Assembly (NCBI GenBank): GCA_001931875.2
Contig: MSJH02000837.1
Location: 207,460 to 271,459, forward strand
Origin: Byssochlamys sp. IMV 00236
Taxonomy: Eukaryota > Ascomycota > Eurotiomycetes > Eurotiales > Thermoascaceae
Direction: 5' to 3'
DNA: 64,000 nucleotides
Shown one piece after another: positions 1 to 64,000 of the stretch. Each line of letters starts with the position of its first letter. Within the stretch, counting starts at the first letter, position 1. The notes beneath the pieces are model-generated. The model saw only the letters and a list, made by a program, of their open reading frames with translations. It was not told the origin of the DNA and did not search any database. The translations under genes and the position numbers were made by a program.

Positions 1-1603
1 GCACGCTTGGAGTACATGAGGTCGAACTTGTGGTCGAGAGCGGACCAGGCCTCGGAGATGGCGGTGGTGTTGGACAGCATGCAGCTGTTTTCGTCATTAG
101 CAATCTGACCCCATTTCTTTTTAGGCAAGGTAATACTTACACAGCACGGTTGACCTTGGCCAGATCGCCGTTGGGAACCATCTGTGGGGGCTCGTAGCAG
201 ATACCGATCTTGAAACCGGTAGGACACCAGTCGACGAACTGGATGGTGCGCTTGGTCTTGAGGGTCGCGACGGCGGCGTGGGTCTCCTTGGGGACAACGT
301 CGCCACGGTACAGCAGACAGGTGGCCATGTACTTGCCATTGCGGGGGTCGCACTTGACCATCTGGTTGTTGGGCTCGAAGCAAGACATGGTGATCTCGTT
401 GACCGAGTTGGACTCGTGGGAAGCCTTGGCAGCAGACACGACGGGGGCGTAGGCGACCAGAGGGAAGTGGATACGGGGGTAGGGGACCAGGTTGGTCTGG
501 AACTCGTTCAGGTCGACGTTGAGGGATCCATCGAAGCGCAGAGAAGCGGTGATGGAGGAGACAACCTGGGCGATCAGACGGTTGAGGTTGTCGTAGCCGG
601 GGCGCTCAATTCCGAGGTTGCGGCGGCAGATGTCGTAGATGGCCTCGTTGTCGACCATGAAGCTGCAGTCGGAGTGCTCGAGAGTGGTGTGGGTGGTGAG
701 GATGGAGTTGTAGGGCTCGACCACCGAGGTAGCGTTCTGGGGAGCCGGGTAGACACAGAACTCGAGCTTGGACTTCTTGCCGTAGTCAACGGAGAGACGC
801 TCCATCAGGAGAGCACCGAAACCGGAACCAGTACCACCACCGAAGGAGTGGAAGACGAGGAAACCCTGCAGACCAGCGCAGTTGTCGGCCACGCGGCGGA
901 CCTTGTCGAGGACCTGGTCGATCATCTCCTTGCCGACGGTGTAGTGACCACGGGCGTAGTTGTTGGAGGCATCCTCCTTACCGGTGACCATCAACTCGGG
1001 GTGGAAGAGGGAGCGGTAGGGACCGGTGCGGACCTCGTCGACGACATTGGGCTCGAGGTCAGCGTAGATGGTACGGGGGACGTATTTGCCCTGGCCTGGC
1101 GGAGTGAAGATGGCGTTAGAAGGTGGGCGACAAGCATCAATTATTTAGATCTATATCATCATCACATACCCGTCTCGGAGAAGAAAGTGCTGAATCCATG
1201 GTCGGGATCGGCGGCTTTACGCTCCTCCGTCAGGTATCCATCGGGCTATGTGTATTTGTCAGTCACGAACATCCGGTGAGGGGAGGGGACTGTCCGTCTA
1301 TGGCGGTGTCACCATGACAGCCACAGACAGGATCGAATGGCATACCTGAATACCGTGCTCGAGACAGTAGAGCTAGAGAGCAGTCGTGTCAGTAATCGCG
1401 GGATATCTTTTTCCGGGATTGAAAGATAGGAGGAGGAGGGGGGAAAAAGTGATCGTGCTCGTACCTCCCAGCAGGAGTTGGCGATCTGGCAACCAGCCTG
1501 ACCGACTATAGACAGCAAATGAATATCAGCAGGGGTTCTTCTTGCATCATGCAAGCCGTGGTGATAGGCCCAACGCACCGTTCAAACTGATAACTTCTCT
1601 CAT
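1..1603 (-). CDS. tubA: alpha-tubulin, 5' part (continues beyond the left edge)
   Basis: Alpha-tubulin polymerises with beta-tubulin into microtubules for mitosis, nuclear movement and hyphal transport. The start MREVISLN is at 1603. Exons read 1603-1579, 1505-1465, 1372-1346, 1245-1170, 1095-141 and 84-1, all with GT-AG borders and consistent phase. About 402 of the usual ~450 residues are present; the acidic C-terminal tail lies outside the window. The tubulin signature GGGTGSG is present, along with the GQAGCQ nucleotide-binding start and the block after RAV that opens MLSNTTAI. Several short exons near the 5' end are typical of fungal tubulin genes. The symbol is by resemblance to the main A. 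nidulans alpha-tubulin; a second alpha-tubulin paralogue exists in that genus, so the symbol is less certain than the product. Confidence 0.95.
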
Positions 1604-2311
1604 CTTGTCGGGTTGACCTGCGCGATGCGGAGATCAATTGATAGGGGGCAGAGTGGGATGGCGGACGTGATGGAACGGAAAAGGCTACGGACGCGGGAGG
1701 AGGGAGAACCGCTAATCCACAGCAGAACGGGAGGAGAAGACCGTTGGGGGGAAGGTAGAAGTGATTGATGGACAACGGGGAGGATGTAGAGATGGGAAGA
1801 TCAGAGAGACTCGAGAGGCTCTGCGAGTGAAGCCAAGCGGTTCGTTTTTGTTGTGGAAGAGCCAGCAGAGCGCAGGAGCCACTGCGCTGTCATTTGAGCC
1901 AGTTCGCTGCCTTCGCCGCGCTGGTTCGTGTTTACTTCGCCCGATCCGGTAAGGCGCGTGACACGCGTGTCCTCATTGGTCAATCTTTGCCCCGTGACTC
2001 CCCCGTGATCCCGGCCGGCGGTGAGTAGGGGGGTGTGGTCATGTGATGGATCAGTCAGCAGGGTCCATGACGGCATTTAATCAACTAAATAATAATCGAG
2101 GAGATGGAAACTCGTTGCGAGCTGGCAAAACCAAGGACCAGGCCAATGGCTATTTCNNNNNNNNNNNNNNNNNNNNNNNNNNNNNNNNNNNNNNNNNNNN
2201 NAGAATCCAGATAAACTACTCTAGTGCAGATCATCAATCATCCTAGTCAATTTCCTCTAGACGCGCTTAATTTAATCATCTTCATCTTTCTCAACCCCAG
2301 AAGAACATCGG
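1604..2311. promoter_or_regulatory. divergent promoter region of alpha-tubulin and the 2312 gene
   Basis: No gene is seen here. The stretch separates the alpha-tubulin start (1603, minus) from the 2312 start (plus). It holds an inverted CCAAT box (ATTGG at about 1974-1978) and is interrupted by the run of N, so the promoter is incomplete in this assembly. Confidence 0.5.
2157..2201. other. assembly gap (run of N)
   Basis: A block of 45 unresolved bases inside the intergenic region. The true length is unknown if it is a scaffold gap. Confidence 0.99.
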
Positions 2312-3212
2312 ATGAATAACACAATGCACCTCCTCAGCCCCCCCCTCCCCCTCCCCCTCCTATTATGCCTTCTATCCCTTCTCATCTCCCCCGCCAACGC
2401 CAACACCGAAAAGACCATCTTCATCGCGCCCCAACCACTCCCGGTCCCCTCTCAGCAAGCGGCCATCGATGATCTCGGTCTGGAACGCTTATCACCCGAA
2501 GCACCGGTGCTGCGCACGTATCTGAACGCGTCGTTCCCGACGGAAGAGGCGCCGTTGGGGTCCGAGTCGTGGTTCTTTCTCGAGGATCTCAACCCCGGTC
2601 AGAGGTATGAGGTCAGGGTCTGCTGGTTGGCTACGGTATGTATTTCTTTCTTCCTTCCTCTTCTCTCTTCTTCTCCGGATTTTCTTTTCTTCGTGCAATA
2701 TTTGAAATGTGAAAATCAATGCTAACAAGAAACCTAAGCAACCAACCTCAATCCACCTAACAACATACACCCTCTCCTCCATCCTCGAAGACGATCCGAC
2801 TCTCCTCTCCTCCATCACCGCATTCAGCTCCTCTCGTCTCTCTTCCCTCGAAGCTATCAAACCCTCCTCGCAGGACGACACTCTCGTCTCTTTCTCTGAT
2901 CCCTCCCATGCGCCCCCATCCACCTCCTCCGCCTCACCCAAAGAATCCGTTCTCTTTCTACGCATCTACGCTGCGGCTGATTACTTCACTCTCGATGAGG
3001 GCCTGATGCGTTCCCCCCCGCCCGTGCTGGTGGATTTGATTCTCGATCCGTATTTACTCAATGTGTTTCCGAGATCGTTGGTCCCGACGGCGGGGTGGGT
3101 GATTGTTGTCGCGGGTGTGTCGTGGGTGGTGGGTGGGTTTGTGGTTAGGTTGGTGCAGGGGATTGCGAGGGAGGCGGAGAAGAATGAAGAAGAGGGGAAG
3201 AAGAGGAGGTGA
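2312..3212 (+). CDS. probable GPI-mannosyltransferase II co-factor, Pga1-like
   Basis: Two exons, 2312-2635 and 2739-3212, give 265 residues; the intron has a clean donor (GTATGT) and a GCTAAC branch site. The protein has a leucine-rich signal peptide (about residues 7-31), a lumenal region with NPGQRYEVRVCW followed across the intron by ATQPT, a serine-rich stretch, and one membrane segment near residues 225-247 followed by a basic and acidic cytosolic tail ending KKRR. This architecture fits the fungal Pga1 family, ER membrane proteins that help Gpi18 add the second mannose to GPI anchors. The assignment rests on topology and the conserved block, not on a search. A general ER type I membrane protein is the alternative. 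Confidence 0.55.
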
Positions 3213-3771
3213 TTGTTTATTTTATTTTATTCTATTTATTATTTTTGCGTTACTTCTTAAGGTGCAGGTGTCTGGGCTGTGGGATTATGTCTTCTTTGTT
3301 TCCTGGTTTCGCATCAAGGTCAGGGTCATTATGTCCAAGTTGGATTGTATCATTACCATCACGGAGGATGTCAGGTAGTGCTGATTTCTGCATACACGCG
3401 TGGTTGGTCGTGTGTCTTGTATTATATATTGTACGAGTCAGAGTATTTGTGGTTTTAATCGGATAATAGAGATCACCGTTACTTTTAGAAGACAGAGTAA
3501 GTACTTGGCATAATCAACTGAATCAATTATAAGCTACATTGGTCAAAGTGGCCAGGCATTGGAAATAAATCCTATCCATCACAAGATGGTTGATTGATAC
3601 AAGAACTTTTATAATTAATTCCTCCCATCCCTGACGCCAGAGGCTATGCCTTTGCTGCAATCAAGTACACCTCGTACAGTACATAACTGTCGAGTTTCTT
3701 TTTTTTATTTTAGCACAAGTATTTTCAACATTCCCATAACACCGGATCACCTTTTCCCAACCTCTCCCTTC
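3213..3771. other. convergent 3' intergenic region
   Basis: Lies between the ends of the Pga1-like gene and rpc82. AT-rich with T- and A-runs; no coding signal is seen. It presumably holds both 3' UTRs and polyadenylation sites. Confidence 0.5.
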
Positions 3772-5910
3772 CTAATAGTCCCGCAGGACCGCAACCATGT
3801 CATCCAGTCGAGCAACCTCACCCAGCAGGAGAGCCTCCTTGTCTCTCCACTGCTGCAGCGTCTGCAGCTCCGCCTCGGACAAATAGCGTTCTTCATTGCC
3901 CTTGACATCGCTTCGTTCGCACTTCTCCAGAAACTCCTTTAACCGGTCCCGTTCGACTGCGATCCGCTGCAGACAGCGGGACATCGCTTTGTAGATGTCC
4001 TGCACAATGTTGCGCCGCACCCGATCGGGGTCGTAGAACCACAGGTAGATTGTCTTTGACGGCTGACGCTGTGCGTCCCGAGGAACTTCCTGCAGATCCA
4101 CGAATCCGCCCGCTTGCATGCTGGCAAGAACCTGTCTGAGGTCCTTTGGGGGCAAGAGACTGATCTCCTGCAGGCGCTTCTCATCAAGCTTCCCCTTCGA
4201 ATGGAGTACTCGGGCAACACGCAGCGCTACATCGCCGTAGCGAGCCTCGATCATACGCTCCAACTCGAGATGGCGGAGCTTGCGGGCCAGATGCCGCCAT
4301 TCGACCGTCCAGGTGATGATACCTGTCGTTGTGCGTCGAGAAGAAAAGTTATACGGTGGCTGAGCCAGAAGTGCCAGGTGCTGATCCACCTCGTAGGCGC
4401 GGCTACGGCCGCCAGGAGCTTCATTACCGGCAGCATTCCCACCGTCCTCCTCATCCAGAGGCCGTTTACCGCGTCTGCTGGCAGTCTGTGACGGGTCCAC
4501 AGGCCCGATAGAGCTTGCCAGATCGAGGTCCGGGTCGATCTCCTGAACTAATGCGTGCAACGGGATAGCCACCGAGTATTGTTCTCCTTCCTCTCCCTCA
4601 TACGGGATTTCTGGCTCATCACGGCAGCGAGGGGTCTGGTATTCGATGCGACGGAGAAGAGTCTCATAAACCTGAGCGGTTGCGGCTGATGTCCCCTGTT
4701 CAGATAGTTCGACCAGGCGACGGTTCCTGAAAGCAACGTCTAGCTTCTCGTAGTTCACGCGAACAATCAGGCCAGACTAGACCAGTTAGCATCCGTTGAT
4801 CCATTGCCAAGCCGGAGAATATTCACCTCCATCGGGGCGGTATCCTCAAATCCCCCCTCGTCGTCGGACCAGTCATTCTCTTCGTCATCATCCTCATAAC
4901 CAGCCGAATCGTCCACCTTCTGCTTCTTATTGGGGCCGTCTACCGTTCCATTCGCATGTCGTCTCTTCGCACCTCGTGGAATTCCATTGAACATCAAGCC
5001 ACGAGAGAGGTCGCCGTCTGTGCGCTCCTTGACCATCTCTACAGCACCCTCCGCGACGGCCTCCTCGAGTTTCTTTCCCTTCAGCATCTTGATGTCTGAC
5101 CGGGCCTTCATTGCCCGTTCTGCGTAGAGCAGGTTATCTGCGGGGCTCTGGAATTGAGCCTCGCGGACACGGATGATGTAGCCGTGGGCAGCAAGTGCTT
5201 TGAGAGTGGGATGAAGTCTTCCAGCGCCCTCTTCCGCTGCGCGGTCACCATTGACGTCATTCGTGTGGTTTTCTGTTTGGCCGTTTTCATCATGTACACC
5301 ATTTTCACCATCCTCAACGGCCAAATCCTCGTACGGCTCTCCCTCGTGCTCCCCATTGACGCCATTGGTCTCCGGCTGCGCTGAGTCGCCGCCCTGCAAT
5401 TCCGGCAGAGTCTCGAGGTAACCGACCTGCGCGTGTCCCAGGAAAAGAATCGCAGACATCACTTTCGACGCATATTTTCCCAGGCGGTCTTCGATGAATT
5501 CGAGAATCTTGCCGGATCGGATCAGGTAGTATGCGGCCTGCATATTCGCCTCGTAGTACGTGAGTCCGTCATCATAGGAGGTGTAATGGAAGACGAGGTG
5601 ATGCTGGATCATGGCAGAGAGGCCATAGCGTAGCTGCCGGTCTGACAGACCCGAGTAGAATCGAAGACGGGGGAGTGGGAGTCGATCGTAACGGCGCAGC
5701 GTGGAGAAGATCCGCTGCAGGAAGGTCAGTACATGATTCACCGCGAAGAAATAATAATACCTCTCTGGGCATCGAGCATCAGGACAGACATACCGCAAAC
5801 AGCTCCCCGAAATTGTCTTCGATCAGGAGCGTACACAGCTCCGTGGCATACTGTCGCAACGATTAGCGGCAGAAAGCTATGCGGCGGGGTGCAGGACATA
5901 CTTGAGACAT
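3772..5910 (-). CDS. rpc82: DNA-directed RNA polymerase III subunit Rpc82 (RPC3)
   Basis: Rpc82 is the winged-helix subunit of the Rpc82/34/31 subcomplex that recruits Pol III to TFIIIB at tRNA and 5S promoters. Exons 5910-5902 (only Met-Ser-Gln), 5850-5794, 5714-4827 and 4776-3772 join in phase to 652 residues. Family blocks are clear: YATELCTLL near the start, RIFSTLRRYDRLPLPRLRFY, SDRQLRYGL and VFHYTS in the first winged helix, then a long acidic low-complexity insert (EDDDEENDWSDDEGG) and C-terminal helical blocks including RRIEYQTPR. Length suits Aspergillus homologues. The acidic insert ends just before an intron. The start sits about 430 nt from that of the complex III gene on the other strand. 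Confidence 0.92.
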
Positions 5911-6343
5911 GGTGGCAGGACCTCTAGAGAAATGCCAGCGCCTCCAGAAGGGTGGTCAGGGGGTCACCGGCGGCGGCGCAGGAGCATCGTGCGAGGAGCA
6001 GCGCCGGGGAGGAAGAAGAAGACGATCTTGACAAGATTTGTCTCTATCATCATAATAAATTATTATATTCCGACTTTCTTCTTTCGCAGCTGCTGCCCGC
6101 GCACGTGACGAGGTCACCTGACGTCACCTGACGAATTGCCGGTTCCGCCCGCCCTCGTCACCGCAGCCAATCAGCGGGCGCGTAATCGGGCGCTGCTGGG
6201 AGACTCGGGATCTTGAAGCTTTTCAAACGTGCTCGACAACCTCCATCCTCCCTCCGCTTCTCCTGGGTAGTCCCAATTGCCCTCAACAACAACCCCCGTC
6301 GTCTCCCCCATTCCTCTCTCCTCTTCGTTCTTCGGCACATGCG
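5911..6343. promoter_or_regulatory. shared bidirectional promoter of rpc82 and qcr2
   Basis: Holds, in order, a CACGTG box (6102-6107), a full CRE palindrome TGACGTCA (6119-6126) inside a perfect tandem GTCACCTGAC repeat (6113-6132), and CCAATCA (6167-6173), the fungal CCAAT-binding-complex motif. The CCAAT box lies about 175 nt upstream of the qcr2 start. CCAAT control of respiratory genes is established in fungi; use of these particular sites is inferred. Confidence 0.6.
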
Positions 6344-7946
6344 ATGATGCTGTCGCGGTCTGCCCTCGGCCGAAATGCGCCGCGTGCGCTCCGGAAGCAG
6401 TGTGCTGCCAACACCCGCCGTGGCCTTGCTACGCCCTCGACCCCCAACTTCTCCTACGATGTCTCTGAGACGGCCGGTGTGAAGCTGGCCAACCGTGAAG
6501 TCGGCGGTGCGACGACCACTCTCGCGCTGGTCGCTAAGGCTGGTTCCCGTTACCAGCCGTTCCCTGGCTTCTCGACCGCTCTCGAACAGTTCGCCTTCAA
6601 GGTGCGTGAGAATCGCAGGCATTGAACCGCCAAACCGTGCCGGATGCTTGAGGAATGTTGTCAGGCTGATCATACATGCAATTGGTAGTCCACGCTCAAG
6701 CGGTCGGCGTTGCGGATCACTCGGGAGACTGAGCTGCTGGGTGGTGAAGTTTCCTCTTCTCACTCGCGAGAGAACCTCGTCCTCAAGGCCAAGTTCCTGT
6801 CTGGCGACCTTCCCTACTTCGCAGAGCTCCTCGCTGAGGTTGCTTCTCAGACCAAGTACCCGAGTAAGTTGCCTTGGGGTCCATGAACATAGTTTGGGGG
6901 GACCAGGGAGGTTTCTAACCGGATTGGCAGCTTATGAGCTCAACGAGCTTGTCATCAACCTCGTCAAATACAAGCAGAAGACTCTTCTCGAGAACCCCGA
7001 GGCTCTGGCCATCGACACCGTCCACGCCCTGGCTTTCCACCGTGGCCTCGGTGAGAACATCACTCCCACCACCGCCGCGCCTTACGAGCAGTACCTGACC
7101 GCGGAGGCTGTTGCTGAGTTCGCCAAGGGCGCCTACGCGAAGCCCAACGTCGCCGTTGTCGCCAGCGGCCCTAACTCCACCGAGCTGTCCAAGTGGGTGA
7201 ACGAATTCTTCGGCCAGCTGCCTTCCAGCGGCCCCTCCAACCAGTTCCAGCCCCGTAGCACCGCTCCCTCCAAGTACTTCGGTGGTGAGCAGCGTGTCCC
7301 CGGCAAGAACGGCAACGCCGTCGTCATTGCTTTCCCCGGCTCCAGCGCCTATGGCACCGCCGGCTACAAGGCTGAGGCTGCTGTCCTGACTGCCCTCCTG
7401 GGCGGTGAGTCTACCATCAAGTGGGCTCCTGGCTTCTCCCTGCTGGGCAAGGCCACCGCCGGATTCTCTCAGGCCAAGGTCTCGACCAAGAACTTCTCCT
7501 ACTCCGACGCCGGTCTCCTCACCATCTCCGTCACCGGCAAGGCCGACCAGGTCGCTTCCGCCAGCAAGAACGTCGTCGACACCATCAAGAAGGTTGCCGC
7601 CGGCGAGGTTGCCAGCGAGGACATCAAGAAGGCCGCCGCTCTGGCCAAGTTCCGTGCGTTCGAGGCTGGCCAGAACCTCGAGACCGGTCTGGAGATCACC
7701 GGATCTGGTCTGATCCACGGCAACAAGGCCTACCAGCTTGGAGAGGTCGCCGAGGCCATTGACAAGGTCACCGAGCAGCAGGTTAAGGATGTACGTGCCC
7801 CAACTCTCTTATTGTTTCTGATTTCTGATCAACATGCTAACTGATCGCAGCTCGCCAAGGAATACCTGTCCAACAATGCCTCCGTCGCCGCCGTCGGAGA
7901 CCTTTTCCAGATTCCCTACGCCGAGGACCTTGGTCTGACCGTTTAG
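6344..7946 (+). CDS. qcr2: cytochrome bc1 complex core protein 2
   Basis: Core protein 2 of respiratory complex III, on the matrix side of the inner mitochondrial membrane, needed for assembly. Exons 6344-6601, 6689-6863, 6931-7790 and 7851-7946 join in phase to 462 residues. An Arg-rich N-terminus (MLSRSALGRNAPRALRKQ) is a mitochondrial targeting sequence. The rest is an M16 peptidase fold: the place of the HxxEH zinc motif reads ALEQF, so the protein is catalytically dead, as expected for core 2. Strong codon bias (mostly C-ending codons) suggests high expression. A second ATG lies one codon downstream (6347) and is equally plausible as start. Confidence 0.93.
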
Positions 7947-9678
7947 ATATATACGCAGTAGGCCACCACTGCTGACTCTTTCACACGTCACCGTCATGTA
8001 TCCTGATCAACTCGTTATTTCCTTTGTTCGATGTGGTTGTGCTTGTGTGTGACTGTAATTGTAACCGTAAGGAAATAAATTAGACATGCAATCACCCTTT
8101 TACTTTGGTCTGTAGCAGCTGGTTCTAGTCCGAGCCTGTAAATTGTCACCATACAGCAATACAGCATGAGGTTGCAGTTCAAGTAAATAGCTTTGTATCC
8201 ATGGTCTGATCCCCACTGCAGAGTCTTGCATCTTCAAAGGTAGTGGTATCCTGTACAGTCCATATCCATGTATATCTGTATCCCATTTGCAGCTTCCCAG
8301 ATTTTCACTTAAGCCTTTGAGCAGTTAGGCATATCATATAATAGAAAACTCTCTATAGTACATTTTTATTTAGCCATTTTCACTCTGCAAGTAGTGAACA
8401 ATTGGTAAGTAATTAATAATTAATTAAGTTATCAATCAGTTATTATATAGACTAAAGTGAGATAAGCTAGCTATAGTAGTCATTGTATAGTAAGGGGTAT
8501 AGAGATAGAAGAGGTAGAGTGACTTGAGAAATCCAGTATGTATTAATTTCGCTAGACAAACTCAGCCAAAAAGGAGATTTCTCCTTTTTGGTCTCCCCTG
8601 GGTCTGATAGTGTTTTCGAGGAGAGGATTTAAGAAGCAGATCAATATTATATATTCACCAACATCCCATCGAGTACGATTACGTTGGCGAATAACGAGAC
8701 TCGAGGGGTGGATTAATACATATGCTTGCAAGACAAACCCCGGGTAGAACATATTAAGCTACCGAATCCCGACTCACACTTTTAGATATATTCAATGTGA
8801 GTAGAATGGGCCAATGAATCGATTGCCATATATAAAGGAACTTACTTGCTTTGCGGAGGATGGATCTAACAATGTGAATCAGTTTCTTGCTCTTCGACTT
8901 GTCACCAGTATCTCCTGGTAAATGCTTTTGGAAGTCCATAACAGCCATGGTGTTGTTTGTCTAAATGGTCTGGGGCTATTAATATCTAGGTAATAAATAA
9001 TATAAGGCCCTGTTATGCTTCTTTCTTAAGCATTAGCTTTCTCACTTAGAATGAACTCTGTTGTTGGTTCTTTGGGTTACTTTTTCTTTTCCCTCCATGT
9101 GCTTGGTCCATGTCTTTTTTATCCGCACTGGAGGTTTTATACGTCCAAAAAATGCCCATTATTGTACTTATCCGCAACTTCTATTACCATTATGTCCTAT
9201 TGGCTAACCCTGGCCGTCTTCTGTTTGATTAAACCCCAAATCAACAATTCATGGTTATCATCCATCGATATTCCCACCAATAAGCATTCTTGGATGTCCA
9301 TACTTCGGCAAATTCCGAACTTGGAAACCTTCTTCTTTCAGTATAGATCTATTACTGGGGGGATGGAGCTGGGATCAATGAGGGGAAGTTATGGAAGTAT
9401 CTAGCTAGTTGTGCTTTTGCAAAGGCGGAATGTACAGTACATCTACTTTTCGATGTGGTTATTGGGATTCACTTTGGTGATGAGACGAATGACGTATAAT
9501 ACTTGATATCCGACATGTGAACTTCAGGAGTATAGCTAGAATTGATTATCTCGTCATAAGATTTGTATTCATCTTGATTATTCATATGTGTAATATCATC
9601 GAAAGATAAGCCAGTAATCTGTATTGGTAATGGTAAAATCCAATGAGCATGTTTTGTTTCTCATAGAATCAAAACCAC
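7947..9678. other. AT-rich gene-poor island
   Basis: Base composition drops sharply after the qcr2 3' UTR. No conserved gene is recognised. Short open stretches exist at 8754-8948 (minus) and 9051-9404 (plus), but neither shows a family motif or extends convincingly across introns. A near-perfect 26-bp palindrome lies at 8566-8591. The region could be decayed transposon sequence, which cannot be shown from the bases alone. Confidence 0.5.
8566..8591. repeat. 26-bp palindrome with 2-nt centre
   Basis: Two 12-nt arms (CCAAAAAGGAGA and its exact complement) are separated by TT. It may be a cruciform-forming site, a remnant of a transposon end, or chance in AT-rich DNA. Confidence 0.6.
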
Positions 9679-11450
9679 CTAGACATCAACCTTCGATCCC
9701 ACAGGCACAGTCTCATGGTGCATAGCCCCGCTTTTGACATCCTTGATTTCAATGTTTTTCTCTTTCGCTTCCTCGATGAGCGCGTCCAGTTTCGAGCCAC
9801 CAGGCTTGGTCTGCCATGGTCGTGGACCGCCTTTGCTGAACATCTCTTCGATCTCTTCTAGAGTCTTGCCGCATGTTTCAGGGTATCTGGATACGAAGTA
9901 GATGTGTTAGATATGGGTTTGCCGGTAGCAAGATGGTAGACACTTACGTGAAGAAGACTTGAATAGCGGCGCCAACACAGAGAACGCCAAAGACGATGAA
10001 GAGCTTCCATGTGATGTTGGCGAAGCCTGGGGGTACGAATAGGCCGAGAGCAAAGTTGAAGAGCCAGTTTCCAACGGCGGAAATTCCCTGTATAGTAAGA
10101 TGTATCAGCGCAGGTTCTCATGTTGCATAGATAGGTAGATGACTGGAGATGATTACCATTCCTGTAGCACGAGTCTCTAGCGACCAGACCTCTGCGGCGT
10201 AGACCCAAGCGACAGGAGCCAGAGTCAGAGCATAGACAATGATGAGGAGATACGAAAAGGCAATGACGGTGTGCGCCTTCCCTCCCATCACTTTGATGAG
10301 GACGTTCAGATTTCCGTCGACGCCGTTGGGGACGTATTCGCCTGATGAGAGCACTCCGCCTACGACAAAGTGGCAGGCGGCCATTCCCAGGGCGCCGTAC
10401 ATGAGAAGACCACGGCGGCTAGTCTTGTCGATGTAGAAGAATATGACGGATGTGAAGACGATGAACAGAGCGTACTGAATTCCGGACGACACCAGGAGGA
10501 CGTTTCCGCTCAAACTGTTTTCTTAGAGTTAGATATCACTTATATCGGGGCTTGGGAGTAAGTAGTAAAGGCACTTACCTCGCCATTTGAAACACATATA
10601 TTACGTAGTATGTGATCATATTTGCACCGCTCAACTGCTGCCACGCCTGAACGGTGAAGCCAGCGATGGTTCGACGCCACATGCCATTCTGGACGAACTT
10701 GCGCCATCCGGGGGCCGCTGTACGTTCTGCAGCCAAGACAGTGGTGATTTCCTCCCACTCTGCAACGACCAGCGGATCGTTTACGTTGCCTCCAGCCTGG
10801 ATTCGAGCCAAGGTAGTGACAGCTTCCTCAGTGCGGTCTACCTTCGCCAGCCAACGTGGCGATCGAGGCAGGAAAGGGAGGCCGATCATCAATAGAACGC
10901 AGGGAACGAGCTGCAACGCCCATGCAGTGCGGAATGATGCCGGGCCAGCGATGAAGGAACATCCATAGCCAACAAAGAACATGATGAAGATACCCCATTC
11001 GATGGCCAACTGCTGGATGACAATGATCGAGCCGCGCTTCTCCTTCTTGGCAATCTCTGCTAGATACACAGGCACCTGAGAGGAAGTGATTCCAACGCAG
11101 ACACCATTGAGGAGACGACCGGCCATCAGCATCCCGAAACCGTTGACTCCTGCCTGGATGGCAGTGCCCACAAGCCACCACAGACAAGCAAACATGATAG
11201 AATCGCGACGACCAAGCTTGTCGGAGATTGGGCCTGCAATGATAGATCCCACGACAGAACCAGCTGCCAACACGGAACCTATGGCTCCCTGGCGCACGCC
11301 ATGAGGATTGTCGAAGAAATCAATGTATTGATCCGTAGCAACAATCGCTGACATGGACGAGATATCGAATCCAAAGAGCATACCACCTACCGTCGCGATA
11401 ATCGCGACAAAGTAGGTGTTATAGATCTTCGGGAACGTGGGTAGCTTCAT
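9679..11450 (-). CDS. MFS sugar transporter (sugar porter family)
   Basis: A 12-helix plasma-membrane sugar transporter. Exons 11450-10579, 10514-10157, 10087-9948 and 9886-9679 join in phase to 525 residues. Sugar-porter signatures are present: DKLGRR after helix 2, GRLLNGVCVG, SPRWL at the end of helix 6, QQLSGANMITYY in helix 7, and PETCGKTLEE after helix 12. The start at MKLPTF is preferred over an upstream in-frame Met because homologous transporters begin just before the first helix. The exact substrate is not readable; pentose- or monosaccharide-type transporters share these motifs. The lone position beside an AT-rich island fits the accessory nature of such genes. Confidence 0.9.
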
Positions 11451-12374
11451 GATGGGCACACTTCGACGCAGAAAAACAGCACACACACAGTCCTGAATTG
11501 ATTGACAAGATAACAGCACCACTGCCAGCCTCCTGCGACTGCTGCTGCCATCCCATCATGCGCGCGTGAACCGTCATCTTTATACTATCGGCAAACGGCA
11601 ACGCACCGACTCGACAATCGTTAGGATGGTACAAACTTGCCGTCTGGCACGCGAGAGCCCTCATGGTCTGGCTGCATCTTAAGCTTGTCCTCCAATCGCC
11701 GGGAGTTTCTTGTTAGCGTTGAGATGGCGCTGCGCCGTTGTCTAAGGAATCCGGAGAACTAGCCCAAGACATACCTGGGGCCCCGCGTTGTGGCGCACGG
11801 AACGCTTCGTTGTTGGAGGGAGAAACAGCAACAGGCAAGCTCGATGCTTAAGAACTTCTGGCTCTTCCCGGCGGGGTTAACTTTCTCCTCGTTTAATATT
11901 TCTCGTGGACGGTTAAAAGGAAGAATCAAAGCGAGAAACGTCTGGAGGCTCCGGTGGGGGAAGAATCGAAGTAGTCGGGGATAGATGCCCATCCCCAGAA
12001 TCTACGACGATAACCATAGTCCTCTTGCTCCATTCTCTCGGGGATGCGATCCACATAGACGATAGACTGGACCGGGATAGAGACCTTAGTACGTCCACTA
12101 TTACAATGGATATTGTCATTGGGGCCAAGACACGACTACTAGTGGCGATAACATGCTGGCGTAACAAGAGATTCCACACAGTTTGCGTTCAACAAGCCGT
12201 TAAATTAACCGATCTATGGAAAGTACTTTGGCAGGCACTAAAAGAGATAGGCAGTACTTCTGCTATTTACCGACAGAAAAAGTACTCTATCTAGCTATAG
12301 TCAACCATGCCGACATCGTAACGAGGATGTGCAGATATACACATGCCACAACATTAAACAGTTCCTAGGCGCCA
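11451..12374. promoter_or_regulatory. upstream region of the sugar transporter
   Basis: Separates the transporter start from the 3' end of the O-methyltransferase. No supported gene. GGTGGGG at about 11953-11959 is a match to the CreA carbon-catabolite motif, but it is far (about 500 nt) from the transporter start. Confidence 0.35.
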
Positions 12375-13320
12375 TCAGGCCTTCTCCTCGCGGACAGCCT
12401 TGGAGACTTCGATACCATCCTATAATTCCTACGTTAGCAAACAGTCCGCAAGTCCAGAAACAGTCAACAGGCAAAACCCTGTACATACCGATCTCCCATC
12501 ATGCAAGGTCGCCTCCAGCAACTTGGTCTCATATACCAAGTTCGGATTTCCAGCAAACTCAAACTCCTCCTTCTGAGCCTTCTGCTCAACCTCCTTGGCC
12601 GCCTTCCTCTTCTCCTCGACGCTGCTCCGCACATAAGCCAGATACTGCGGCGCGCCAGGGCTAATCACGTTGTCAGCCGTGAGCACCGATCCGGGCGCCA
12701 CAAGACCATAATGCTCGCATAGCTTCAGATCGACCGTATAAAGCGGCTTAAAGTGATCGAGAAATAGCAATGGAATCTGCTTGATTTCTCCAGTCGTCGC
12801 CCACTTCTGGAGCGTCTTCGAGCTCGATCCAACGATAATAGTGACGAAATCGCGTAGCCCAGCCAATTCGACAATCATGTTCGTGACGGCTGCGAATTCG
12901 GGACTTTTCTCTAGACCGATATAGCGCTTTCCACCGGCGCGACGGACGGCGTCTGCGAACAAGACAGCAGAGTATCCGACATAACTGCCTAGCTCGACCA
13001 TGAATTCGGGCTTGAGCTCTGCGATGACATCGGTAACGTATTTGCCTTTCTGGGGGCCCACGTTCGGAAGTGATTTCACTTTGGTGTCGAATTCATCGAT
13101 GGCGGCGAGGACTTTGGATGGGTTGCCGCGGATCTCGTCGATGTCGGGGCGCTTGTAGATGTATGGAGGAGATCGAGATGGCGGGAGTCCTGCAGACGTG
13201 TCAATCGAGGGCATACAAAAGAGATTTGAATATCGGTTTATAAGACTGTTTACAATGCGGGGGGCCACATACTTGAAATGGGTTCACGCGACCTGACGGG
13301 TTGGTTTGGGCGGCGCTCAT
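12375..13320 (-). CDS. catechol O-methyltransferase-type enzyme, apparent 5' frameshift
   Basis: A SAM-dependent O-methyltransferase of the catechol class. The body matches the family: VELGSYVGYSAVLFADAV is the SAM motif, FLDHFKPLY carries the metal-binding Asp, and ADNVISPGAPQYLAYVR matches the COMT metal site. The C-terminal exon is 12419-12375 (ending REEKA) and the main exon 13189-12489. Exon 1 (13320-13273) starts MSAAQTNPSGRVNPFQ and ends in phase 0. The joined length is one base short of a multiple of three. The expected family block DxRxxDLLHYIYKRPDIDE is split between two frames at about 13163-13165. Either one base is missing from the assembly or the gene is a young pseudogene; another 5' exon choice cannot be excluded. 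Substrate unknown. Confidence 0.75.
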
Positions 13321-14339
13321 TTTGACGAGGGTAATAGAAGGATTACAAATGAAGACTTTACTGCGTGATATCTATCGTGGGTATCTGAGATGTGGAAGAG
13401 AATGAACTGATGAAGAGTGAATGGATGGAGCATATAATACATTGATAAGGTGGCTTTAAATACTGCGTACTTCTATAGCTATTCGGCCATGATTACCCGG
13501 AATAGGAACATCCTCTCGGCGTTACGCCCGAAGACTTCGCTCGGCCCCGATGGCCGAGTTTCATGAGTTTCACGAAGCTCGGGGTCCCGCTATTGCAGAT
13601 AATAATAAGATTAATCGCGTCGGATGGGAAATACTTCTGTAGAATCTAGATATGCCCGAAATAGCACCTGGATTCATCGGGGTTCACGTTTCATCGCCGT
13701 CTCGGTGAATCCGATATCGCTTCGGAGATTAGATTATCTTACACTCAAAAAAAAGGCCGGCGCCTTTCACTGTCCCACGATACGATGATCATACACCGTC
13801 CTTGTCGAAGTACAATATGGATCTTCGTCGAGACGGCATGGATCATTGCATACCATGTAACCATAGTCGCGTCGGACAAGGTGCTCAACGAGTCCCCACG
13901 AACTGCCAGACCGAGCAATTGGGTATACCCCTCCCTGCACTCCTTGTCCGACCATTTTCGCAGCAAGTGGCTGAAGGCAGTCTGGCATCTAGTGACTAGC
14001 ACGATGCAACCGAATAGCGACAAACGTAAAATAATCAGTATTCCCGCAGATAGACATGCATGCCAAGGAAACTGCGTATTTATAATTCCACTCTCCTGGG
14101 ACTGACTCCGGCCTGTACAATACCCACGGTAACAGATATATACATTGGTCTGGCCATGGCGTGGACTGCTAATGACAGAATTTCTGACTCTGCAGGTACC
14201 TACTTTACTGTACTCTCGACAGCGATTGGTGCCTGACGTCGGATACTGTTGTATCCCTGATGCATTGTGGCATGGCTGCGTTCCCTCGTTGGCGGAGCGT
14301 CTCAACTACCACAACTTCCTCTGGTGGTACCTGTCCAAC
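13321..14339. other. intergenic region with a hairpin
   Basis: Lies between the O-methyltransferase 5' end and the transcription-factor 3' end. A 7-bp inverted repeat CTCGGCC/GGCCGAG (13540-13558) lies about 220 nt upstream of the O-methyltransferase start. An open frame on the minus strand (13745-14305) has no recognised motif and is not called as a gene. Confidence 0.4.
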
Positions 14340-16866
14340 TCAGTGGCATAGCGATATCCATTTGTCGACAACATCCTCCATGTCGTGTGCTATTCCCCAC
14401 TGCGAGGCCAAGCAGCGGAACAACTTCTGCATCGAGTTCAGCTCGTACAGCAGATTTCTTGTTGTCCCACCAGTGGTCGGACCACGAAGTTCCCCTCGGA
14501 TATAGCGGCTGGTTTCAGAACCAGGCATCATATCCCCGACCACCAAGTCATCGTCTCCCTGAGATAAGAGCACCTCTCGCCAGACTGGCATCCGTGGAAG
14601 ACACACGGAGGCCAGTCCCGCAAGTGAAAATAAAGTATAGATAATCGCGGCAGCAAACAGAGAGCTGGGCATGTGGATAACATGCGCCCTGCCCCTGGGG
14701 AGCTGCTCTACGATGTCTTGAATCGCAACAGCGTGCAGTAATGCTCGACGGGCGTCCCGGCTGTTCGCCCATTTGGCCAGATCCAACCTAGCCTTTGGTG
14801 CCTTATTCCCTCCACAGAGATGTTGGGTGATCCCGTAGATGGAGCAGACCTGGCTGCAAAGTAACGAGGAGTTCGTGACAGTATCCAGGCAGATAGTATG
14901 CCATCGTAGAAATATCTCTAGCTTCTCGGAACTAGACAGATGAGTGTTGATCCCAATGCCTTCGTGCAGTTGGGCTAATGCCTTTCTCACGTCAGATCTC
15001 GCCGGGACACCAACAGTAGCCACGTTGTTTTCATCACAGTCTAGTATCAATGACTGGAATCCTTCCAAGATCACTCTGAGCGACAGGACGCTGAATGTGA
15101 GATCTAGAGGATAGGAGCTACTAGACGGCGAGAACAGAGAGCGGAAGATCAGTCGGAACGATGGCTGCTCCGTTTTCCGAGATCGCATCAGCACAATCCA
15201 CTCGTCAGCTGTACTGGCGTTGAAAATGGCATCGTCACATGAGAGAGTGAGCGGATTAGCAACATGACGGACTGAAGTGCTGTCTCCAGACATCTGAGCC
15301 ACAATACCATCGAGGATGTAATATGCCAAGATCGCACGCTGTTGAATCTCTCTGGCAGCCCAGGTCCGCCAGTGGTGTTCCTTCTCGGCATTGGAAGCGT
15401 TTAAGGAGGGGAGGTTCTCGACATTCCACGGCTCGCTGTCAAACATCCCACAATGTCTGGCCCAGAAGAATCCAAGCGCCCGAAATACCTGGCTTGTAGT
15501 ACGAATTGCTTGATTCTACTGTCTGTCAGAAAATATCCACTATGGCTTCAGTCAACATACCTTGGACAAAGCCCCGTACACTTGACCCAGTAGGGCTGTA
15601 ATCACGAGTTGGACGCCTTTGCATACATCATATGGACCACGATGTGTAATTAATGATTGCCACTACGCCATGTCAGTAACCAGTACGCGTCTTTGAAAGC
15701 AATCAACTCACCGAAGTTGCGACAGCTGTGTGGGCCAGACGCCATAGAGCCTCTCCCTGGAAGCAGTGAGAAAATGCCTGCATGGACGATTTTGGAAATA
15801 GTTTTGGCAGTATACACACCTTGCCAGCTGCATTCTTGGGTCCCAAGTATAGTGACCCGATAGCAATAGCATTGAGAAGTAACGGATGCGTGCACTCTCT
15901 AAAGACAAAGGTTGCTCGATGAAGAATGGGAAATGTAGGGATGAAGCGGACAAAGAACATATGCAAACATTCATCAAGGAAAACAGATGTGATTGACGTT
16001 GCTTTTACGGCAGCAGTAACGCTAGAGGACTAGCCACATATCAGTCTCCCTGTTAGTTTCAAAATAAGCTGGAAAAGACTCACGGAGCTGGTAACCATCT
16101 CTGTCACATCGTGCACCGCTTGATGTCCTTCCCCAGAAGGTATTGCAGCTACCGAAGAACCTCTATCATCAAATGAGCTTGGAGAGTCGAGGTTGAAACC
16201 GCTCGGTGGTGGCACTGTTGGTGGGAATGGCAAGGTCCCCAGCGGGATCTGCCATTGGTCTGTAGTATCAGAGGACATGATCGTTTGGAATAATTCTTCT
16301 GCGTCGGGCCAAATTAGTCCGAAATCCAATTCTGTTCCTACTGCGCCATGATGCAGGCCGGACACATCTTCAGATTGGGATCCTATCCATGTCTGGTCTT
16401 GTGTTGCTGGAGTTTGCATCGCAGCAACGGCAGTCCGGTCATGACCATGGACACTCCCATCTTGCCATAGAGACACCGAGTCTGCCCTTGTAGGCTCAGA
16501 AGTAGATGGTGATAATGGTGTAGTATTCTTATTGCTGCTGCGGCGGGTGTGAAGCCTTTCATGGCGTATTAAGGCATCCTGACGAGCAAAGGGCCTTCTG
16601 CAGTCTTTGCAGACAAATGGTTTGGAGCCGGTGTCTTTAAGCATAGAAGTCCTTTGTTAGTTCGCGTGGACCATTTACCCTGCTTGACTTGTGGTTCGTT
16701 CTTACGACTGCGTTCATGTCTCTGCCCAATGGTCAGCTTACTGATGAGGATGTCTCGAAACAGGACAGATCTCTACCCTTAGATGTTCTGCCTTGGAGAA
16801 AGCTTTCTGGCAGACCTTGCACACTGACTTTCTTGTGCCATCTGCCATCGATCCGGTAGCTGTCAT
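14340..16866 (-). CDS. C2H2 zinc-finger / fungal_trans transcription factor
   Basis: Seven exons (16866-16777, 16721-16706, 16634-16084, 16029-15820, 15777-15712, 15662-15561, 15515-14340) join in phase to 736 residues. Two N-terminal C2H2 fingers are read: CKVCQKAFSKAEHLRRHERSH and CKDCRRPFARQDALIRHERLH. Exon 2 is only 16 nt and supplies the His residues of finger 1. A Ser/Pro/Gln-rich linker follows, then the fungal-specific regulatory domain with FPILHRATF, HRGPYDVCKGVQLV, ALLGQVYGAL and TSQVFRALGFFWARHCGMF. This domain order is typical of C2H2-type fungal pathway regulators. It is divergent from an MFS transporter across 780 nt, so the transporter may be a target. Target genes are not known from sequence. 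Confidence 0.9.
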
Positions 16867-17646
16867 CTTTGGGGGTTTGTCTTGTACAGTCGCAAGTCGC
16901 CGGCCGGATGAGCGTGGAGAAGACGACAACGTGTGGGGCAAAGCGGAGGCCGGGCGATCTTCTGGTTCTTGAACTGTTTCAACCGCCAGCCTACTACTAC
17001 AGCCAAGGCAAGGCATCAGGAGTCGAGACCCCAAGTGCAAAGGAGGATGATTATCGCATCGTTTTTCCTTCCTATCAGCAGTGCAGGGTATCTTTCTGGC
17101 CGGGGACCACATGCAAGAAGCCGCGTGGAGACGAAGACCGCTATATACATAGTTCGCTATCCCGAACGCCTCCCCCATATTCGATCGGCTACCAAGCTTC
17201 GCTGACGTTTCCCCATAGTCACACGGATCTGATCCCACGGATCTTTTCCTCAATCGCGCACGGCTTGCATGGCTTTTGGAACCGTTTGGGCGCCGTCCGC
17301 CACATGCGGAGATTGTCTCTCCGCTTCGTCATATCATGTCGCCGAGTATCGGCTAAGCCTGATGCTTAGCGTGTCGATTCCTTCTATTTGGCTGCGACAT
17401 GGATACTGCATTGGTAGTTCCAGCTTTGCCCTCGGATGAAAATGGGATGTGATAGTCGAACGACTAGTAAACATTGCCCATACATGTTGCATTATGTGAC
17501 GGGATCGCTCCCCACGAAGATGTCCCTCGTTCGTACGGGCGTTGTCCTGGGAGCAGTTATAAGCCCCGGGGTCAGGACTTCTTCACAATACGGCTTGTCC
17601 CTCGTGTTTATCCAGTACTTAGTCGTTTCCATCCAATAGGGGAAGC
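16867..17646. promoter_or_regulatory. divergent promoter between transcription factor and MFS transporter
   Basis: Two perfect 7-bp inverted repeats, each with a 5-nt spacer, lie 45 nt apart: GCGGAGA-5-TCTCCGC (17306-17324) and GCTAAGC-5-GCTTAGC (17352-17370). Either could be a dimer-binding site. Open frames across this stretch on both strands lack motifs and are treated as chance. Confidence 0.4.
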
Positions 17647-19411
17647 ATGTCGTCCACGAGAGAAGGCGACAAGGTGTCGCCAGAATCACAAACAGATGAC
17701 GTCTCGCGTTCTATTAAGCAGGAGGACATCGATCTTATAGAGCAGGCCTCTCTTGGATCTCATGCTAGCCGGGCAAAGACTGCCATCGATGGACTCTCCC
17801 CAGCACACAAGGAGTTCCTCCTTCAAAGACATGGCAGTTTGGATCTGGATCCGGTGCCTTCATTTAGCGGTGCTGACCCATACAACTGGCCGACATGGAA
17901 GGTATTCAACCCAAAGCCTTTATAAATGGGACAAACTTCTAATCTCAGGTTGAACTATACAGAAAAATATTAATCTCATCCTCGTGGCCTTTCACGCCAT
18001 GATGGCGACGTTTACTGCCGGATCAATCATCCCAGCATATGAAGACATCGCCCAAGACTTCGGGGTCAGCATCCAGCGTGCATCGTACCTTACATCCCTC
18101 CAGATCGCGATTCTAGGCGGTGCTCCTCTTATATGGAGGCCGCTGTCCAATCGCTTTGGGCGTCGCCCAATCTTCCTCCTGTCGACGATCTGCAGCCTAG
18201 CAGGCAATATTGGCTGCGCCAAGAGTCCAGACTATGCATCGATGGCAGCATGTAGGGCCATCGTGGCCTTCTTTATTTCCCCAGCGGCGGCGCTGGGAAG
18301 TGCCGTGGTTATGGAGACTTATTTTAAGAAGCAGCGTGCGCGTTACATGGGAATATGGACGGTGATGGTGACGCTAGGAGTTCCTGTTGGGCCATTGATA
18401 TTTGGATTCGTCGCCTTTCGCGTAGGATACCGATGGATCTTCTGGATACTGGCCATAGTAAGGATATAAATCCAGCATCTACGGGGAAGACACTTATTAA
18501 TTACCATTTGCTGCAGGTCAATGGTGTCCAATTCATCCTCTACATCTTCTTCGGGCCAGAAACACGCTTCCTCGGGGATGACATCGACAGTCAAGCTTCC
18601 GAGTTCAGAAACCAGTATATTTCGCTCCGACGCATTGATACCAAGCCACTCAGCCTCTGGGGATTCATCCGGCCATTGACTCTGGCGAAGAATCTGACCG
18701 TACTCATCCCGGCTGTCGCCTACGCAATGGTCTTCCTGTTCGGTAGCATCTTGATTACAGTGGAGATTCCCCAGCTTCTCCAGACGAAATTCAATCTCAA
18801 CACAGAACAGGTGGGAATGCAATTCATCGGTGTTATCATCGGGTCTATCCTCGGTGAACAGCTAGGAGGATCCATGTCTGACGCGTGGATGGACCAACGC
18901 GCAAAACGAATCCGAACTCGACCTGAGCCCGAATTTCGACTTTGGCTGAGCTACATCGGTTTCATATTGACCATTGTCGGTTTGATTGTCTTCCTGGTTA
19001 CAACTGAACAGGCGCCCAAGGGTCATTGGGTAGTGTCGCCTGTTGTTGGAGCTGCAATCGCCGCTTTTGGGAACCAAGTCGTGACCACCGTATTGGTCAC
19101 CTATGCCGTGGACAGCCTACCACATGAAGCAGCCAGTGTTGGTGTATTTATCACTTTCGTCCGACAGATCTGGGGATTCATCGGGCCGTTCTGGTAAGTG
19201 TATAACTGTCGACGGAATTCTACTCCCTCATTTCGTGAGTATCATAGCTAACATAACCAGGTTTCCTGACATGTTCGAGAGCATTGGCACAGCAGCTAGT
19301 GCAGGTGTCACGACTGCTCTCATGGTGGGCGTAAGTGCCATCCCAACAATCCTATTGCACTGGCAAGGAAAGAAATGGCGATTTAGAGAAACCGAGTCCG
19401 CCCTGAAATGA
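17647..19411 (+). CDS. MFS transporter (DHA1-like, 12 helices)
   Basis: Exons 17647-17901, 17963-18457, 18517-19193 and 19261-19411 join in phase to 525 residues. A polar N-terminal tail of about 80 residues ends in YNWPTWKKN before helix 1, the pattern of fungal DHA1-type drug/metabolite exporters. The motif-A block reads RPLSNRFGRRPIF between helices 2 and 3, and GVPVGPLIFGFVAFRVGYRW follows in helices 4-5. The C-terminal half starts after a cytosolic loop with FLGDDIDSQ. Likely a plasma-membrane proton-coupled exporter or small-molecule transporter; substrate unknown. The divergent transcription factor is a plausible regulator. Confidence 0.88.
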
Positions 19412-20982
19412 TTTTCATCGTATTGTATAGCATGTATCGCTCATTGTATGTTGTCATTTGCGCATATGGGAATAAGAATGGAAAATGGAGAGTGAACACG
19501 AACGCTAATGCGAAAGCGCATGCTATTCATGATAATCTTTGCATCTGGCTCAGATTTTTCTTTTCTCGAAATTGATATGGTTCTCTATGAATCATCCAAA
19601 TGGAACTTTTGAACACCTGTTTATATGGATAAGACCTTTCCACCTGCTCTGCTTCAAGCAATCTCAAGTGGGATGACACGGAAAACAGATAAAGACCTGC
19701 ACGAGTCCGCATCGACCGGCGTCGTATGATGTCTTTGATCCTGGTTTTCTTACCATCCTCCCTAGTCAGAACTGGATAGTTGGTCAGATCAACCCCTGCT
19801 CTTGCTATAGTTCTTATCCGACCGTCTCAGAATGAGTGTGTACTAGACATTGTTAGCACGTGCTACGAGATTTAGTCTGCAGGCTATCATGGTCTATTAC
19901 ATCCGACGGTGAGTGTTTCGTTGCGAGAGATCGGAACGTAGGTATTGTCGTGTCATTCGGATCCCTCGCTGGATGCAGGACAAGCGGCCTTCTCGATGGA
20001 AGGGAAGGGGGCCAGCCTGAGAACCCAACGAAAAGCCAGTCGCCTGTTCTCAAGCCTCTCAGCTTTCATCACCTGCACATTCGATTATGCTTCGAAAAGC
20101 TTTGTTCGGCAATTTCCTTCGGGATAAGAAATACCGAGAGCAAGCACAAACAATCCAATAATGACGACTGGATCCAGAGGGCATTATCCGACGAGAGAAA
20201 CGCACTTCCTCCCCGACAGCCGTCTCTACATGCCGACCACAAGTGTACATTACTTCTCCTCATTTAGAGCAGGGATATTTCCTTGGCCTCGTATCAAGCT
20301 TCACAAGTCGTCGCAGTAGAGTGTACCAATCCCATTTGGGAAAATTAAGAGGGGAGCAAATATTGTGGGGATGTCCATGCTGTGGGGATCGTGGGAATAA
20401 TATTTTGTGGGGACGCTCTGAGATACCTACATCCCCACACATTTCAGATATCCCTCTTCGGGTCTTTCGGCTGCTGTCAATTACCGACTAGATAGTCTAG
20501 ATCAGTTCCCACCCCCGCGTAATGATCACCAAGCCAAGCTTGCTGCGGGAAAAGACTTTCCAAGCGCTGCAGATCCGTGTATGAGGATGATGTATGAGGA
20601 TGGTGAATGCTATTACCAAGCGAAGACATATCAGAGGCGGCTATTCAGTAAGGGGGAGAATGTAGATTCCGAAGGGTAGAATGTAATACCTACTTATCAG
20701 CTGGCTATACATATATATATAACGCGAGTGTTGATAGAAAATCCCATTCGAGTCCGAGTCTTTGTAATTCTAACTCCAAGTGACGACTAAGGAGATAAGG
20801 TAAGTAACCTGACTTGCCTTAATTTCTAGATCCAGTTTATCGTGGAGTTGCTGGTCGATCCATAATATTCCGGGCACCAATAATGCCCTGTTGATTTCAC
20901 ACCTCTCTCGCGCGCTCTCTATCTGCCCTTCCTCAGACAGCAACCAGTCGAAATAGCAATATAACAAGAGAAGAAAGTCAAA
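19412..20982. other. long intergenic region upstream of the DUF3500 gene
   Basis: 1.57 kb without a supported gene. Short open frames (for example 19860-20267) show no motif. The segment 20350-20438 is enriched for GTGGGG. A short TATATATATA run lies at about 20710-20720. It presumably contains the promoter and 5' UTR of the gene at 20983. Confidence 0.45.
20350..20438. promoter_or_regulatory. cluster of GTGGGG (CreA-type) motifs
   Basis: GTGGGG occurs at 20365-20370, 20382-20387 and 20407-20412, and inverted at 20433-20438, with AGGGG at 20350-20354. GTGGGG fits the SYGGRG consensus of the carbon-catabolite repressor CreA, and AGGGG the stress-response element. Four sites in 75 nt is more than expected by chance. 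They lie about 550 nt upstream of the DUF3500 start. Confidence 0.45.
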
Positions 20983-22351
20983 ATGGCTACGGCTACGCAA
21001 ACAATGACGAAACTCGAGAAGGCATCTGCCGCCTTTCGCAAGCACCTACCTGATCTCAACACGCCGCGGTTTCAGGAAGCGAAGCAGCAAGATGCCTATT
21101 CGTACGCAGAAGCGTTTCAGAAAAACCATGTTCCGCCGTGGTTGTATAATTTGACTAAGGCGTGGGAGAAGTTGTATGAGGAGCCGTATAAGGGCGTTAC
21201 GAGCGATGGTTGGTGTCATTGTTAATTTTTTTGTGTTTTGGATGTCGTAGACAAAGGGCAAATGCTGATAATGTGTTCAATCTACAGGAAACATCATTCC
21301 AGATCTGTTCAAGATCCAAGATGAGGGAGTAGACACTGGAAAGATCGTCCAGGCCACAGAAAATCTGTTATCGAAGCTCTCTCCCGAGCAGAAATCCAAG
21401 CTGCAGTATCCCGTCAACGCCCATGAATGGCGAGCATGGTCGAACCCAGAGTTTCTACTCAGACCATTCGGTCTCCGACTCGAGGAGCAGGATGAAAGTG
21501 TTGCCCGTGCGATCCTCGCTGTCATAGAAGCCTCACTTTCCCCAGAAGGCTACCAAAAGGCGCTGGGCGCTATGCGGATTAACCACTTCCTGGGCGAAGT
21601 GTGTGAAATTCCCAAGATCATGAACAAGTACTCGTACAATTTCCTGCTCTTTGGCACTCCCTCGACCACGGAAGCCTGGGGATGGAACATGTACGGACAT
21701 CATCTGTGTCTGAACGTGTTCCTGAAGGGAAGTCAGATTGTGATTTCTCCAACTTTCACCGGTGCAGAGCCTAATGTCGTGGACGATGGCGAGTTCTACG
21801 GCACGCAGATCCTTCACCCAGAAGGTGATCTCGGTCTGAAGCTCATGCAGAGTCTGTCTGAATCTCAGCAGAAGCGAGCACAGATCTTCAAGAAGTTGCG
21901 CGACCCGGGCATGAAGCAGACAGGCGACTTGACCGTTGATCGATGGAATCGTGATGACCAGCGCCATCTCTGCGGTGCCTTTCGTGACAACCGCATTGTT
22001 CCCTATGAGGGGGTCCGTGTTTCCGAGTTTACTTCAGAACAGAAGAACCTCATTCTCGATATCGCGGAGCAATTCCTACTCTACCACCCGAAGAAAGCAC
22101 GAGAGATCCGCAAGGCCCAGATCAAGGAACATTTCGATAACGCCTATTTTTCTTGGATTGGCGAATACGGCGATGACGATCCATTCTATTTTCGAATCCA
22201 GTGTCCTATCATCATCTTTGAGTTCGACCACCATTCTGGTGTATTTTTGACGAATGAGGAGCCAGCAAAATTCCACATTCATACGATTGTGAGGACGCCA
22301 AATGGGGGCGATTATGGAAATGCGTTGAGGAACCCGGCGGAGAAGCTATAA
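20983..22351 (+). CDS. DUF3500-family protein
   Basis: Exons 20983-21208 and 21288-22351 join in phase to 429 residues. No signal peptide or membrane segment is seen. Blocks such as NNFLLFGTP-type (here YNFLLFGTPSTTEAWGW), GHHLCLNVFLKG, SPTFTGAEPN and IIFEFDHHSGVFLTN with a conserved HIHTIVRTPNGGDYG end identify the DUF3500 family, found in fungi and bacteria and of unknown function. The many conserved His and Asp residues (GHHL, FDHHSG, FHIH) suggest a metal-dependent or hydrolytic activity, but this is inference. It lies tail-to-tail with the FAH-family gene, and a GTGGGG cluster upstream hints at carbon-source control. Confidence 0.8.
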
Positions 22352-22846
22352 TCAGTTATTCCTGTTGTCTGTATTGACGTACTTTGACCGTGCAACATAA
22401 TATGAGTGAAAGATATAAAGTTGAAAAATATGGCCTTGTGGGACTTTGATTTCAGTATTGCGTTAGGATGATCAACCATGCCCGCCTTCGTATATCTGAG
22501 TTGACTATAAAGGATCCGAGGTCCTCGTCTCTATTGAGACAACTATAGAATCTCTTTACACGCTAAATCTATGGTTCATAAAATACATTGGTACAATCAC
22601 ACTACTTGATAGCCTAGAGTATATAGTACACTCTTAATGTGGACCAGGCCAGTGTGGGGAACAGCTGACGGGAGCTCTGTCTACATGCAGGGAACTCCAA
22701 CAAGAAAACGCAGAAGACAATCCATGTAAACTTACGCATTCGATGATAGCTGAGAATTTCATTTTTATATCCGTCCCTGAATATGGATATCTATAACAAC
22801 TGTCTCTATAAAACAGACTTCCTGAAAATCCCCCAAGGATCCTCCC
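22352..22846. other. convergent 3' intergenic region
   Basis: Between the DUF3500 and FAH-family gene ends. AT-rich, no coding signal seen; holds both 3' UTRs. Confidence 0.5.
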
Positions 22847-23980
22847 TCACTCATTGACAAACTTGGTAATCAAAGTCCCCACATGAGGGAGCAACTCAAC
22901 CGCAAATTCATCACCCGCCTTTAGGAAGTTCTTCGAAGCTGCGCCAACTCCAGGTGGTGTTCCTGTTAAAATGACAGTTCCTGCTGGTAAAGTTGTTCCT
23001 TGTGAGAGGAAGCTGATTAGTTGGGGAACGGTGAAAATCATATCTCTGTTTTCGATTGCGACACGTTAGTATTGAGATGTTTACGTTGGAAGAAAATAGT
23101 TATGGTTGTGCTTACTCTAGCCCGCAGTCTTGTACGGGGTTTCCGTTCTTCAGGCCCCGAATACGGAGCTTAGACGCGTCTGGGATCAATGAGGCCGAAG
23201 CCAGGACGGGTCCTGTTTGGCATGAACATCAGTATATCAGTATATAGCTCCTTCTTCATCTATCATGATGAGACATACCCAAAGGACACGAGGTATCAAA
23301 CCCCTTTGAAAAACACCACTGACTTTGCGCCATCTGTGACGTCCTACTGGAGATGTCGTTGGCGGCAGTATATCCGAGGACATAATCCAAAGCATCAGCT
23401 TCGCTAACGTTCTTCGCATCGCGGCCAATTACAATGGCCATTTCAGACTCATAATCGCCCGTGTTATCGAGCTGGGTGATCTTTGGCAGAATTGAGTTTG
23501 CCGGCCATGGATCCGCAAGTGATGTGGCAGGCTTGAGGAATAGCGGTGGTACCGCGGGGAGCGCCATGTTCATCTCCTTAGCATGGGAGACATACTGCCG
23601 TTGATACCCTTGTCAATCATCATCTATGAAACTTCCATGTAGGGAAACTCACGTTCAGCCCAATACATCTAATCGTGCCTACTTCCTGTTTCGTCAACGG
23701 GGAGAGAACCCTCCCGATCGTCTCGACAGTATCTGTCTTCTCTCCCGGCTGCAGCACCGATGTACCGGAGAAAAGGCGAACTTCTACATCCTGATTGCGG
23801 TATGTTGCCAATCCAACATCGATGCTGGCGTCGACTGGTTCTCCCAAGAGGATCTTTGACGCGTCTGACTTGGGAATAAAACGCACGAGACCTGTGGATT
23901 TATCAGAAGAAAATCTTTTGGCTGATCTGGTTCAATTGGAGGTTCTACTTACGCGAAAAACGCGATGCGATTGTTGCCAT
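22847..23980 (-). CDS. fumarylacetoacetate hydrolase (FAH) family protein
   Basis: Exons 23980-23953, 23891-23653, 23594-23279, 23212-23116 and 23045-22847 join in phase to 292 residues. The C-terminal FAH catalytic fold is clear: [23 protein letters not shown] with metal-binding acidic residues, [11 protein letters not shown], and the signature TGTPPGVG. These enzymes cleave C-C bonds or decarboxylate acylpyruvates and related beta-diketo acids in aromatic and other catabolic routes. The substrate cannot be told from sequence; fumarylpyruvate or acylpyruvate hydrolase are options. No targeting signal is obvious. Five short exons are usual for this family in Eurotiales. It is divergent from the 24427 gene. 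Confidence 0.88.
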
Positions 23981-24426
23981 TTTGGAAGCTATAACCAACC
24001 TATCGTAAAAAAATAATCAATGTACGATATGCGTCCTTTGTTAAAAGGTATGAGTTTACTCCATAAAGAAATTTTTGGGGATCCCGGATTTAGCCCCTCT
24101 CAATCGCTATCAATGGCCGGTGTCGACATAAAGCACATTATCCACACATATTTGACCGGTGCAACTCCGTGATACAGCAACTGCGAGATGAGGAGGTGAA
24201 AATGCCGGCAGAATCTATACCCCGTGCCTAAGTTGACTCTCCTCTAAATATCGCTCCCCACACCAGGGAGGGGCAGCGTGGGGAGGGGCATTCGGATTTC
24301 CCACCGACGCAACGATCGCATCGCCGAGCTTTCAATAAATCGTAGAAAATATCATAAGGAATTCAATTTATTGCTGCCTGGATCATCGGAGAGAACAAAA
24401 GAATTGCAAGAATATACCTGGTCAAA
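23981..24426. promoter_or_regulatory. divergent promoter with GC-box cluster
   Basis: Between the FAH-family gene and the 24427 gene. Inside 24256-24288 lie inverted GTGGGG (24256-24261), AGGGG (24269-24273), GTGGGG (24278-24283) and AGGGG (24284-24288), matching CreA-type and STRE-type motifs. Confidence 0.4.
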
Positions 24427-24919
24427 ATGTCTGAGTCTGGCCCTAAAGGACCTTACACGCTGGTCACCGTCAACACAGCGCCGGAACGAGCAAAGAGGCT
24501 CATTGGGCGCATGGTCGAGGCACTAAAGGACCGTTACACCATTATCTACGCTGCAAACTGCGAGAGTGTGTTCACTTTCCTATACTTACTTGACTTTCTG
24601 GCCCTTTACTGATGTCTACGACAGCGATCGAGGAGGTAGCTCCTAAAGTCAAGGAATTTCAGCCTGACGTATTGGTAAGAGGAAGCAGCATTGAACATAA
24701 TGCAGTATTTTGGATATGTCGAACCTGTGCTGACAATGAAAATAGTTCTGTGCTTCAATGTGGACAGCCGAGCAAGCTGAAGAGATCCAAAACATCGGCA
24801 GGTCGCTCAGACCAGGTCTCAAGACACATGCCATCCCACACGGTCTGCAAGTCGAGCGCGGTCCCGATGCTATCGTGGAACATCTACTAGAGGTCGTTCC
24901 TCCGCTGTTGGAAAGCTGA
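24427..24919 (+). CDS. small conserved-looking protein of unknown function
   Basis: Exons 24427-24565, 24625-24674 and 24746-24919 join in phase to 120 residues, starting MSESGPKGPYTLVTVNTAPERAK and ending EVVPPLLES. The order is strand-helix-strand: TLVTVNTAPERAKRLI, then TIIYAANC, FQPDVLFCASMWTAEQAEEI, and LKTHAIPHGLQV. This resembles the N-terminal flavodoxin-like half of a 2-hydroxyacid dehydrogenase, without the NAD-binding half, so no dehydrogenase activity is expected. Codon use and clean splice sites support a real gene. I do not recognise a named family. Confidence 0.7.
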
Positions 24920-25689
24920 GGAAAGTAAGATCGCCAACGAGCGAGGGCCTGTTTTGAGAAATGGACGAAGAGCTGATGTCAAGACAGTGTATTGCTGCAT
25001 TAGACATTGTTGCCAGAGCTTTGTCCAGTGCTTCGTCTGGGGAGAACTAGACATATTCTTCAAAAATTATAGCTCTTAACCTCATGAGACCATGTAGCAT
25101 GATTAGAGAGGATTCTTGTATATACTGCACCAAGATAGACTATTCACTATAACATAGGTACCCAGGACATAGAACGACAGGGCTCGAATTGATCGTAGCG
25201 TCTCATATCAAGTCTGGAACGTCTCGTAGGGAATCGGAATCCCACAGGGCAAAAATAAATACCCCGTAACTATAAATGTATCCGGGAATAATAGAAAGAG
25301 TGATAAAGTGATCTCAATCTCATGGGCTCCTTGTTGGTCAGGTTGATCTCTAAGCTTGACTCTACCCTAGGTTGCTTGAAAGCGGCCCATTCTCCAAACC
25401 TGGGGAATGCTTTCCTCTATGCCGACTGATGCTTTCGCTAGGACCTCCATTTTGCGTGACTTGAGTATAGATTAGATGGTGTCGATTTAAAGTGATGAAA
25501 GGACCAAGTGGTTGTAGATGATTTGTACTCCTTGACCAATAAGATGTTCCACCTCCACATGCTGATATAATCGCAAATGGCTCTACGCCATCACGTGATG
25601 CTCTATTGCCATGGCTTCCAACCGGCAGTCTGGATAGGTAATCTCTCCTTCGTTAGTTAACGTATACATTTCCAACCACAAGGCAGACC
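24920..25689. other. intergenic region, no gene seen
   Basis: 770 nt without a supported gene between two co-directional genes. CACGTGA at about 25593-25599 is the only strong short motif noted, about 95 nt upstream of the hydrolase start. Confidence 0.4.
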
Positions 25690-26982
25690 ATGCTACCTTT
25701 CAGACCATTGAGAAGCCCCTCGCTCCGTCGAGCATTCTCGACATCGAGACGGCTCAATTTCGAACTTTCACATCAGATCTTCACGCCAGATTCAAAAGCA
25801 AACCATGCACAGAAGGGAGGAGACCCGATCATATTCATGCACGGCCTGTTCGGATCGAAGATGAATAATCGGAGTATGAGTAAGTATGTATATACTCACA
25901 AACTAAACCATTCACGAATCTTAGTCGATCCAATTTCTGGTTTTTATGCATGTTTTAGCTCTAATACATTGACAATAGGGTCTTGACACGTGACTTGAAC
26001 CGGGAGGTGTTCATAGTGGTTCGTTGTGAGATGCATATTCTATGATAGGTAGAATGTCCGTTGAATTGGGATATTTAGCTCACTTGATGTTCTTGTGACT
26101 TGGTAGGATCTTCGAAATCATGGACATTCCCCTCATGCTCCGGAACATAACTATACTATCATGGCCGATGATGTTGAGAACTTCCTCCATCGACATCGCA
26201 TCAGCAAGGCTGTTTTGATTGGTCATTCTATGTATGTTTTCGATGTTATCTGAATAGTCCACATTGGAATTAAACAGGGGCATACCGAAGGAAGCTAATG
26301 CTGAGAAAACAGGGGTGCCAAAGTAGCCATGACAGTCGCATTGCGCTCACCTAATTTGGTGTCTGCTCTTGTTCCCGTGGACAACTCTCCCGTCAAAGCT
26401 CCTTTGCAGAGCGACTTTAGGAAATACGTCAACGGGATGCTAGAGATCGAGGCCGCTAAGGTGACCAAACAGAGCGAGGCGGATAAGATCCTACAGCCAT
26501 TTGAACAGGTAAGTCCAGAACTTTACCCTGCCATAGGAGCAATTCTCCTATAGATTTCCCGTCCTCGTTCTCTCCATCTTATACAATGGAAACAGTCTCT
26601 CCCCATCCGCCAATTTCTCCTCACGAATCTCATCCGCACCGACGACGGCCATCTGAAGTTCCGTGTCCCGCTCAACGTCCTCTCCAAGTCTCTGGACGAA
26701 ATGGCCGATTTCCCCTGGCACGAGCCCGGCGAGGTACAGTACGACGGACCGACCTTGTTTGTACGCGGTACCAAGAGCCGTTATGTCACCAATGCAATGA
26801 TCCCTGCGATCAAGAAGTTCTTCCCGAACGCGGAAATCGCTGATATCGATGCGGGTCACTGGCTCATTTCGGAGAAGCCGGAGGATTTTAGACATGGTAT
26901 GTTTTTAACTCTTGCTCTAGTAACTGTATTTGCTGACTTCCGGTCTCTAGCTGTTGTCAATTTCTTGAAGAAAAATGCGTAG
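25690..26982 (+). CDS. mitochondrial-type alpha/beta hydrolase (ABHD11/Imo32-like)
   Basis: Exons 25690-25883, 25979-26018, 26107-26231, 26313-26508, 26596-26896 and 26951-26982 join in phase to 295 residues. The Ser/Arg-rich N-terminus (SPSLRRAFSTSRRL) is a mitochondrial presequence. The hydrolase fold shows the oxyanion segment FMHGLFGSK, DLRNHGHSP, nucleophile elbow GHSMGAK (Ser), and the catalytic His in DAGHWLISEKP. These place it with yeast Imo32/Eat1 and human ABHD11. Yeast Eat1 makes ethyl acetate; which member this is cannot be settled here. Short exons, one only 40 nt, are usual for the gene in Eurotiales. Confidence 0.88.
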
Positions 26983-27227
26983 GATTGCATCGGATCAGCA
27001 TATAGATGTGGATGTAATAGACCCTGTGTTATCTTCTGTTTGTATTATTGTTCACACACCGTACCTAATATAGCACGTTGGCATCTTCTCGAAAAATAGG
27101 ACTTATTACATTGGTATCTATAACAGCAAAGTTCCCTCCGAAATCGATGGTTTTAACCAAGAAATGCCGCGCAAAGTAGAGATCGATCCGATAATTGTTT
27201 CCTCCATTTGAAATATATGCATAAAAG

Positions 27228-29801
27228 CTATCGCCCGTTACCGGAGTTGACAGTTCCCTCCTCTATCTGCCGCTTCTTTCTTTTCTTCTTCTTTCTTGCC
27301 GAGCTAGGATCCGTCTCGAGACTCGGGCTGGATTTGGAGGACGAATGGACCTCTGAGACACTAGTTGGAATACTGGAGCTTTGCTCTTCGTCTGAGGATG
27401 CAGTGGGCTTCCTCCGCTTCCGATGCTCATCTCTAGGTTGCGTGTCCATCTTTGGCTGACCTAGACCAATTTCAGCAAGCCTGTCGAGAGGCAAGCTCGC
27501 CAGCTCTTCTTTGACCTTCTCAAGAGCCTCTAGCCGACCGACAGCGTCAGAGATGTCTCTCTTTGCCAACTGGGCCGTCTCCTCGAATTTTCGGGTGAGA
27601 GCCTTGATCTCTTCCGTAGTAGCCTTTTCAGACTCATGGATGCGGCCAAGTAGAGATGTCACGGTCACGCCATTTGTTTCCCGGATTTTATTATCTATGC
27701 CTTTGATCTTCTCCGCTAGATCTTTGACAGAATTGTCGACAGATTTGATCTCGTCGTTCAATCGGTCCCGCTCCTGCTGCATGTCTCGGAGGAATGATTG
27801 CCTCTCCATCTCTCTGTTCGTGATGTCATGCTGGACCTTTTCCGTATGTTCGTAGAGCCTGCTAGTTAACGATTGAAGCTGATCCCGCAAAGGCGTCATT
27901 TCACGAATATTTGGCTGTACTTCGTTCTGCATATGCGCCCATAGAGCCGATTGTTGATAGTTAAGGGCAGCTATTTTCTCGGTCATCTGCTTGTTGTTCA
28001 TTTTCAGTGTCCCCTGGTTCTTCTCATAGTGGTCTTCCAGTGCCGTTAACCGCTGTCCCATTCTTTCCAGCTGGGCTTGCTGCATAGCAGTGTTTGACGC
28101 TTTCAACTGATCCATCTGCGTCTTCAAAAGACCGAGCTGTTCCATCAGTGCAGGCAATGATAAAGGGTAAAACTCTTGTATCACTGTGATAATATTCTTC
28201 GCCAGTGTCTCGGTGGACAGGTTGTTATAGCGTTCCTCCAGGGAACGGAGACCGACGTCAGCTATAGTCTGCCGCTTCTCGATATCTCGCGCTAGGGTCT
28301 GAAGTGATGCTGAAAGCTCACCGACCGTCTCATGAACTCTCTGGTCCGCTTTCAGCTTCTCTAGGACGTTTGTGTGCTCAGCCAGCCGTTTCCCGAGCGA
28401 CTCCATCTCTTGGAACTGCAAGTCATCCTTGGCCTTGAGCACATTTTGCAATGCTGAGAGTTGCTGTGAGAGCTGTTCCACGGTGATTCTAAGATCGATT
28501 TGATCGCGATCATTTGTGCTGGTTTGCGCTGGCTGCTGTCCTTGGGCCTGTCCTACCTGCTGCACTTGGGACTGGAGTTCTTTAAACGCTTCAGAGAGAG
28601 TCTTTATTTCTTCTTTGACGCTATCGTTTTCTTTCCTCGAAGTAGCGCTATCATTTGCCCATGAAGCATTCTCCAGGCTAGAAAGACGTTTGCTGATATC
28701 ATCCAATTGACTTCGAGTATGATTCGTCAGGTCCATAACGCCATCGAGCTTTTGTATGGTAGAAGAGGTGTCGGAAGAGTTTTGTAGAGCAGATAACTGC
28801 TCTTCGAGCTTAGGGATATTTTCAAGAGCAGCTTTATATGCTTCACCGGCGGTCTTCAACCGGTGAATTTCCTCTTTGATATACCTCTGGTCATCTTGGC
28901 CACTGGAGATCGAACGAAGTCGGGATTTTATCGAGGTAAGGTTCTGTTCCATATCTCGTATCCTCTCGTGGAGACTTGATCTCTCCTCTCTGGTTTCCAC
29001 ATCAGTCTGGCGGGCTAGGGCTTCAGATGTGCTTGCAAACTGATTCCGACACTCCTGAATATCTTTCGTGTGACGAGAAAGAAATGTAGAGTGAGCCTTG
29101 GTAGCGGTATCGAGAATATCAACTCTTGACTGTAAATACTGGAGTCTCTCTTCCAACGCTTTATCGGTCTCTTTCCGTCCCTTCAAGGTTTCGATTTCTT
29201 TGTGAGCATTCGAAGCTATCAACTGTGCCTCAAGTGCCGACTTTTTCGCGCTTGCAGCCTCAGTTTTTGCGTCACGTAATTTTATCTCTATTTCGGAGTC
29301 ATGTCTATGTGACGTGCTCGAGCTGACGAGAGACCCGACGCTACGCTCCAACTCATCCCGACGAAGCTTATTCTCGCGCAGCTTCTCTTCGACGCGCCCT
29401 AGATCATCATTGTCGTCCCTCCTCAGCTGTTGAAGATAGGAAATTGTTGACGGGAAGTTGAAATGTTTCTTTGTTTTCGTGAAGCTACCTTCAGTAGCTT
29501 CAAGCCTTTTCTTTAGGTTAGCCTGTTCGGCTGCAGATTGTGAGAGAGCAATGATATTTTCTGCCAGGCCGCTGAATGATCGTGCAAATGTTTCACTAGA
29601 AGGAGTACCTGGTCCTTCTGACACTGGCTGATCCTTAGATGGCACGGTGGCCTGGTCAGTGGTGGCCGGGCTAATGAGTGCAGAAGGCTCATTATGAGAT
29701 TGGCCTTTGGCTGCCCCAACTTTGAGCGTAATCGGACGGATACGGGGATCACGCGGAGGTGCGTATGGGGCATTTTCATCATTTGCTCGATTCTGCTCCA
29801 T
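27228..29801 (-). CDS. large coiled-coil protein with basic C-terminus
   Basis: A single exon of 857 residues. A disordered N-terminal region (about 1-110, Pro/Ser-rich, with PRDPRIRPI) is followed by near-continuous heptad-rich coiled coil from about residue 115 to 790, rich in Leu, Glu, Lys and Gln. The tail has Ser/Thr-rich sequence and a cluster of basic residues (ARKKKKRKKRQ) that could be a nuclear localisation signal. No catalytic motif is seen. It may be a structural, spindle- or chromatin-associated scaffold, but no family was recognised. It starts about 580 nt from the divergent rvb2 gene. Confidence 0.8.
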   Translation of the reverse strand: MEQNRANDENAPYAPPRDPRIRPITLKVGAAKGQSHNEPSALISPATTDQATVPSKDQPVSEGPGTPSSETFARSFSGLAENIIALSQSAAEQANLKKRLEATEGSFTKTKKHFNFPSTISYLQQLRRDDNDDLGRVEEKLRENKLRRDELERSVGSLVSSSTSHRHDSEIEIKLRDAKTEAASAKKSALEAQLIASNAHKEIETLKGRKETDKALEERLQYLQSRVDILDTATKAHSTFLSRHTKDIQECRNQFASTSEALARQTDVETREERSSLHERIRDMEQNLTSIKSRLRSISSGQDDQRYIKEEIHRLKTAGEAYKAALENIPKLEEQLSALQNSSDTSSTIQKLDGVMDLTNHTRSQLDDISKRLSSLENASWANDSATSRKENDSVKEEIKTLSEAFKELQSQVQQVGQAQGQQPAQTSTNDRDQIDLRITVEQLSQQLSALQNVLKAKDDLQFQEMESLGKRLAEHTNVLEKLKADQRVHETVGELSASLQTLARDIEKRQTIADVGLRSLEERYNNLSTETLAKNIITVIQEFYPLSLPALMEQLGLLKTQMDQLKASNTAMQQAQLERMGQRLTALEDHYEKNQGTLKMNNKQMTEKIAALNYQQSALWAHMQNEVQPNIREMTPLRDQLQSLTSRLYEHTEKVQHDITNREMERQSFLRDMQQERDRLNDEIKSVDNSVKDLAEKIKGIDNKIRETNGVTVTSLLGRIHESEKATTEEIKALTRKFEETAQLAKRDISDAVGRLEALEKVKEELASLPLDRLAEIGLGQPKMDTQPRDEHRKRRKPTASSDEEQSSSIPTSVSEVHSSSKSSPSLETDPSSARKKKKRKKRQIEEGTVNSGNGR

Positions 29802-30383
29802 TTTTCTCGATTTCTCTTCCTAATCCGAGTAGGGACCCGAAAGAGATCATCAACTATAAAAATGCACAGACGGGATAGAACATGGCGGAAGCGAGCTCCA
29901 GAAGCAACGATGAGCTATCCCCGTAGCCCAAACATAGGACAGATAAGGGACGCGAGAAGTAGAAATCAAAATATCAGGCGTTGATCGTGAGGTTGCGGTG
30001 AAGGCATGGAGTGGGGCTATAGACACGGTAATAGAAGTGACACAAGACTAAGAGCAACTTGATAATACCGAATGAGATGAAAAAATAGGAATCAGATGAA
30101 TCGATTTAACAAGAGGATAGATGCCTCGAAAGTCATCAACAAGAGAATGCCATAGCTTTTAGTCTAGTGCTGCGGCATTATCACATCAGGAGACCCCGAG
30201 ATAAAATGTTGGATTCTGCCGGGCGGTGGAGAAGACGGTGTGCAGCCAGACATCTCGTCCTCACCTGAGAGCTCTGAACAAACGAATCTCCCCGATTAAG
30301 CCAGTGCCTCGTCACAACGCGCGCTTTCGACTGTGGTTAGAAAAGAAACGAGGTCCCCTGGCTATTGCGACCTATAATCCACC
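29802..30383. promoter_or_regulatory. divergent promoter of the coiled-coil gene and rvb2
   Basis: No gene seen. Contains the 5' UTRs of both genes; no strong factor site was identified. Confidence 0.4.
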
Positions 30384-31914
<1,531 letters not shown>

Positions 31915-32276
31915 CGCTCTGGGGTATTCCCTCTTCATTTTCCCTACTAGGGTCTATTCTTTCATGGAGAATTGGGATGGATGTTGTCCGGACATGGAAA
32001 AAGTAGCACTATCTGTTTTGTTTTCATACCACGTTATGTACGATAAGGCCGGCGCTTGTTCAGGGCTCGTCAGCAGGGTAATTTGATTCAGTTTTTTAGA
32101 TTTCCCATGATATACACATCAATTAGTTCGGGAGAACTGAATACAGTAACAACGGTACATGCAATTAGGATCTCCACGATATCAATGGAACAGTAGTAAG
32201 AAAAAGTTCATGAAGTACGTATACAAGCATGACTTGCATGGAGAAATATGTCCATACAGGACACGCGGTTCAATGT
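31915..32276. other. convergent 3' intergenic region
   Basis: Between the ends of rvb2 and the Lin1-like gene. No gene or structured element seen. Confidence 0.5.
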
Positions 32277-33650
32277 CTATGAGAAATCAACGACACGACT
32301 CCAAGGGCCAGAGTCACCTGCTTTTCGGAACTCGACTTCTTGTCCAAAATAACCGGCCTCGCTCCACGAGCGCATCATAGCAGTGTCGTAAGGCCCATGC
32401 GGTTCTCCGCCATCGCGGGCGTCCGACCAGCGGTACTCCCACATCGTCGGACCTGTCTGGGCTCCGTCATTCGCAGACGGTTGCTCTGACGAATCAATCC
32501 AGTCCTCTCCAGTCTCTCGTCGAAATTGCCTGGTCAGAAGCTCACGTTCCGCATCGTAGATCTCGGTCTGGCCTCGCGTGAGCAGCATGTCTGCTGCACC
32601 GGTTACAGCTTCAATGGTCTGTTTCAGCGCCGCCTCTGCTGGGTTTTCTTCTGACATTTCGACATCTTCAGAGGCTCCACCATTTCGTTTCAAACGGTTC
32701 TTGTTCTTGTTTTTATTCTGCCACTTGGGTTTCTTCTGGACACCCTTTCCTAGCCGCGCGAGAGCTTCTAGGACCGTCTCTCCTCGTTGCATATTCGTGA
32801 TGAGTGTTCGAAGTAGATCCGCCGTCAAGACACTGTCATCTGCTCTCTCCCTCGCTTTGCGCTCTGCATCTCGCTTCTCAGCAGCATCTTTCGCTTTCCT
32901 GATATCCTTCTTGGAGACCCCATCTAGCCAGTTATCGTAAATTGCGTCCGGGTCGACAGCTTTTCGCACGTAGTTCCCTTGTTCATCAAAGCGACCTTCT
33001 TCCTGCTCTGCGCGCATGTTGAACGCATCCAAGAGCGGCGCATGCGTCTTCTTAGCACCAGCTCCAAGTTCCTCGTCGATGTCTTCGGTGAGCTTCGCTC
33101 GCTCTTCGTCTGGAACGTCGCTTTCTTCCGAACTGACCTCCTCCACATCGATAGCATCTGCACCCTTCCTAAGATCAACATTTAGTCTGCCCCCTCCCTT
33201 TGACGATGTGACCTGGCCCTCGATCTCATCGTCTCGCAGAAATCGAACATTCTTCTTGTTCTTCCGAAGCGCCTCGTCCGCATCGATGTCCTCCGCGCCA
33301 AAATCCTCCTGTAGCTCTGCGAACATGTCATCGTCATCTGCGTCATGCTTAGCTCTGCTGCGCTTGGCTTTTGCTTCAATCCGCGCTGAGAATCCCTCGT
33401 TTTCACTATCTGAATCGTATCCATCAATGTTGACAGCTCCGCGGCGCACTTGCTGACCGCGATGGCCGATCTCGTCTGCATCTAGAACAGCATCGTCTTC
33501 CAGCTCGTCAGGAGCAAGCGCGGACGGATTCCGGGGATCGAAACGCGGCTTTTTCGAGTTGATGTGAACGTCTGGATCCTCAGGGTCATGTGCGTGAGTG
33601 CGGGCGAAGTCCTCGCCCGCCCGCTTGGGGCGCCCGAGAGAGGCGGCCAT
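32277..33650 (-). CDS. GYF-domain protein, Lin1/CD2BP2 family
   Basis: Lin1 (human CD2BP2, U5-52K) is a nuclear U5 snRNP-associated protein of the pre-mRNA splicing machinery that binds proline-rich ligands through its GYF domain. A single exon encodes 457 residues from MAASLGRPKR. The N-terminus carries basic and very acidic stretches (DADDDDMF, DEALRKNKKNVRF), RNA-associated low complexity, and the family block PLLDAFNMRAEQEEGRFDEQGNY. The GYF domain is at the C-terminus: MWEYRWSD, GPYDTAMMRSW and GYFG. The upstream in-frame Met (33725) is rejected because family members start at the MA(A)xxGRPKR-like block. Starts 405 nt from the divergent ufd1 gene. Confidence 0.88.
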   Translation of the reverse strand: MAASLGRPKRAGEDFARTHAHDPEDPDVHINSKKPRFDPRNPSALAPDELEDDAVLDADEIGHRGQQVRRGAVNIDGYDSDSENEGFSARIEAKAKRSRAKHDADDDDMFAELQEDFGAEDIDADEALRKNKKNVRFLRDDEIEGQVTSSKGGGRLNVDLRKGADAIDVEEVSSEESDVPDEERAKLTEDIDEELGAGAKKTHAPLLDAFNMRAEQEEGRFDEQGNYVRKAVDPDAIYDNWLDGVSKKDIRKAKDAAEKRDAERKARERADDSVLTADLLRTLITNMQRGETVLEALARLGKGVQKKPKWQNKNKNKNRLKRNGGASEDVEMSEENPAEAALKQTIEAVTGAADMLLTRGQTEIYDAERELLTRQFRRETGEDWIDSSEQPSANDGAQTGPTMWEYRWSDARDGGEPHGPYDTAMMRSWSEAGYFGQEVEFRKAGDSGPWSRVVDFS

Positions 33651-34055
33651 TGGGTTATGTGGCCAAGATAGTAAATATGAGGCAGGTTTCCTATGTGATA
33701 AGAGATAGGATATCCTCTTCAGCACAGTAGGCTGTCAGTAATCTGTTTAAGCTTCTTTGTCGTTCGGTTGTCGCAGGTTGTCGCAAATGGCCTGAGTCTG
33801 GGGTCGGCCCGGAAAATCGTAGGCGGATAGACTTGCGTCACTTCGCAGTTCAACGACAATCAGCTGTCCAAACCACTTGCTGGGCTACGCTTTTTGACGC
33901 ATCGAGATAATCCGGCGTTCTTTCTCAGGACTATTTCATATCTCACAGGGAAGACTGTATCCAACGGTTCATAGTTTTTCAGGTCACATCGGAACCTAAT
34001 ACAAGCTCCCCGCCATACGGAGAGCGGCCATCGGCTTCTTGATACATTCACCAAA
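33651..34055. promoter_or_regulatory. divergent promoter of the Lin1-like gene and ufd1
   Basis: Gene-free 405 nt with GTTGTCGCAG-type direct repeats at about 33765-33785 (TTGTCGCA twice). No strong factor site recognised. Confidence 0.4.
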
Positions 34056-35380
34056 ATGGTAAGAGTACAGCATCAAATAGCTCCATCGGGGCGTATCACT
34101 AATGTTACTCTCTAGTTCCGTTCAGAATTCTGGGAGGACGACCCTATGGAGGGAGTCATGGGCTCCTCCATGTTCCATCGCGGCGGTGCCACTCGCCGCT
34201 TCGACGAGTACTACCGTTGCTATCCTGTAGCAATGATGCCTGGACCAGAGAGAGAGAATGTGAACCACGGTGGCAAGGTTATCATGCCGCCCAGTGCCCT
34301 GGATAAGCTGACTCGGCTTCACATCACTTATCCTATGCTTTTCGAGCTGCACAATGGAGCAAAGGAGAGGATGACACATGCTGGTGTGCTGGAGTTTATC
34401 GCGGAGGAAGGGAAGATTTATCTACCATTCTGGGTTAGTTCACAGATTTTAGACCCTCTGCATTCCACTCTGTGCATAATGCTGATAATTATTCGGGGTG
34501 AAAGATCATGCAGACGCTCCTTCTTGAGCCGGGCGATCTCCTCCAGATCAAATCAACAGACCTGCCTTCTGGCCAGTTTATCAAACTGCAAGCTCAGTCG
34601 ACATCCTTCCTCGATATTAGCGATCCCAAAGCCGTTCTAGAAAACGTCTTCCGTAACTTCTCATGTCTCACGAAAGGCGATGTGTTTACGTTCCATTACA
34701 ATGATCAGGTGTACGAAATGGCGGTTTTGGAAACTAAGCCGGCCAACGAGAAGAACGCCATCTCCGTCCTGGAGACAGATTTGGAAGTCGACTTTGCAGC
34801 CCCCGTAGGCTACGAAGAGCCCAAAGTTCCTAGCGGGACGAGTACTCCTCTGAGCATGCCTGGTGGAAAGATCCCACCTGGTGGCATGCTTCATCCTCAC
34901 GGCACTATGGCTCAGGCTATCAACTACGCCGCCATTGCTCCAGAGTCTACAGATGCGAACAAAGGTGCCAAGGCCGCGTCGTCGAATTTCCTCCTGGGTG
35001 GCCAGCGGTTGAATGCGAAGAAAGGAAGTAAAGCTCCAACACCTCAGCCTACCACACCTGCTCCGGGAACAGCCAAGACACAGCTTCCACCTCCTACACG
35101 GAGGACGAACGGACCAATGCCGCTACGACTGCCTCCGAATCAACTATTCTTCGGCTACGCTATCAAGCCCGTGAAGAAACGCGATGAGCAGGGCAGAGTC
35201 GCTGATGAAGAGGAGAAGCCGAAGTTCCAGGGTGCTGGACAGACCCTCCGGCAGAAGAAGAAAGGCGTTAGTGGAGCAGGCACCCCTGCATCGGGCAGCG
35301 ATGCTGAAGGTTCCAAGGGAAAGGATTCGAAAGGCAAGGACACCGGCCGTTCTCTTGGGAGCTCCCGAACCCTCCGATAA
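34056..35380 (+). CDS. ufd1: ubiquitin fusion degradation protein Ufd1
   Basis: Ufd1 pairs with Npl4 as adaptor for the Cdc48/p97 ATPase in ER-associated and nuclear protein degradation. Exon 1 is the start codon alone (34056-34058); exons 34116-34433 and 34505-35380 follow, giving 398 residues. The double-psi beta-barrel core is clear: MFHRGGATRRFDEYYRCYPV, GGKVIMPPSALDKL, YPMLFEL, HAGVLEF, YLPFWIMQTLLL, LPSGQFIKLQAQSTSFLDI and LRNFSCLTKGD-type FRNFSCLTKGDVF. The tail contains the Cdc48/Npl4-binding region around LLGGQRLNAKK and a Lys/Ser-rich end. The conserved MF start and the phase set the ATG-only exon; an alternative would be a downstream Met inside the barrel, which would destroy the fold. 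Confidence 0.93.
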
Positions 35381-35672
35381 AGGCGTCTTGATCTAGATAT
35401 CTATAGTCGCGTTATCCTTACGACTGTAGCTTTATTCTTCGAACGATATTAATCGGCTGGCGCTCTATGTGTTTCTGGTGCATAGCGGTTTGGGTTGGCG
35501 CTTAATGGTACTGTGACTTCTTCTGAAATAGAAATATACGTGGGTTTTCTGCCAGACCGCCACAATGAAACGACTTGTAAGTCATACCAGCAAAGCATAA
35601 GCACCGTATTCTGGTCACTTACTGTAGCTATAAAAATCTCCACACTCAGCAGTCAGTATAGAGCACTCTAGC

Positions 35673-36062
35673 CTAGCTCAGTTCCCTCTTAGCTTCATCC
35701 AAAACATCATCCACCCAATTAACGCAGTTCCGCGCTGGCGGGTCAGGCTTTGTCTCCGTCAACACCCTTGGATCGCGCGGCGGGGGATGTTTTGCCGCAA
35801 TCTCTTCAAAACGATGCAGCATCGATTTCGGAAGCTGAAATTGGAACGTCGAGTCCTTGTAACCGTCTATAGCACCAAATCTATGGCCTGGCTTTCGTTC
35901 GTAGTCCATCCCCATACCGACGGTTCCTTTAACGTGGTAGAATCGTCCAGCTAGCTGGTCACTGTTCTGAGCGGGCACCAACGCGATGCCTTCGTGGTCG
36001 GGGTTGCCTCGTTGTGTGAACCGGACTCGGTAGACGTTGTATGTTGTGGTTTCGAGGGACAT
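35673..36062 (-). CDS. small protein of unknown function
   Basis: A single exon of 129 residues, starting MSLETTTYNVYRVRFTQRG. Sequence resembles a compact mixed alpha/beta fold: YRVRFT, GIALVPA, GRFYHVKGTVGMGMDYE, HRFGAI, then a helix LPKSMLHRFEEIAAKHPPP and C-terminal CVNWVDDVLDEAK. It is similar in style to short, widely conserved fungal proteins without a name. No signal peptide or membrane segment. Function unknown; good codon use supports a real gene. Confidence 0.75.
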   Translation of the reverse strand: MSLETTTYNVYRVRFTQRGNPDHEGIALVPAQNSDQLAGRFYHVKGTVGMGMDYERKPGHRFGAIDGYKDSTFQFQLPKSMLHRFEEIAAKHPPPRDPRVLTETKPDPPARNCVNWVDDVLDEAKRELS

Positions 36063-36850
36063 GATGGGGGTTAGATGGCTAATCGTGGTATAATAGTATC
36101 GAAACGCTTATAGTCTTCGTATTGTGTGAAGCGAGATCAGATCTGCCTCTGGCAAGGTGACAACACGTCAACTCTTACCTATTTCAGCTTCAGCTTTTCA
36201 TGCCAGTCATTACAGAATCGGAGAGCGGCATCTTGCGCAAAAGGCTAATGGCAAAGTACAGTATAGCGGGAACCGCCTCCAACTATACGGGTTGGGGCTC
36301 TTTCCATCGAGATCAGCGAATATATATATCCGCGGAAATAGGAGTGGTATACGGTGATAGATGTAGTTCAGACATTGGTGCATTTCTTAATTCAAGGTAA
36401 GTTCGATCGCATCGTACTGCACATGCTAGTGGCTTCATTACAACAATAAACGAGGGGAGGCACTTCTGGAAGACTTGAAGACACCATGTGCCAGCATTAC
36501 GTCCAAATAAACAAGTTGATAATTTTGGGGACCCCCGTGTGCTCCAGGCCTACAGACTTCCCTTATCTTCCGGGTCAAATAGTGGACTGCACTGTGCAGC
36601 AGAGTCACGGATTTAGATGGCTTGTTTCAGGGCAGCTAGATCGTACCACAATGAAGTAGTTCTGAGAATAATTCAATTATGGTACCATTCAGAAGTCTCC
36701 CAGTTGGTTTCCCAAATCGAATGTAGCCTGGGTATTAACTCCTAGAATGCAAAATACCGCTTTGAAATGAACAATGGCAAATGATTCAATCAAATATTCG
36801 AAATTAGAACGAGGCGTAAGTATAGACAAGAATGGAAACAGCGAAAAGAG
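36063..36850. other. intergenic region, no gene seen
   Basis: Left border of the Myb/SANT-like cluster. Short open frames at 36157-36400 show no motif. Nothing else recognised. Confidence 0.4.
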
Positions 36851-37915
36851 TCAGGAAGACGGGGTCGCAACTTTGATTTTCCCCTCTGCTATTGCGACTT
36901 TCAGTAGATATCTGACATCTCGTCGTAGCTTCAGCAGGTGGGTCTCTGAATCCTTGACCTTCTGCAATTCGAATGATATAGTCCCAGCTAGATCGGTCAC
37001 GTCGTTTGAAGCATCCTCTGAAGCATCCATGATATTCTGGCTGATAAGATCGGTTTCCTCACTTATCAGCGCTACAATCCGATCCTTAAAAGCCTCCATC
37101 TCCCGTCGTTGTTGCAATTGCATTTCTTTTAATAACTTTTTCGTGCTGTCAAGGATATTCTCAGCGACTCGGTCAATTTTGTCGCTGATTTCCTTGAGAT
37201 CTTTATGAGAAACGGGCCGCGCAGATGTCGTTTCAGGAGGCGATGTATTGACCCTGCTCACCGCGCCGTGCGCTGGATCCACGGCAGGAAGTCTGCTCTC
37301 ATCCACAAAAGTTTCTGGATCAGTCGAAGTATTCATCCAGTTATCCATACGTTCCTGCCACGCGTTGAGCTTTGCTTGCTCCTCCTGCTCCTCGTCTTGC
37401 TGGGGTTGCTGTCTTGGTGTCGCCTCCAAAGCATCAAGTGGTGGTTTTTTGTCCTCGCATGGTCTTTTTTCTGCTTCTATTCTCCTAGCCCGTCTCAAAA
37501 GTTGTCTGTTCCGTTCCGAATGCCATATCCACTGGCGCACAAACTCGGAGGCAGGAGTAAGAAGTTGCGCATCGTTATACTGACTGGGCTCGGAGTTCAT
37601 AGCGATTCGAGTCCTCTCCTTCTTAATGCTCTCCTTGAATCGCCTTTGACACGACTGCCATGAAAACGTCCTTCTGGCTCGCTTTTGAAACTCTTCACTG
37701 ATCTTAATCCAGTCTTTGCACTGATAATCTGCGTCCCATCTATCACCAAAGGTTTCTTGGCATATTTGCAGGAGGATCAACTCCTGGTGAGCTGTGAGTC
37801 GCCCCCGAGTTGTCGCGATGGGGGTGACCCCTCCTAGCGATCCATTTAACCCATGCATCCCGGTAGGTGTACTGCGGGTAGTAGGAGGAGTAGGATTGTC
37901 CGCGAGGCCGTTCAT
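36851..37915 (-). CDS. Myb/SANT-like DNA-binding domain protein with coiled-coil
   Basis: A single exon of 354 residues. Residues about 38-110 form a three-helix SANT/trihelix-like domain: RLTAHQELILLQICQET, a Trp-rich middle (DRWDADYQCKDWIKISEEF) and FSWQSCQRRFKESIKKERTR. The middle is Pro/Gln/Glu-rich and disordered. The last 130 residues form a long amphipathic coiled coil (DLKEISDKIDRVAENILD, KKLLKEMQLQQRREMEAF). Probably a nuclear DNA-binding oligomer. It lies at the left edge of the cluster of smaller Myb/SANT-like genes to the right but is larger and may not be a direct paralogue. Confidence 0.72.
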   Translation of the reverse strand: MNGLADNPTPPTTRSTPTGMHGLNGSLGGVTPIATTRGRLTAHQELILLQICQETFGDRWDADYQCKDWIKISEEFQKRARRTFSWQSCQRRFKESIKKERTRIAMNSEPSQYNDAQLLTPASEFVRQWIWHSERNRQLLRRARRIEAEKRPCEDKKPPLDALEATPRQQPQQDEEQEEQAKLNAWQERMDNWMNTSTDPETFVDESRLPAVDPAHGAVSRVNTSPPETTSARPVSHKDLKEISDKIDRVAENILDSTKKLLKEMQLQQRREMEAFKDRIVALISEETDLISQNIMDASEDASNDVTDLAGTISFELQKVKDSETHLLKLRRDVRYLLKVAIAEGKIKVATPSS

Positions 37916-38793
37916 ATTTAGGCTTATCGATGAGAGATGGAGATGTCAATCGCGGTGGTCAGAATCCAGAGATATGGTTAATAGAAGATATTCCTAAAGA
38001 AGAACAAAAGGGAAAATCCGAGCTGAGTGGAAATTGAATCTCGAATAAAATCGTATGATGGTTATCGTGAACTCCCCTGACTAGTGAGCGGTAAGACGCG
38101 CGCGACGCGACCTCTCCACGCGATCAGTACGAAGGTTCTCCACCGAGATGGACCAAGAACTGACGATGATCATGCGAGAGCTCTTACGAAAGCTCTTACA
38201 GAGGCTTTTGATAGATATCGTCCTGTTCCTACTAGCTATTCTACCTTTTTCCTATCAGAATCAATTGAGAAATCGTCTACAAGGTTATGTTTCTGCCGGC
38301 AGTATTGGGCAAATATCTACTGGATTGGGTAACTTTGATAGGCGGTGTGCGAACAGACGCGTCTAACCGCGTGTTTGTCGCGATGGCGGTGAAGATCACG
38401 AGACCCGGGCCGAGGAATGAGAAAGAATGTCTCGTTTGCCATGATGAAGCAGCTGTCATGATAACTGCCTCAAGGGTTGATATACGCAAGATACGATACA
38501 GGTTGCAGCATCGAGCAAGGAATCCATATCCTAGTCAACCTACGATGTCACATTATTACACAAAGGAATCGATCTAGAATTACTATGTGAGTAAACACCG
38601 TGGGAGTGACCTTCTGATTCAAATGAGCCTGAACAGCTATCAACGCTAAAGATGAGGGCCACATTGTGTAAAGAATTGTGGTTTCTATGTCCGAGAACCC
38701 ACAGAACAAACTACCATTTCCCAGGAATCCATCAGTTTTCGTGTTCTTTTATTCTGCACGGAACTCTCGTTGCAGCTCTGAATCTACCATAGC
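37916..38793. other. intergenic region within the Myb/SANT cluster
   Basis: No supported gene. An open frame at 38084-38332 (plus) has no motif and no convincing splice partner. Confidence 0.4.
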
Positions 38794-39607
38794 CTAGACG
38801 ACTTCGTGGTAAAAGCCCTCGTCGAGATCAGGATATTCAGCCTGATTTGCACCGGTGAAGTAGCTTGCCATGAATGATCCATCGAAAGCAGTAGTATCAG
38901 TCGCAGCAAAAGCTGCTGCAGAGTCGACATAGCCGTTGGTCTGGCTATTGATTCTCTCCTGCTTTGGGTCCAACAGACTATCAGCCGTTTGAGGGAGCTG
39001 CTTGTCTTTGTCATCTCTCGCATTCTCGATGCTACTGAGAACGCTGGTTTCGGTCTTGTATTCATCCGTGAACGAACTGCCAGACTCGACTTTAATCTGA
39101 ACGGGGGTCTTGATGTTCAACATGCTGATGTCAGAGTCGTCGTCGAGGTTGATAGCGTCGACAACGCTTTGGCCGCGCTTGCCCAAACCGCCCTTCTTGG
39201 ATGGGGTCGATAGAATCTTTGCGTCGAGATTGCTGCGGTGACTTTTCCCGCTCGACGGGGTGGATTTGGTGACACCATTTCTCGGTCCTCGAGGACCACG
39301 AGGAGTCCGGGGTGTGCCTCCGTTTCCACGGCCACGGGGAGGGACAGAGACTCCGTTCGCGGCGGCTTCGGACTTGAGTTGTTCGGCCTGGCGACGGTAT
39401 TTACGGAACTGGCCTTCGATCGAATCATAACTTGCAGAGCGACCATACATGGCTGCCATTCCGTTGTAATCGAGCTGCGCATAGTCAGATATAAGAGCGA
39501 TGATAAAAGCCCCGGAGGAGTAGCTCACTGACCTTAAGGCTAGGGTGAGCTGCGATCAAAGCACTGATGAGGCGTTCAGTGGCATCGGCACTCTTCCAGT
39601 TGACCAT
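38794..39607 (-). CDS. small Myb/SANT-like protein 1
   Basis: Exons 39607-39533 and 39474-38794 join in phase to 251 residues. The start MVNWKSADATERLISALIAAH gives a Trp at residue 4 and a helix; DYNGMAAMYG and ASYDSIEGQFRKYRRQAEQL give the second and third helices of a Myb-like fold, of the type catalogued as a fungal Myb-like DNA-binding domain. The tail is Pro/Gly/Arg-rich (TPRTPRGPRGPRNG), then Ser/Asp-rich with acidic patches, ending EYPDLDEGFYHEVV. Nuclear role inferred. The intron falls right after helix 1, as in other members of the cluster. Confidence 0.8.
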
Positions 39608-41853
39608 TTTTGTAGCTTTCAACGCTTCAGAATGCTACTTAGTTCTTCTATAAATGCATGTCAGTCTTTCTCATCGAGTATGATAAGATATGGAAGACAT
39701 ACAGATTCCGCCTCTGGGTTAAGGTGTGGTGTGGTGTAAAGGATTTGGTGTGTAAAGTGGACAAGAGATGATGTAGAGACAAGGATACCAATGTGTTCCT
39801 CTTCCAGATGGGTGGCGTGAGAGGCAGAAGTAAATCTTGGGCACCCTCAAAGTTTGTTAAGTTGTAGTACAAGTGAAGCTCAAGGAACACAGTAGCCAAG
39901 GGTCGGTGAGAGAACCACTGAGAGCAATAAAATAGTCATGTACACGAAGACATAAGTCCAAGTATACTGAGGTGCGCGCTTTTATAAGTACCAGACTCTA
40001 AACTGACATTCATCTATGGGCTTTTTGTTTTCAGCTCGCGGAAAATATGTCAAGATCTTGGAGACAAAAGGATTTTTTTACACGTAGGGCTCTAATCACA
40101 GAGATTATGGAGGGGTATACTCTCAGTTCTGGCGGGGCTAGCCGCTCGAAGTAGCGAAATCAATAGATATGCACTCGCTGATAAAAGATCCCTCTGTGAA
40201 TTCATCCAACATTAAGGTCCAACGCGACAGGTTTGTGGACACTGATACGACCCATAATGACACGATACAAGGAGCGATCAGCATGGCCATCCCTGTGGGA
40301 TACGGTTTGAATGTATACGCTATCACATTAACGCTGTCTCTAGACTTAAACCGGTTCTTTTTTTATGCAGGGATTTGTCTGATCTGATTGCTGGAATTAA
40401 CTGGAACCAGGGCGAATGCAGTCTACTTTTTGTGATTTATCCAGTCAGAAATATAGATAAGTAGTTAAGGGACGGCTAGAGATGGATGCATGGAAGTACA
40501 TATGACTACGTATAGTGGCGGAAATTGGATTTTAATTTCTACTGCTGCATGTAGCATAGCGATTTGTTCGAATATGCTTTCTTTTAAGATACGAATATTC
40601 TCATGACTCCCTTTTCTGTGCCGGTCTTCAATGACTGGAAATCAGATAGCATCGTAAGCTGTGCTCCCCATCACAGCTATTGGAGGGCGAGTGCTAGCAT
40701 CGCGTGTCGGGACCTGACTAACAGACAAGAGCCAGGACGTCAAGATTCGAACCCAAGAACGTGGGAATTGGAGCTATCAGGACACTTGCTCCAATCCAAT
40801 GATTTCCAACAATGCGGCGCCATCAAGAGGGATATGCAGGAATCGTCTCGAGATAACACACTAACAAACATTATTATCCCAGCCTCACATGTCCTGCGGC
40901 TAGGCAGAAGCCGTTATGCAGTCCTACTGCCCGGGGATGTTGGCAGAAGAGTTACCCAGGCGATTCGGAATCTCGCAATGGCTTTCCGAAAGACATAGGT
41001 CCCTTTCTACCCCTACACCGCCTCAAAAGATGCCGTGATTCGAGCAGCAGAAGCTCCGTTCCTGCGCATATCGCGCGTCATTCACAGGGTCAAAGACGGC
41101 AGAGAGAGGGGTAGAGCTGCGTTTTCCGACAGACTGGACTCGAGGTATACGGAAGTACAGAGGGGAACAGGTGTCGTTGGCGTAAGGTTTGCTGGGTCGT
41201 CCGTAAGCGAGCACGGATCGTCGCGCCTTGTTTGCGTTCTCCACGAGGCGCATCCACCATCATCCACCGGCTGGGATGTCGGCCACGCTGATCCTGTAGA
41301 GAGGCCCTTATAGACTCGAAAAGGGACCCAGGGACAGTTTCTTGTTGGAACTTGGGAGCTGTCACGCATGAGAGATAGATTCTTGCGGGAAAGCTATTGT
41401 TATCCTGCTGCAGGCTTGCTATTTTCTGAGGTGCCTGTACTTCTTTACGCTTCTTCACAGACGACACAGCTACTTATAGAATACACGACTGATCTTTAAC
41501 TTCTACATTGGTCGCGGATGAACGCGGAATCGATACTTGATGGGCCTGAAAAGTGTAGTAATCTGTTAACAGATAACTAACTACGGCAATAAAGCCATCT
41601 TTTCAGACATAATTTCTCAAGTGAACGCAATCTATTCTCAAAAGTGACGGCTGGCTCCCTGGGAGGAGCCGATACTTCTCTCATAACACATTCTTCATTG
41701 TGTGCTTGCTCTTTGTTTTAAAACTCACCTCGTCCTCGACCCTCTCTCCCTCTTCTTCCACCACTCTCATCTCTCACACTGCATCCTATCACCCACTACT
41801 CTCTGAATACTAGCAGCTACAAACCAAGGCATAGCGTTCTTAAGCTTACCACG
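39608..41853. other. long gene-free region within the Myb/SANT cluster
   Basis: 2.2 kb, mostly AT-rich. Open frames at 40603-40998 (plus) and 41090-41467 (minus) show no family motif. A T-arm-like GGGTTCGAATC lies on the minus strand at about 40744-40754, without a convincing tRNA fold. Confidence 0.45.
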
Positions 41854-42652
41854 ATGCCTATGAGGTGGACTCCCGAGACGGACCAGCTTGTGAGCTTTTC
41901 CCATGCTTGTGCTCCATAAACATGCACAATTTGTGTTTTCATTCGAGTCCATCCCTCACGCCACCCTTGACCACAGACTGACATGAACACTGCTATAGTT
42001 GCTGCTGAAGATCCTCGAGACTCATAATCTCTCTGTCGACTCAAAGAAGGTCGCAGACGCATGGCGTAAGCCCATTTCCTCCCCATGCATGACTCCAATA
42101 TTAACCCAACCAGCCGGAACTGAAGCTGGCTCTAAGCCCACTCCCCGCGCCATCACTGAACGTCTCGTTCGCATGCGCGCTCAGGTTAGAGCAAGCGGAA
42201 CTGGAAATTTCAGCATCGGCAGCAGCAAAGGCTCTGCAGCTTCCACTCCTCGCAAGCCGCGCGCTAAGTCTGCAGCAACCACTCCTGGCTCTGGGAAGCG
42301 CAAGCGCTCCGATGCCAATGCGAACGAGTCTGTCAATGGTGACGGCGATGAAGAGATGCAAGCCGATACTCCGTCAAAGAAGCAGCAGAAGCCAAAGCGT
42401 GGTCATGTCAAGAAGGAGTCGACCAGCTCTGAAATAACCATCCCGGACCTCGACACCATTGCCGCTACTCCCGCCAAGCGTACCCGCACTCCTGCTGCCC
42501 ATCCTTCGGATATGGTAGTCTACCAGAGTGAGGGTGAGAACAAATCCATCGACAGCTCCGCGTCCGAGTATGTCCCCGAGGAAACAGTCGGACAGGAGAA
42601 CACGTACCTCAAGGATATCGATGACGAGATGGATGTGCAGGCTTGGGCCTAG
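41854..42652 (+). CDS. small Myb/SANT-like protein 2
   Basis: Exons 41854-41889, 41999-42065 and 42114-42652 join in phase to 213 residues. The N-terminal domain reads MPMRWTPETDQL, then LLLKILETHNLSVDSKKVADAW, then PRAITERLVRMRAQVR, a clear Myb/SANT pattern with Trp residues at 5 and 34. The tail is Ser/Thr/Ala-rich with basic nuclear-localisation-like runs (KRKRSD, KKQQKPKRGH, KRTRTP) and acidic ends (DEEMQ, DIDDEMDVQAWA). The intron positions inside the domain are shared in style with the neighbouring members. Convergent with the 43476 gene. Confidence 0.85.
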
Positions 42653-43475
42653 ATTGGACCACCTGTCTGCTCTCACCTCGTGTCTCATCGACAGTGCTCG
42701 TTTCATTGAGAAATTTTTATGGTCTTCAGCTGTATGGAGCAAAGGGAGAGGAACTTTCAGAAACGCCAGCTTGGGGGGAAATTGGTTTTTGACCACCGGA
42801 TGCCATGTATGTAGATAGATTAGCATGCTAGTCCGTCAGAAATGGCCTACCTTTATGGGATCCACACTTCAGGAGAATATGAGCGGTAGTCTTCCTGTGT
42901 ACTATTAAGATACTGTAGTGCCTAATAAGAGTGGATCTTATTGCTGTTCGCACACAACTATGCGATATGAAGTATTCTTTTTGAATTAGCCGACCTGCGG
43001 AATATATATTTACGAGTACTGCACGAAACGAGCTAAATACTGAACAGACAATCTACGCGGAACGTATAAGTGTCATATGTCTAGTTCGAGGCTTCTGTCA
43101 CACGAAGAACTTCTTATTGTATAATTGGACGGAATACAGAGCGCGCGAGAGGGATCTTGAACTATTTTATTCGCAAACTTTCCATAACAGCGCCTTCGAT
43201 CTCTGTAGAAAAAAGGAGCTTGATATTTCTGTTATTCCTCAATAGACACCTCCCATAGGAAAATCACGACCAACGACCAGGATACAGAAATAGTGACTAA
43301 TCTCCAGAGGTTCGAGCTCAAAAATGGTCATGCGCAGACAGAACATAGGTTCCGTCACCAGAGCTACAAATCCATGTCCCCTAAAAACAACACCCTGTCT
43401 CATGACAACGCACGACGAAACCCAAGTCATAGCGCATGAAGACGTGCATGCTCAGAGACAATAACGAGGAACCTC
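42653..43475. other. convergent intergenic region in the Myb/SANT cluster
   Basis: No gene seen. Holds the 3' ends of the two flanking family members. Nothing else recognised. Confidence 0.4.
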
Positions 43476-43933
43476 TTAGATAGTCTCATTGGTCACATTA
43501 TCGTATTCTTCGATTGGCTCGGCCTTGATCTTCTTCGGAGTAATGGGATCGGCCGCTTCGCTCTCCTCGTCGTTGTCTGTCTTCGCGTTGCTTCTCTTCT
43601 TACGCTTGGACGGAGTGTTCGGGGTAGAACCAGATGCTTTTCCGTTTGCTTTGTCTTTGAGCTTCCTGATCCGGTGCTGAATGGCATACGCGGTACAATC
43701 TGATATTATTGGCGTTAGAAGTCAAGGTAGTAAGTAAAAGCGGTTGTGGAACTCACCGCCACCCATGTACTCCGAGAGCTTGTCATAATCCATCTTCACG
43801 TTACCAACAGCTATGATGGCGACCAGGAGCTAGTATTGAAGTTAGTAGTCTGTGTAGTAAGAGTAGTTGGAGATTTGGTGATATAATGGGAACTTACGCG
43901 CGCATCTGCCTCCGCGTTCCAGCTCATAGGCAT
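43476..43933 (-). CDS. small Myb/SANT-like protein 3
   Basis: Exons 43933-43898, 43829-43757 and 43699-43476 join in phase to 110 residues. MPMSWNAEADAR opens helix 1 (Trp at 5, same MPMxW start as the 41854 protein), followed by LLVAIIAVGNVKMDYDKLSEYMGG and CTAYAIQHRIRKLKDKA as helices 2 and 3. The short tail has a nuclear-localisation-like KRKKRS and an acidic end with a SUMO-type IKAEP site. The shortest family member here, close to a bare domain. Starts about 500 nt from the divergent 44436 gene. Confidence 0.82.
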
Positions 43934-44435
43934 CCTGGGAGAGAGATTTGAACAGTATTGTTGTAGAGGTGCGTAGATACTTTCAAGGTAAAGATAGAAA
44001 GTTACACTGCTCTAGGATGATGATGAGATGATAGGAGTTGAGAGAGAAATGCCCTGTAGCGTGAGAACTGAGAGGCAGAGTCAGACGTAAAGAGACGTTG
44101 AAGTGTTGCTTGTGGAGTGCAAGAAGTGAGGGCTTATCTGGACTCGGAGCTGCCCGCGCACTCTTTGTTTTCATAGATACAAGTAGTCATAAAGGCTTTG
44201 TTCCCAACCTCGCTAGACTAGAAGGGCCCCAGTCTCTCGCTTGCAACACTCATCCACTGTCAACAGTATTTAATCACTCAAATATCACCTCGTCCTTCTC
44301 CTAACATCTTTCATCTACAACTACCACCATCAGATAGCCCTCTACGCGTACGGAAGTGCCTACACTTATCTCTCAGTCAAACAGCCTCGCCATCCTCTAC
44401 ACCTTTCAATACCATCAATACTCCAACCAACCACG
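43934..44435. promoter_or_regulatory. divergent promoter of two Myb/SANT-like genes
   Basis: 502 nt shared between the minus-strand 43933 start and the plus-strand 44436 start. Pyrimidine-rich just before 44436. No strong factor site recognised. Confidence 0.4.
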
Positions 44436-45105
44436 ATGGCTCCGTGGACCGACTCCAACGACCGCAAGTTGCTTCTCACCTTGATCGATCTCAAGTCGAA
44501 GAAGGACTGGGCCCGCAGCGCTGAACTGATGGGTCCCGAGTTCACTGCTGAAGCTTGTCGGTAAGTACCTAATCTTCTGATCCATACTGTCTTGCATAGA
44601 TTCTATGTCAAATACCTGTGTGCTATAATTGGACAGTGGCCAGTGTTCATAGTCTACCAGCATTCATGATAATATAGCGACTGTGATTATTTCTGACCAC
44701 AAAGCCTGCTCACTGATTGTCTACCTCACATGTCACGTGGTCTATAGTTCTCCCTTTCGTCGGATATTGTCCTAGTCTGGCACAGCTGGCTTGAGCTTAT
44801 CTTGACCTTTGTGTACCCATGTTATTTGATATCTTGCTCTGAGAAATACCTCACACTTGGATATATGCTGACCAAATAATAGCCAGCACTTTCGCAAATT
44901 CAAAGATGAGGTCGATGAGATAATCGCAGCCGCCGAGGGCAAGAAGAATACCTCTACCACCGCTGATCCTACGGCCGATACTCCTAAAGGACGCAAGCGC
45001 AAGGCCCAAGCCACTTCTTCCGTCTCTCCTAAGAAGCGTGGCCGCCGCGCTGCAGCCGCTAAAGTCAAGACCGAAAGCGCTACTGAGGATGAGGAGAGCT
45101 CCTAG
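44436..45105 (+). CDS. small Myb/SANT-like protein 4
   Basis: Exons 44436-44560 and 44883-45105 join in phase to 115 residues. MAPWTDSNDRKLLLTLIDLKS is helix 1 with Trp at 4; KKDWARSAELMG is helix 2 with the second Trp; FTAEACRQHFRKFKDEVDEII is helix 3, split by the intron. The tail is basic and Ala-rich (KGRKRKAQ, KKRGRRAAAAK) with an acidic end (TEDEESS), like a small histone-H1-style tail. The intron is 322 nt, far longer than other introns in the window, with a canonical GTAAGT donor and TAG acceptor. Confidence 0.82.
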
Positions 45106-46075
45106 GCTGTTTTGGAGGTACGGACGCCCGGATAGGTTCTGCCTCTTGTCGCGAATCTTGGAGAATAGAACTAATGAATTTGTATTCTTATAGAGATTGG
45201 ATGACCGCCTTGTGCGTTTCCAGCATCTGGCTGATGGATCTTTTTCCGAGTTTAGGAGGGTTCGAATGTTCACTTGAGATGTACGCTCTACAGTAGAGAT
45301 AGTATCAATCGCAGAGATCTTCCTCGCGTATATTTCAGATTATCGTAGAGTCGTACATAAATGTCTCCGTTAGAAAACGCGCTTTCACTTTTTAAACGAG
45401 TATTTATATCTCATTCTCCATTACAATACGACTAGAAAGCACGCAGACAGTTCGATAATGATAGCCCGATGACAATACTGCCATCGAAATGTTGCTGTGC
45501 TCACTTATGGTGGTTTCTGATATATTCCACGGTGCATAGTGAAGATCACATCTTGTCTTGGACAATGGCTAACATACAGTCTTCCTTTGTCGAGGAACAC
45601 AACCGAAGTAAGTAAAGCTCTATGTCATATCAGGTGCGGTTAAAGCAAACGAATGAAACCTCTACAGATCAGGACAGACTAATCCTCAAGCTCAAGCACC
45701 TCATGGAAAGCATTGGGTGGAGACGGCGAGGACTAATGGATACAAGTAGCTGCTGTAGATGCGGAACATTTGCCTTTAAAGGAGGGTTAAAGAAGCAATT
45801 AGTAACTGTGGTTGATATGACTGGATATCACCCTTCAGAATGGACTCAGTCTACAGGAAGCGACTTCTGTGACAAAAAGATAAAAAAGATAAACATTGAT
45901 GATATTAACCATATCCTATCTAGAAACGCCCGAAGCCACCATGGGCAACAGATAAAGTACACATATGTCAAGTGCTGGAGGACATGTCCATGTTGACTTT
46001 GTATCTAATATTATTCCCCTGCGTCTCACCCCTCGTGTGCGGCTTACCCTCGTCATTCTTAGTCTGAGGTTTCGA
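45106..46075. other. intergenic region in the Myb/SANT cluster
   Basis: No supported gene. An open frame at 45622-45996 (plus) has two CxxC-like pairs but no recognised fold, and it overlaps the 3' side of the next minus-strand gene region. Confidence 0.35.
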
Positions 46076-46948
46076 TTATCGGCTTGGGGATGAATATTGA
46101 TCTCCACGTCCTTGTTTTCGAGGTTGTGGTCGTGGCCGTGATTTCCTTCTAATCGATTTGCTTGCACCCTTTCGATTAGCGGGACTGCGACCGCGCTGAT
46201 CGGCTTGAGTCCTGTTTGAGAAGGGAGTGGGAATCTGCACCGATTTGAATCTCCCGGTTTCAGGTGGTGAATATGCCCCGTTACTTGTCTCAGTACCTGG
46301 GCTTGCAGTACTATTGTTCGGCGAGGTCCTTCCTGGTGTATTGTATCTGGCAGCGCGGGCAGATCGATGGTCCTGGCGAGAGCGTTTTTGTCTATTCTTG
46401 TTTCCGTATGTTCTCTTTTTGCGTTTCTCATGAGACACTGCTACGTATCTTAGGATTCTGGCTTATCACTAACCTGGTATGTCCGCTTTCTCGATTGTGG
46501 TGTAGCGGGAGCTGGAGACGACGATTCAGAGCACATGTCACTCTCTTCCTCTGATTCCTCTCCTGAACCTTCCTCAAGATCGTCGGGGATGAACCGTTCA
46601 CTGGTTTGCCGTCTCTCATCCAGCACTGCTCTTGCACGTTTATAAATCTCAGGCAATTTTTTTCTGCGAGGGGTTATATTAGGTACACTCATGTTCCATA
46701 TCGGCCTCTTGGGTATCATACCGAAGTGTATCCGCTGAAACGATACTAGTCCCCAATTCTTCTGCGACGGCCCTGAAGTCGGGCTTCAATGGACTCATCT
46801 CGAGCGCTACTGCTAGAAACAGATGCTCCTGTCGGAGATCCCATTTAATCGGTCGTCGACGATTTATACCGCATGGAGATCTCGGCTCGTGGTCCACTCG
46901 GTTCTCTGTCGTATCGCGCTGGCGATTATTTATCTTCGTCTTCGCCAT
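46076..46948 (-). CDS. Myb/SANT-like protein 5 with RS/basic tail
   Basis: Exons 46948-46722, 46663-46474 and about 46426-46076 join in phase to roughly 255 residues. PIKWDLRQEHLFLAVALEMS (Trp at residue 36), PDFRAVAEELG and ADTLRKKLPEIYKRARAVL give the three helices of the Myb/SANT-like domain after a basic N-terminal stretch. An acidic SEE(E)-rich linker and a long basic C-terminus (RKKRTYGNKNRQKRS, RRKSRPRPQPRKQGRG) follow. The acceptor of the last intron is uncertain (46426 or 46414 both keep frame), which changes four residues. An upstream in-frame Met at 46984 is possible. Confidence 0.72.
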
Positions 46949-49052
46949 CGTTGTTCTTGGGAGGTTCTGTTCAACGAAAAGCACCGGGTCACATAAGGCA
47001 GAGATCGGTGAGTATGCAAGAATTCTCTCTGCTCAGAGACAGAGGACAGACAGTTCAAAGCAATTCTACATGGTGCTAAATACTAAGAGACGGTGAAGCT
47101 AAAACGCGAATCAGACACGAAAGCGCGATTACATTTGGTACTTTTGACAGGCATCGCGACGCAATGGTACATGCTTGAATTAGTTCAGTCAACGGAAAGA
47201 TAATCGCTAAAGTAGTGAGAGTCCAAGGATCTAAGAGGTTAGTATTGATTCAAATTTGAGAGATAAGTCCCAAAATTATAGGAGATAATCCTCTGCAAAG
47301 TGCTTTTTGTGGGTCTAGTTTGGCCCTGCTCGTCCGTCGGATATCACTAGTTTCGAAAGATGCGCAGACATGTCTCAGTCGCGTCTGCAATGGACATTAC
47401 ACGGTGAGATAGATACGCGACCAAGGCCAAGTCGCGAAGGAATTGCTATCCACTTAGATGTTCTTAGATGTAGGAATCGTTGGGAGTAAATATGTACCAA
47501 TGAGTAGTATAACCGTCGATTGCGAGAGAGATATGACAACCACTAGTTCAGCAGTTTATGAATACAATAAATTCAATTACGACTTGGATCACAGTCATCT
47601 AGGTAGCGGATTATATGCCTCCTTGTCAGGTAGCATATCCACAAGTGAGATGGCAAGATTTTTTGTTCTATTATCTCTCAAGACATTGTCCGAACCTTCC
47701 GCGAAAATCGCCATTGCGCTGTCCACATCGAGAACCGTGCACGTAGACGACGCGTGTTGCCGTCGCGGGCTCTGTCTTTTGCATCTTCAGGATTCCTTGC
47801 CTTCGAGGATCAAAAAATGGAACAAACATCTGTTGGAGATAAGCTTCCTCCCCGGTGGCTTCAAAGCATTGCCCATTCCGCTGGGCTACACCATCTCGAT
47901 GGCTTATGGTCAGCAGCACAAACAAGTGGTAGCATGTCTTCACAGCTGGTCTAGATCTCAATGCCTAGTGCTCCTTACCACGTGAGCTGCTCCGACGTAA
48001 GTAGTATATCGGACTCTTTAGACTGCTCAACCAAGAAGGAGAAATCTCCCCTTGGGCGCCTTGAATCAGACTTTGCATACATGTTTAACCTTCCCAATCC
48101 TGCCACTGGTTAATTACATCATAAAGCCTCTCAATCACCTGTTTAGTGGTTCCTCTGTGGGTACGGTAATCCCTGAAACCTCGTTTCCTTTGTACATATC
48201 TTTGGACCTGCGCTTTGTTGGATACCGATAAAGCTGATAACAGGTAACTGGATATGTGGGAGATAACTGGTCCTTGTAATCGGACAAGGATAACTAGTGG
48301 GAAATGCAGTAAATGGTAAGCGTCTACCCATAGGAATTATTTTTCTCTCTGGAATATACACAGTTTGACAACTATTCGGAACAACAACCCGCGGAAAAAT
48401 GTATCGGTCTATTGTAAAGAAATGGCAAAGAAGAAATACAATCCGGAGAGTATCAGTTTAATAAAGAGGAGATCAGACTGCTTATCTACCGTCTGGACTC
48501 TTTGAACCTGAAGGTGGTCTGTGTAGAATTCACCCTCTTTAGGGTCTTTGAGAGACACTTTCGACCAATGGCTAATAAAGGCACTGTGAGACATAGGAAC
48601 GGACAGGGAGGATAAACTTTGCTTCCGTATAGGCAACATCTAGCTCTTTCAAGCAAGTTTATTACACTCCCCTTAGCGTTTGGCCCTGGAAGCCAATCAA
48701 AGAAGGGATCCTAAATTGTAAACGTTCCAGAATAAAGCTTGAACTGACTTCCAGGCTGCTGTATCATACAGATGAAACATGGTTCCAAAATGTTAACATG
48801 TATGTGATCTTTGTTCTCTGGAGGATTTTCTTTGTCGATCCGGATACTTGCATGCTTATCCACCATGAGCAAGTCCTTGGCCCCCAGCAATATTTATTCC
48901 TGACTTCTGTGCAGTAAGCTGATATCCGATCCATCATTCTCAGAAACCATATGTGCATTTCTGATAATCTCAGTGAGATTGGCCCCAATTAGACTCATCC
49001 TTGCACCCAAGTCTTCTTCACAGACCACTATCCACACATATCACTCGTAGCA
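46949..49052. other. long gene-free region within the Myb/SANT cluster
   Basis: 2.1 kb without a recognised gene. Open frames around 47458-47985 have no family motif or splice support. An AAGGAGAAATCTCC element (about 48034-48047) is reminiscent of the palindrome at 8566 but imperfect. Confidence 0.4.
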
Positions 49053-49787
49053 ATGGCTACCGGTCTGCGGCGCAGCAAGACCATGCCGGCCGATGGCCAG
49101 ACGGCCAAGTTCCTCTACACGATCATAAAGCAGCTGGATCTGAAATCGGTAAGTTGGACGGCCTCTCCCCTCTCCGGGACCGGGATAAGGACCTTCGGAT
49201 TTGAGACTGATCGTGGGAACACCGCTCCACAGATCGACTGGAACCTGGTAGCATCGCAACTGGAAATCTCCAATGGACATGCTGCACGCATGCGCTTCTC
49301 TCGGTTCAAGCAGCACATGGAAGGCATTCCGACGAATCCACGAAACCCAAGACCGAAGAAGACTCCGAACAAGAAACCCGCGAAGGGCGGTCTCAAGGGA
49401 GGATCCGGGAAAGAGACCACTCCGCCGCAGATTCAACCGAAAGAAGAGCATCCGGATGTTCCGTTCAACCTGTCGAATCCGTACAACGTCAAGAGTGAGC
49501 CAACCCCCGCGTCAGCACTCTCGCTTGTTCCGCCGGCCATGTCGTCCATAGCGCCTGCAACAGCGCCAATGCAGGCTGCGGCGTCCCAGAACGTCTCGTA
49601 TCCCTTTCTGACGGTAGCGCCGGCAGACCTGACCTTGCATCATCCTGTGCCTACTCATCCTTCGAACTTTCACCTCCAGTCTCATTTCTATCACGGGCAG
49701 CATCTATGGGCTCCTGTCAAGACGGAGCAGCAGGATGATGTGCGTATGAGCGATGTATTCGTCAAGGTGGAGCCACAGGGGAACTGA
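49053..49787 (+). CDS. small Myb/SANT-like protein 6
   Basis: Exons 49053-49148 and 49233-49787 join in phase to 216 residues. The domain is one of the clearest: QTAKFLYTIIKQLDLKS, then across the intron IDWNLVASQLEI, then NGHAARMRFSRFKQHMEGI. The tail is Pro/Lys-rich, then Ser/Pro-rich with His-rich patches, ending in a VKVEP sumoylation-type site. The 84-nt intron (GTAAGT...CACAG) is a multiple of three and has no stop, so an unspliced transcript would also be translated with a 28-residue insert that breaks the domain. Confidence 0.85.
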   Translation: MATGLRRSKTMPADGQTAKFLYTIIKQLDLKSVSWTASPLSGTGIRTFGFETDRGNTAPQIDWNLVASQLEISNGHAARMRFSRFKQHMEGIPTNPRNPRPKKTPNKKPAKGGLKGGSGKETTPPQIQPKEEHPDVPFNLSNPYNVKSEPTPASALSLVPPAMSSIAPATAPMQAAASQNVSYPFLTVAPADLTLHHPVPTHPSNFHLQSHFYHGQHLWAPVKTEQQDDVRMSDVFVKVEPQGN

Positions 49788-50889
49788 CAGGATAATCCTC
49801 ATTGGATTGTGGCCAAAGCACATGAATGTGTCCTTTCTGTATGAATATGTTAGCTTCTCTAGAGTCTCGCAGTGTTATCCCATGTGTAAACCTCGAATAC
49901 CATATTGAACCAAAGTCGGAATGTTCTATTCCTCTCGCTATAGATATTCCATTATCAGCTTAATATCCCGTAGATATTCTAAGCTCTTTAATATCTGTAT
50001 ACTTCAGCATTCAGTATCAATATCTTCATGATTTGTACCAACACTTTCGAGACGTCTGGATAACCTGTGCTCTTGTCTTTGTAGAGGTAGGACACTTGAT
50101 GAGAATCATGGAAGTTCGCCAGCCAAAGAACAAAAAGACCACGCTATGTGGTCGCCAAAAGGGTAGGTCGTAAAAGGCACAATTAGAGCACCTGGATATG
50201 TTACAGCATTGGTGGTTCACTGTGCAGAGCGGCTTGTCCCGTTTATAGTAACTTGTGCTCACTATCTTGTAGATACGATCTATTACAGAACGCCGAGAAC
50301 CCCATGCCATGAAGGAAAACAGAACATGATAAACAGGAGAACCTATATTAAGCATATTAGGAGTCTATATCATATCCTCATCAGAGTGTATAAGCCATAA
50401 TGTAGTTCACTATCTATATCTATGTCTTGATCATAGCAATGATCACTACTATGGCCGTGCAACCACACACAGATATATTATGGTCTATCATACATAGTGC
50501 TAGGTCAGCGTAACGTTACTTTCGCGGACGTAACGCCGCAGTGAATTTGACCCACGAACACTTCCTATGAGCTGTTTTTCTCTCAAAATCGTGTGAGGTT
50601 CATGTCAACATTGATCCAACACACAGAGTTCTTCTCACCTCCTCACATCCTCCTCCTTTCCATCCTTCACCCTCATTGATATCAAGACTCGGATAGTACA
50701 TCCTAAACCATATCGAGGCTCGGGGTTCATTATTCATATCAGGATCAGGTCTGTATATCATATCTTTACTATCCTCGTTGATATATTATGATTCAACTCA
50801 CTTTTCACGGTGAGAGATCAAGCTAATGTCCCATCCATCTCTAGAAAAATCAAATTCAGCATCAAGAATCGAAGACAAAATCGATCATC
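49788..50889. other. intergenic region in the Myb/SANT cluster
   Basis: No gene seen. Pyrimidine-rich tract at 50630-50680 probably belongs to the promoter and 5' UTR of the next gene. Confidence 0.4.
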
Positions 50890-51538
50890 ATGGCTACCAA
50901 GACTGCTAACATCGACTCTGTCCTTTCCAAAGAGGGCGCCGCTCCCCGGGACGATTTCGGGTTCGCTCTCGAATGCATGAAGAGTCTCGATGATAACCAC
51001 AATGTAATAGAATTTCCTTTCCTTTTCATTTCTGTGCCTCCATGTTGTATATGGAAATGATCATTTATACTAATCAGGGAGCACACAGGTCGATCTTACC
51101 AAGGTTGCCAATGCTTTGAACTACACAAACGTTCAGTCTGTCGGTAATAGATACCGTGTCTTCCGCAAGAAGTACGGTATCAACCTGAACTGCGTGACTG
51201 GCTCTGGCGTTGTCACCACCAAGGCCGGCGATGGCGACGAGATCGACAGTCCCAGCCCTGTCAAGACACCTAGGAAGCCTCGTGCTCGCAAGGGCGCGAA
51301 GGTCTCCTCTGAGCCTATCCCGGCTACTGCTGATGACAATTCAAACGATGCTGGCGAAGCTGTTGCCAAGCCGAAGACTCCGCGCCGCCGCAGGACGGTC
51401 AAGGAGACCGTCCAGGATACAGATGTGGACACCCTTCAGGCTGCTATCGACGACGCGGTCGAGAATGTCAAGAAGCGCAACAACACCAAGGTCGTCAAGA
51501 AGGAATCTGAGGATGAGACTGCTGCAGACTCCGAGTAG
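50890..51538 (+). CDS. small Myb/SANT-like protein 7
   Basis: Exons 50890-51003 and 51089-51538 join in phase to 187 residues. DDFGFALECMKSLDDNHN, VDLTKVANALNYT and NVQSVGNRYRVFRKKYGINL give the three helices; the Trp of other members is replaced by Val/Phe, a divergent version of the same fold. The tail is basic with AT-hook-like KTPRKPRARKG and KTPRRRRTVK motifs, then acidic, ending EDETAADSE. The AT-hook-like patches favour minor-groove DNA binding. Co-directional with the 49053 and 52380 genes. Confidence 0.82.
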
Positions 51539-52379
51539 ACGTCGTCAGACTTATTCTGACCAATACGAACGGTACGTTTTGTAGATTGCTATTATATCAT
51601 CACCGGCAATGGATCATAACTGACGTGTCTACTTGACAGGACAGTATCCGAGATCTGATCATGTTGGAACTTGGAAATCTGTATCTGTATGCTTGAGGGT
51701 CACCACTCACTTTGGGGAAGCTGTAAACATTGAAAATTACGTTTTGTCCATCATCGGGAGGAGATCTTGATATTTGCTCGATGCCAGGGGAGATAGTCCA
51801 TGTAGACAGTCTCTGACGCAGCTGTATCTTCGCACAGTAGCACCTAGGTTATTTGTAGCTAGTCGATCTCACTCACCAATAAATTGATATCATACTCATC
51901 TTCCTCTGTACAAAAGTATATATCAACATGGCAACTTTAACAGCATCTAGCAGGTTGAGACTGCGAAGATCCTAAAAGACTCAGGATGTCGTCTTGAACC
52001 CAAGTCTCATTTCTCTTGGAATGTCAATTTGCTATCCGATTGGTCTCGTTCATTCACCGCTATCCTTTGTCTGCCATCTCTGTATTCACTGTCCCCCAGG
52101 TCAAAGCGAGAGTGAGCTAAAGACAACACAACCGCATTACGGCAAATAATTAATGCCACCTGACGCACAATATATCTGAACTCTTCCTCATCATCTGTCT
52201 TCTTCTGTCGGTCACTTTTACACTCTGGACATTCCAGTGCAGTCTCTGACACAGCTTGATCAAAATACCAAGGTAATCAGTTCTATCTTCATACTTCAGT
52301 CTGGTATACTTACTGAGATCCACATTTTGTGCTAGTTCTATCTATAGCAAGAAAACGCAACAAAAAAAAAAACATCAAC
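51539..52379. other. intergenic region in the Myb/SANT cluster
   Basis: No gene seen between two co-directional family members. An A-run directly precedes the 52380 start. Confidence 0.4.
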
Positions 52380-53033
52380 ATGTCTCGTACCAACAGCGAT
52401 GAGCAGCTCCAGTTCCTGCTCAGTTGTATCAGGTACTCGAACAATGGAAAGGTCGGTTCTAGTTTTCATCTTACATCAGTTCTGCAGCTGTATTTCATTC
52501 CTCATGCATATAACAATGCTGACACATAACAGGTTGACTTCACTGAAGTCGCGAAAGAATGCAAAATCGTCTCCAAGGGCGCGGCGTGAGTTGCTTCCGT
52601 CCCATAATCCGCTATCTAGAGTTGAATGGAGTTCATACTAACTTGCATGACAAGCGCCAAACGCTACGAGCGCATGATGAAAGCGAACGGCATCAATCCT
52701 AACGGTGGACCGTGTCCTCCTTCGGCTTCTCCCGACTCCAAAACCAATACCCCGACCAAGGGTGCCACTGCGGGAAAAGCCACTAAGCGCAAGTCGAACG
52801 GAGGCAGTCCTGAGTCCAAGAAGGCGAAGATCAAGAAAGCTGCGATCGAGAATGCGGAGAAGCTTGTTGTTGCGAAGGAGGAACCATCTGACAATGAAAG
52901 CAAAGATACCCCTTCTCACACTGCGTATCTCAGCCAGGGAGCGATGGCGGACGAGGACATTGACAAGGACTTGTTTGATCAGTTCTGCAACACTGGCGAG
53001 GATGATTCTCAGGAGGAGGAGCTCTTCGCGTAG
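52380..53033 (+). CDS. small Myb/SANT-like protein 8
   Basis: Exons 52380-52451, 52533-52585 and 52655-53033 join in phase to 167 residues. DEQLQFLLSCIRYSNNGK, VDFTEVAKECKIVSKGAA and AKRYERMMKANGINPNGG are the three helices, with the arrangement of the 50890 protein (VDxTxVA block). The tail is Lys-rich (KKAKIKKAAIENAEK) then strongly acidic (DEDIDKDLFDQF, EDDSQEEELFA). The first donor, AAG|GTCGGT, is less usual. It lies close to the abp2-like gene, with convergent ends 644 nt apart. Confidence 0.8.
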
Positions 53034-53676
53034 CCGTGTGGCTGTTCTGCTAACAATGTGTTTGTTTGGCATGACTTGCGAGTTTTGTTGTGGGGATCGA
53101 CCACGATATCGTTGGATGCCTGTAAAGACAAATTGTTGCAACTTACAATCATTGGGTTTGAGAGAGCCTAAACTGGCTTTGGCTCTGTCGTTTGTGACTT
53201 GGAGCATATTGTATTGTTTAGCAATTTTGCCCGAGGATGCTTTCCTGGTTGGCGGTAGTCGATAAGGACTCTAACCCAATGCACAATCTTTCTTAGCATC
53301 TCAACTTCTTTAGTCAAGTCTATTTTGGGCATTTGCGAGTGGCATTTGCCGCTAGACATTCCCAGCGAGTCTCTTGGTAGTCCCCTCTGGCTATGTTTGA
53401 TGGTGTAAAAATGCGATCGCTCCGCCATGATTCTGTACGACTAAAGGCTAAAAGGGAATATGCGATGTGATTCGGGAAATACGCTTACGATAAGTGAGTT
53501 CCATAGCACACTAGTAAGTGAATATGATTCCCTGTGAGGAAAAGAAATAGTACATCATACACAAGATTCCTCCCTGTCGTACCACCCGCAAAGACCTAAC
53601 TCGAAGATCCTCCCTCCTTATAACGCCATAATCATACCAACGTATCTGCCATGGTGTTTCTGATCCCGCCTGAATG
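53034..53676. other. convergent 3' intergenic region
   Basis: Between the 52380 gene and the abp2-like gene ends. No gene seen. Confidence 0.45.
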
Positions 53677-56030
53677 TCACATATCGCCCATGACCGCTTG
53701 CAGAATATTTCGTTTATATTGCCCGAGAGCTTGGTCTTTCTTTCTCATTTGTTTCTTCAGCTTCAAATAACGCTGCTTCCAAGTCGACTCGGACGTGGAG
53801 CTTGTGATTTCGTCATCGTCAATGTCATCATGAGAGAGGTCATCAATGGTCGTAGTATCATTCAGATCGTCGGGGAACACCGTATCTTTTATTGTGGTCG
53901 TGGCACCGGTACTGTCATAAATTGTATTCATCACAATTCCCGGGGCAGGACAGTACTCGTACGATATGATATAGTGCCAGTTCCTGAGAACATTCATAGT
54001 GCTGCTTTGCGGCTCAGTAGTTGATGTGTTCGGCTGCATCTTCACTGTCAACGGCCCACATGAGCCATAGTTCATACATTGGCCTCCAATTCCAAGGTGC
54101 ACAGCACACAACAGTGACATGGAGTCTGGGTTAATTCCAAAAAAAGAAGAACTTAATTTCTTAACCACAGATTCGGCCATATCGGTGGCCTCTTCGCTAG
54201 TTAGGGGAGCGGAGCGACCAACAAGTTTGCCGTGAAGCAGGCGACGGCTGAAGAGCTTGACCAAGCTGTCTATGTATACTCTCCGTGATGGCTGCTCGCC
54301 ATCCGTTTCAGCGTCTGATTTACTTCGAACTGTCCCATAACGTGGTGTGCTTGCAACGGAGCCATTAGTGCTATATTTGTCGGCGGCGGGACTACCCGAT
54401 ACACTGTCCAGCCCATTTATCAAGAGGGTGGGAGGCGTTGCAAGTCGAACAGGGCCGCTTGGGAGCTGGGGAACTTGTAACTGGAGCTTTGTTGCCTTTG
54501 AAATCGGCTGCTGGGGAAGGGGTTGTCTCTGGGGCGGGCTGGAGGACCGTCTGCCTGTGTCATTCCCATTCTGCGGGGCTAGAGCCGGTGACGAACGAGC
54601 GACTGGAGTCTCAGCAAAGGAGGAAACAATCGGCCGAGTGTCGACTTGGAAGGAAGAGAACTGTCCAGATGATGTGGTCGCTTTATTTGGTGGCCTGCCA
54701 CGAGTTTTCCTTGGAGAATTCCCATGAGTTGACCATGCCGAGGAAATTGCAGGTCCATGTCGCCTTCGCGTGTGGTTCCTCTCTGCCGATGCAGGTATCA
54801 CGGCTGATCGAGGTTCCACCGCCATGAACTCCTCCGATGCATGGCGGTTAGCTGGAAGTATAGCCGAATGTGGATAGGCGGCAGGAGACGTATGCCGTTC
54901 AAATGGCCTCCACCGGAAGTCTTGGCTCTGGTCTATTGCCAGGCCGGTATTCGAACGATGATGAGGAAATGGTGATGCCACTACCCATGGATCTGTCGCA
55001 TCGATGTCCCCTGGGAAAGCGCTGAATGGGATAGCACTATGCGGGAAATTTGCAGCATGACTGGAAATGTCAACGCTATGCAATCCAGCCATGGAAGTGT
55101 CCAACATCGGTCTTTTAGGCGTGCTTGAGCCCTCACTATCTTCTGCCTTCCTTCTACCGCGTTTAGGTTTCCACTCAGGCAGAAGAGACGTCAAGGCCAG
55201 ATCTTCCTCTAAGGGAACGCCATCTCGACTTTCACTGGGCATTCTGTCGGAAGGAATCTGAGTGTAATAGCTGTGGGGGTGACCAAGACAGTATTCAAAA
55301 AACGCATCAATGTGCATTGCTCGCATCCATCGCTATTCGAAATTAATCATAACTCGCTGACAATTTACTTGGATGGACGTACCTTTAGCCGGACCGCATA
55401 CTGCTGTACCTTTTGAGTACTCTGCTTCTTTTCCGCGGAAGGTGGCTCCACTCCCAACTCAGTGGCCAACTGAATCCACGTCTTCAGCTCTTTCTTATCC
55501 AGCTTCACAATGAGTTCCCATAACGTAAAGACGCTGAAACTCTTTCCGTCACTCCGTGGTGGTGATCGAAAGACCCGACGCAGTTCAGATGTGTCCACCG
55601 ATGACGGGACACTGGGATTGCAATACAGAATAAATGCAATATATGCATCGTCCATGGTTTGATCACTGAATTCGGGAGATGGCAGAAGTCGAGAACTGTC
55701 GGATCGCAATGACTCATTTGCGTGGTTGGGACGAGATGTGCCGTCGAATAGAGGTGGAGACATGGAAGGACCTGATTCTCGAATGGAGGTGACAGCCTGT
55801 AACAATTTTGTTCTTGGGGATGATTGAAAGTGTGGTGGGATATTTCTAGGTTGTATAGATGGAGAAATAGAAACTCTCGATCTGCTGCAAGCGCCAGACG
55901 GTGAGACACTCCGTACAGATGAATCGAAACTCAAGGAATACCTGGCGTATTGGTCGAATGGCGCCTGGCTTCGCGATGGCCCTCCATGTTCTGCTGTATT
56001 ATGAGCAGAATCAGAATACTGACTTTCCAT
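53677..56030 (-). CDS. ARS-binding protein 2 (Abp2) family protein
   Basis: Exons 56030-55383 and 55332-53677 join in phase to 767 residues. The conserved Abp2 domain is at about residues 118-240: DDAYIAFILYCNPSVP, TSELRRVFRSPPRSDGK, FTLWELIVKLDKKELKTWIQLATELGVEPP, QKVQQYAVRLKRWMRAMHIDAFFEYCLGHPHSYY. This family includes S. pombe Abp2, which binds ARS DNA. The flanks are long, disordered and Ser/Pro-rich with basic patches (KPKRGRRK), and a C-terminal helical block (STWKQRYLKLKKQMRKKDQAL). Nuclear DNA binding is likely. Its place at the end of a row of Myb/SANT-like genes is notable. Confidence 0.72.
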
Positions 56031-56823
56031 GCCCGGCGAGTCTTGGTATGTTAATGATGGTAGTTAATGATGGTGGGCGCCGGGACATGCACAACAGCAA
56101 TGGCTATCCGGAAACCGTTTCAGCGTGCATCACAAGCAGTTCATTATCGTCCACATCAAATCGCTATAACAGCAGACAAAATAAATCCACAATATAGAGC
56201 AGAATATGAGTGGGTCACTGGGAATAGCAGTAACTTTGCGACATGTAGACAGGACTGAAGCTAACGGGTGAGCGCAAAGTGAATTTGGTTGATATAGGTA
56301 TGTGGAGCAAAATAACAGAAAAGCATTTCTCATCGTTTGGATTCGGTATTCGAATGATGAAGGCACAAGGAGTTCTCCAACTCCATCGCATAGCCAAAGA
56401 CTAAGCGCAGCTGAAGCTGTTGGCAGCTCCTGAGATGCAAGAGGGGCAGCTGCTCGTGTTGCTATTTTAGGACATGAGCGATGCCTTCTTGGGTCAACAG
56501 GGCTCGGTCCGCGGGCTGGCAAATCATCAGGCGCCCACGCAGAGTATTATTATTGATATTATTGAAACCGGACAGTTTATAAGGCCAAAATGTCATGTAA
56601 CAATATCTGCTGCTCCTTGGTGCGATAACAAAAAAGGCTAATATTTTCAATAGTGTATATCATCCAGCCTGATCTTGGATAGCCATTGCAACTCTAAGCT
56701 CTGACAAACACACACCATCGGCTAAGGTTTGTAAAAGCGTTTCGATACCTAGGTAACTTAACTATATACTGTTCTATATGTCTGTTACAGTGACCTTCTT
56801 TTATCATATCTTCCATTGTGTTT
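56031..56823. other. intergenic region, no gene seen
   Basis: Upstream of the abp2-like gene and downstream of the GT8 gene. No gene or structured element recognised. Confidence 0.45.
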
Positions 56824-57906
56824 TTAGAAATTATCAAGAATGCCTCTATCCTGTTCGGCCCGTTGCCTCTTCTTATTCACGTCCCACCACCAACTATACA
56901 AAATCGCATTGGATTCTTCCCATGCCTGTCTCATACCGGTACTTTCACTTCCTCTTAGACTTGCGGGTTGATTTTTCCATGGCTTGTCTGCAAAGATGTA
57001 ATGCACGACCTTGACTTCATCATCCCGCCAAATAGTATCATGCACGTTCTTCCATCGCAGGGTCTTAAGTGCATTATACGTGTACGGCAGTGCCACCCAT
57101 CTCCCCGTGAAGATATCGGCTAATAGATCTTGGTCAGGGAAGCCATACTTACATGTCAATTCCGGGATGTCGATCGCCTTCGTTATCTTGCTATATGTTC
57201 CCATCGATGGATTGATCACCAACAGGCCGCCATTTAGCATCCCGAGACCAGAGGAAATGGGGGGCCCTTCTATCTGTGCCTTTTCTGGTGTTTGATGTTG
57301 CATGGTAAATGCGCAATTACTCGGTATCCTGACGATCAATTAGCTTATCGGATTGTCATAGTGACTAGGATCCATACCAGTCCGGAGGATAATGCTCTTT
57401 CTTGAGTGGGTTACAGCAGCATGCATGGCTGGCAGCAAAGACGCGTTGACCATCTCCGCCGAGTGAAGGGGGATCCAGATCCAAAATCATAAGCTCATCC
57501 AGATTGCGACGGACTAGCATGTCACTGTCCAACAAAACAACCCGATCAAAGTCAACCAATGAAAATGCAGAGAGTTTCGTCCAGGTATCCATGAAACGAG
57601 CATCGTTCTTGAACTCTTTGCTTCCTGAAGGCTTTAGAAGCGGCACCTTTCGCCGTGCGATCTTGCGCGCATCTAATGCGGCTAATACTGTTTCCGGGAC
57701 CGTATCTGTATACAACGCGAGCAGTGGATATTTACTCCCCGCGAGCTGAAGGGAGTAATCCAGCGTCAAAAGACCAGGCAGGTATTCCTCATGAGTGATC
57801 AAACTGGCCCATACTGAACAATGGTCAGTAACAACATCGCTATATGGAGATTCGGACAAATAATAAAGGTACCCCTTTTCGACTCCTGGTTAACATCGGA
57901 GGTCAT
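56824..57906 (-). CDS. glycosyltransferase family 8 (glycogenin-like) protein
   Basis: Exons 57906-57873, 57813-57378 and 57328-56824 join in phase to 324 residues. VWASLITHEEYLPGLLTLDYSL opens the GT-A fold; the metal-binding DxD motif is DSD at about 107-109 in RVVLLDSDMLVRRNLDEL; GMLNGGLLVINPS and FPDQDLLADIF and ALPYTYNALK are the family blocks further on; VHYIFADKPW carries the C-terminal His. These match the glycogenin/galactinol-synthase branch of GT8. No signal peptide is seen, so it is probably cytosolic. Donor and acceptor sugars are unknown. Confidence 0.87.
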
Positions 57907-58624
57907 CGCTCCACGATTGGATGAGTCCTCTTGGTAGCCAGACCATATTCCTCCCATTTCCTTCTAGGAAATATATACTGGCTTGTGAATGTGAGCAGAA
58001 ACAAGGAACAGCCGCCTGGACTCCCAATGGGCTGCTATTACACCCATCCAGCTTGAACTAGCAGTGCTGCACACAGAACGGTCTTGTATAAACCCGATAA
58101 GCAGAAGGCAGCTACAGTATCTATATTCTGGAATTTAGGGACAGTTAATTACTGTGGGTTTTCAGACTGTGTACAAGACCCACAGGGCTTGTCTCCACAA
58201 CCCAGCCAGCCACGAAAATAACTATCATTATGACTTTCGAGAAAAGAGCCATTTTGAGTTTCTGCCCGAGCTCTAACTACATAGATCAACAAACTATTAC
58301 TACCGAGTAGTTATCCCGCTATGCAGGCAAAATGAAGAGCGCTGTGAACGCTGCTACGAGCCAATTAATCTTTCAATTCACCAGTGCGCTGTAGTGACAA
58401 ATGAGCCACGTGGTAGTGCATGAAGTTACTACACTGGCAAAGGTGAAGAGTCGTGTGGAGTAGGCACCGATTCTCCTCATTAAGATGGTTGAAAGTGATT
58501 ATAACATGATACCACCCCGTTGACTCTCCCATATCTATGAACCTGTCATCCCAATGACTTTGTCGAATCCTGAAGGCACGAAAGCACGGTCATATTTGAA
58601 TCACCTAGCTGACGGATCCATGCT
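57907..58624. other. intergenic region, no gene seen
   Basis: 718 nt upstream of the GT8 gene. No gene recognised. Confidence 0.45.
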
Positions 58625-58990
58625 GCTTTATTCCTCGTTGGTCCCGTCATGCGGCTTCCATGGCCCGTTCAGGGATGAATATGCTGATGTGGCAGATGCC
58701 TTCACTAGATGCTTGAAGCTATAATTTCCGATGCTTCTATTCTCATTCACGATATCTTTATTCTTGCATCTTGTATTGGTGCCCTTCCGACCCTCACATT
58801 GGATCTGTTCGGTATTTTTTCTGCAGCCGCACGTATACACAAGGATGATCTGTTTGCACCTAAACGGAGCATTTCCATTAGTAAAAGCCCATCTTACATA
58901 CTCGGGATATCAGGATACGTACATCGTGTATACCATTATTGGACTTTTATTGGAGTTGTTGAACTTGGCATTGTATACGTAGTCAAGAGT
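58625..58990 (-). pseudogene. diverged copy of the 61338 Cys-motif gene
   Basis: The exon 58859-58625 encodes CKQIILVYTCGCRK, IQCEGRKGTNTRC, ENRSIGNYSFKHLVK and ASATSA, matching the 61338 protein block for block. The intron before it (58922-58860, GTACGT to TTTAG) aligns with the intron of the 61338 gene, including a CTAATGGAA branch region. Upstream of the intron the similarity fades, and no confident start codon in a homologous place is found (an ATG inside the first exon, about 58937, is possible). The tail is also shorter and lacks the basic and acidic runs. It is either a decayed duplicate or a gene with a changed N-terminus. Confidence 0.55.
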
Positions 58991-59543
58991 AAAAGAGAGT
59001 AGTATCAATGACGTGCCTTCCCAGTTCGCGTATGACGCGATTCATGTGATGTTACGGTAATTGAATTTCTTTTGAAAACTGCTTCCATCTGCCAATAGCA
59101 ATAGCTTAGAACTGTGCATTCTACTTCGAAATGAAAATATTGAAGGATAGGCACGTATCTCAATGCAGGAGTAAGTATGAATAATATGTCCCGTATTAGT
59201 TACCCGCCCACGTTCAAATTTGTCGGGGTACGTCCAGGTGATCCTGTCATATCATCCGTTTGCCGCAGGTTTCTTGATATTCGATTTCGATCCATAGGAT
59301 AGAACCTACTAGATCAATAGGATCTAAATTGTTTGGATGCTACAGGAGACAAACATGGGTTCAACTCCCCTTAGTACTGGAGTCAAGCAAGGACATATAC
59401 GACGAGTGTCCGTTTCTTGCTCCCGCTTACGGTTTCAATGATCCACTACTGATGACACACAGATGAGATAGAGATTATTCCCATATGGGAGAAAACCGGA
59501 ATTGTTCCATTAGTTTAGTTTGACATATATAATAATGTTGGCG
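58991..59543. other. intergenic region, no gene seen
   Basis: AT-rich. A GGGTTCAACTCCCC tract at about 59358-59371 looks like a tRNA T-arm, but no matching D-arm or acceptor stem was found. Confidence 0.4.
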
Positions 59544-60728
59544 TTATATAGGGGCATCTTTCTTAAACGTGCCGTCAGGCTGCACGAGAAATGGATCACC
59601 CTTTATTGGTGGGGGTGCAGGGGACCAGCACCTGTAGCATCGGCGCCTGTCCCATACCTTAGCTGCTTCGCATTCGAGGAAATGCTGGGGTAGCTGCTCG
59701 ATTGTATATGCACGAAGTATGGCCCTGTGCTTTTGCTTGCTAGAAGAATAGAATGAGCCGGGGACAAATGAACATGCCGAGCAATAGAGACCCTTCTGGA
59801 TCACTCTCTTGCTGGGATCCCAAACTGGGAAATGCGCTGAAGCCATAAAGGCAGGGTAGTCGCTATTCCCACTCTCCAAAGAAGGCACTTTTAATTCTCT
59901 CGGGAAACGAGGTCTTCTGCTATGCTGTCTGCAATTCTCGAGCTCATCAATTGCAGTTGAGGTTTCGCCGGCATTTTGTTTTTGCCAATCAGCCACAGCA
60001 TCAAAGTGCCATCTCGACAAGTCATCGCGATATGTTGAAGCAGCTTCAAGGCTCTCTTCAATACTTCCGTGGATCTTTGTGGCTAAAGTCAGGATATCCT
60101 GTAGCCTAACAAGACGCCGTCGCTGCCTGACGTCTCTCGCATTGCCATACCTTCCCGGAATAGTATATATAGTGACAAGCTCTTTTGTATCGCTCACAGA
60201 CAGACAATATTGTACGGACGCATCGAAAAGAGATACCAGTGTGTAACTCTCTCTGAACTTTAGACAGTAAACGCAACATCGGGTAAAGTCCATGAGAAAA
60301 ACACAAGGTCCGAAATCGCCACATGTGCGGCAGTATGGCTGGCAAAATTCATCGAATATGCGATAAATGTTGAAGAAGCGCGCTGTCCATGTCATGTGCA
60401 TGATCTGGAGCACTTCAGAAGCATGTTCTCGAAGAATCTTATATGCAGGAAGATTGGTCGCTACCGAAAAGTATGTCCTGTTGAGTTGACGTACGGCACG
60501 AAGTGCATCCAGGTCGAGAAACATCAAAACTTCATCGAGGATCTCTCTTGGGAAGGCCTTCAGATTTCCAAGTGATGCTTTTCGTCGCCTGTTAGGAGAC
60601 AAAACAACTCCATGTACAATGTCCGTGCCATAGCTCCTGTTTCGTGTATCTATCATTTCTGACCAGGCAGACAGATTCAGCATCCATGCATCCTCTTCGT
60701 CGATGCAATACGCAAGCCCTGAGGCCAT
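59544..60728 (-). CDS. F-box protein
   Basis: A single exon of 394 residues. An F-box is at about 54-92: LKAFPREILDEVLMFLDLDALRAVRQLNRTYFSVA. F-box proteins link substrates to SCF ubiquitin ligases through Skp1. The rest is rich in paired Cys residues (CQPYCRTCG, CCVYCLKF, LYCSACSF, CYRCW), suggesting zinc-stabilised modules, as in many rapidly expanding fungal F-box families. The N-terminal 50 residues are poorly conserved in style, and the real start could be at a later Met. It is flanked by inverted copies of a small Cys-motif gene. Confidence 0.8.
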   Translation of the reverse strand: MASGLAYCIDEEDAWMLNLSAWSEMIDTRNRSYGTDIVHGVVLSPNRRRKASLGNLKAFPREILDEVLMFLDLDALRAVRQLNRTYFSVATNLPAYKILREHASEVLQIMHMTWTARFFNIYRIFDEFCQPYCRTCGDFGPCVFLMDFTRCCVYCLKFRESYTLVSLFDASVQYCLSVSDTKELVTIYTIPGRYGNARDVRQRRRLVRLQDILTLATKIHGSIEESLEAASTYRDDLSRWHFDAVADWQKQNAGETSTAIDELENCRQHSRRPRFPRELKVPSLESGNSDYPAFMASAHFPVWDPSKRVIQKGLYCSACSFVPGSFYSSSKQKHRAILRAYTIEQLPQHFLECEAAKVWDRRRCYRCWSPAPPPIKGDPFLVQPDGTFKKDAPI

Positions 60729-61337
60729 TGTTTCTGCAATTCATGAACAATATTGAAGCTGTTATAAGAATTACGATGCTGAAGCTATATACTTCACAGT
60801 TACTTCTTGATACAACTCATGTACGTCATTATAATGAGCACTGTTCCTAGGCAACAATCCAAAAACCTAATCCGACCCCCAGCATTTATCGGCGGATGAT
60901 ATATAGGGAGACGTAGTTCAGTAATCCACTCAATAGAGGAGATATCTGAAGAGTGAATGACATTATTAGCGTATTCTTTGGGAATTTTATGTAATCTAGT
61001 TCCTTAGTAGATTGGCCATCAGGTCCTGCATCTCCTTTTTTACCAAAAGTAGACGTCTGAAAATGGATTCCTCCTTGGTTAATCACAATTCTGCGTAAGC
61101 TTCATTGACGGTCTCGATGAACTTCGGCAAGCTCGTATTAGGGTAGTGCCTCCCAGAGATAGGCCGATTCTGTCTCAGGAAACAGTATGGAACCGCGTTG
61201 TACGAACTATGGAAGGCACGTTCAATGCTTCCATTCCATTAAAGGGCGTACTTAGGTACTGTCAACGTCTCTCCTTGTAGTTCAGTATTCACACGTACAG
61301 CACCAGGTAAGTTCAGTGGCCCTGATACGGTTGTTTA
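60729..61337. promoter_or_regulatory. divergent region between F-box gene and 61338 gene
   Basis: No gene recognised. It separates the F-box gene start (minus) from the Cys-motif gene start (plus). Confidence 0.4.
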
Positions 61338-61844
61338 ATGTCCGCCGCGGAGCTAATTAAATATCGATGGTTCTCGCCACAGGAAAGTCAAAACAAGATG
61401 TACGTATTACAGGATCTGATAAATATGGATTACAACACCTGCTAATGGAAGTGTTATATCTATATAGGTGCAAACGAATACAGCTCGTCTACACCTGCGG
61501 GTGTAGAAAAGAAGGGGATCAGATACAGTGTGATGATCGGCGGGGGACGAATACCAGATGCGAAGACAAAAAAATTGCAACCGAAAATAGGGATGTTGGC
61601 AATTATTGTTTTAAACATCTTGTCAAGGACGGCGCCCAGATCACATACGACCGTGGGGAAGGCAACGGCAATAATAAAGGTAAGCGGCCTGCATCCGCGA
61701 CCTCGGCGGCCCCCAAGGCCAAAAAGCCACGGGTGGTGGTGGATGAGGAGGACGAAGAGGATGAGGTAAGTTTGAATTATTTGCGTTTTGCTATGCAGAA
61801 GATCAGGCTTACTGTTTTGGAAATAGTTGAACTTCTTGGCGTAA
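61338..61844 (+). CDS. small Cys-motif protein of unknown function
   Basis: Exons 61338-61399, 61468-61765 and 61827-61844 join in phase to 125 residues starting MSAAELIKYRWFSPQESQNK. The first intron splits a Met codon (AT|G) and is supported by its conservation in the 58625 copy. The core block has six Cys/His-type residues (YTCGCRK, IQC, NTRC, ENR, NYCFKHLV), perhaps a small zinc or disulfide fold. The tail is basic (KGKRPASA, KAKKPR) then acidic (DEEDEEDE), a nuclear-type arrangement. The last exon (LNFLA) is the least certain part. Such short proteins are common and unnamed in Eurotiales. Confidence 0.65.
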
Positions 61845-62142
61845 TCTTCGCCAAGAAGGCCTATTACCGTGTATAAATTACCGTTGTATTATTCATCTTA
61901 CATAATCATCTTGCTTATCGATAACCAACCTCACCACACCACATCGAACAAGTGAGTGACGCAGTCCCCGATTCTCTTTCGTACTCGATTATATCCTCCT
62001 TCAACTGGCCTTCTTCTTACAAGTGATTTACAAGGCTACCTTCTGGACACCTTCTGTTTGAGTCCGTGACTGCCGAGACCCAGCGGTACCATGTCGCTGT
62101 CAGCCCCTCTACCCTCGACTTTCTGATCACAGGGCGCCCGCT

Positions 62143-64000
62143 ATGGCACCTTCTCTGCACTCTCCACCAGCACGCCGCTCCTCGAGATCATCGCGCCCCC
62201 TTAGGTCGAGTCGCATGCGCGTGCAGACTTATCAGGAGAGCAGTTCGAATTCGGATGACAACGACAGCTCATCATCGTCATATGAGGACCAAGAGTTCCC
62301 GGGCAACTCGTCTCTCTCACTGCGCCCGCGACGTCCAGACCGGGTGCCACGCACGTACCGGGAATCAAGCACGGAACAAAGCCACGATGAAGACGGGGAA
62401 TCTGAAGAAATAGTCACTGTCGAAGCGACCACAAATGGCCCTGCACCCTCCCGTCCTCGACGCAGTGCGCCTAGGACCCGCAGTTCCAACACCAGGTCAT
62501 CGAAGACATCGTCGAGCAGGAAAAGAAAACGGATAGGAGACCCTCTGAAGAAGCGCAAGAAGACGGAGATAGAAGAGTTTCCCTTTGTCGGATCTGGCAC
62601 GATACCTCCTTGGCAGACCTTGCCCTACCACATCCTCTTTGACATCTTCTACTACGCGTCCTATCCACTGGTGGATAAGCAGACTGCAACTCGAAACAGC
62701 TCCGTATCATGGCTGGCTGCGGTTGCTCGTCTATGTCGTGCTTTCCATGAGCCTGCACTAGCTGCGCTATATTATTCGCCTGCTCTTCTTCCCGCTGCGA
62801 AGAGCCACGGTTTATTGAGCCTGTTGTGGGAGCCTCAGGAATCGCTGTCCACGAACTACGTTTCCAAGGTCAAGGAGTTGCATGTAGATGCGGAAAGTCT
62901 TCTTGTTTACAAGAGTGGTCCGGCTTTGGGCTATTTTGATCTGACGAGTCTCATCCAAAGGACGCCTCAGCTGAGAAAACTGCAGCTGTACCACAAGGAT
63001 GACTGTCTGGTCGGACTTCCACCCTGGCAGATCCCGGCGTCAAAATGGACATATCCAGGCAATCTCTTTGTGACCCTGAACCAGTCCGGGATACATCTTC
63101 GGAGCTGGGACTGGAACGCACGCTTCATGGAGTCCGACCGCCTGGTGCCGCTCATATTGGGAAACCATCGAGAACCCGCTTTTCATAGCCTGCGCGAAGT
63201 CAGGATGTTGCATCTCAGTTACTCTGAGGACGAGGATCCGTCAAACTCGAGGGAAATGGTCCTGGCTACAGCCTTGAAAGAACTTCCTGAACTGCGGCGC
63301 CTTGAGTTCGTTGAATGTTCTATCGTCAATGAGATCCTTCTGTCCAATCTACCGTCGACACTGACATCCTTGACCATTGATAACTGCGACGATGTGGCAA
63401 CATCGAATTTCATCCCGTTCCTTGCGACCCATGGCCACAATCTTCGTGAATTAACACTGAGCCACAATCGCCATCTCAACATGTCCTTTGCCGTCAACCT
63501 AGCCCAGTACTGCAAACAGCTGGTGAGATTCAAGATGGATCTCTCCATTCATGACTGGTCGAGCTACCACGACAACGAGCCCCATTTCAAGCAGCTCCTT
63601 GGCCCTTCGGAGATTCCCACTTGGCCGCCAACTCTGCAGGAGATCGAACTGATCCATCTCCGCAAGTGGGATGATTTCATAGCAGAAGCTTTCTTCACTT
63701 CCCTTATTGAATCCGCTCCTGACCTGAAGGATTTGAGAAAGCTGGTAATCAGTGCCATCTTAAAAATAGGCTGGCGCGACCGGGCCAACTTCCGTGAGAG
63801 ATGGATCGGAAAACTTGAGAGCGTCTTTCTCAGAAGAAGCCCTCCTCCTGATCCTGCCCTCCGGACACTGGCCAAATCAACAACTACTACAGAGGACCAG
63901 CACCGGCAATCTGACACTCACGACGGGAACGAGACTTCGCCACAGGACTTCCCTCCGACTCCATCCAAGCGCAAGAGTGCTCGGATCGCTCAGCAGCACA
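62143..64000 (+). CDS. F-box/leucine-rich-repeat protein, 5' part (runs off the right edge)
   Basis: One open frame from MAPSLHSPPARRSSRSS at 62143 to the window edge, at least 619 residues. The N-terminus (about 1-160) is disordered, with Ser/Asp/Glu runs and basic motifs (KRKRIG, KKRKKTE). An F-box-like helix bundle follows: PWQTLPYHILFDIFYYASYPL. Then come leucine-rich repeats: LRKLQLYHK, LREVRMLHLSY, LRRLEFVEC, LTSLTIDNC, LRELTLSHN, LQEIELIHL. The end shows a basic PSKRKSARIAQ stretch. A substrate adaptor of an SCF ubiquitin ligase is likely. A stop codon is not reached, and the start is chosen as the first Met in the frame after an in-frame stop. Confidence 0.85.
   Translation, partial: MAPSLHSPPARRSSRSSRPLRSSRMRVQTYQESSSNSDDNDSSSSSYEDQEFPGNSSLSLRPRRPDRVPRTYRESSTEQSHDEDGESEEIVTVEATTNGPAPSRPRRSAPRTRSSNTRSSKTSSSRKRKRIGDPLKKRKKTEIEEFPFVGSGTIPPWQTLPYHILFDIFYYASYPLVDKQTATRNSSVSWLAAVARLCRAFHEPALAALYYSPALLPAAKSHGLLSLLWEPQESLSTNYVSKVKELHVDAESLLVYKSGPALGYFDLTSLIQRTPQLRKLQLYHKDDCLVGLPPWQIPASKWTYPGNLFVTLNQSGIHLRSWDWNARFMESDRLVPLILGNHREPAFHSLREVRMLHLSYSEDEDPSNSREMVLATALKELPELRRLEFVECSIVNEILLSNLPSTLTSLTIDNCDDVATSNFIPFLATHGHNLRELTLSHNRHLNMSFAVNLAQYCKQLVRFKMDLSIHDWSSYHDNEPHFKQLLGPSEIPTWPPTLQEIELIHLRKWDDFIAEAFFTSLIESAPDLKDLRKLVISAILKIGWRDRANFRERWIGKLESVFLRRSPPPDPALRTLAKSTTTTEDQHRQSDTHDGNETSPQDFPPTPSKRKSARIAQQH

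Follow-up and report, generated by a model that had tools for sequence, protein, structure and literature searches.

Do nine small neighbouring genes of a fungus share one Myb/SANT-like domain, and what might hold them together? We analysed a window of 64,000 nucleotides, positions 207460 to 271459 of contig C834 in a 47.4 Mb fungal assembly. The best protein matches of its genes are from Paecilomyces variotii (Eurotiomycetes). All nine gene models proposed from sequence alone, here g1 to g9, were recovered in place, each with a proper stop, GT-AG introns and no internal stops after splicing. The last intron of g6 was fixed from the identical annotated protein P0215. Annotated P. variotii proteins are identical to g6 and to g9. 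Between each of g4, g8 and g1 and its best match among the relatives listed there are 1, 3 and 5 differing residues, respectively.

Gene organization of the locus

One three-helix Myb/SANT-like domain is common to the genes g2 to g9 (38794-53033), which fall into two adjacent blocks, g2 to g5 (A) and g6 to g9 (B). Each encodes a small protein with this single domain at or near the N-terminus, followed by a low-complexity tail with basic patches. Helix 3 carries a net charge of +1 to +5 in seven of the eight; that of g5 is not basic. Block A contains g2 (251 aa; 38794..39607, minus strand, exons 38794-39474 and 39533-39607), with an IKVE site in its tail; g3 (213 aa; 41854..42652, plus strand, exons 41854-41889, 41999-42065 and 42114-42652), whose tail carries TPRKPR and VKKE; g4 (110 aa; 43476..43933, minus strand, exons 43476-43699, 43757-43829 and 43898-43933), the hub of the block, with an IKAE site; and g5 (115 aa; 44436..45105, plus strand, exons 44436-44560 and 44883-45105), with a VKTE site and an RGRR patch. 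Block B contains the divergent member g6 (251 aa; 46076..46948, minus strand, exons 46076-46414, 46474-46663 and 46722-46948); g7 (216 aa; 49053..49787, plus strand, exons 49053-49148 and 49233-49787), with three psiKxE sites, one of them C-terminal; g8 (187 aa; 50890..51538, plus strand, exons 50890-51003 and 51089-51538), with a VKKE site; and g9 (167 aa; 52380..53033, plus strand, exons 52380-52451, 52533-52585 and 52655-53033), the hub of this block.

TIP49/RuvB-like, GYF-domain and UFD1 genes lie upstream of the cluster, and genes for ARS-binding protein 2 (Abp2) and a glycosyltransferase of family 8 lie downstream. The Abp2 gene (53680-56063, minus strand; PF09441, two exons scoring 95.9 and 164.6 bits) adjoins the cluster and is also of a DNA-binding type. 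In one strain of P. variotii the locus tags are 6091 for g6, 6092 for g5, 6093 for g4 and 6096 for g1; in another, g6 is 4161 and g9 is 4164. The tags of the g4-g6 interval are thus consecutive (6091-6093), with only g5 annotated inside, and we infer that the remaining gaps leave exactly room for g2 and g3 and for g7 and g8.

The word TCTCTCA occurs upstream of seven of the eight cluster genes, at a distance of up to 700 bp and more often than in shuffles, which served as the control in place of other genes; the upstream regions lie at 38.9-53.0 kb, and the start of g6 was taken one base off in this count. We set it aside as a shared promoter word, since C/T-rich promoters are common and g4 and g5 share one region.

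Eight of the nine genes form one family

The sequence-only reading had assigned one Myb/SANT-like domain to all nine genes. This holds for g2 to g9: profile comparison of block A with block B gave 93.9%, against at most 1.6% in 40 shuffled controls. It does not hold for g1 (354 aa, intronless; 36851..37915, minus strand), whose profile similarity to the two blocks is 0.8% and 3.3%, and which we rejected as a family member. This neighbour has a different, unclassified N-terminal region and a heptad-like C-terminal part. Its N-terminal part is weakly similar (26%, E 0.007) to a 446-aa ORF on contig C809 (180300-182800, at 413-1753), which had no Pfam match either, and this suggests that the two form a second, unclassified family.

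The proposed search against fungal Myb-like profiles bore out the reading for some members. At a cut-off of 27 bits for Pfam Myb_DNA-bind_8 (PF22980), g7 (67.2) and g9 (84.9) were the only genes among g1 to g9 to exceed it, whereas g8 (23.9) and g6 (15.9) fell below and g2 to g5 were unmatched. None of 31 g3 relatives passed this cut-off, and the Pfam profile search returned no Myb match for g1 to g4. Against PF00249 (cut-off 24.4 bits), g5 gave a weak match of 16.6 bits and its relative in P. lecythidis 23.5. The fold test placed the three helices of g4 in the Myb arrangement.

Introns were said to fall at similar points inside the domain. They do so within groups, and the positions differ between groups. 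Helix 2 begins with an [ILV]D[WFYL] motif, and directly in front of it a phase-0 intron is found in g2, g7, g8 and g9, as well as in a paralogue elsewhere in the genome (contig C481). Two different introns (phase 0 and phase 1) are common to g3 and g4, and in both g5 and g6 an Arg codon at helix 3 is split by a phase-2 intron. When the 47.4 Mb genome was searched with the single sequences of g2, g3, g4, g5, g6 and g8 (E up to 10), no second copies were found outside the locus, and the C481 gene is the only other one in the genome above the Myb_DNA-bind_8 cut-off. This unlinked, g7-like paralogue (27496-30585) has the same helix-2 intron and a single VKIE site with acidic residues behind it; its C-terminus, VIDLEGDLE, resembles a SUMO-binding motif.

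The families are old and lie close together in other fungi

In a tree of 47 domains and 58 columns, which has many open forks, a fork with support of 96/94 parts block A from block B. The families of g3, g6, g7 and g8 form one clade each; g9 did not resolve as one clade. Several classes are intermixed in the g3 clade and in the g7 clade, the latter comprising 16 hand-chosen rows from at least six classes. The C481 paralogue is sister to g7. Paralogues do not group by species, and we rejected a recent tandem expansion for g3, g7, g8 and g9. Five annotated proteins, P0214, P0222, P0223, P0225 and P0226 (Thermoascus, three Aspergillus and Penicillium), contain g7 and g8 domains together; these are most simply merged neighbouring gene models, the alternative being real fusions.

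Conservation differs among members. In most of the named species listed, identity of the g7 domain is 84-98% (full range 57-98%, best 120 of 330 relatives; for g9, the best 120 of 128 were listed). The description of the genes as fast-evolving thus fails for g7, and also for g3. For g4, g5 and g6 it may hold. Their relatives among the matches listed, in a search that detects close relatives alone, are from Paecilomyces only; these three may be the faster-changing members.

We then counted the 42 genomes outside Paecilomyces with at least two families among the matches listed, judging neighbourhood by locus tags and equal longest-contig sizes. By equal longest-contig sizes, at least two families are on the same contig in 37 of them; the exceptions are A. 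ambiguus and Malbranchea (large contigs) and A. tanneri, Pleopsidium and Candelina (contigs under 48 kb). In 28 of the 42 genomes families are at most 10 tags apart, a rough figure given that the tags of some portals are not positional. Close families occur in five Pezizomycotina classes: Eurotiomycetes, Lecanoromycetes, Geoglossomycetes, Coniocybomycetes and Sareomycetes. The g7 and g9 families are represented by CIMG_06261 and CIMG_06263 in Coccidioides immitis, 003592 and 003589 in Xylographa opegraphella, 009210 and 009202 in Geoglossum umbratile, 000079 and 000075 in Chaenotheca, and 006502 and 006506 in Sarea. Emmonsiellopsis has g3, g7 and g9 at 006355, 006362 and 006364, Lasallia has g7 at 10243 and g3 at 10246, and in Xylona (Xylonomycetes) g7 and g9 share a single 1.4 Mb contig. 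Judged from these tags and contigs, parts of the cluster appear to stay together across several fungal classes, and with the tree this leaves the proposed tandem expansion standing as an ancient event and not as a recent one. In filamentous ascomycetes, gene order is rapidly reshuffled. Neighbours kept over several classes despite this scrambling therefore point to genes that are regulated together or act jointly.

The tails are enriched in the SUMO-acceptor consensus

PMC7096222 gives psi-K-x-E as the SUMO consensus. The tails of g2 to g9 contain 8 psiKxE sites against 0.8 expected in shuffles; none of 5000 shuffles reached 8, the maximum being 6. Six of the eight proteins have a site, while g6 and g9 of the window have none; the sequence-only reading had listed sumoylation-type sites and basic runs for several tails. 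Among relatives, psiKxE is present in 104 of 104 g7 proteins (42 of them from metagenomes; 16 of 120 rows left out), 107 of 120 g9 proteins and 72 of 79 g3 proteins (12 of 91 rows left out: eight were g4/g5 proteins, and the other four were fragments or weak rows). The excess over shuffles is 10- to 19-fold in these three sets, about tenfold in g9 and g3. The picture is the same with one protein per genus and with psiK pairs preserved in the shuffles; for g7, 33 of 33 genera have the motif, at 3.67 per protein versus 0.2 in shuffles. Of the 33 g7 genera, 32 have a site that begins in the final 12 residues (81/104 proteins); so do 8/120 g9 and 12/79 g3 relatives.

In the g7, g9 and g3 relatives, psiRxE, psiKxQ and inverted sites show no excess, and for psiKxxE and psixKE it is no higher than 2.7-fold. 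In 20 classical Myb loci of this genome there are 13 psiKxE sites versus 10.8 expected (1.2-fold). Eight of nine flanking ORFs lack the motif, and a coiled-coil ORF has 3 versus 1.5 expected. SUMO-binding motifs show no broad excess in these proteins, apart from a small one of SIM-b in 6 of 79 g3 relatives (0.076 vs 0.006). The SUMO-acceptor consensus thus occurs in the tails far beyond chance, which is a new observation. From this excess, SUMO-dependent nuclear regulation follows as a concrete hypothesis.

Discussion

Starting from what was computed, namely the shared domain, the gene models, the age of the families, their proximity elsewhere and the excess of the SUMO consensus, we tentatively favour an old locus of nuclear, SUMO-regulated and probably repressive single-Myb proteins, with divergent paralogues kept side by side. 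Eight divergent paralogues would have arisen when one single-Myb/SANT-like gene was duplicated in tandem long ago, and they would have been retained as neighbours. As a monomer, the domain is predicted to have a weak affinity for DNA or chromatin, which the basic and AT-hook-like patches of the tails would raise. The tails would be under selection for sumoylation, and the predicted sumoylation would recruit or assemble repressive complexes, with several cluster proteins perhaps acting together. SUMO on transcription factors is often repressive, and a repressive, possibly collective role is therefore our best guess. An extended form, which we consider distinctly improbable, is a Hox-like fungal locus: single-Myb proteins co-retained since before the classes diverged, their products co-sumoylated on selected tail sites and forming a repressive body on DNA that depends on SUMO and has the C481 paralogue as its reader.

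The genes might instead encode ordinary small Myb-like transcription factors linked by duplication, the linkage being functionless and the SUMO motifs the usual decoration of nuclear proteins. This is possible, though doubtful. Single Myb-like domains with basic tails fit it, as does the tendency of filamentous ascomycete genes to keep their chromosome, reported in PMC3219968. Mesosynteny scrambles gene order, however, yet at least two families lie within 10 tags in two-thirds of the genomes counted, and there is no such psiKxE excess in the classical Myb loci.

It is unlikely that the domains are SANT-type chromatin adaptors that bind histone tails or protein partners and not DNA. Among the PDB matches of g4, SANT domains from RSC, BAF and CoREST stand alongside DNA-binding Mybs, with tied Z scores, and helix 3 of g5 would suit such a role; the positive helix 3 of the other seven and the basic and AT-hook-like patches after the domain argue against it. 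Fast-evolving factors of genome defence or silencing, expanded in this lineage, are very improbable. The Paecilomyces-only relatives of g4, g5 and g6 would agree with them, within soft lineage limits, as distant relatives are missed by the search, but the g3, g7 and g9 families are old, their proximity is old too, and the g7 domain is highly conserved.

For the SUMO-regulated locus that we favour, the site signature in the tails offers an immediate test, and the proteins are candidate SUMO substrates. If confirmed, this would give a function to a domain family that is widespread in fungi but unstudied. The data suggest an old, unstudied gene-control locus.

Comparison with known systems

By score, g7 and g9 are members of Myb_DNA-bind_8 and g8 is slightly under the cut-off, whereas g2 to g6 lie outside the family. 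To our knowledge, its definition includes neither clustering nor SUMO-rich tails. Literature searches for its name, PF22980 and IPR054505 found no paper, and those for the cluster found none among their best matches, subscription papers being outside their scope; the available part of PMC8396895 has nothing about the cluster. The three-helix fold of classical Myb/SANT proteins (PF00249) is also present in the cluster proteins, the g5 relative coming within a bit of the cut-off, but these are small, with one domain each. MylA is reportedly an example of a fungal two-repeat Myb protein. All 39 PF00249 matches of the genome are outside the cluster, and the 20 loci without psiKxE excess are among them. 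SUMO synergy-control sites of animal transcription factors are of the proline-flanked [IV]KxE type. Such sites occur in 75 of 104 g7 relatives, a likeness of motif only, and are rare in the g9 (9/120) and g3 (5/79) relatives. As in the mesosynteny of filamentous ascomycetes, in which genes remain on the same chromosome (PMC3219968), the cluster families are kept on one chromosome; unlike in mesosynteny, they are only a few genes apart.
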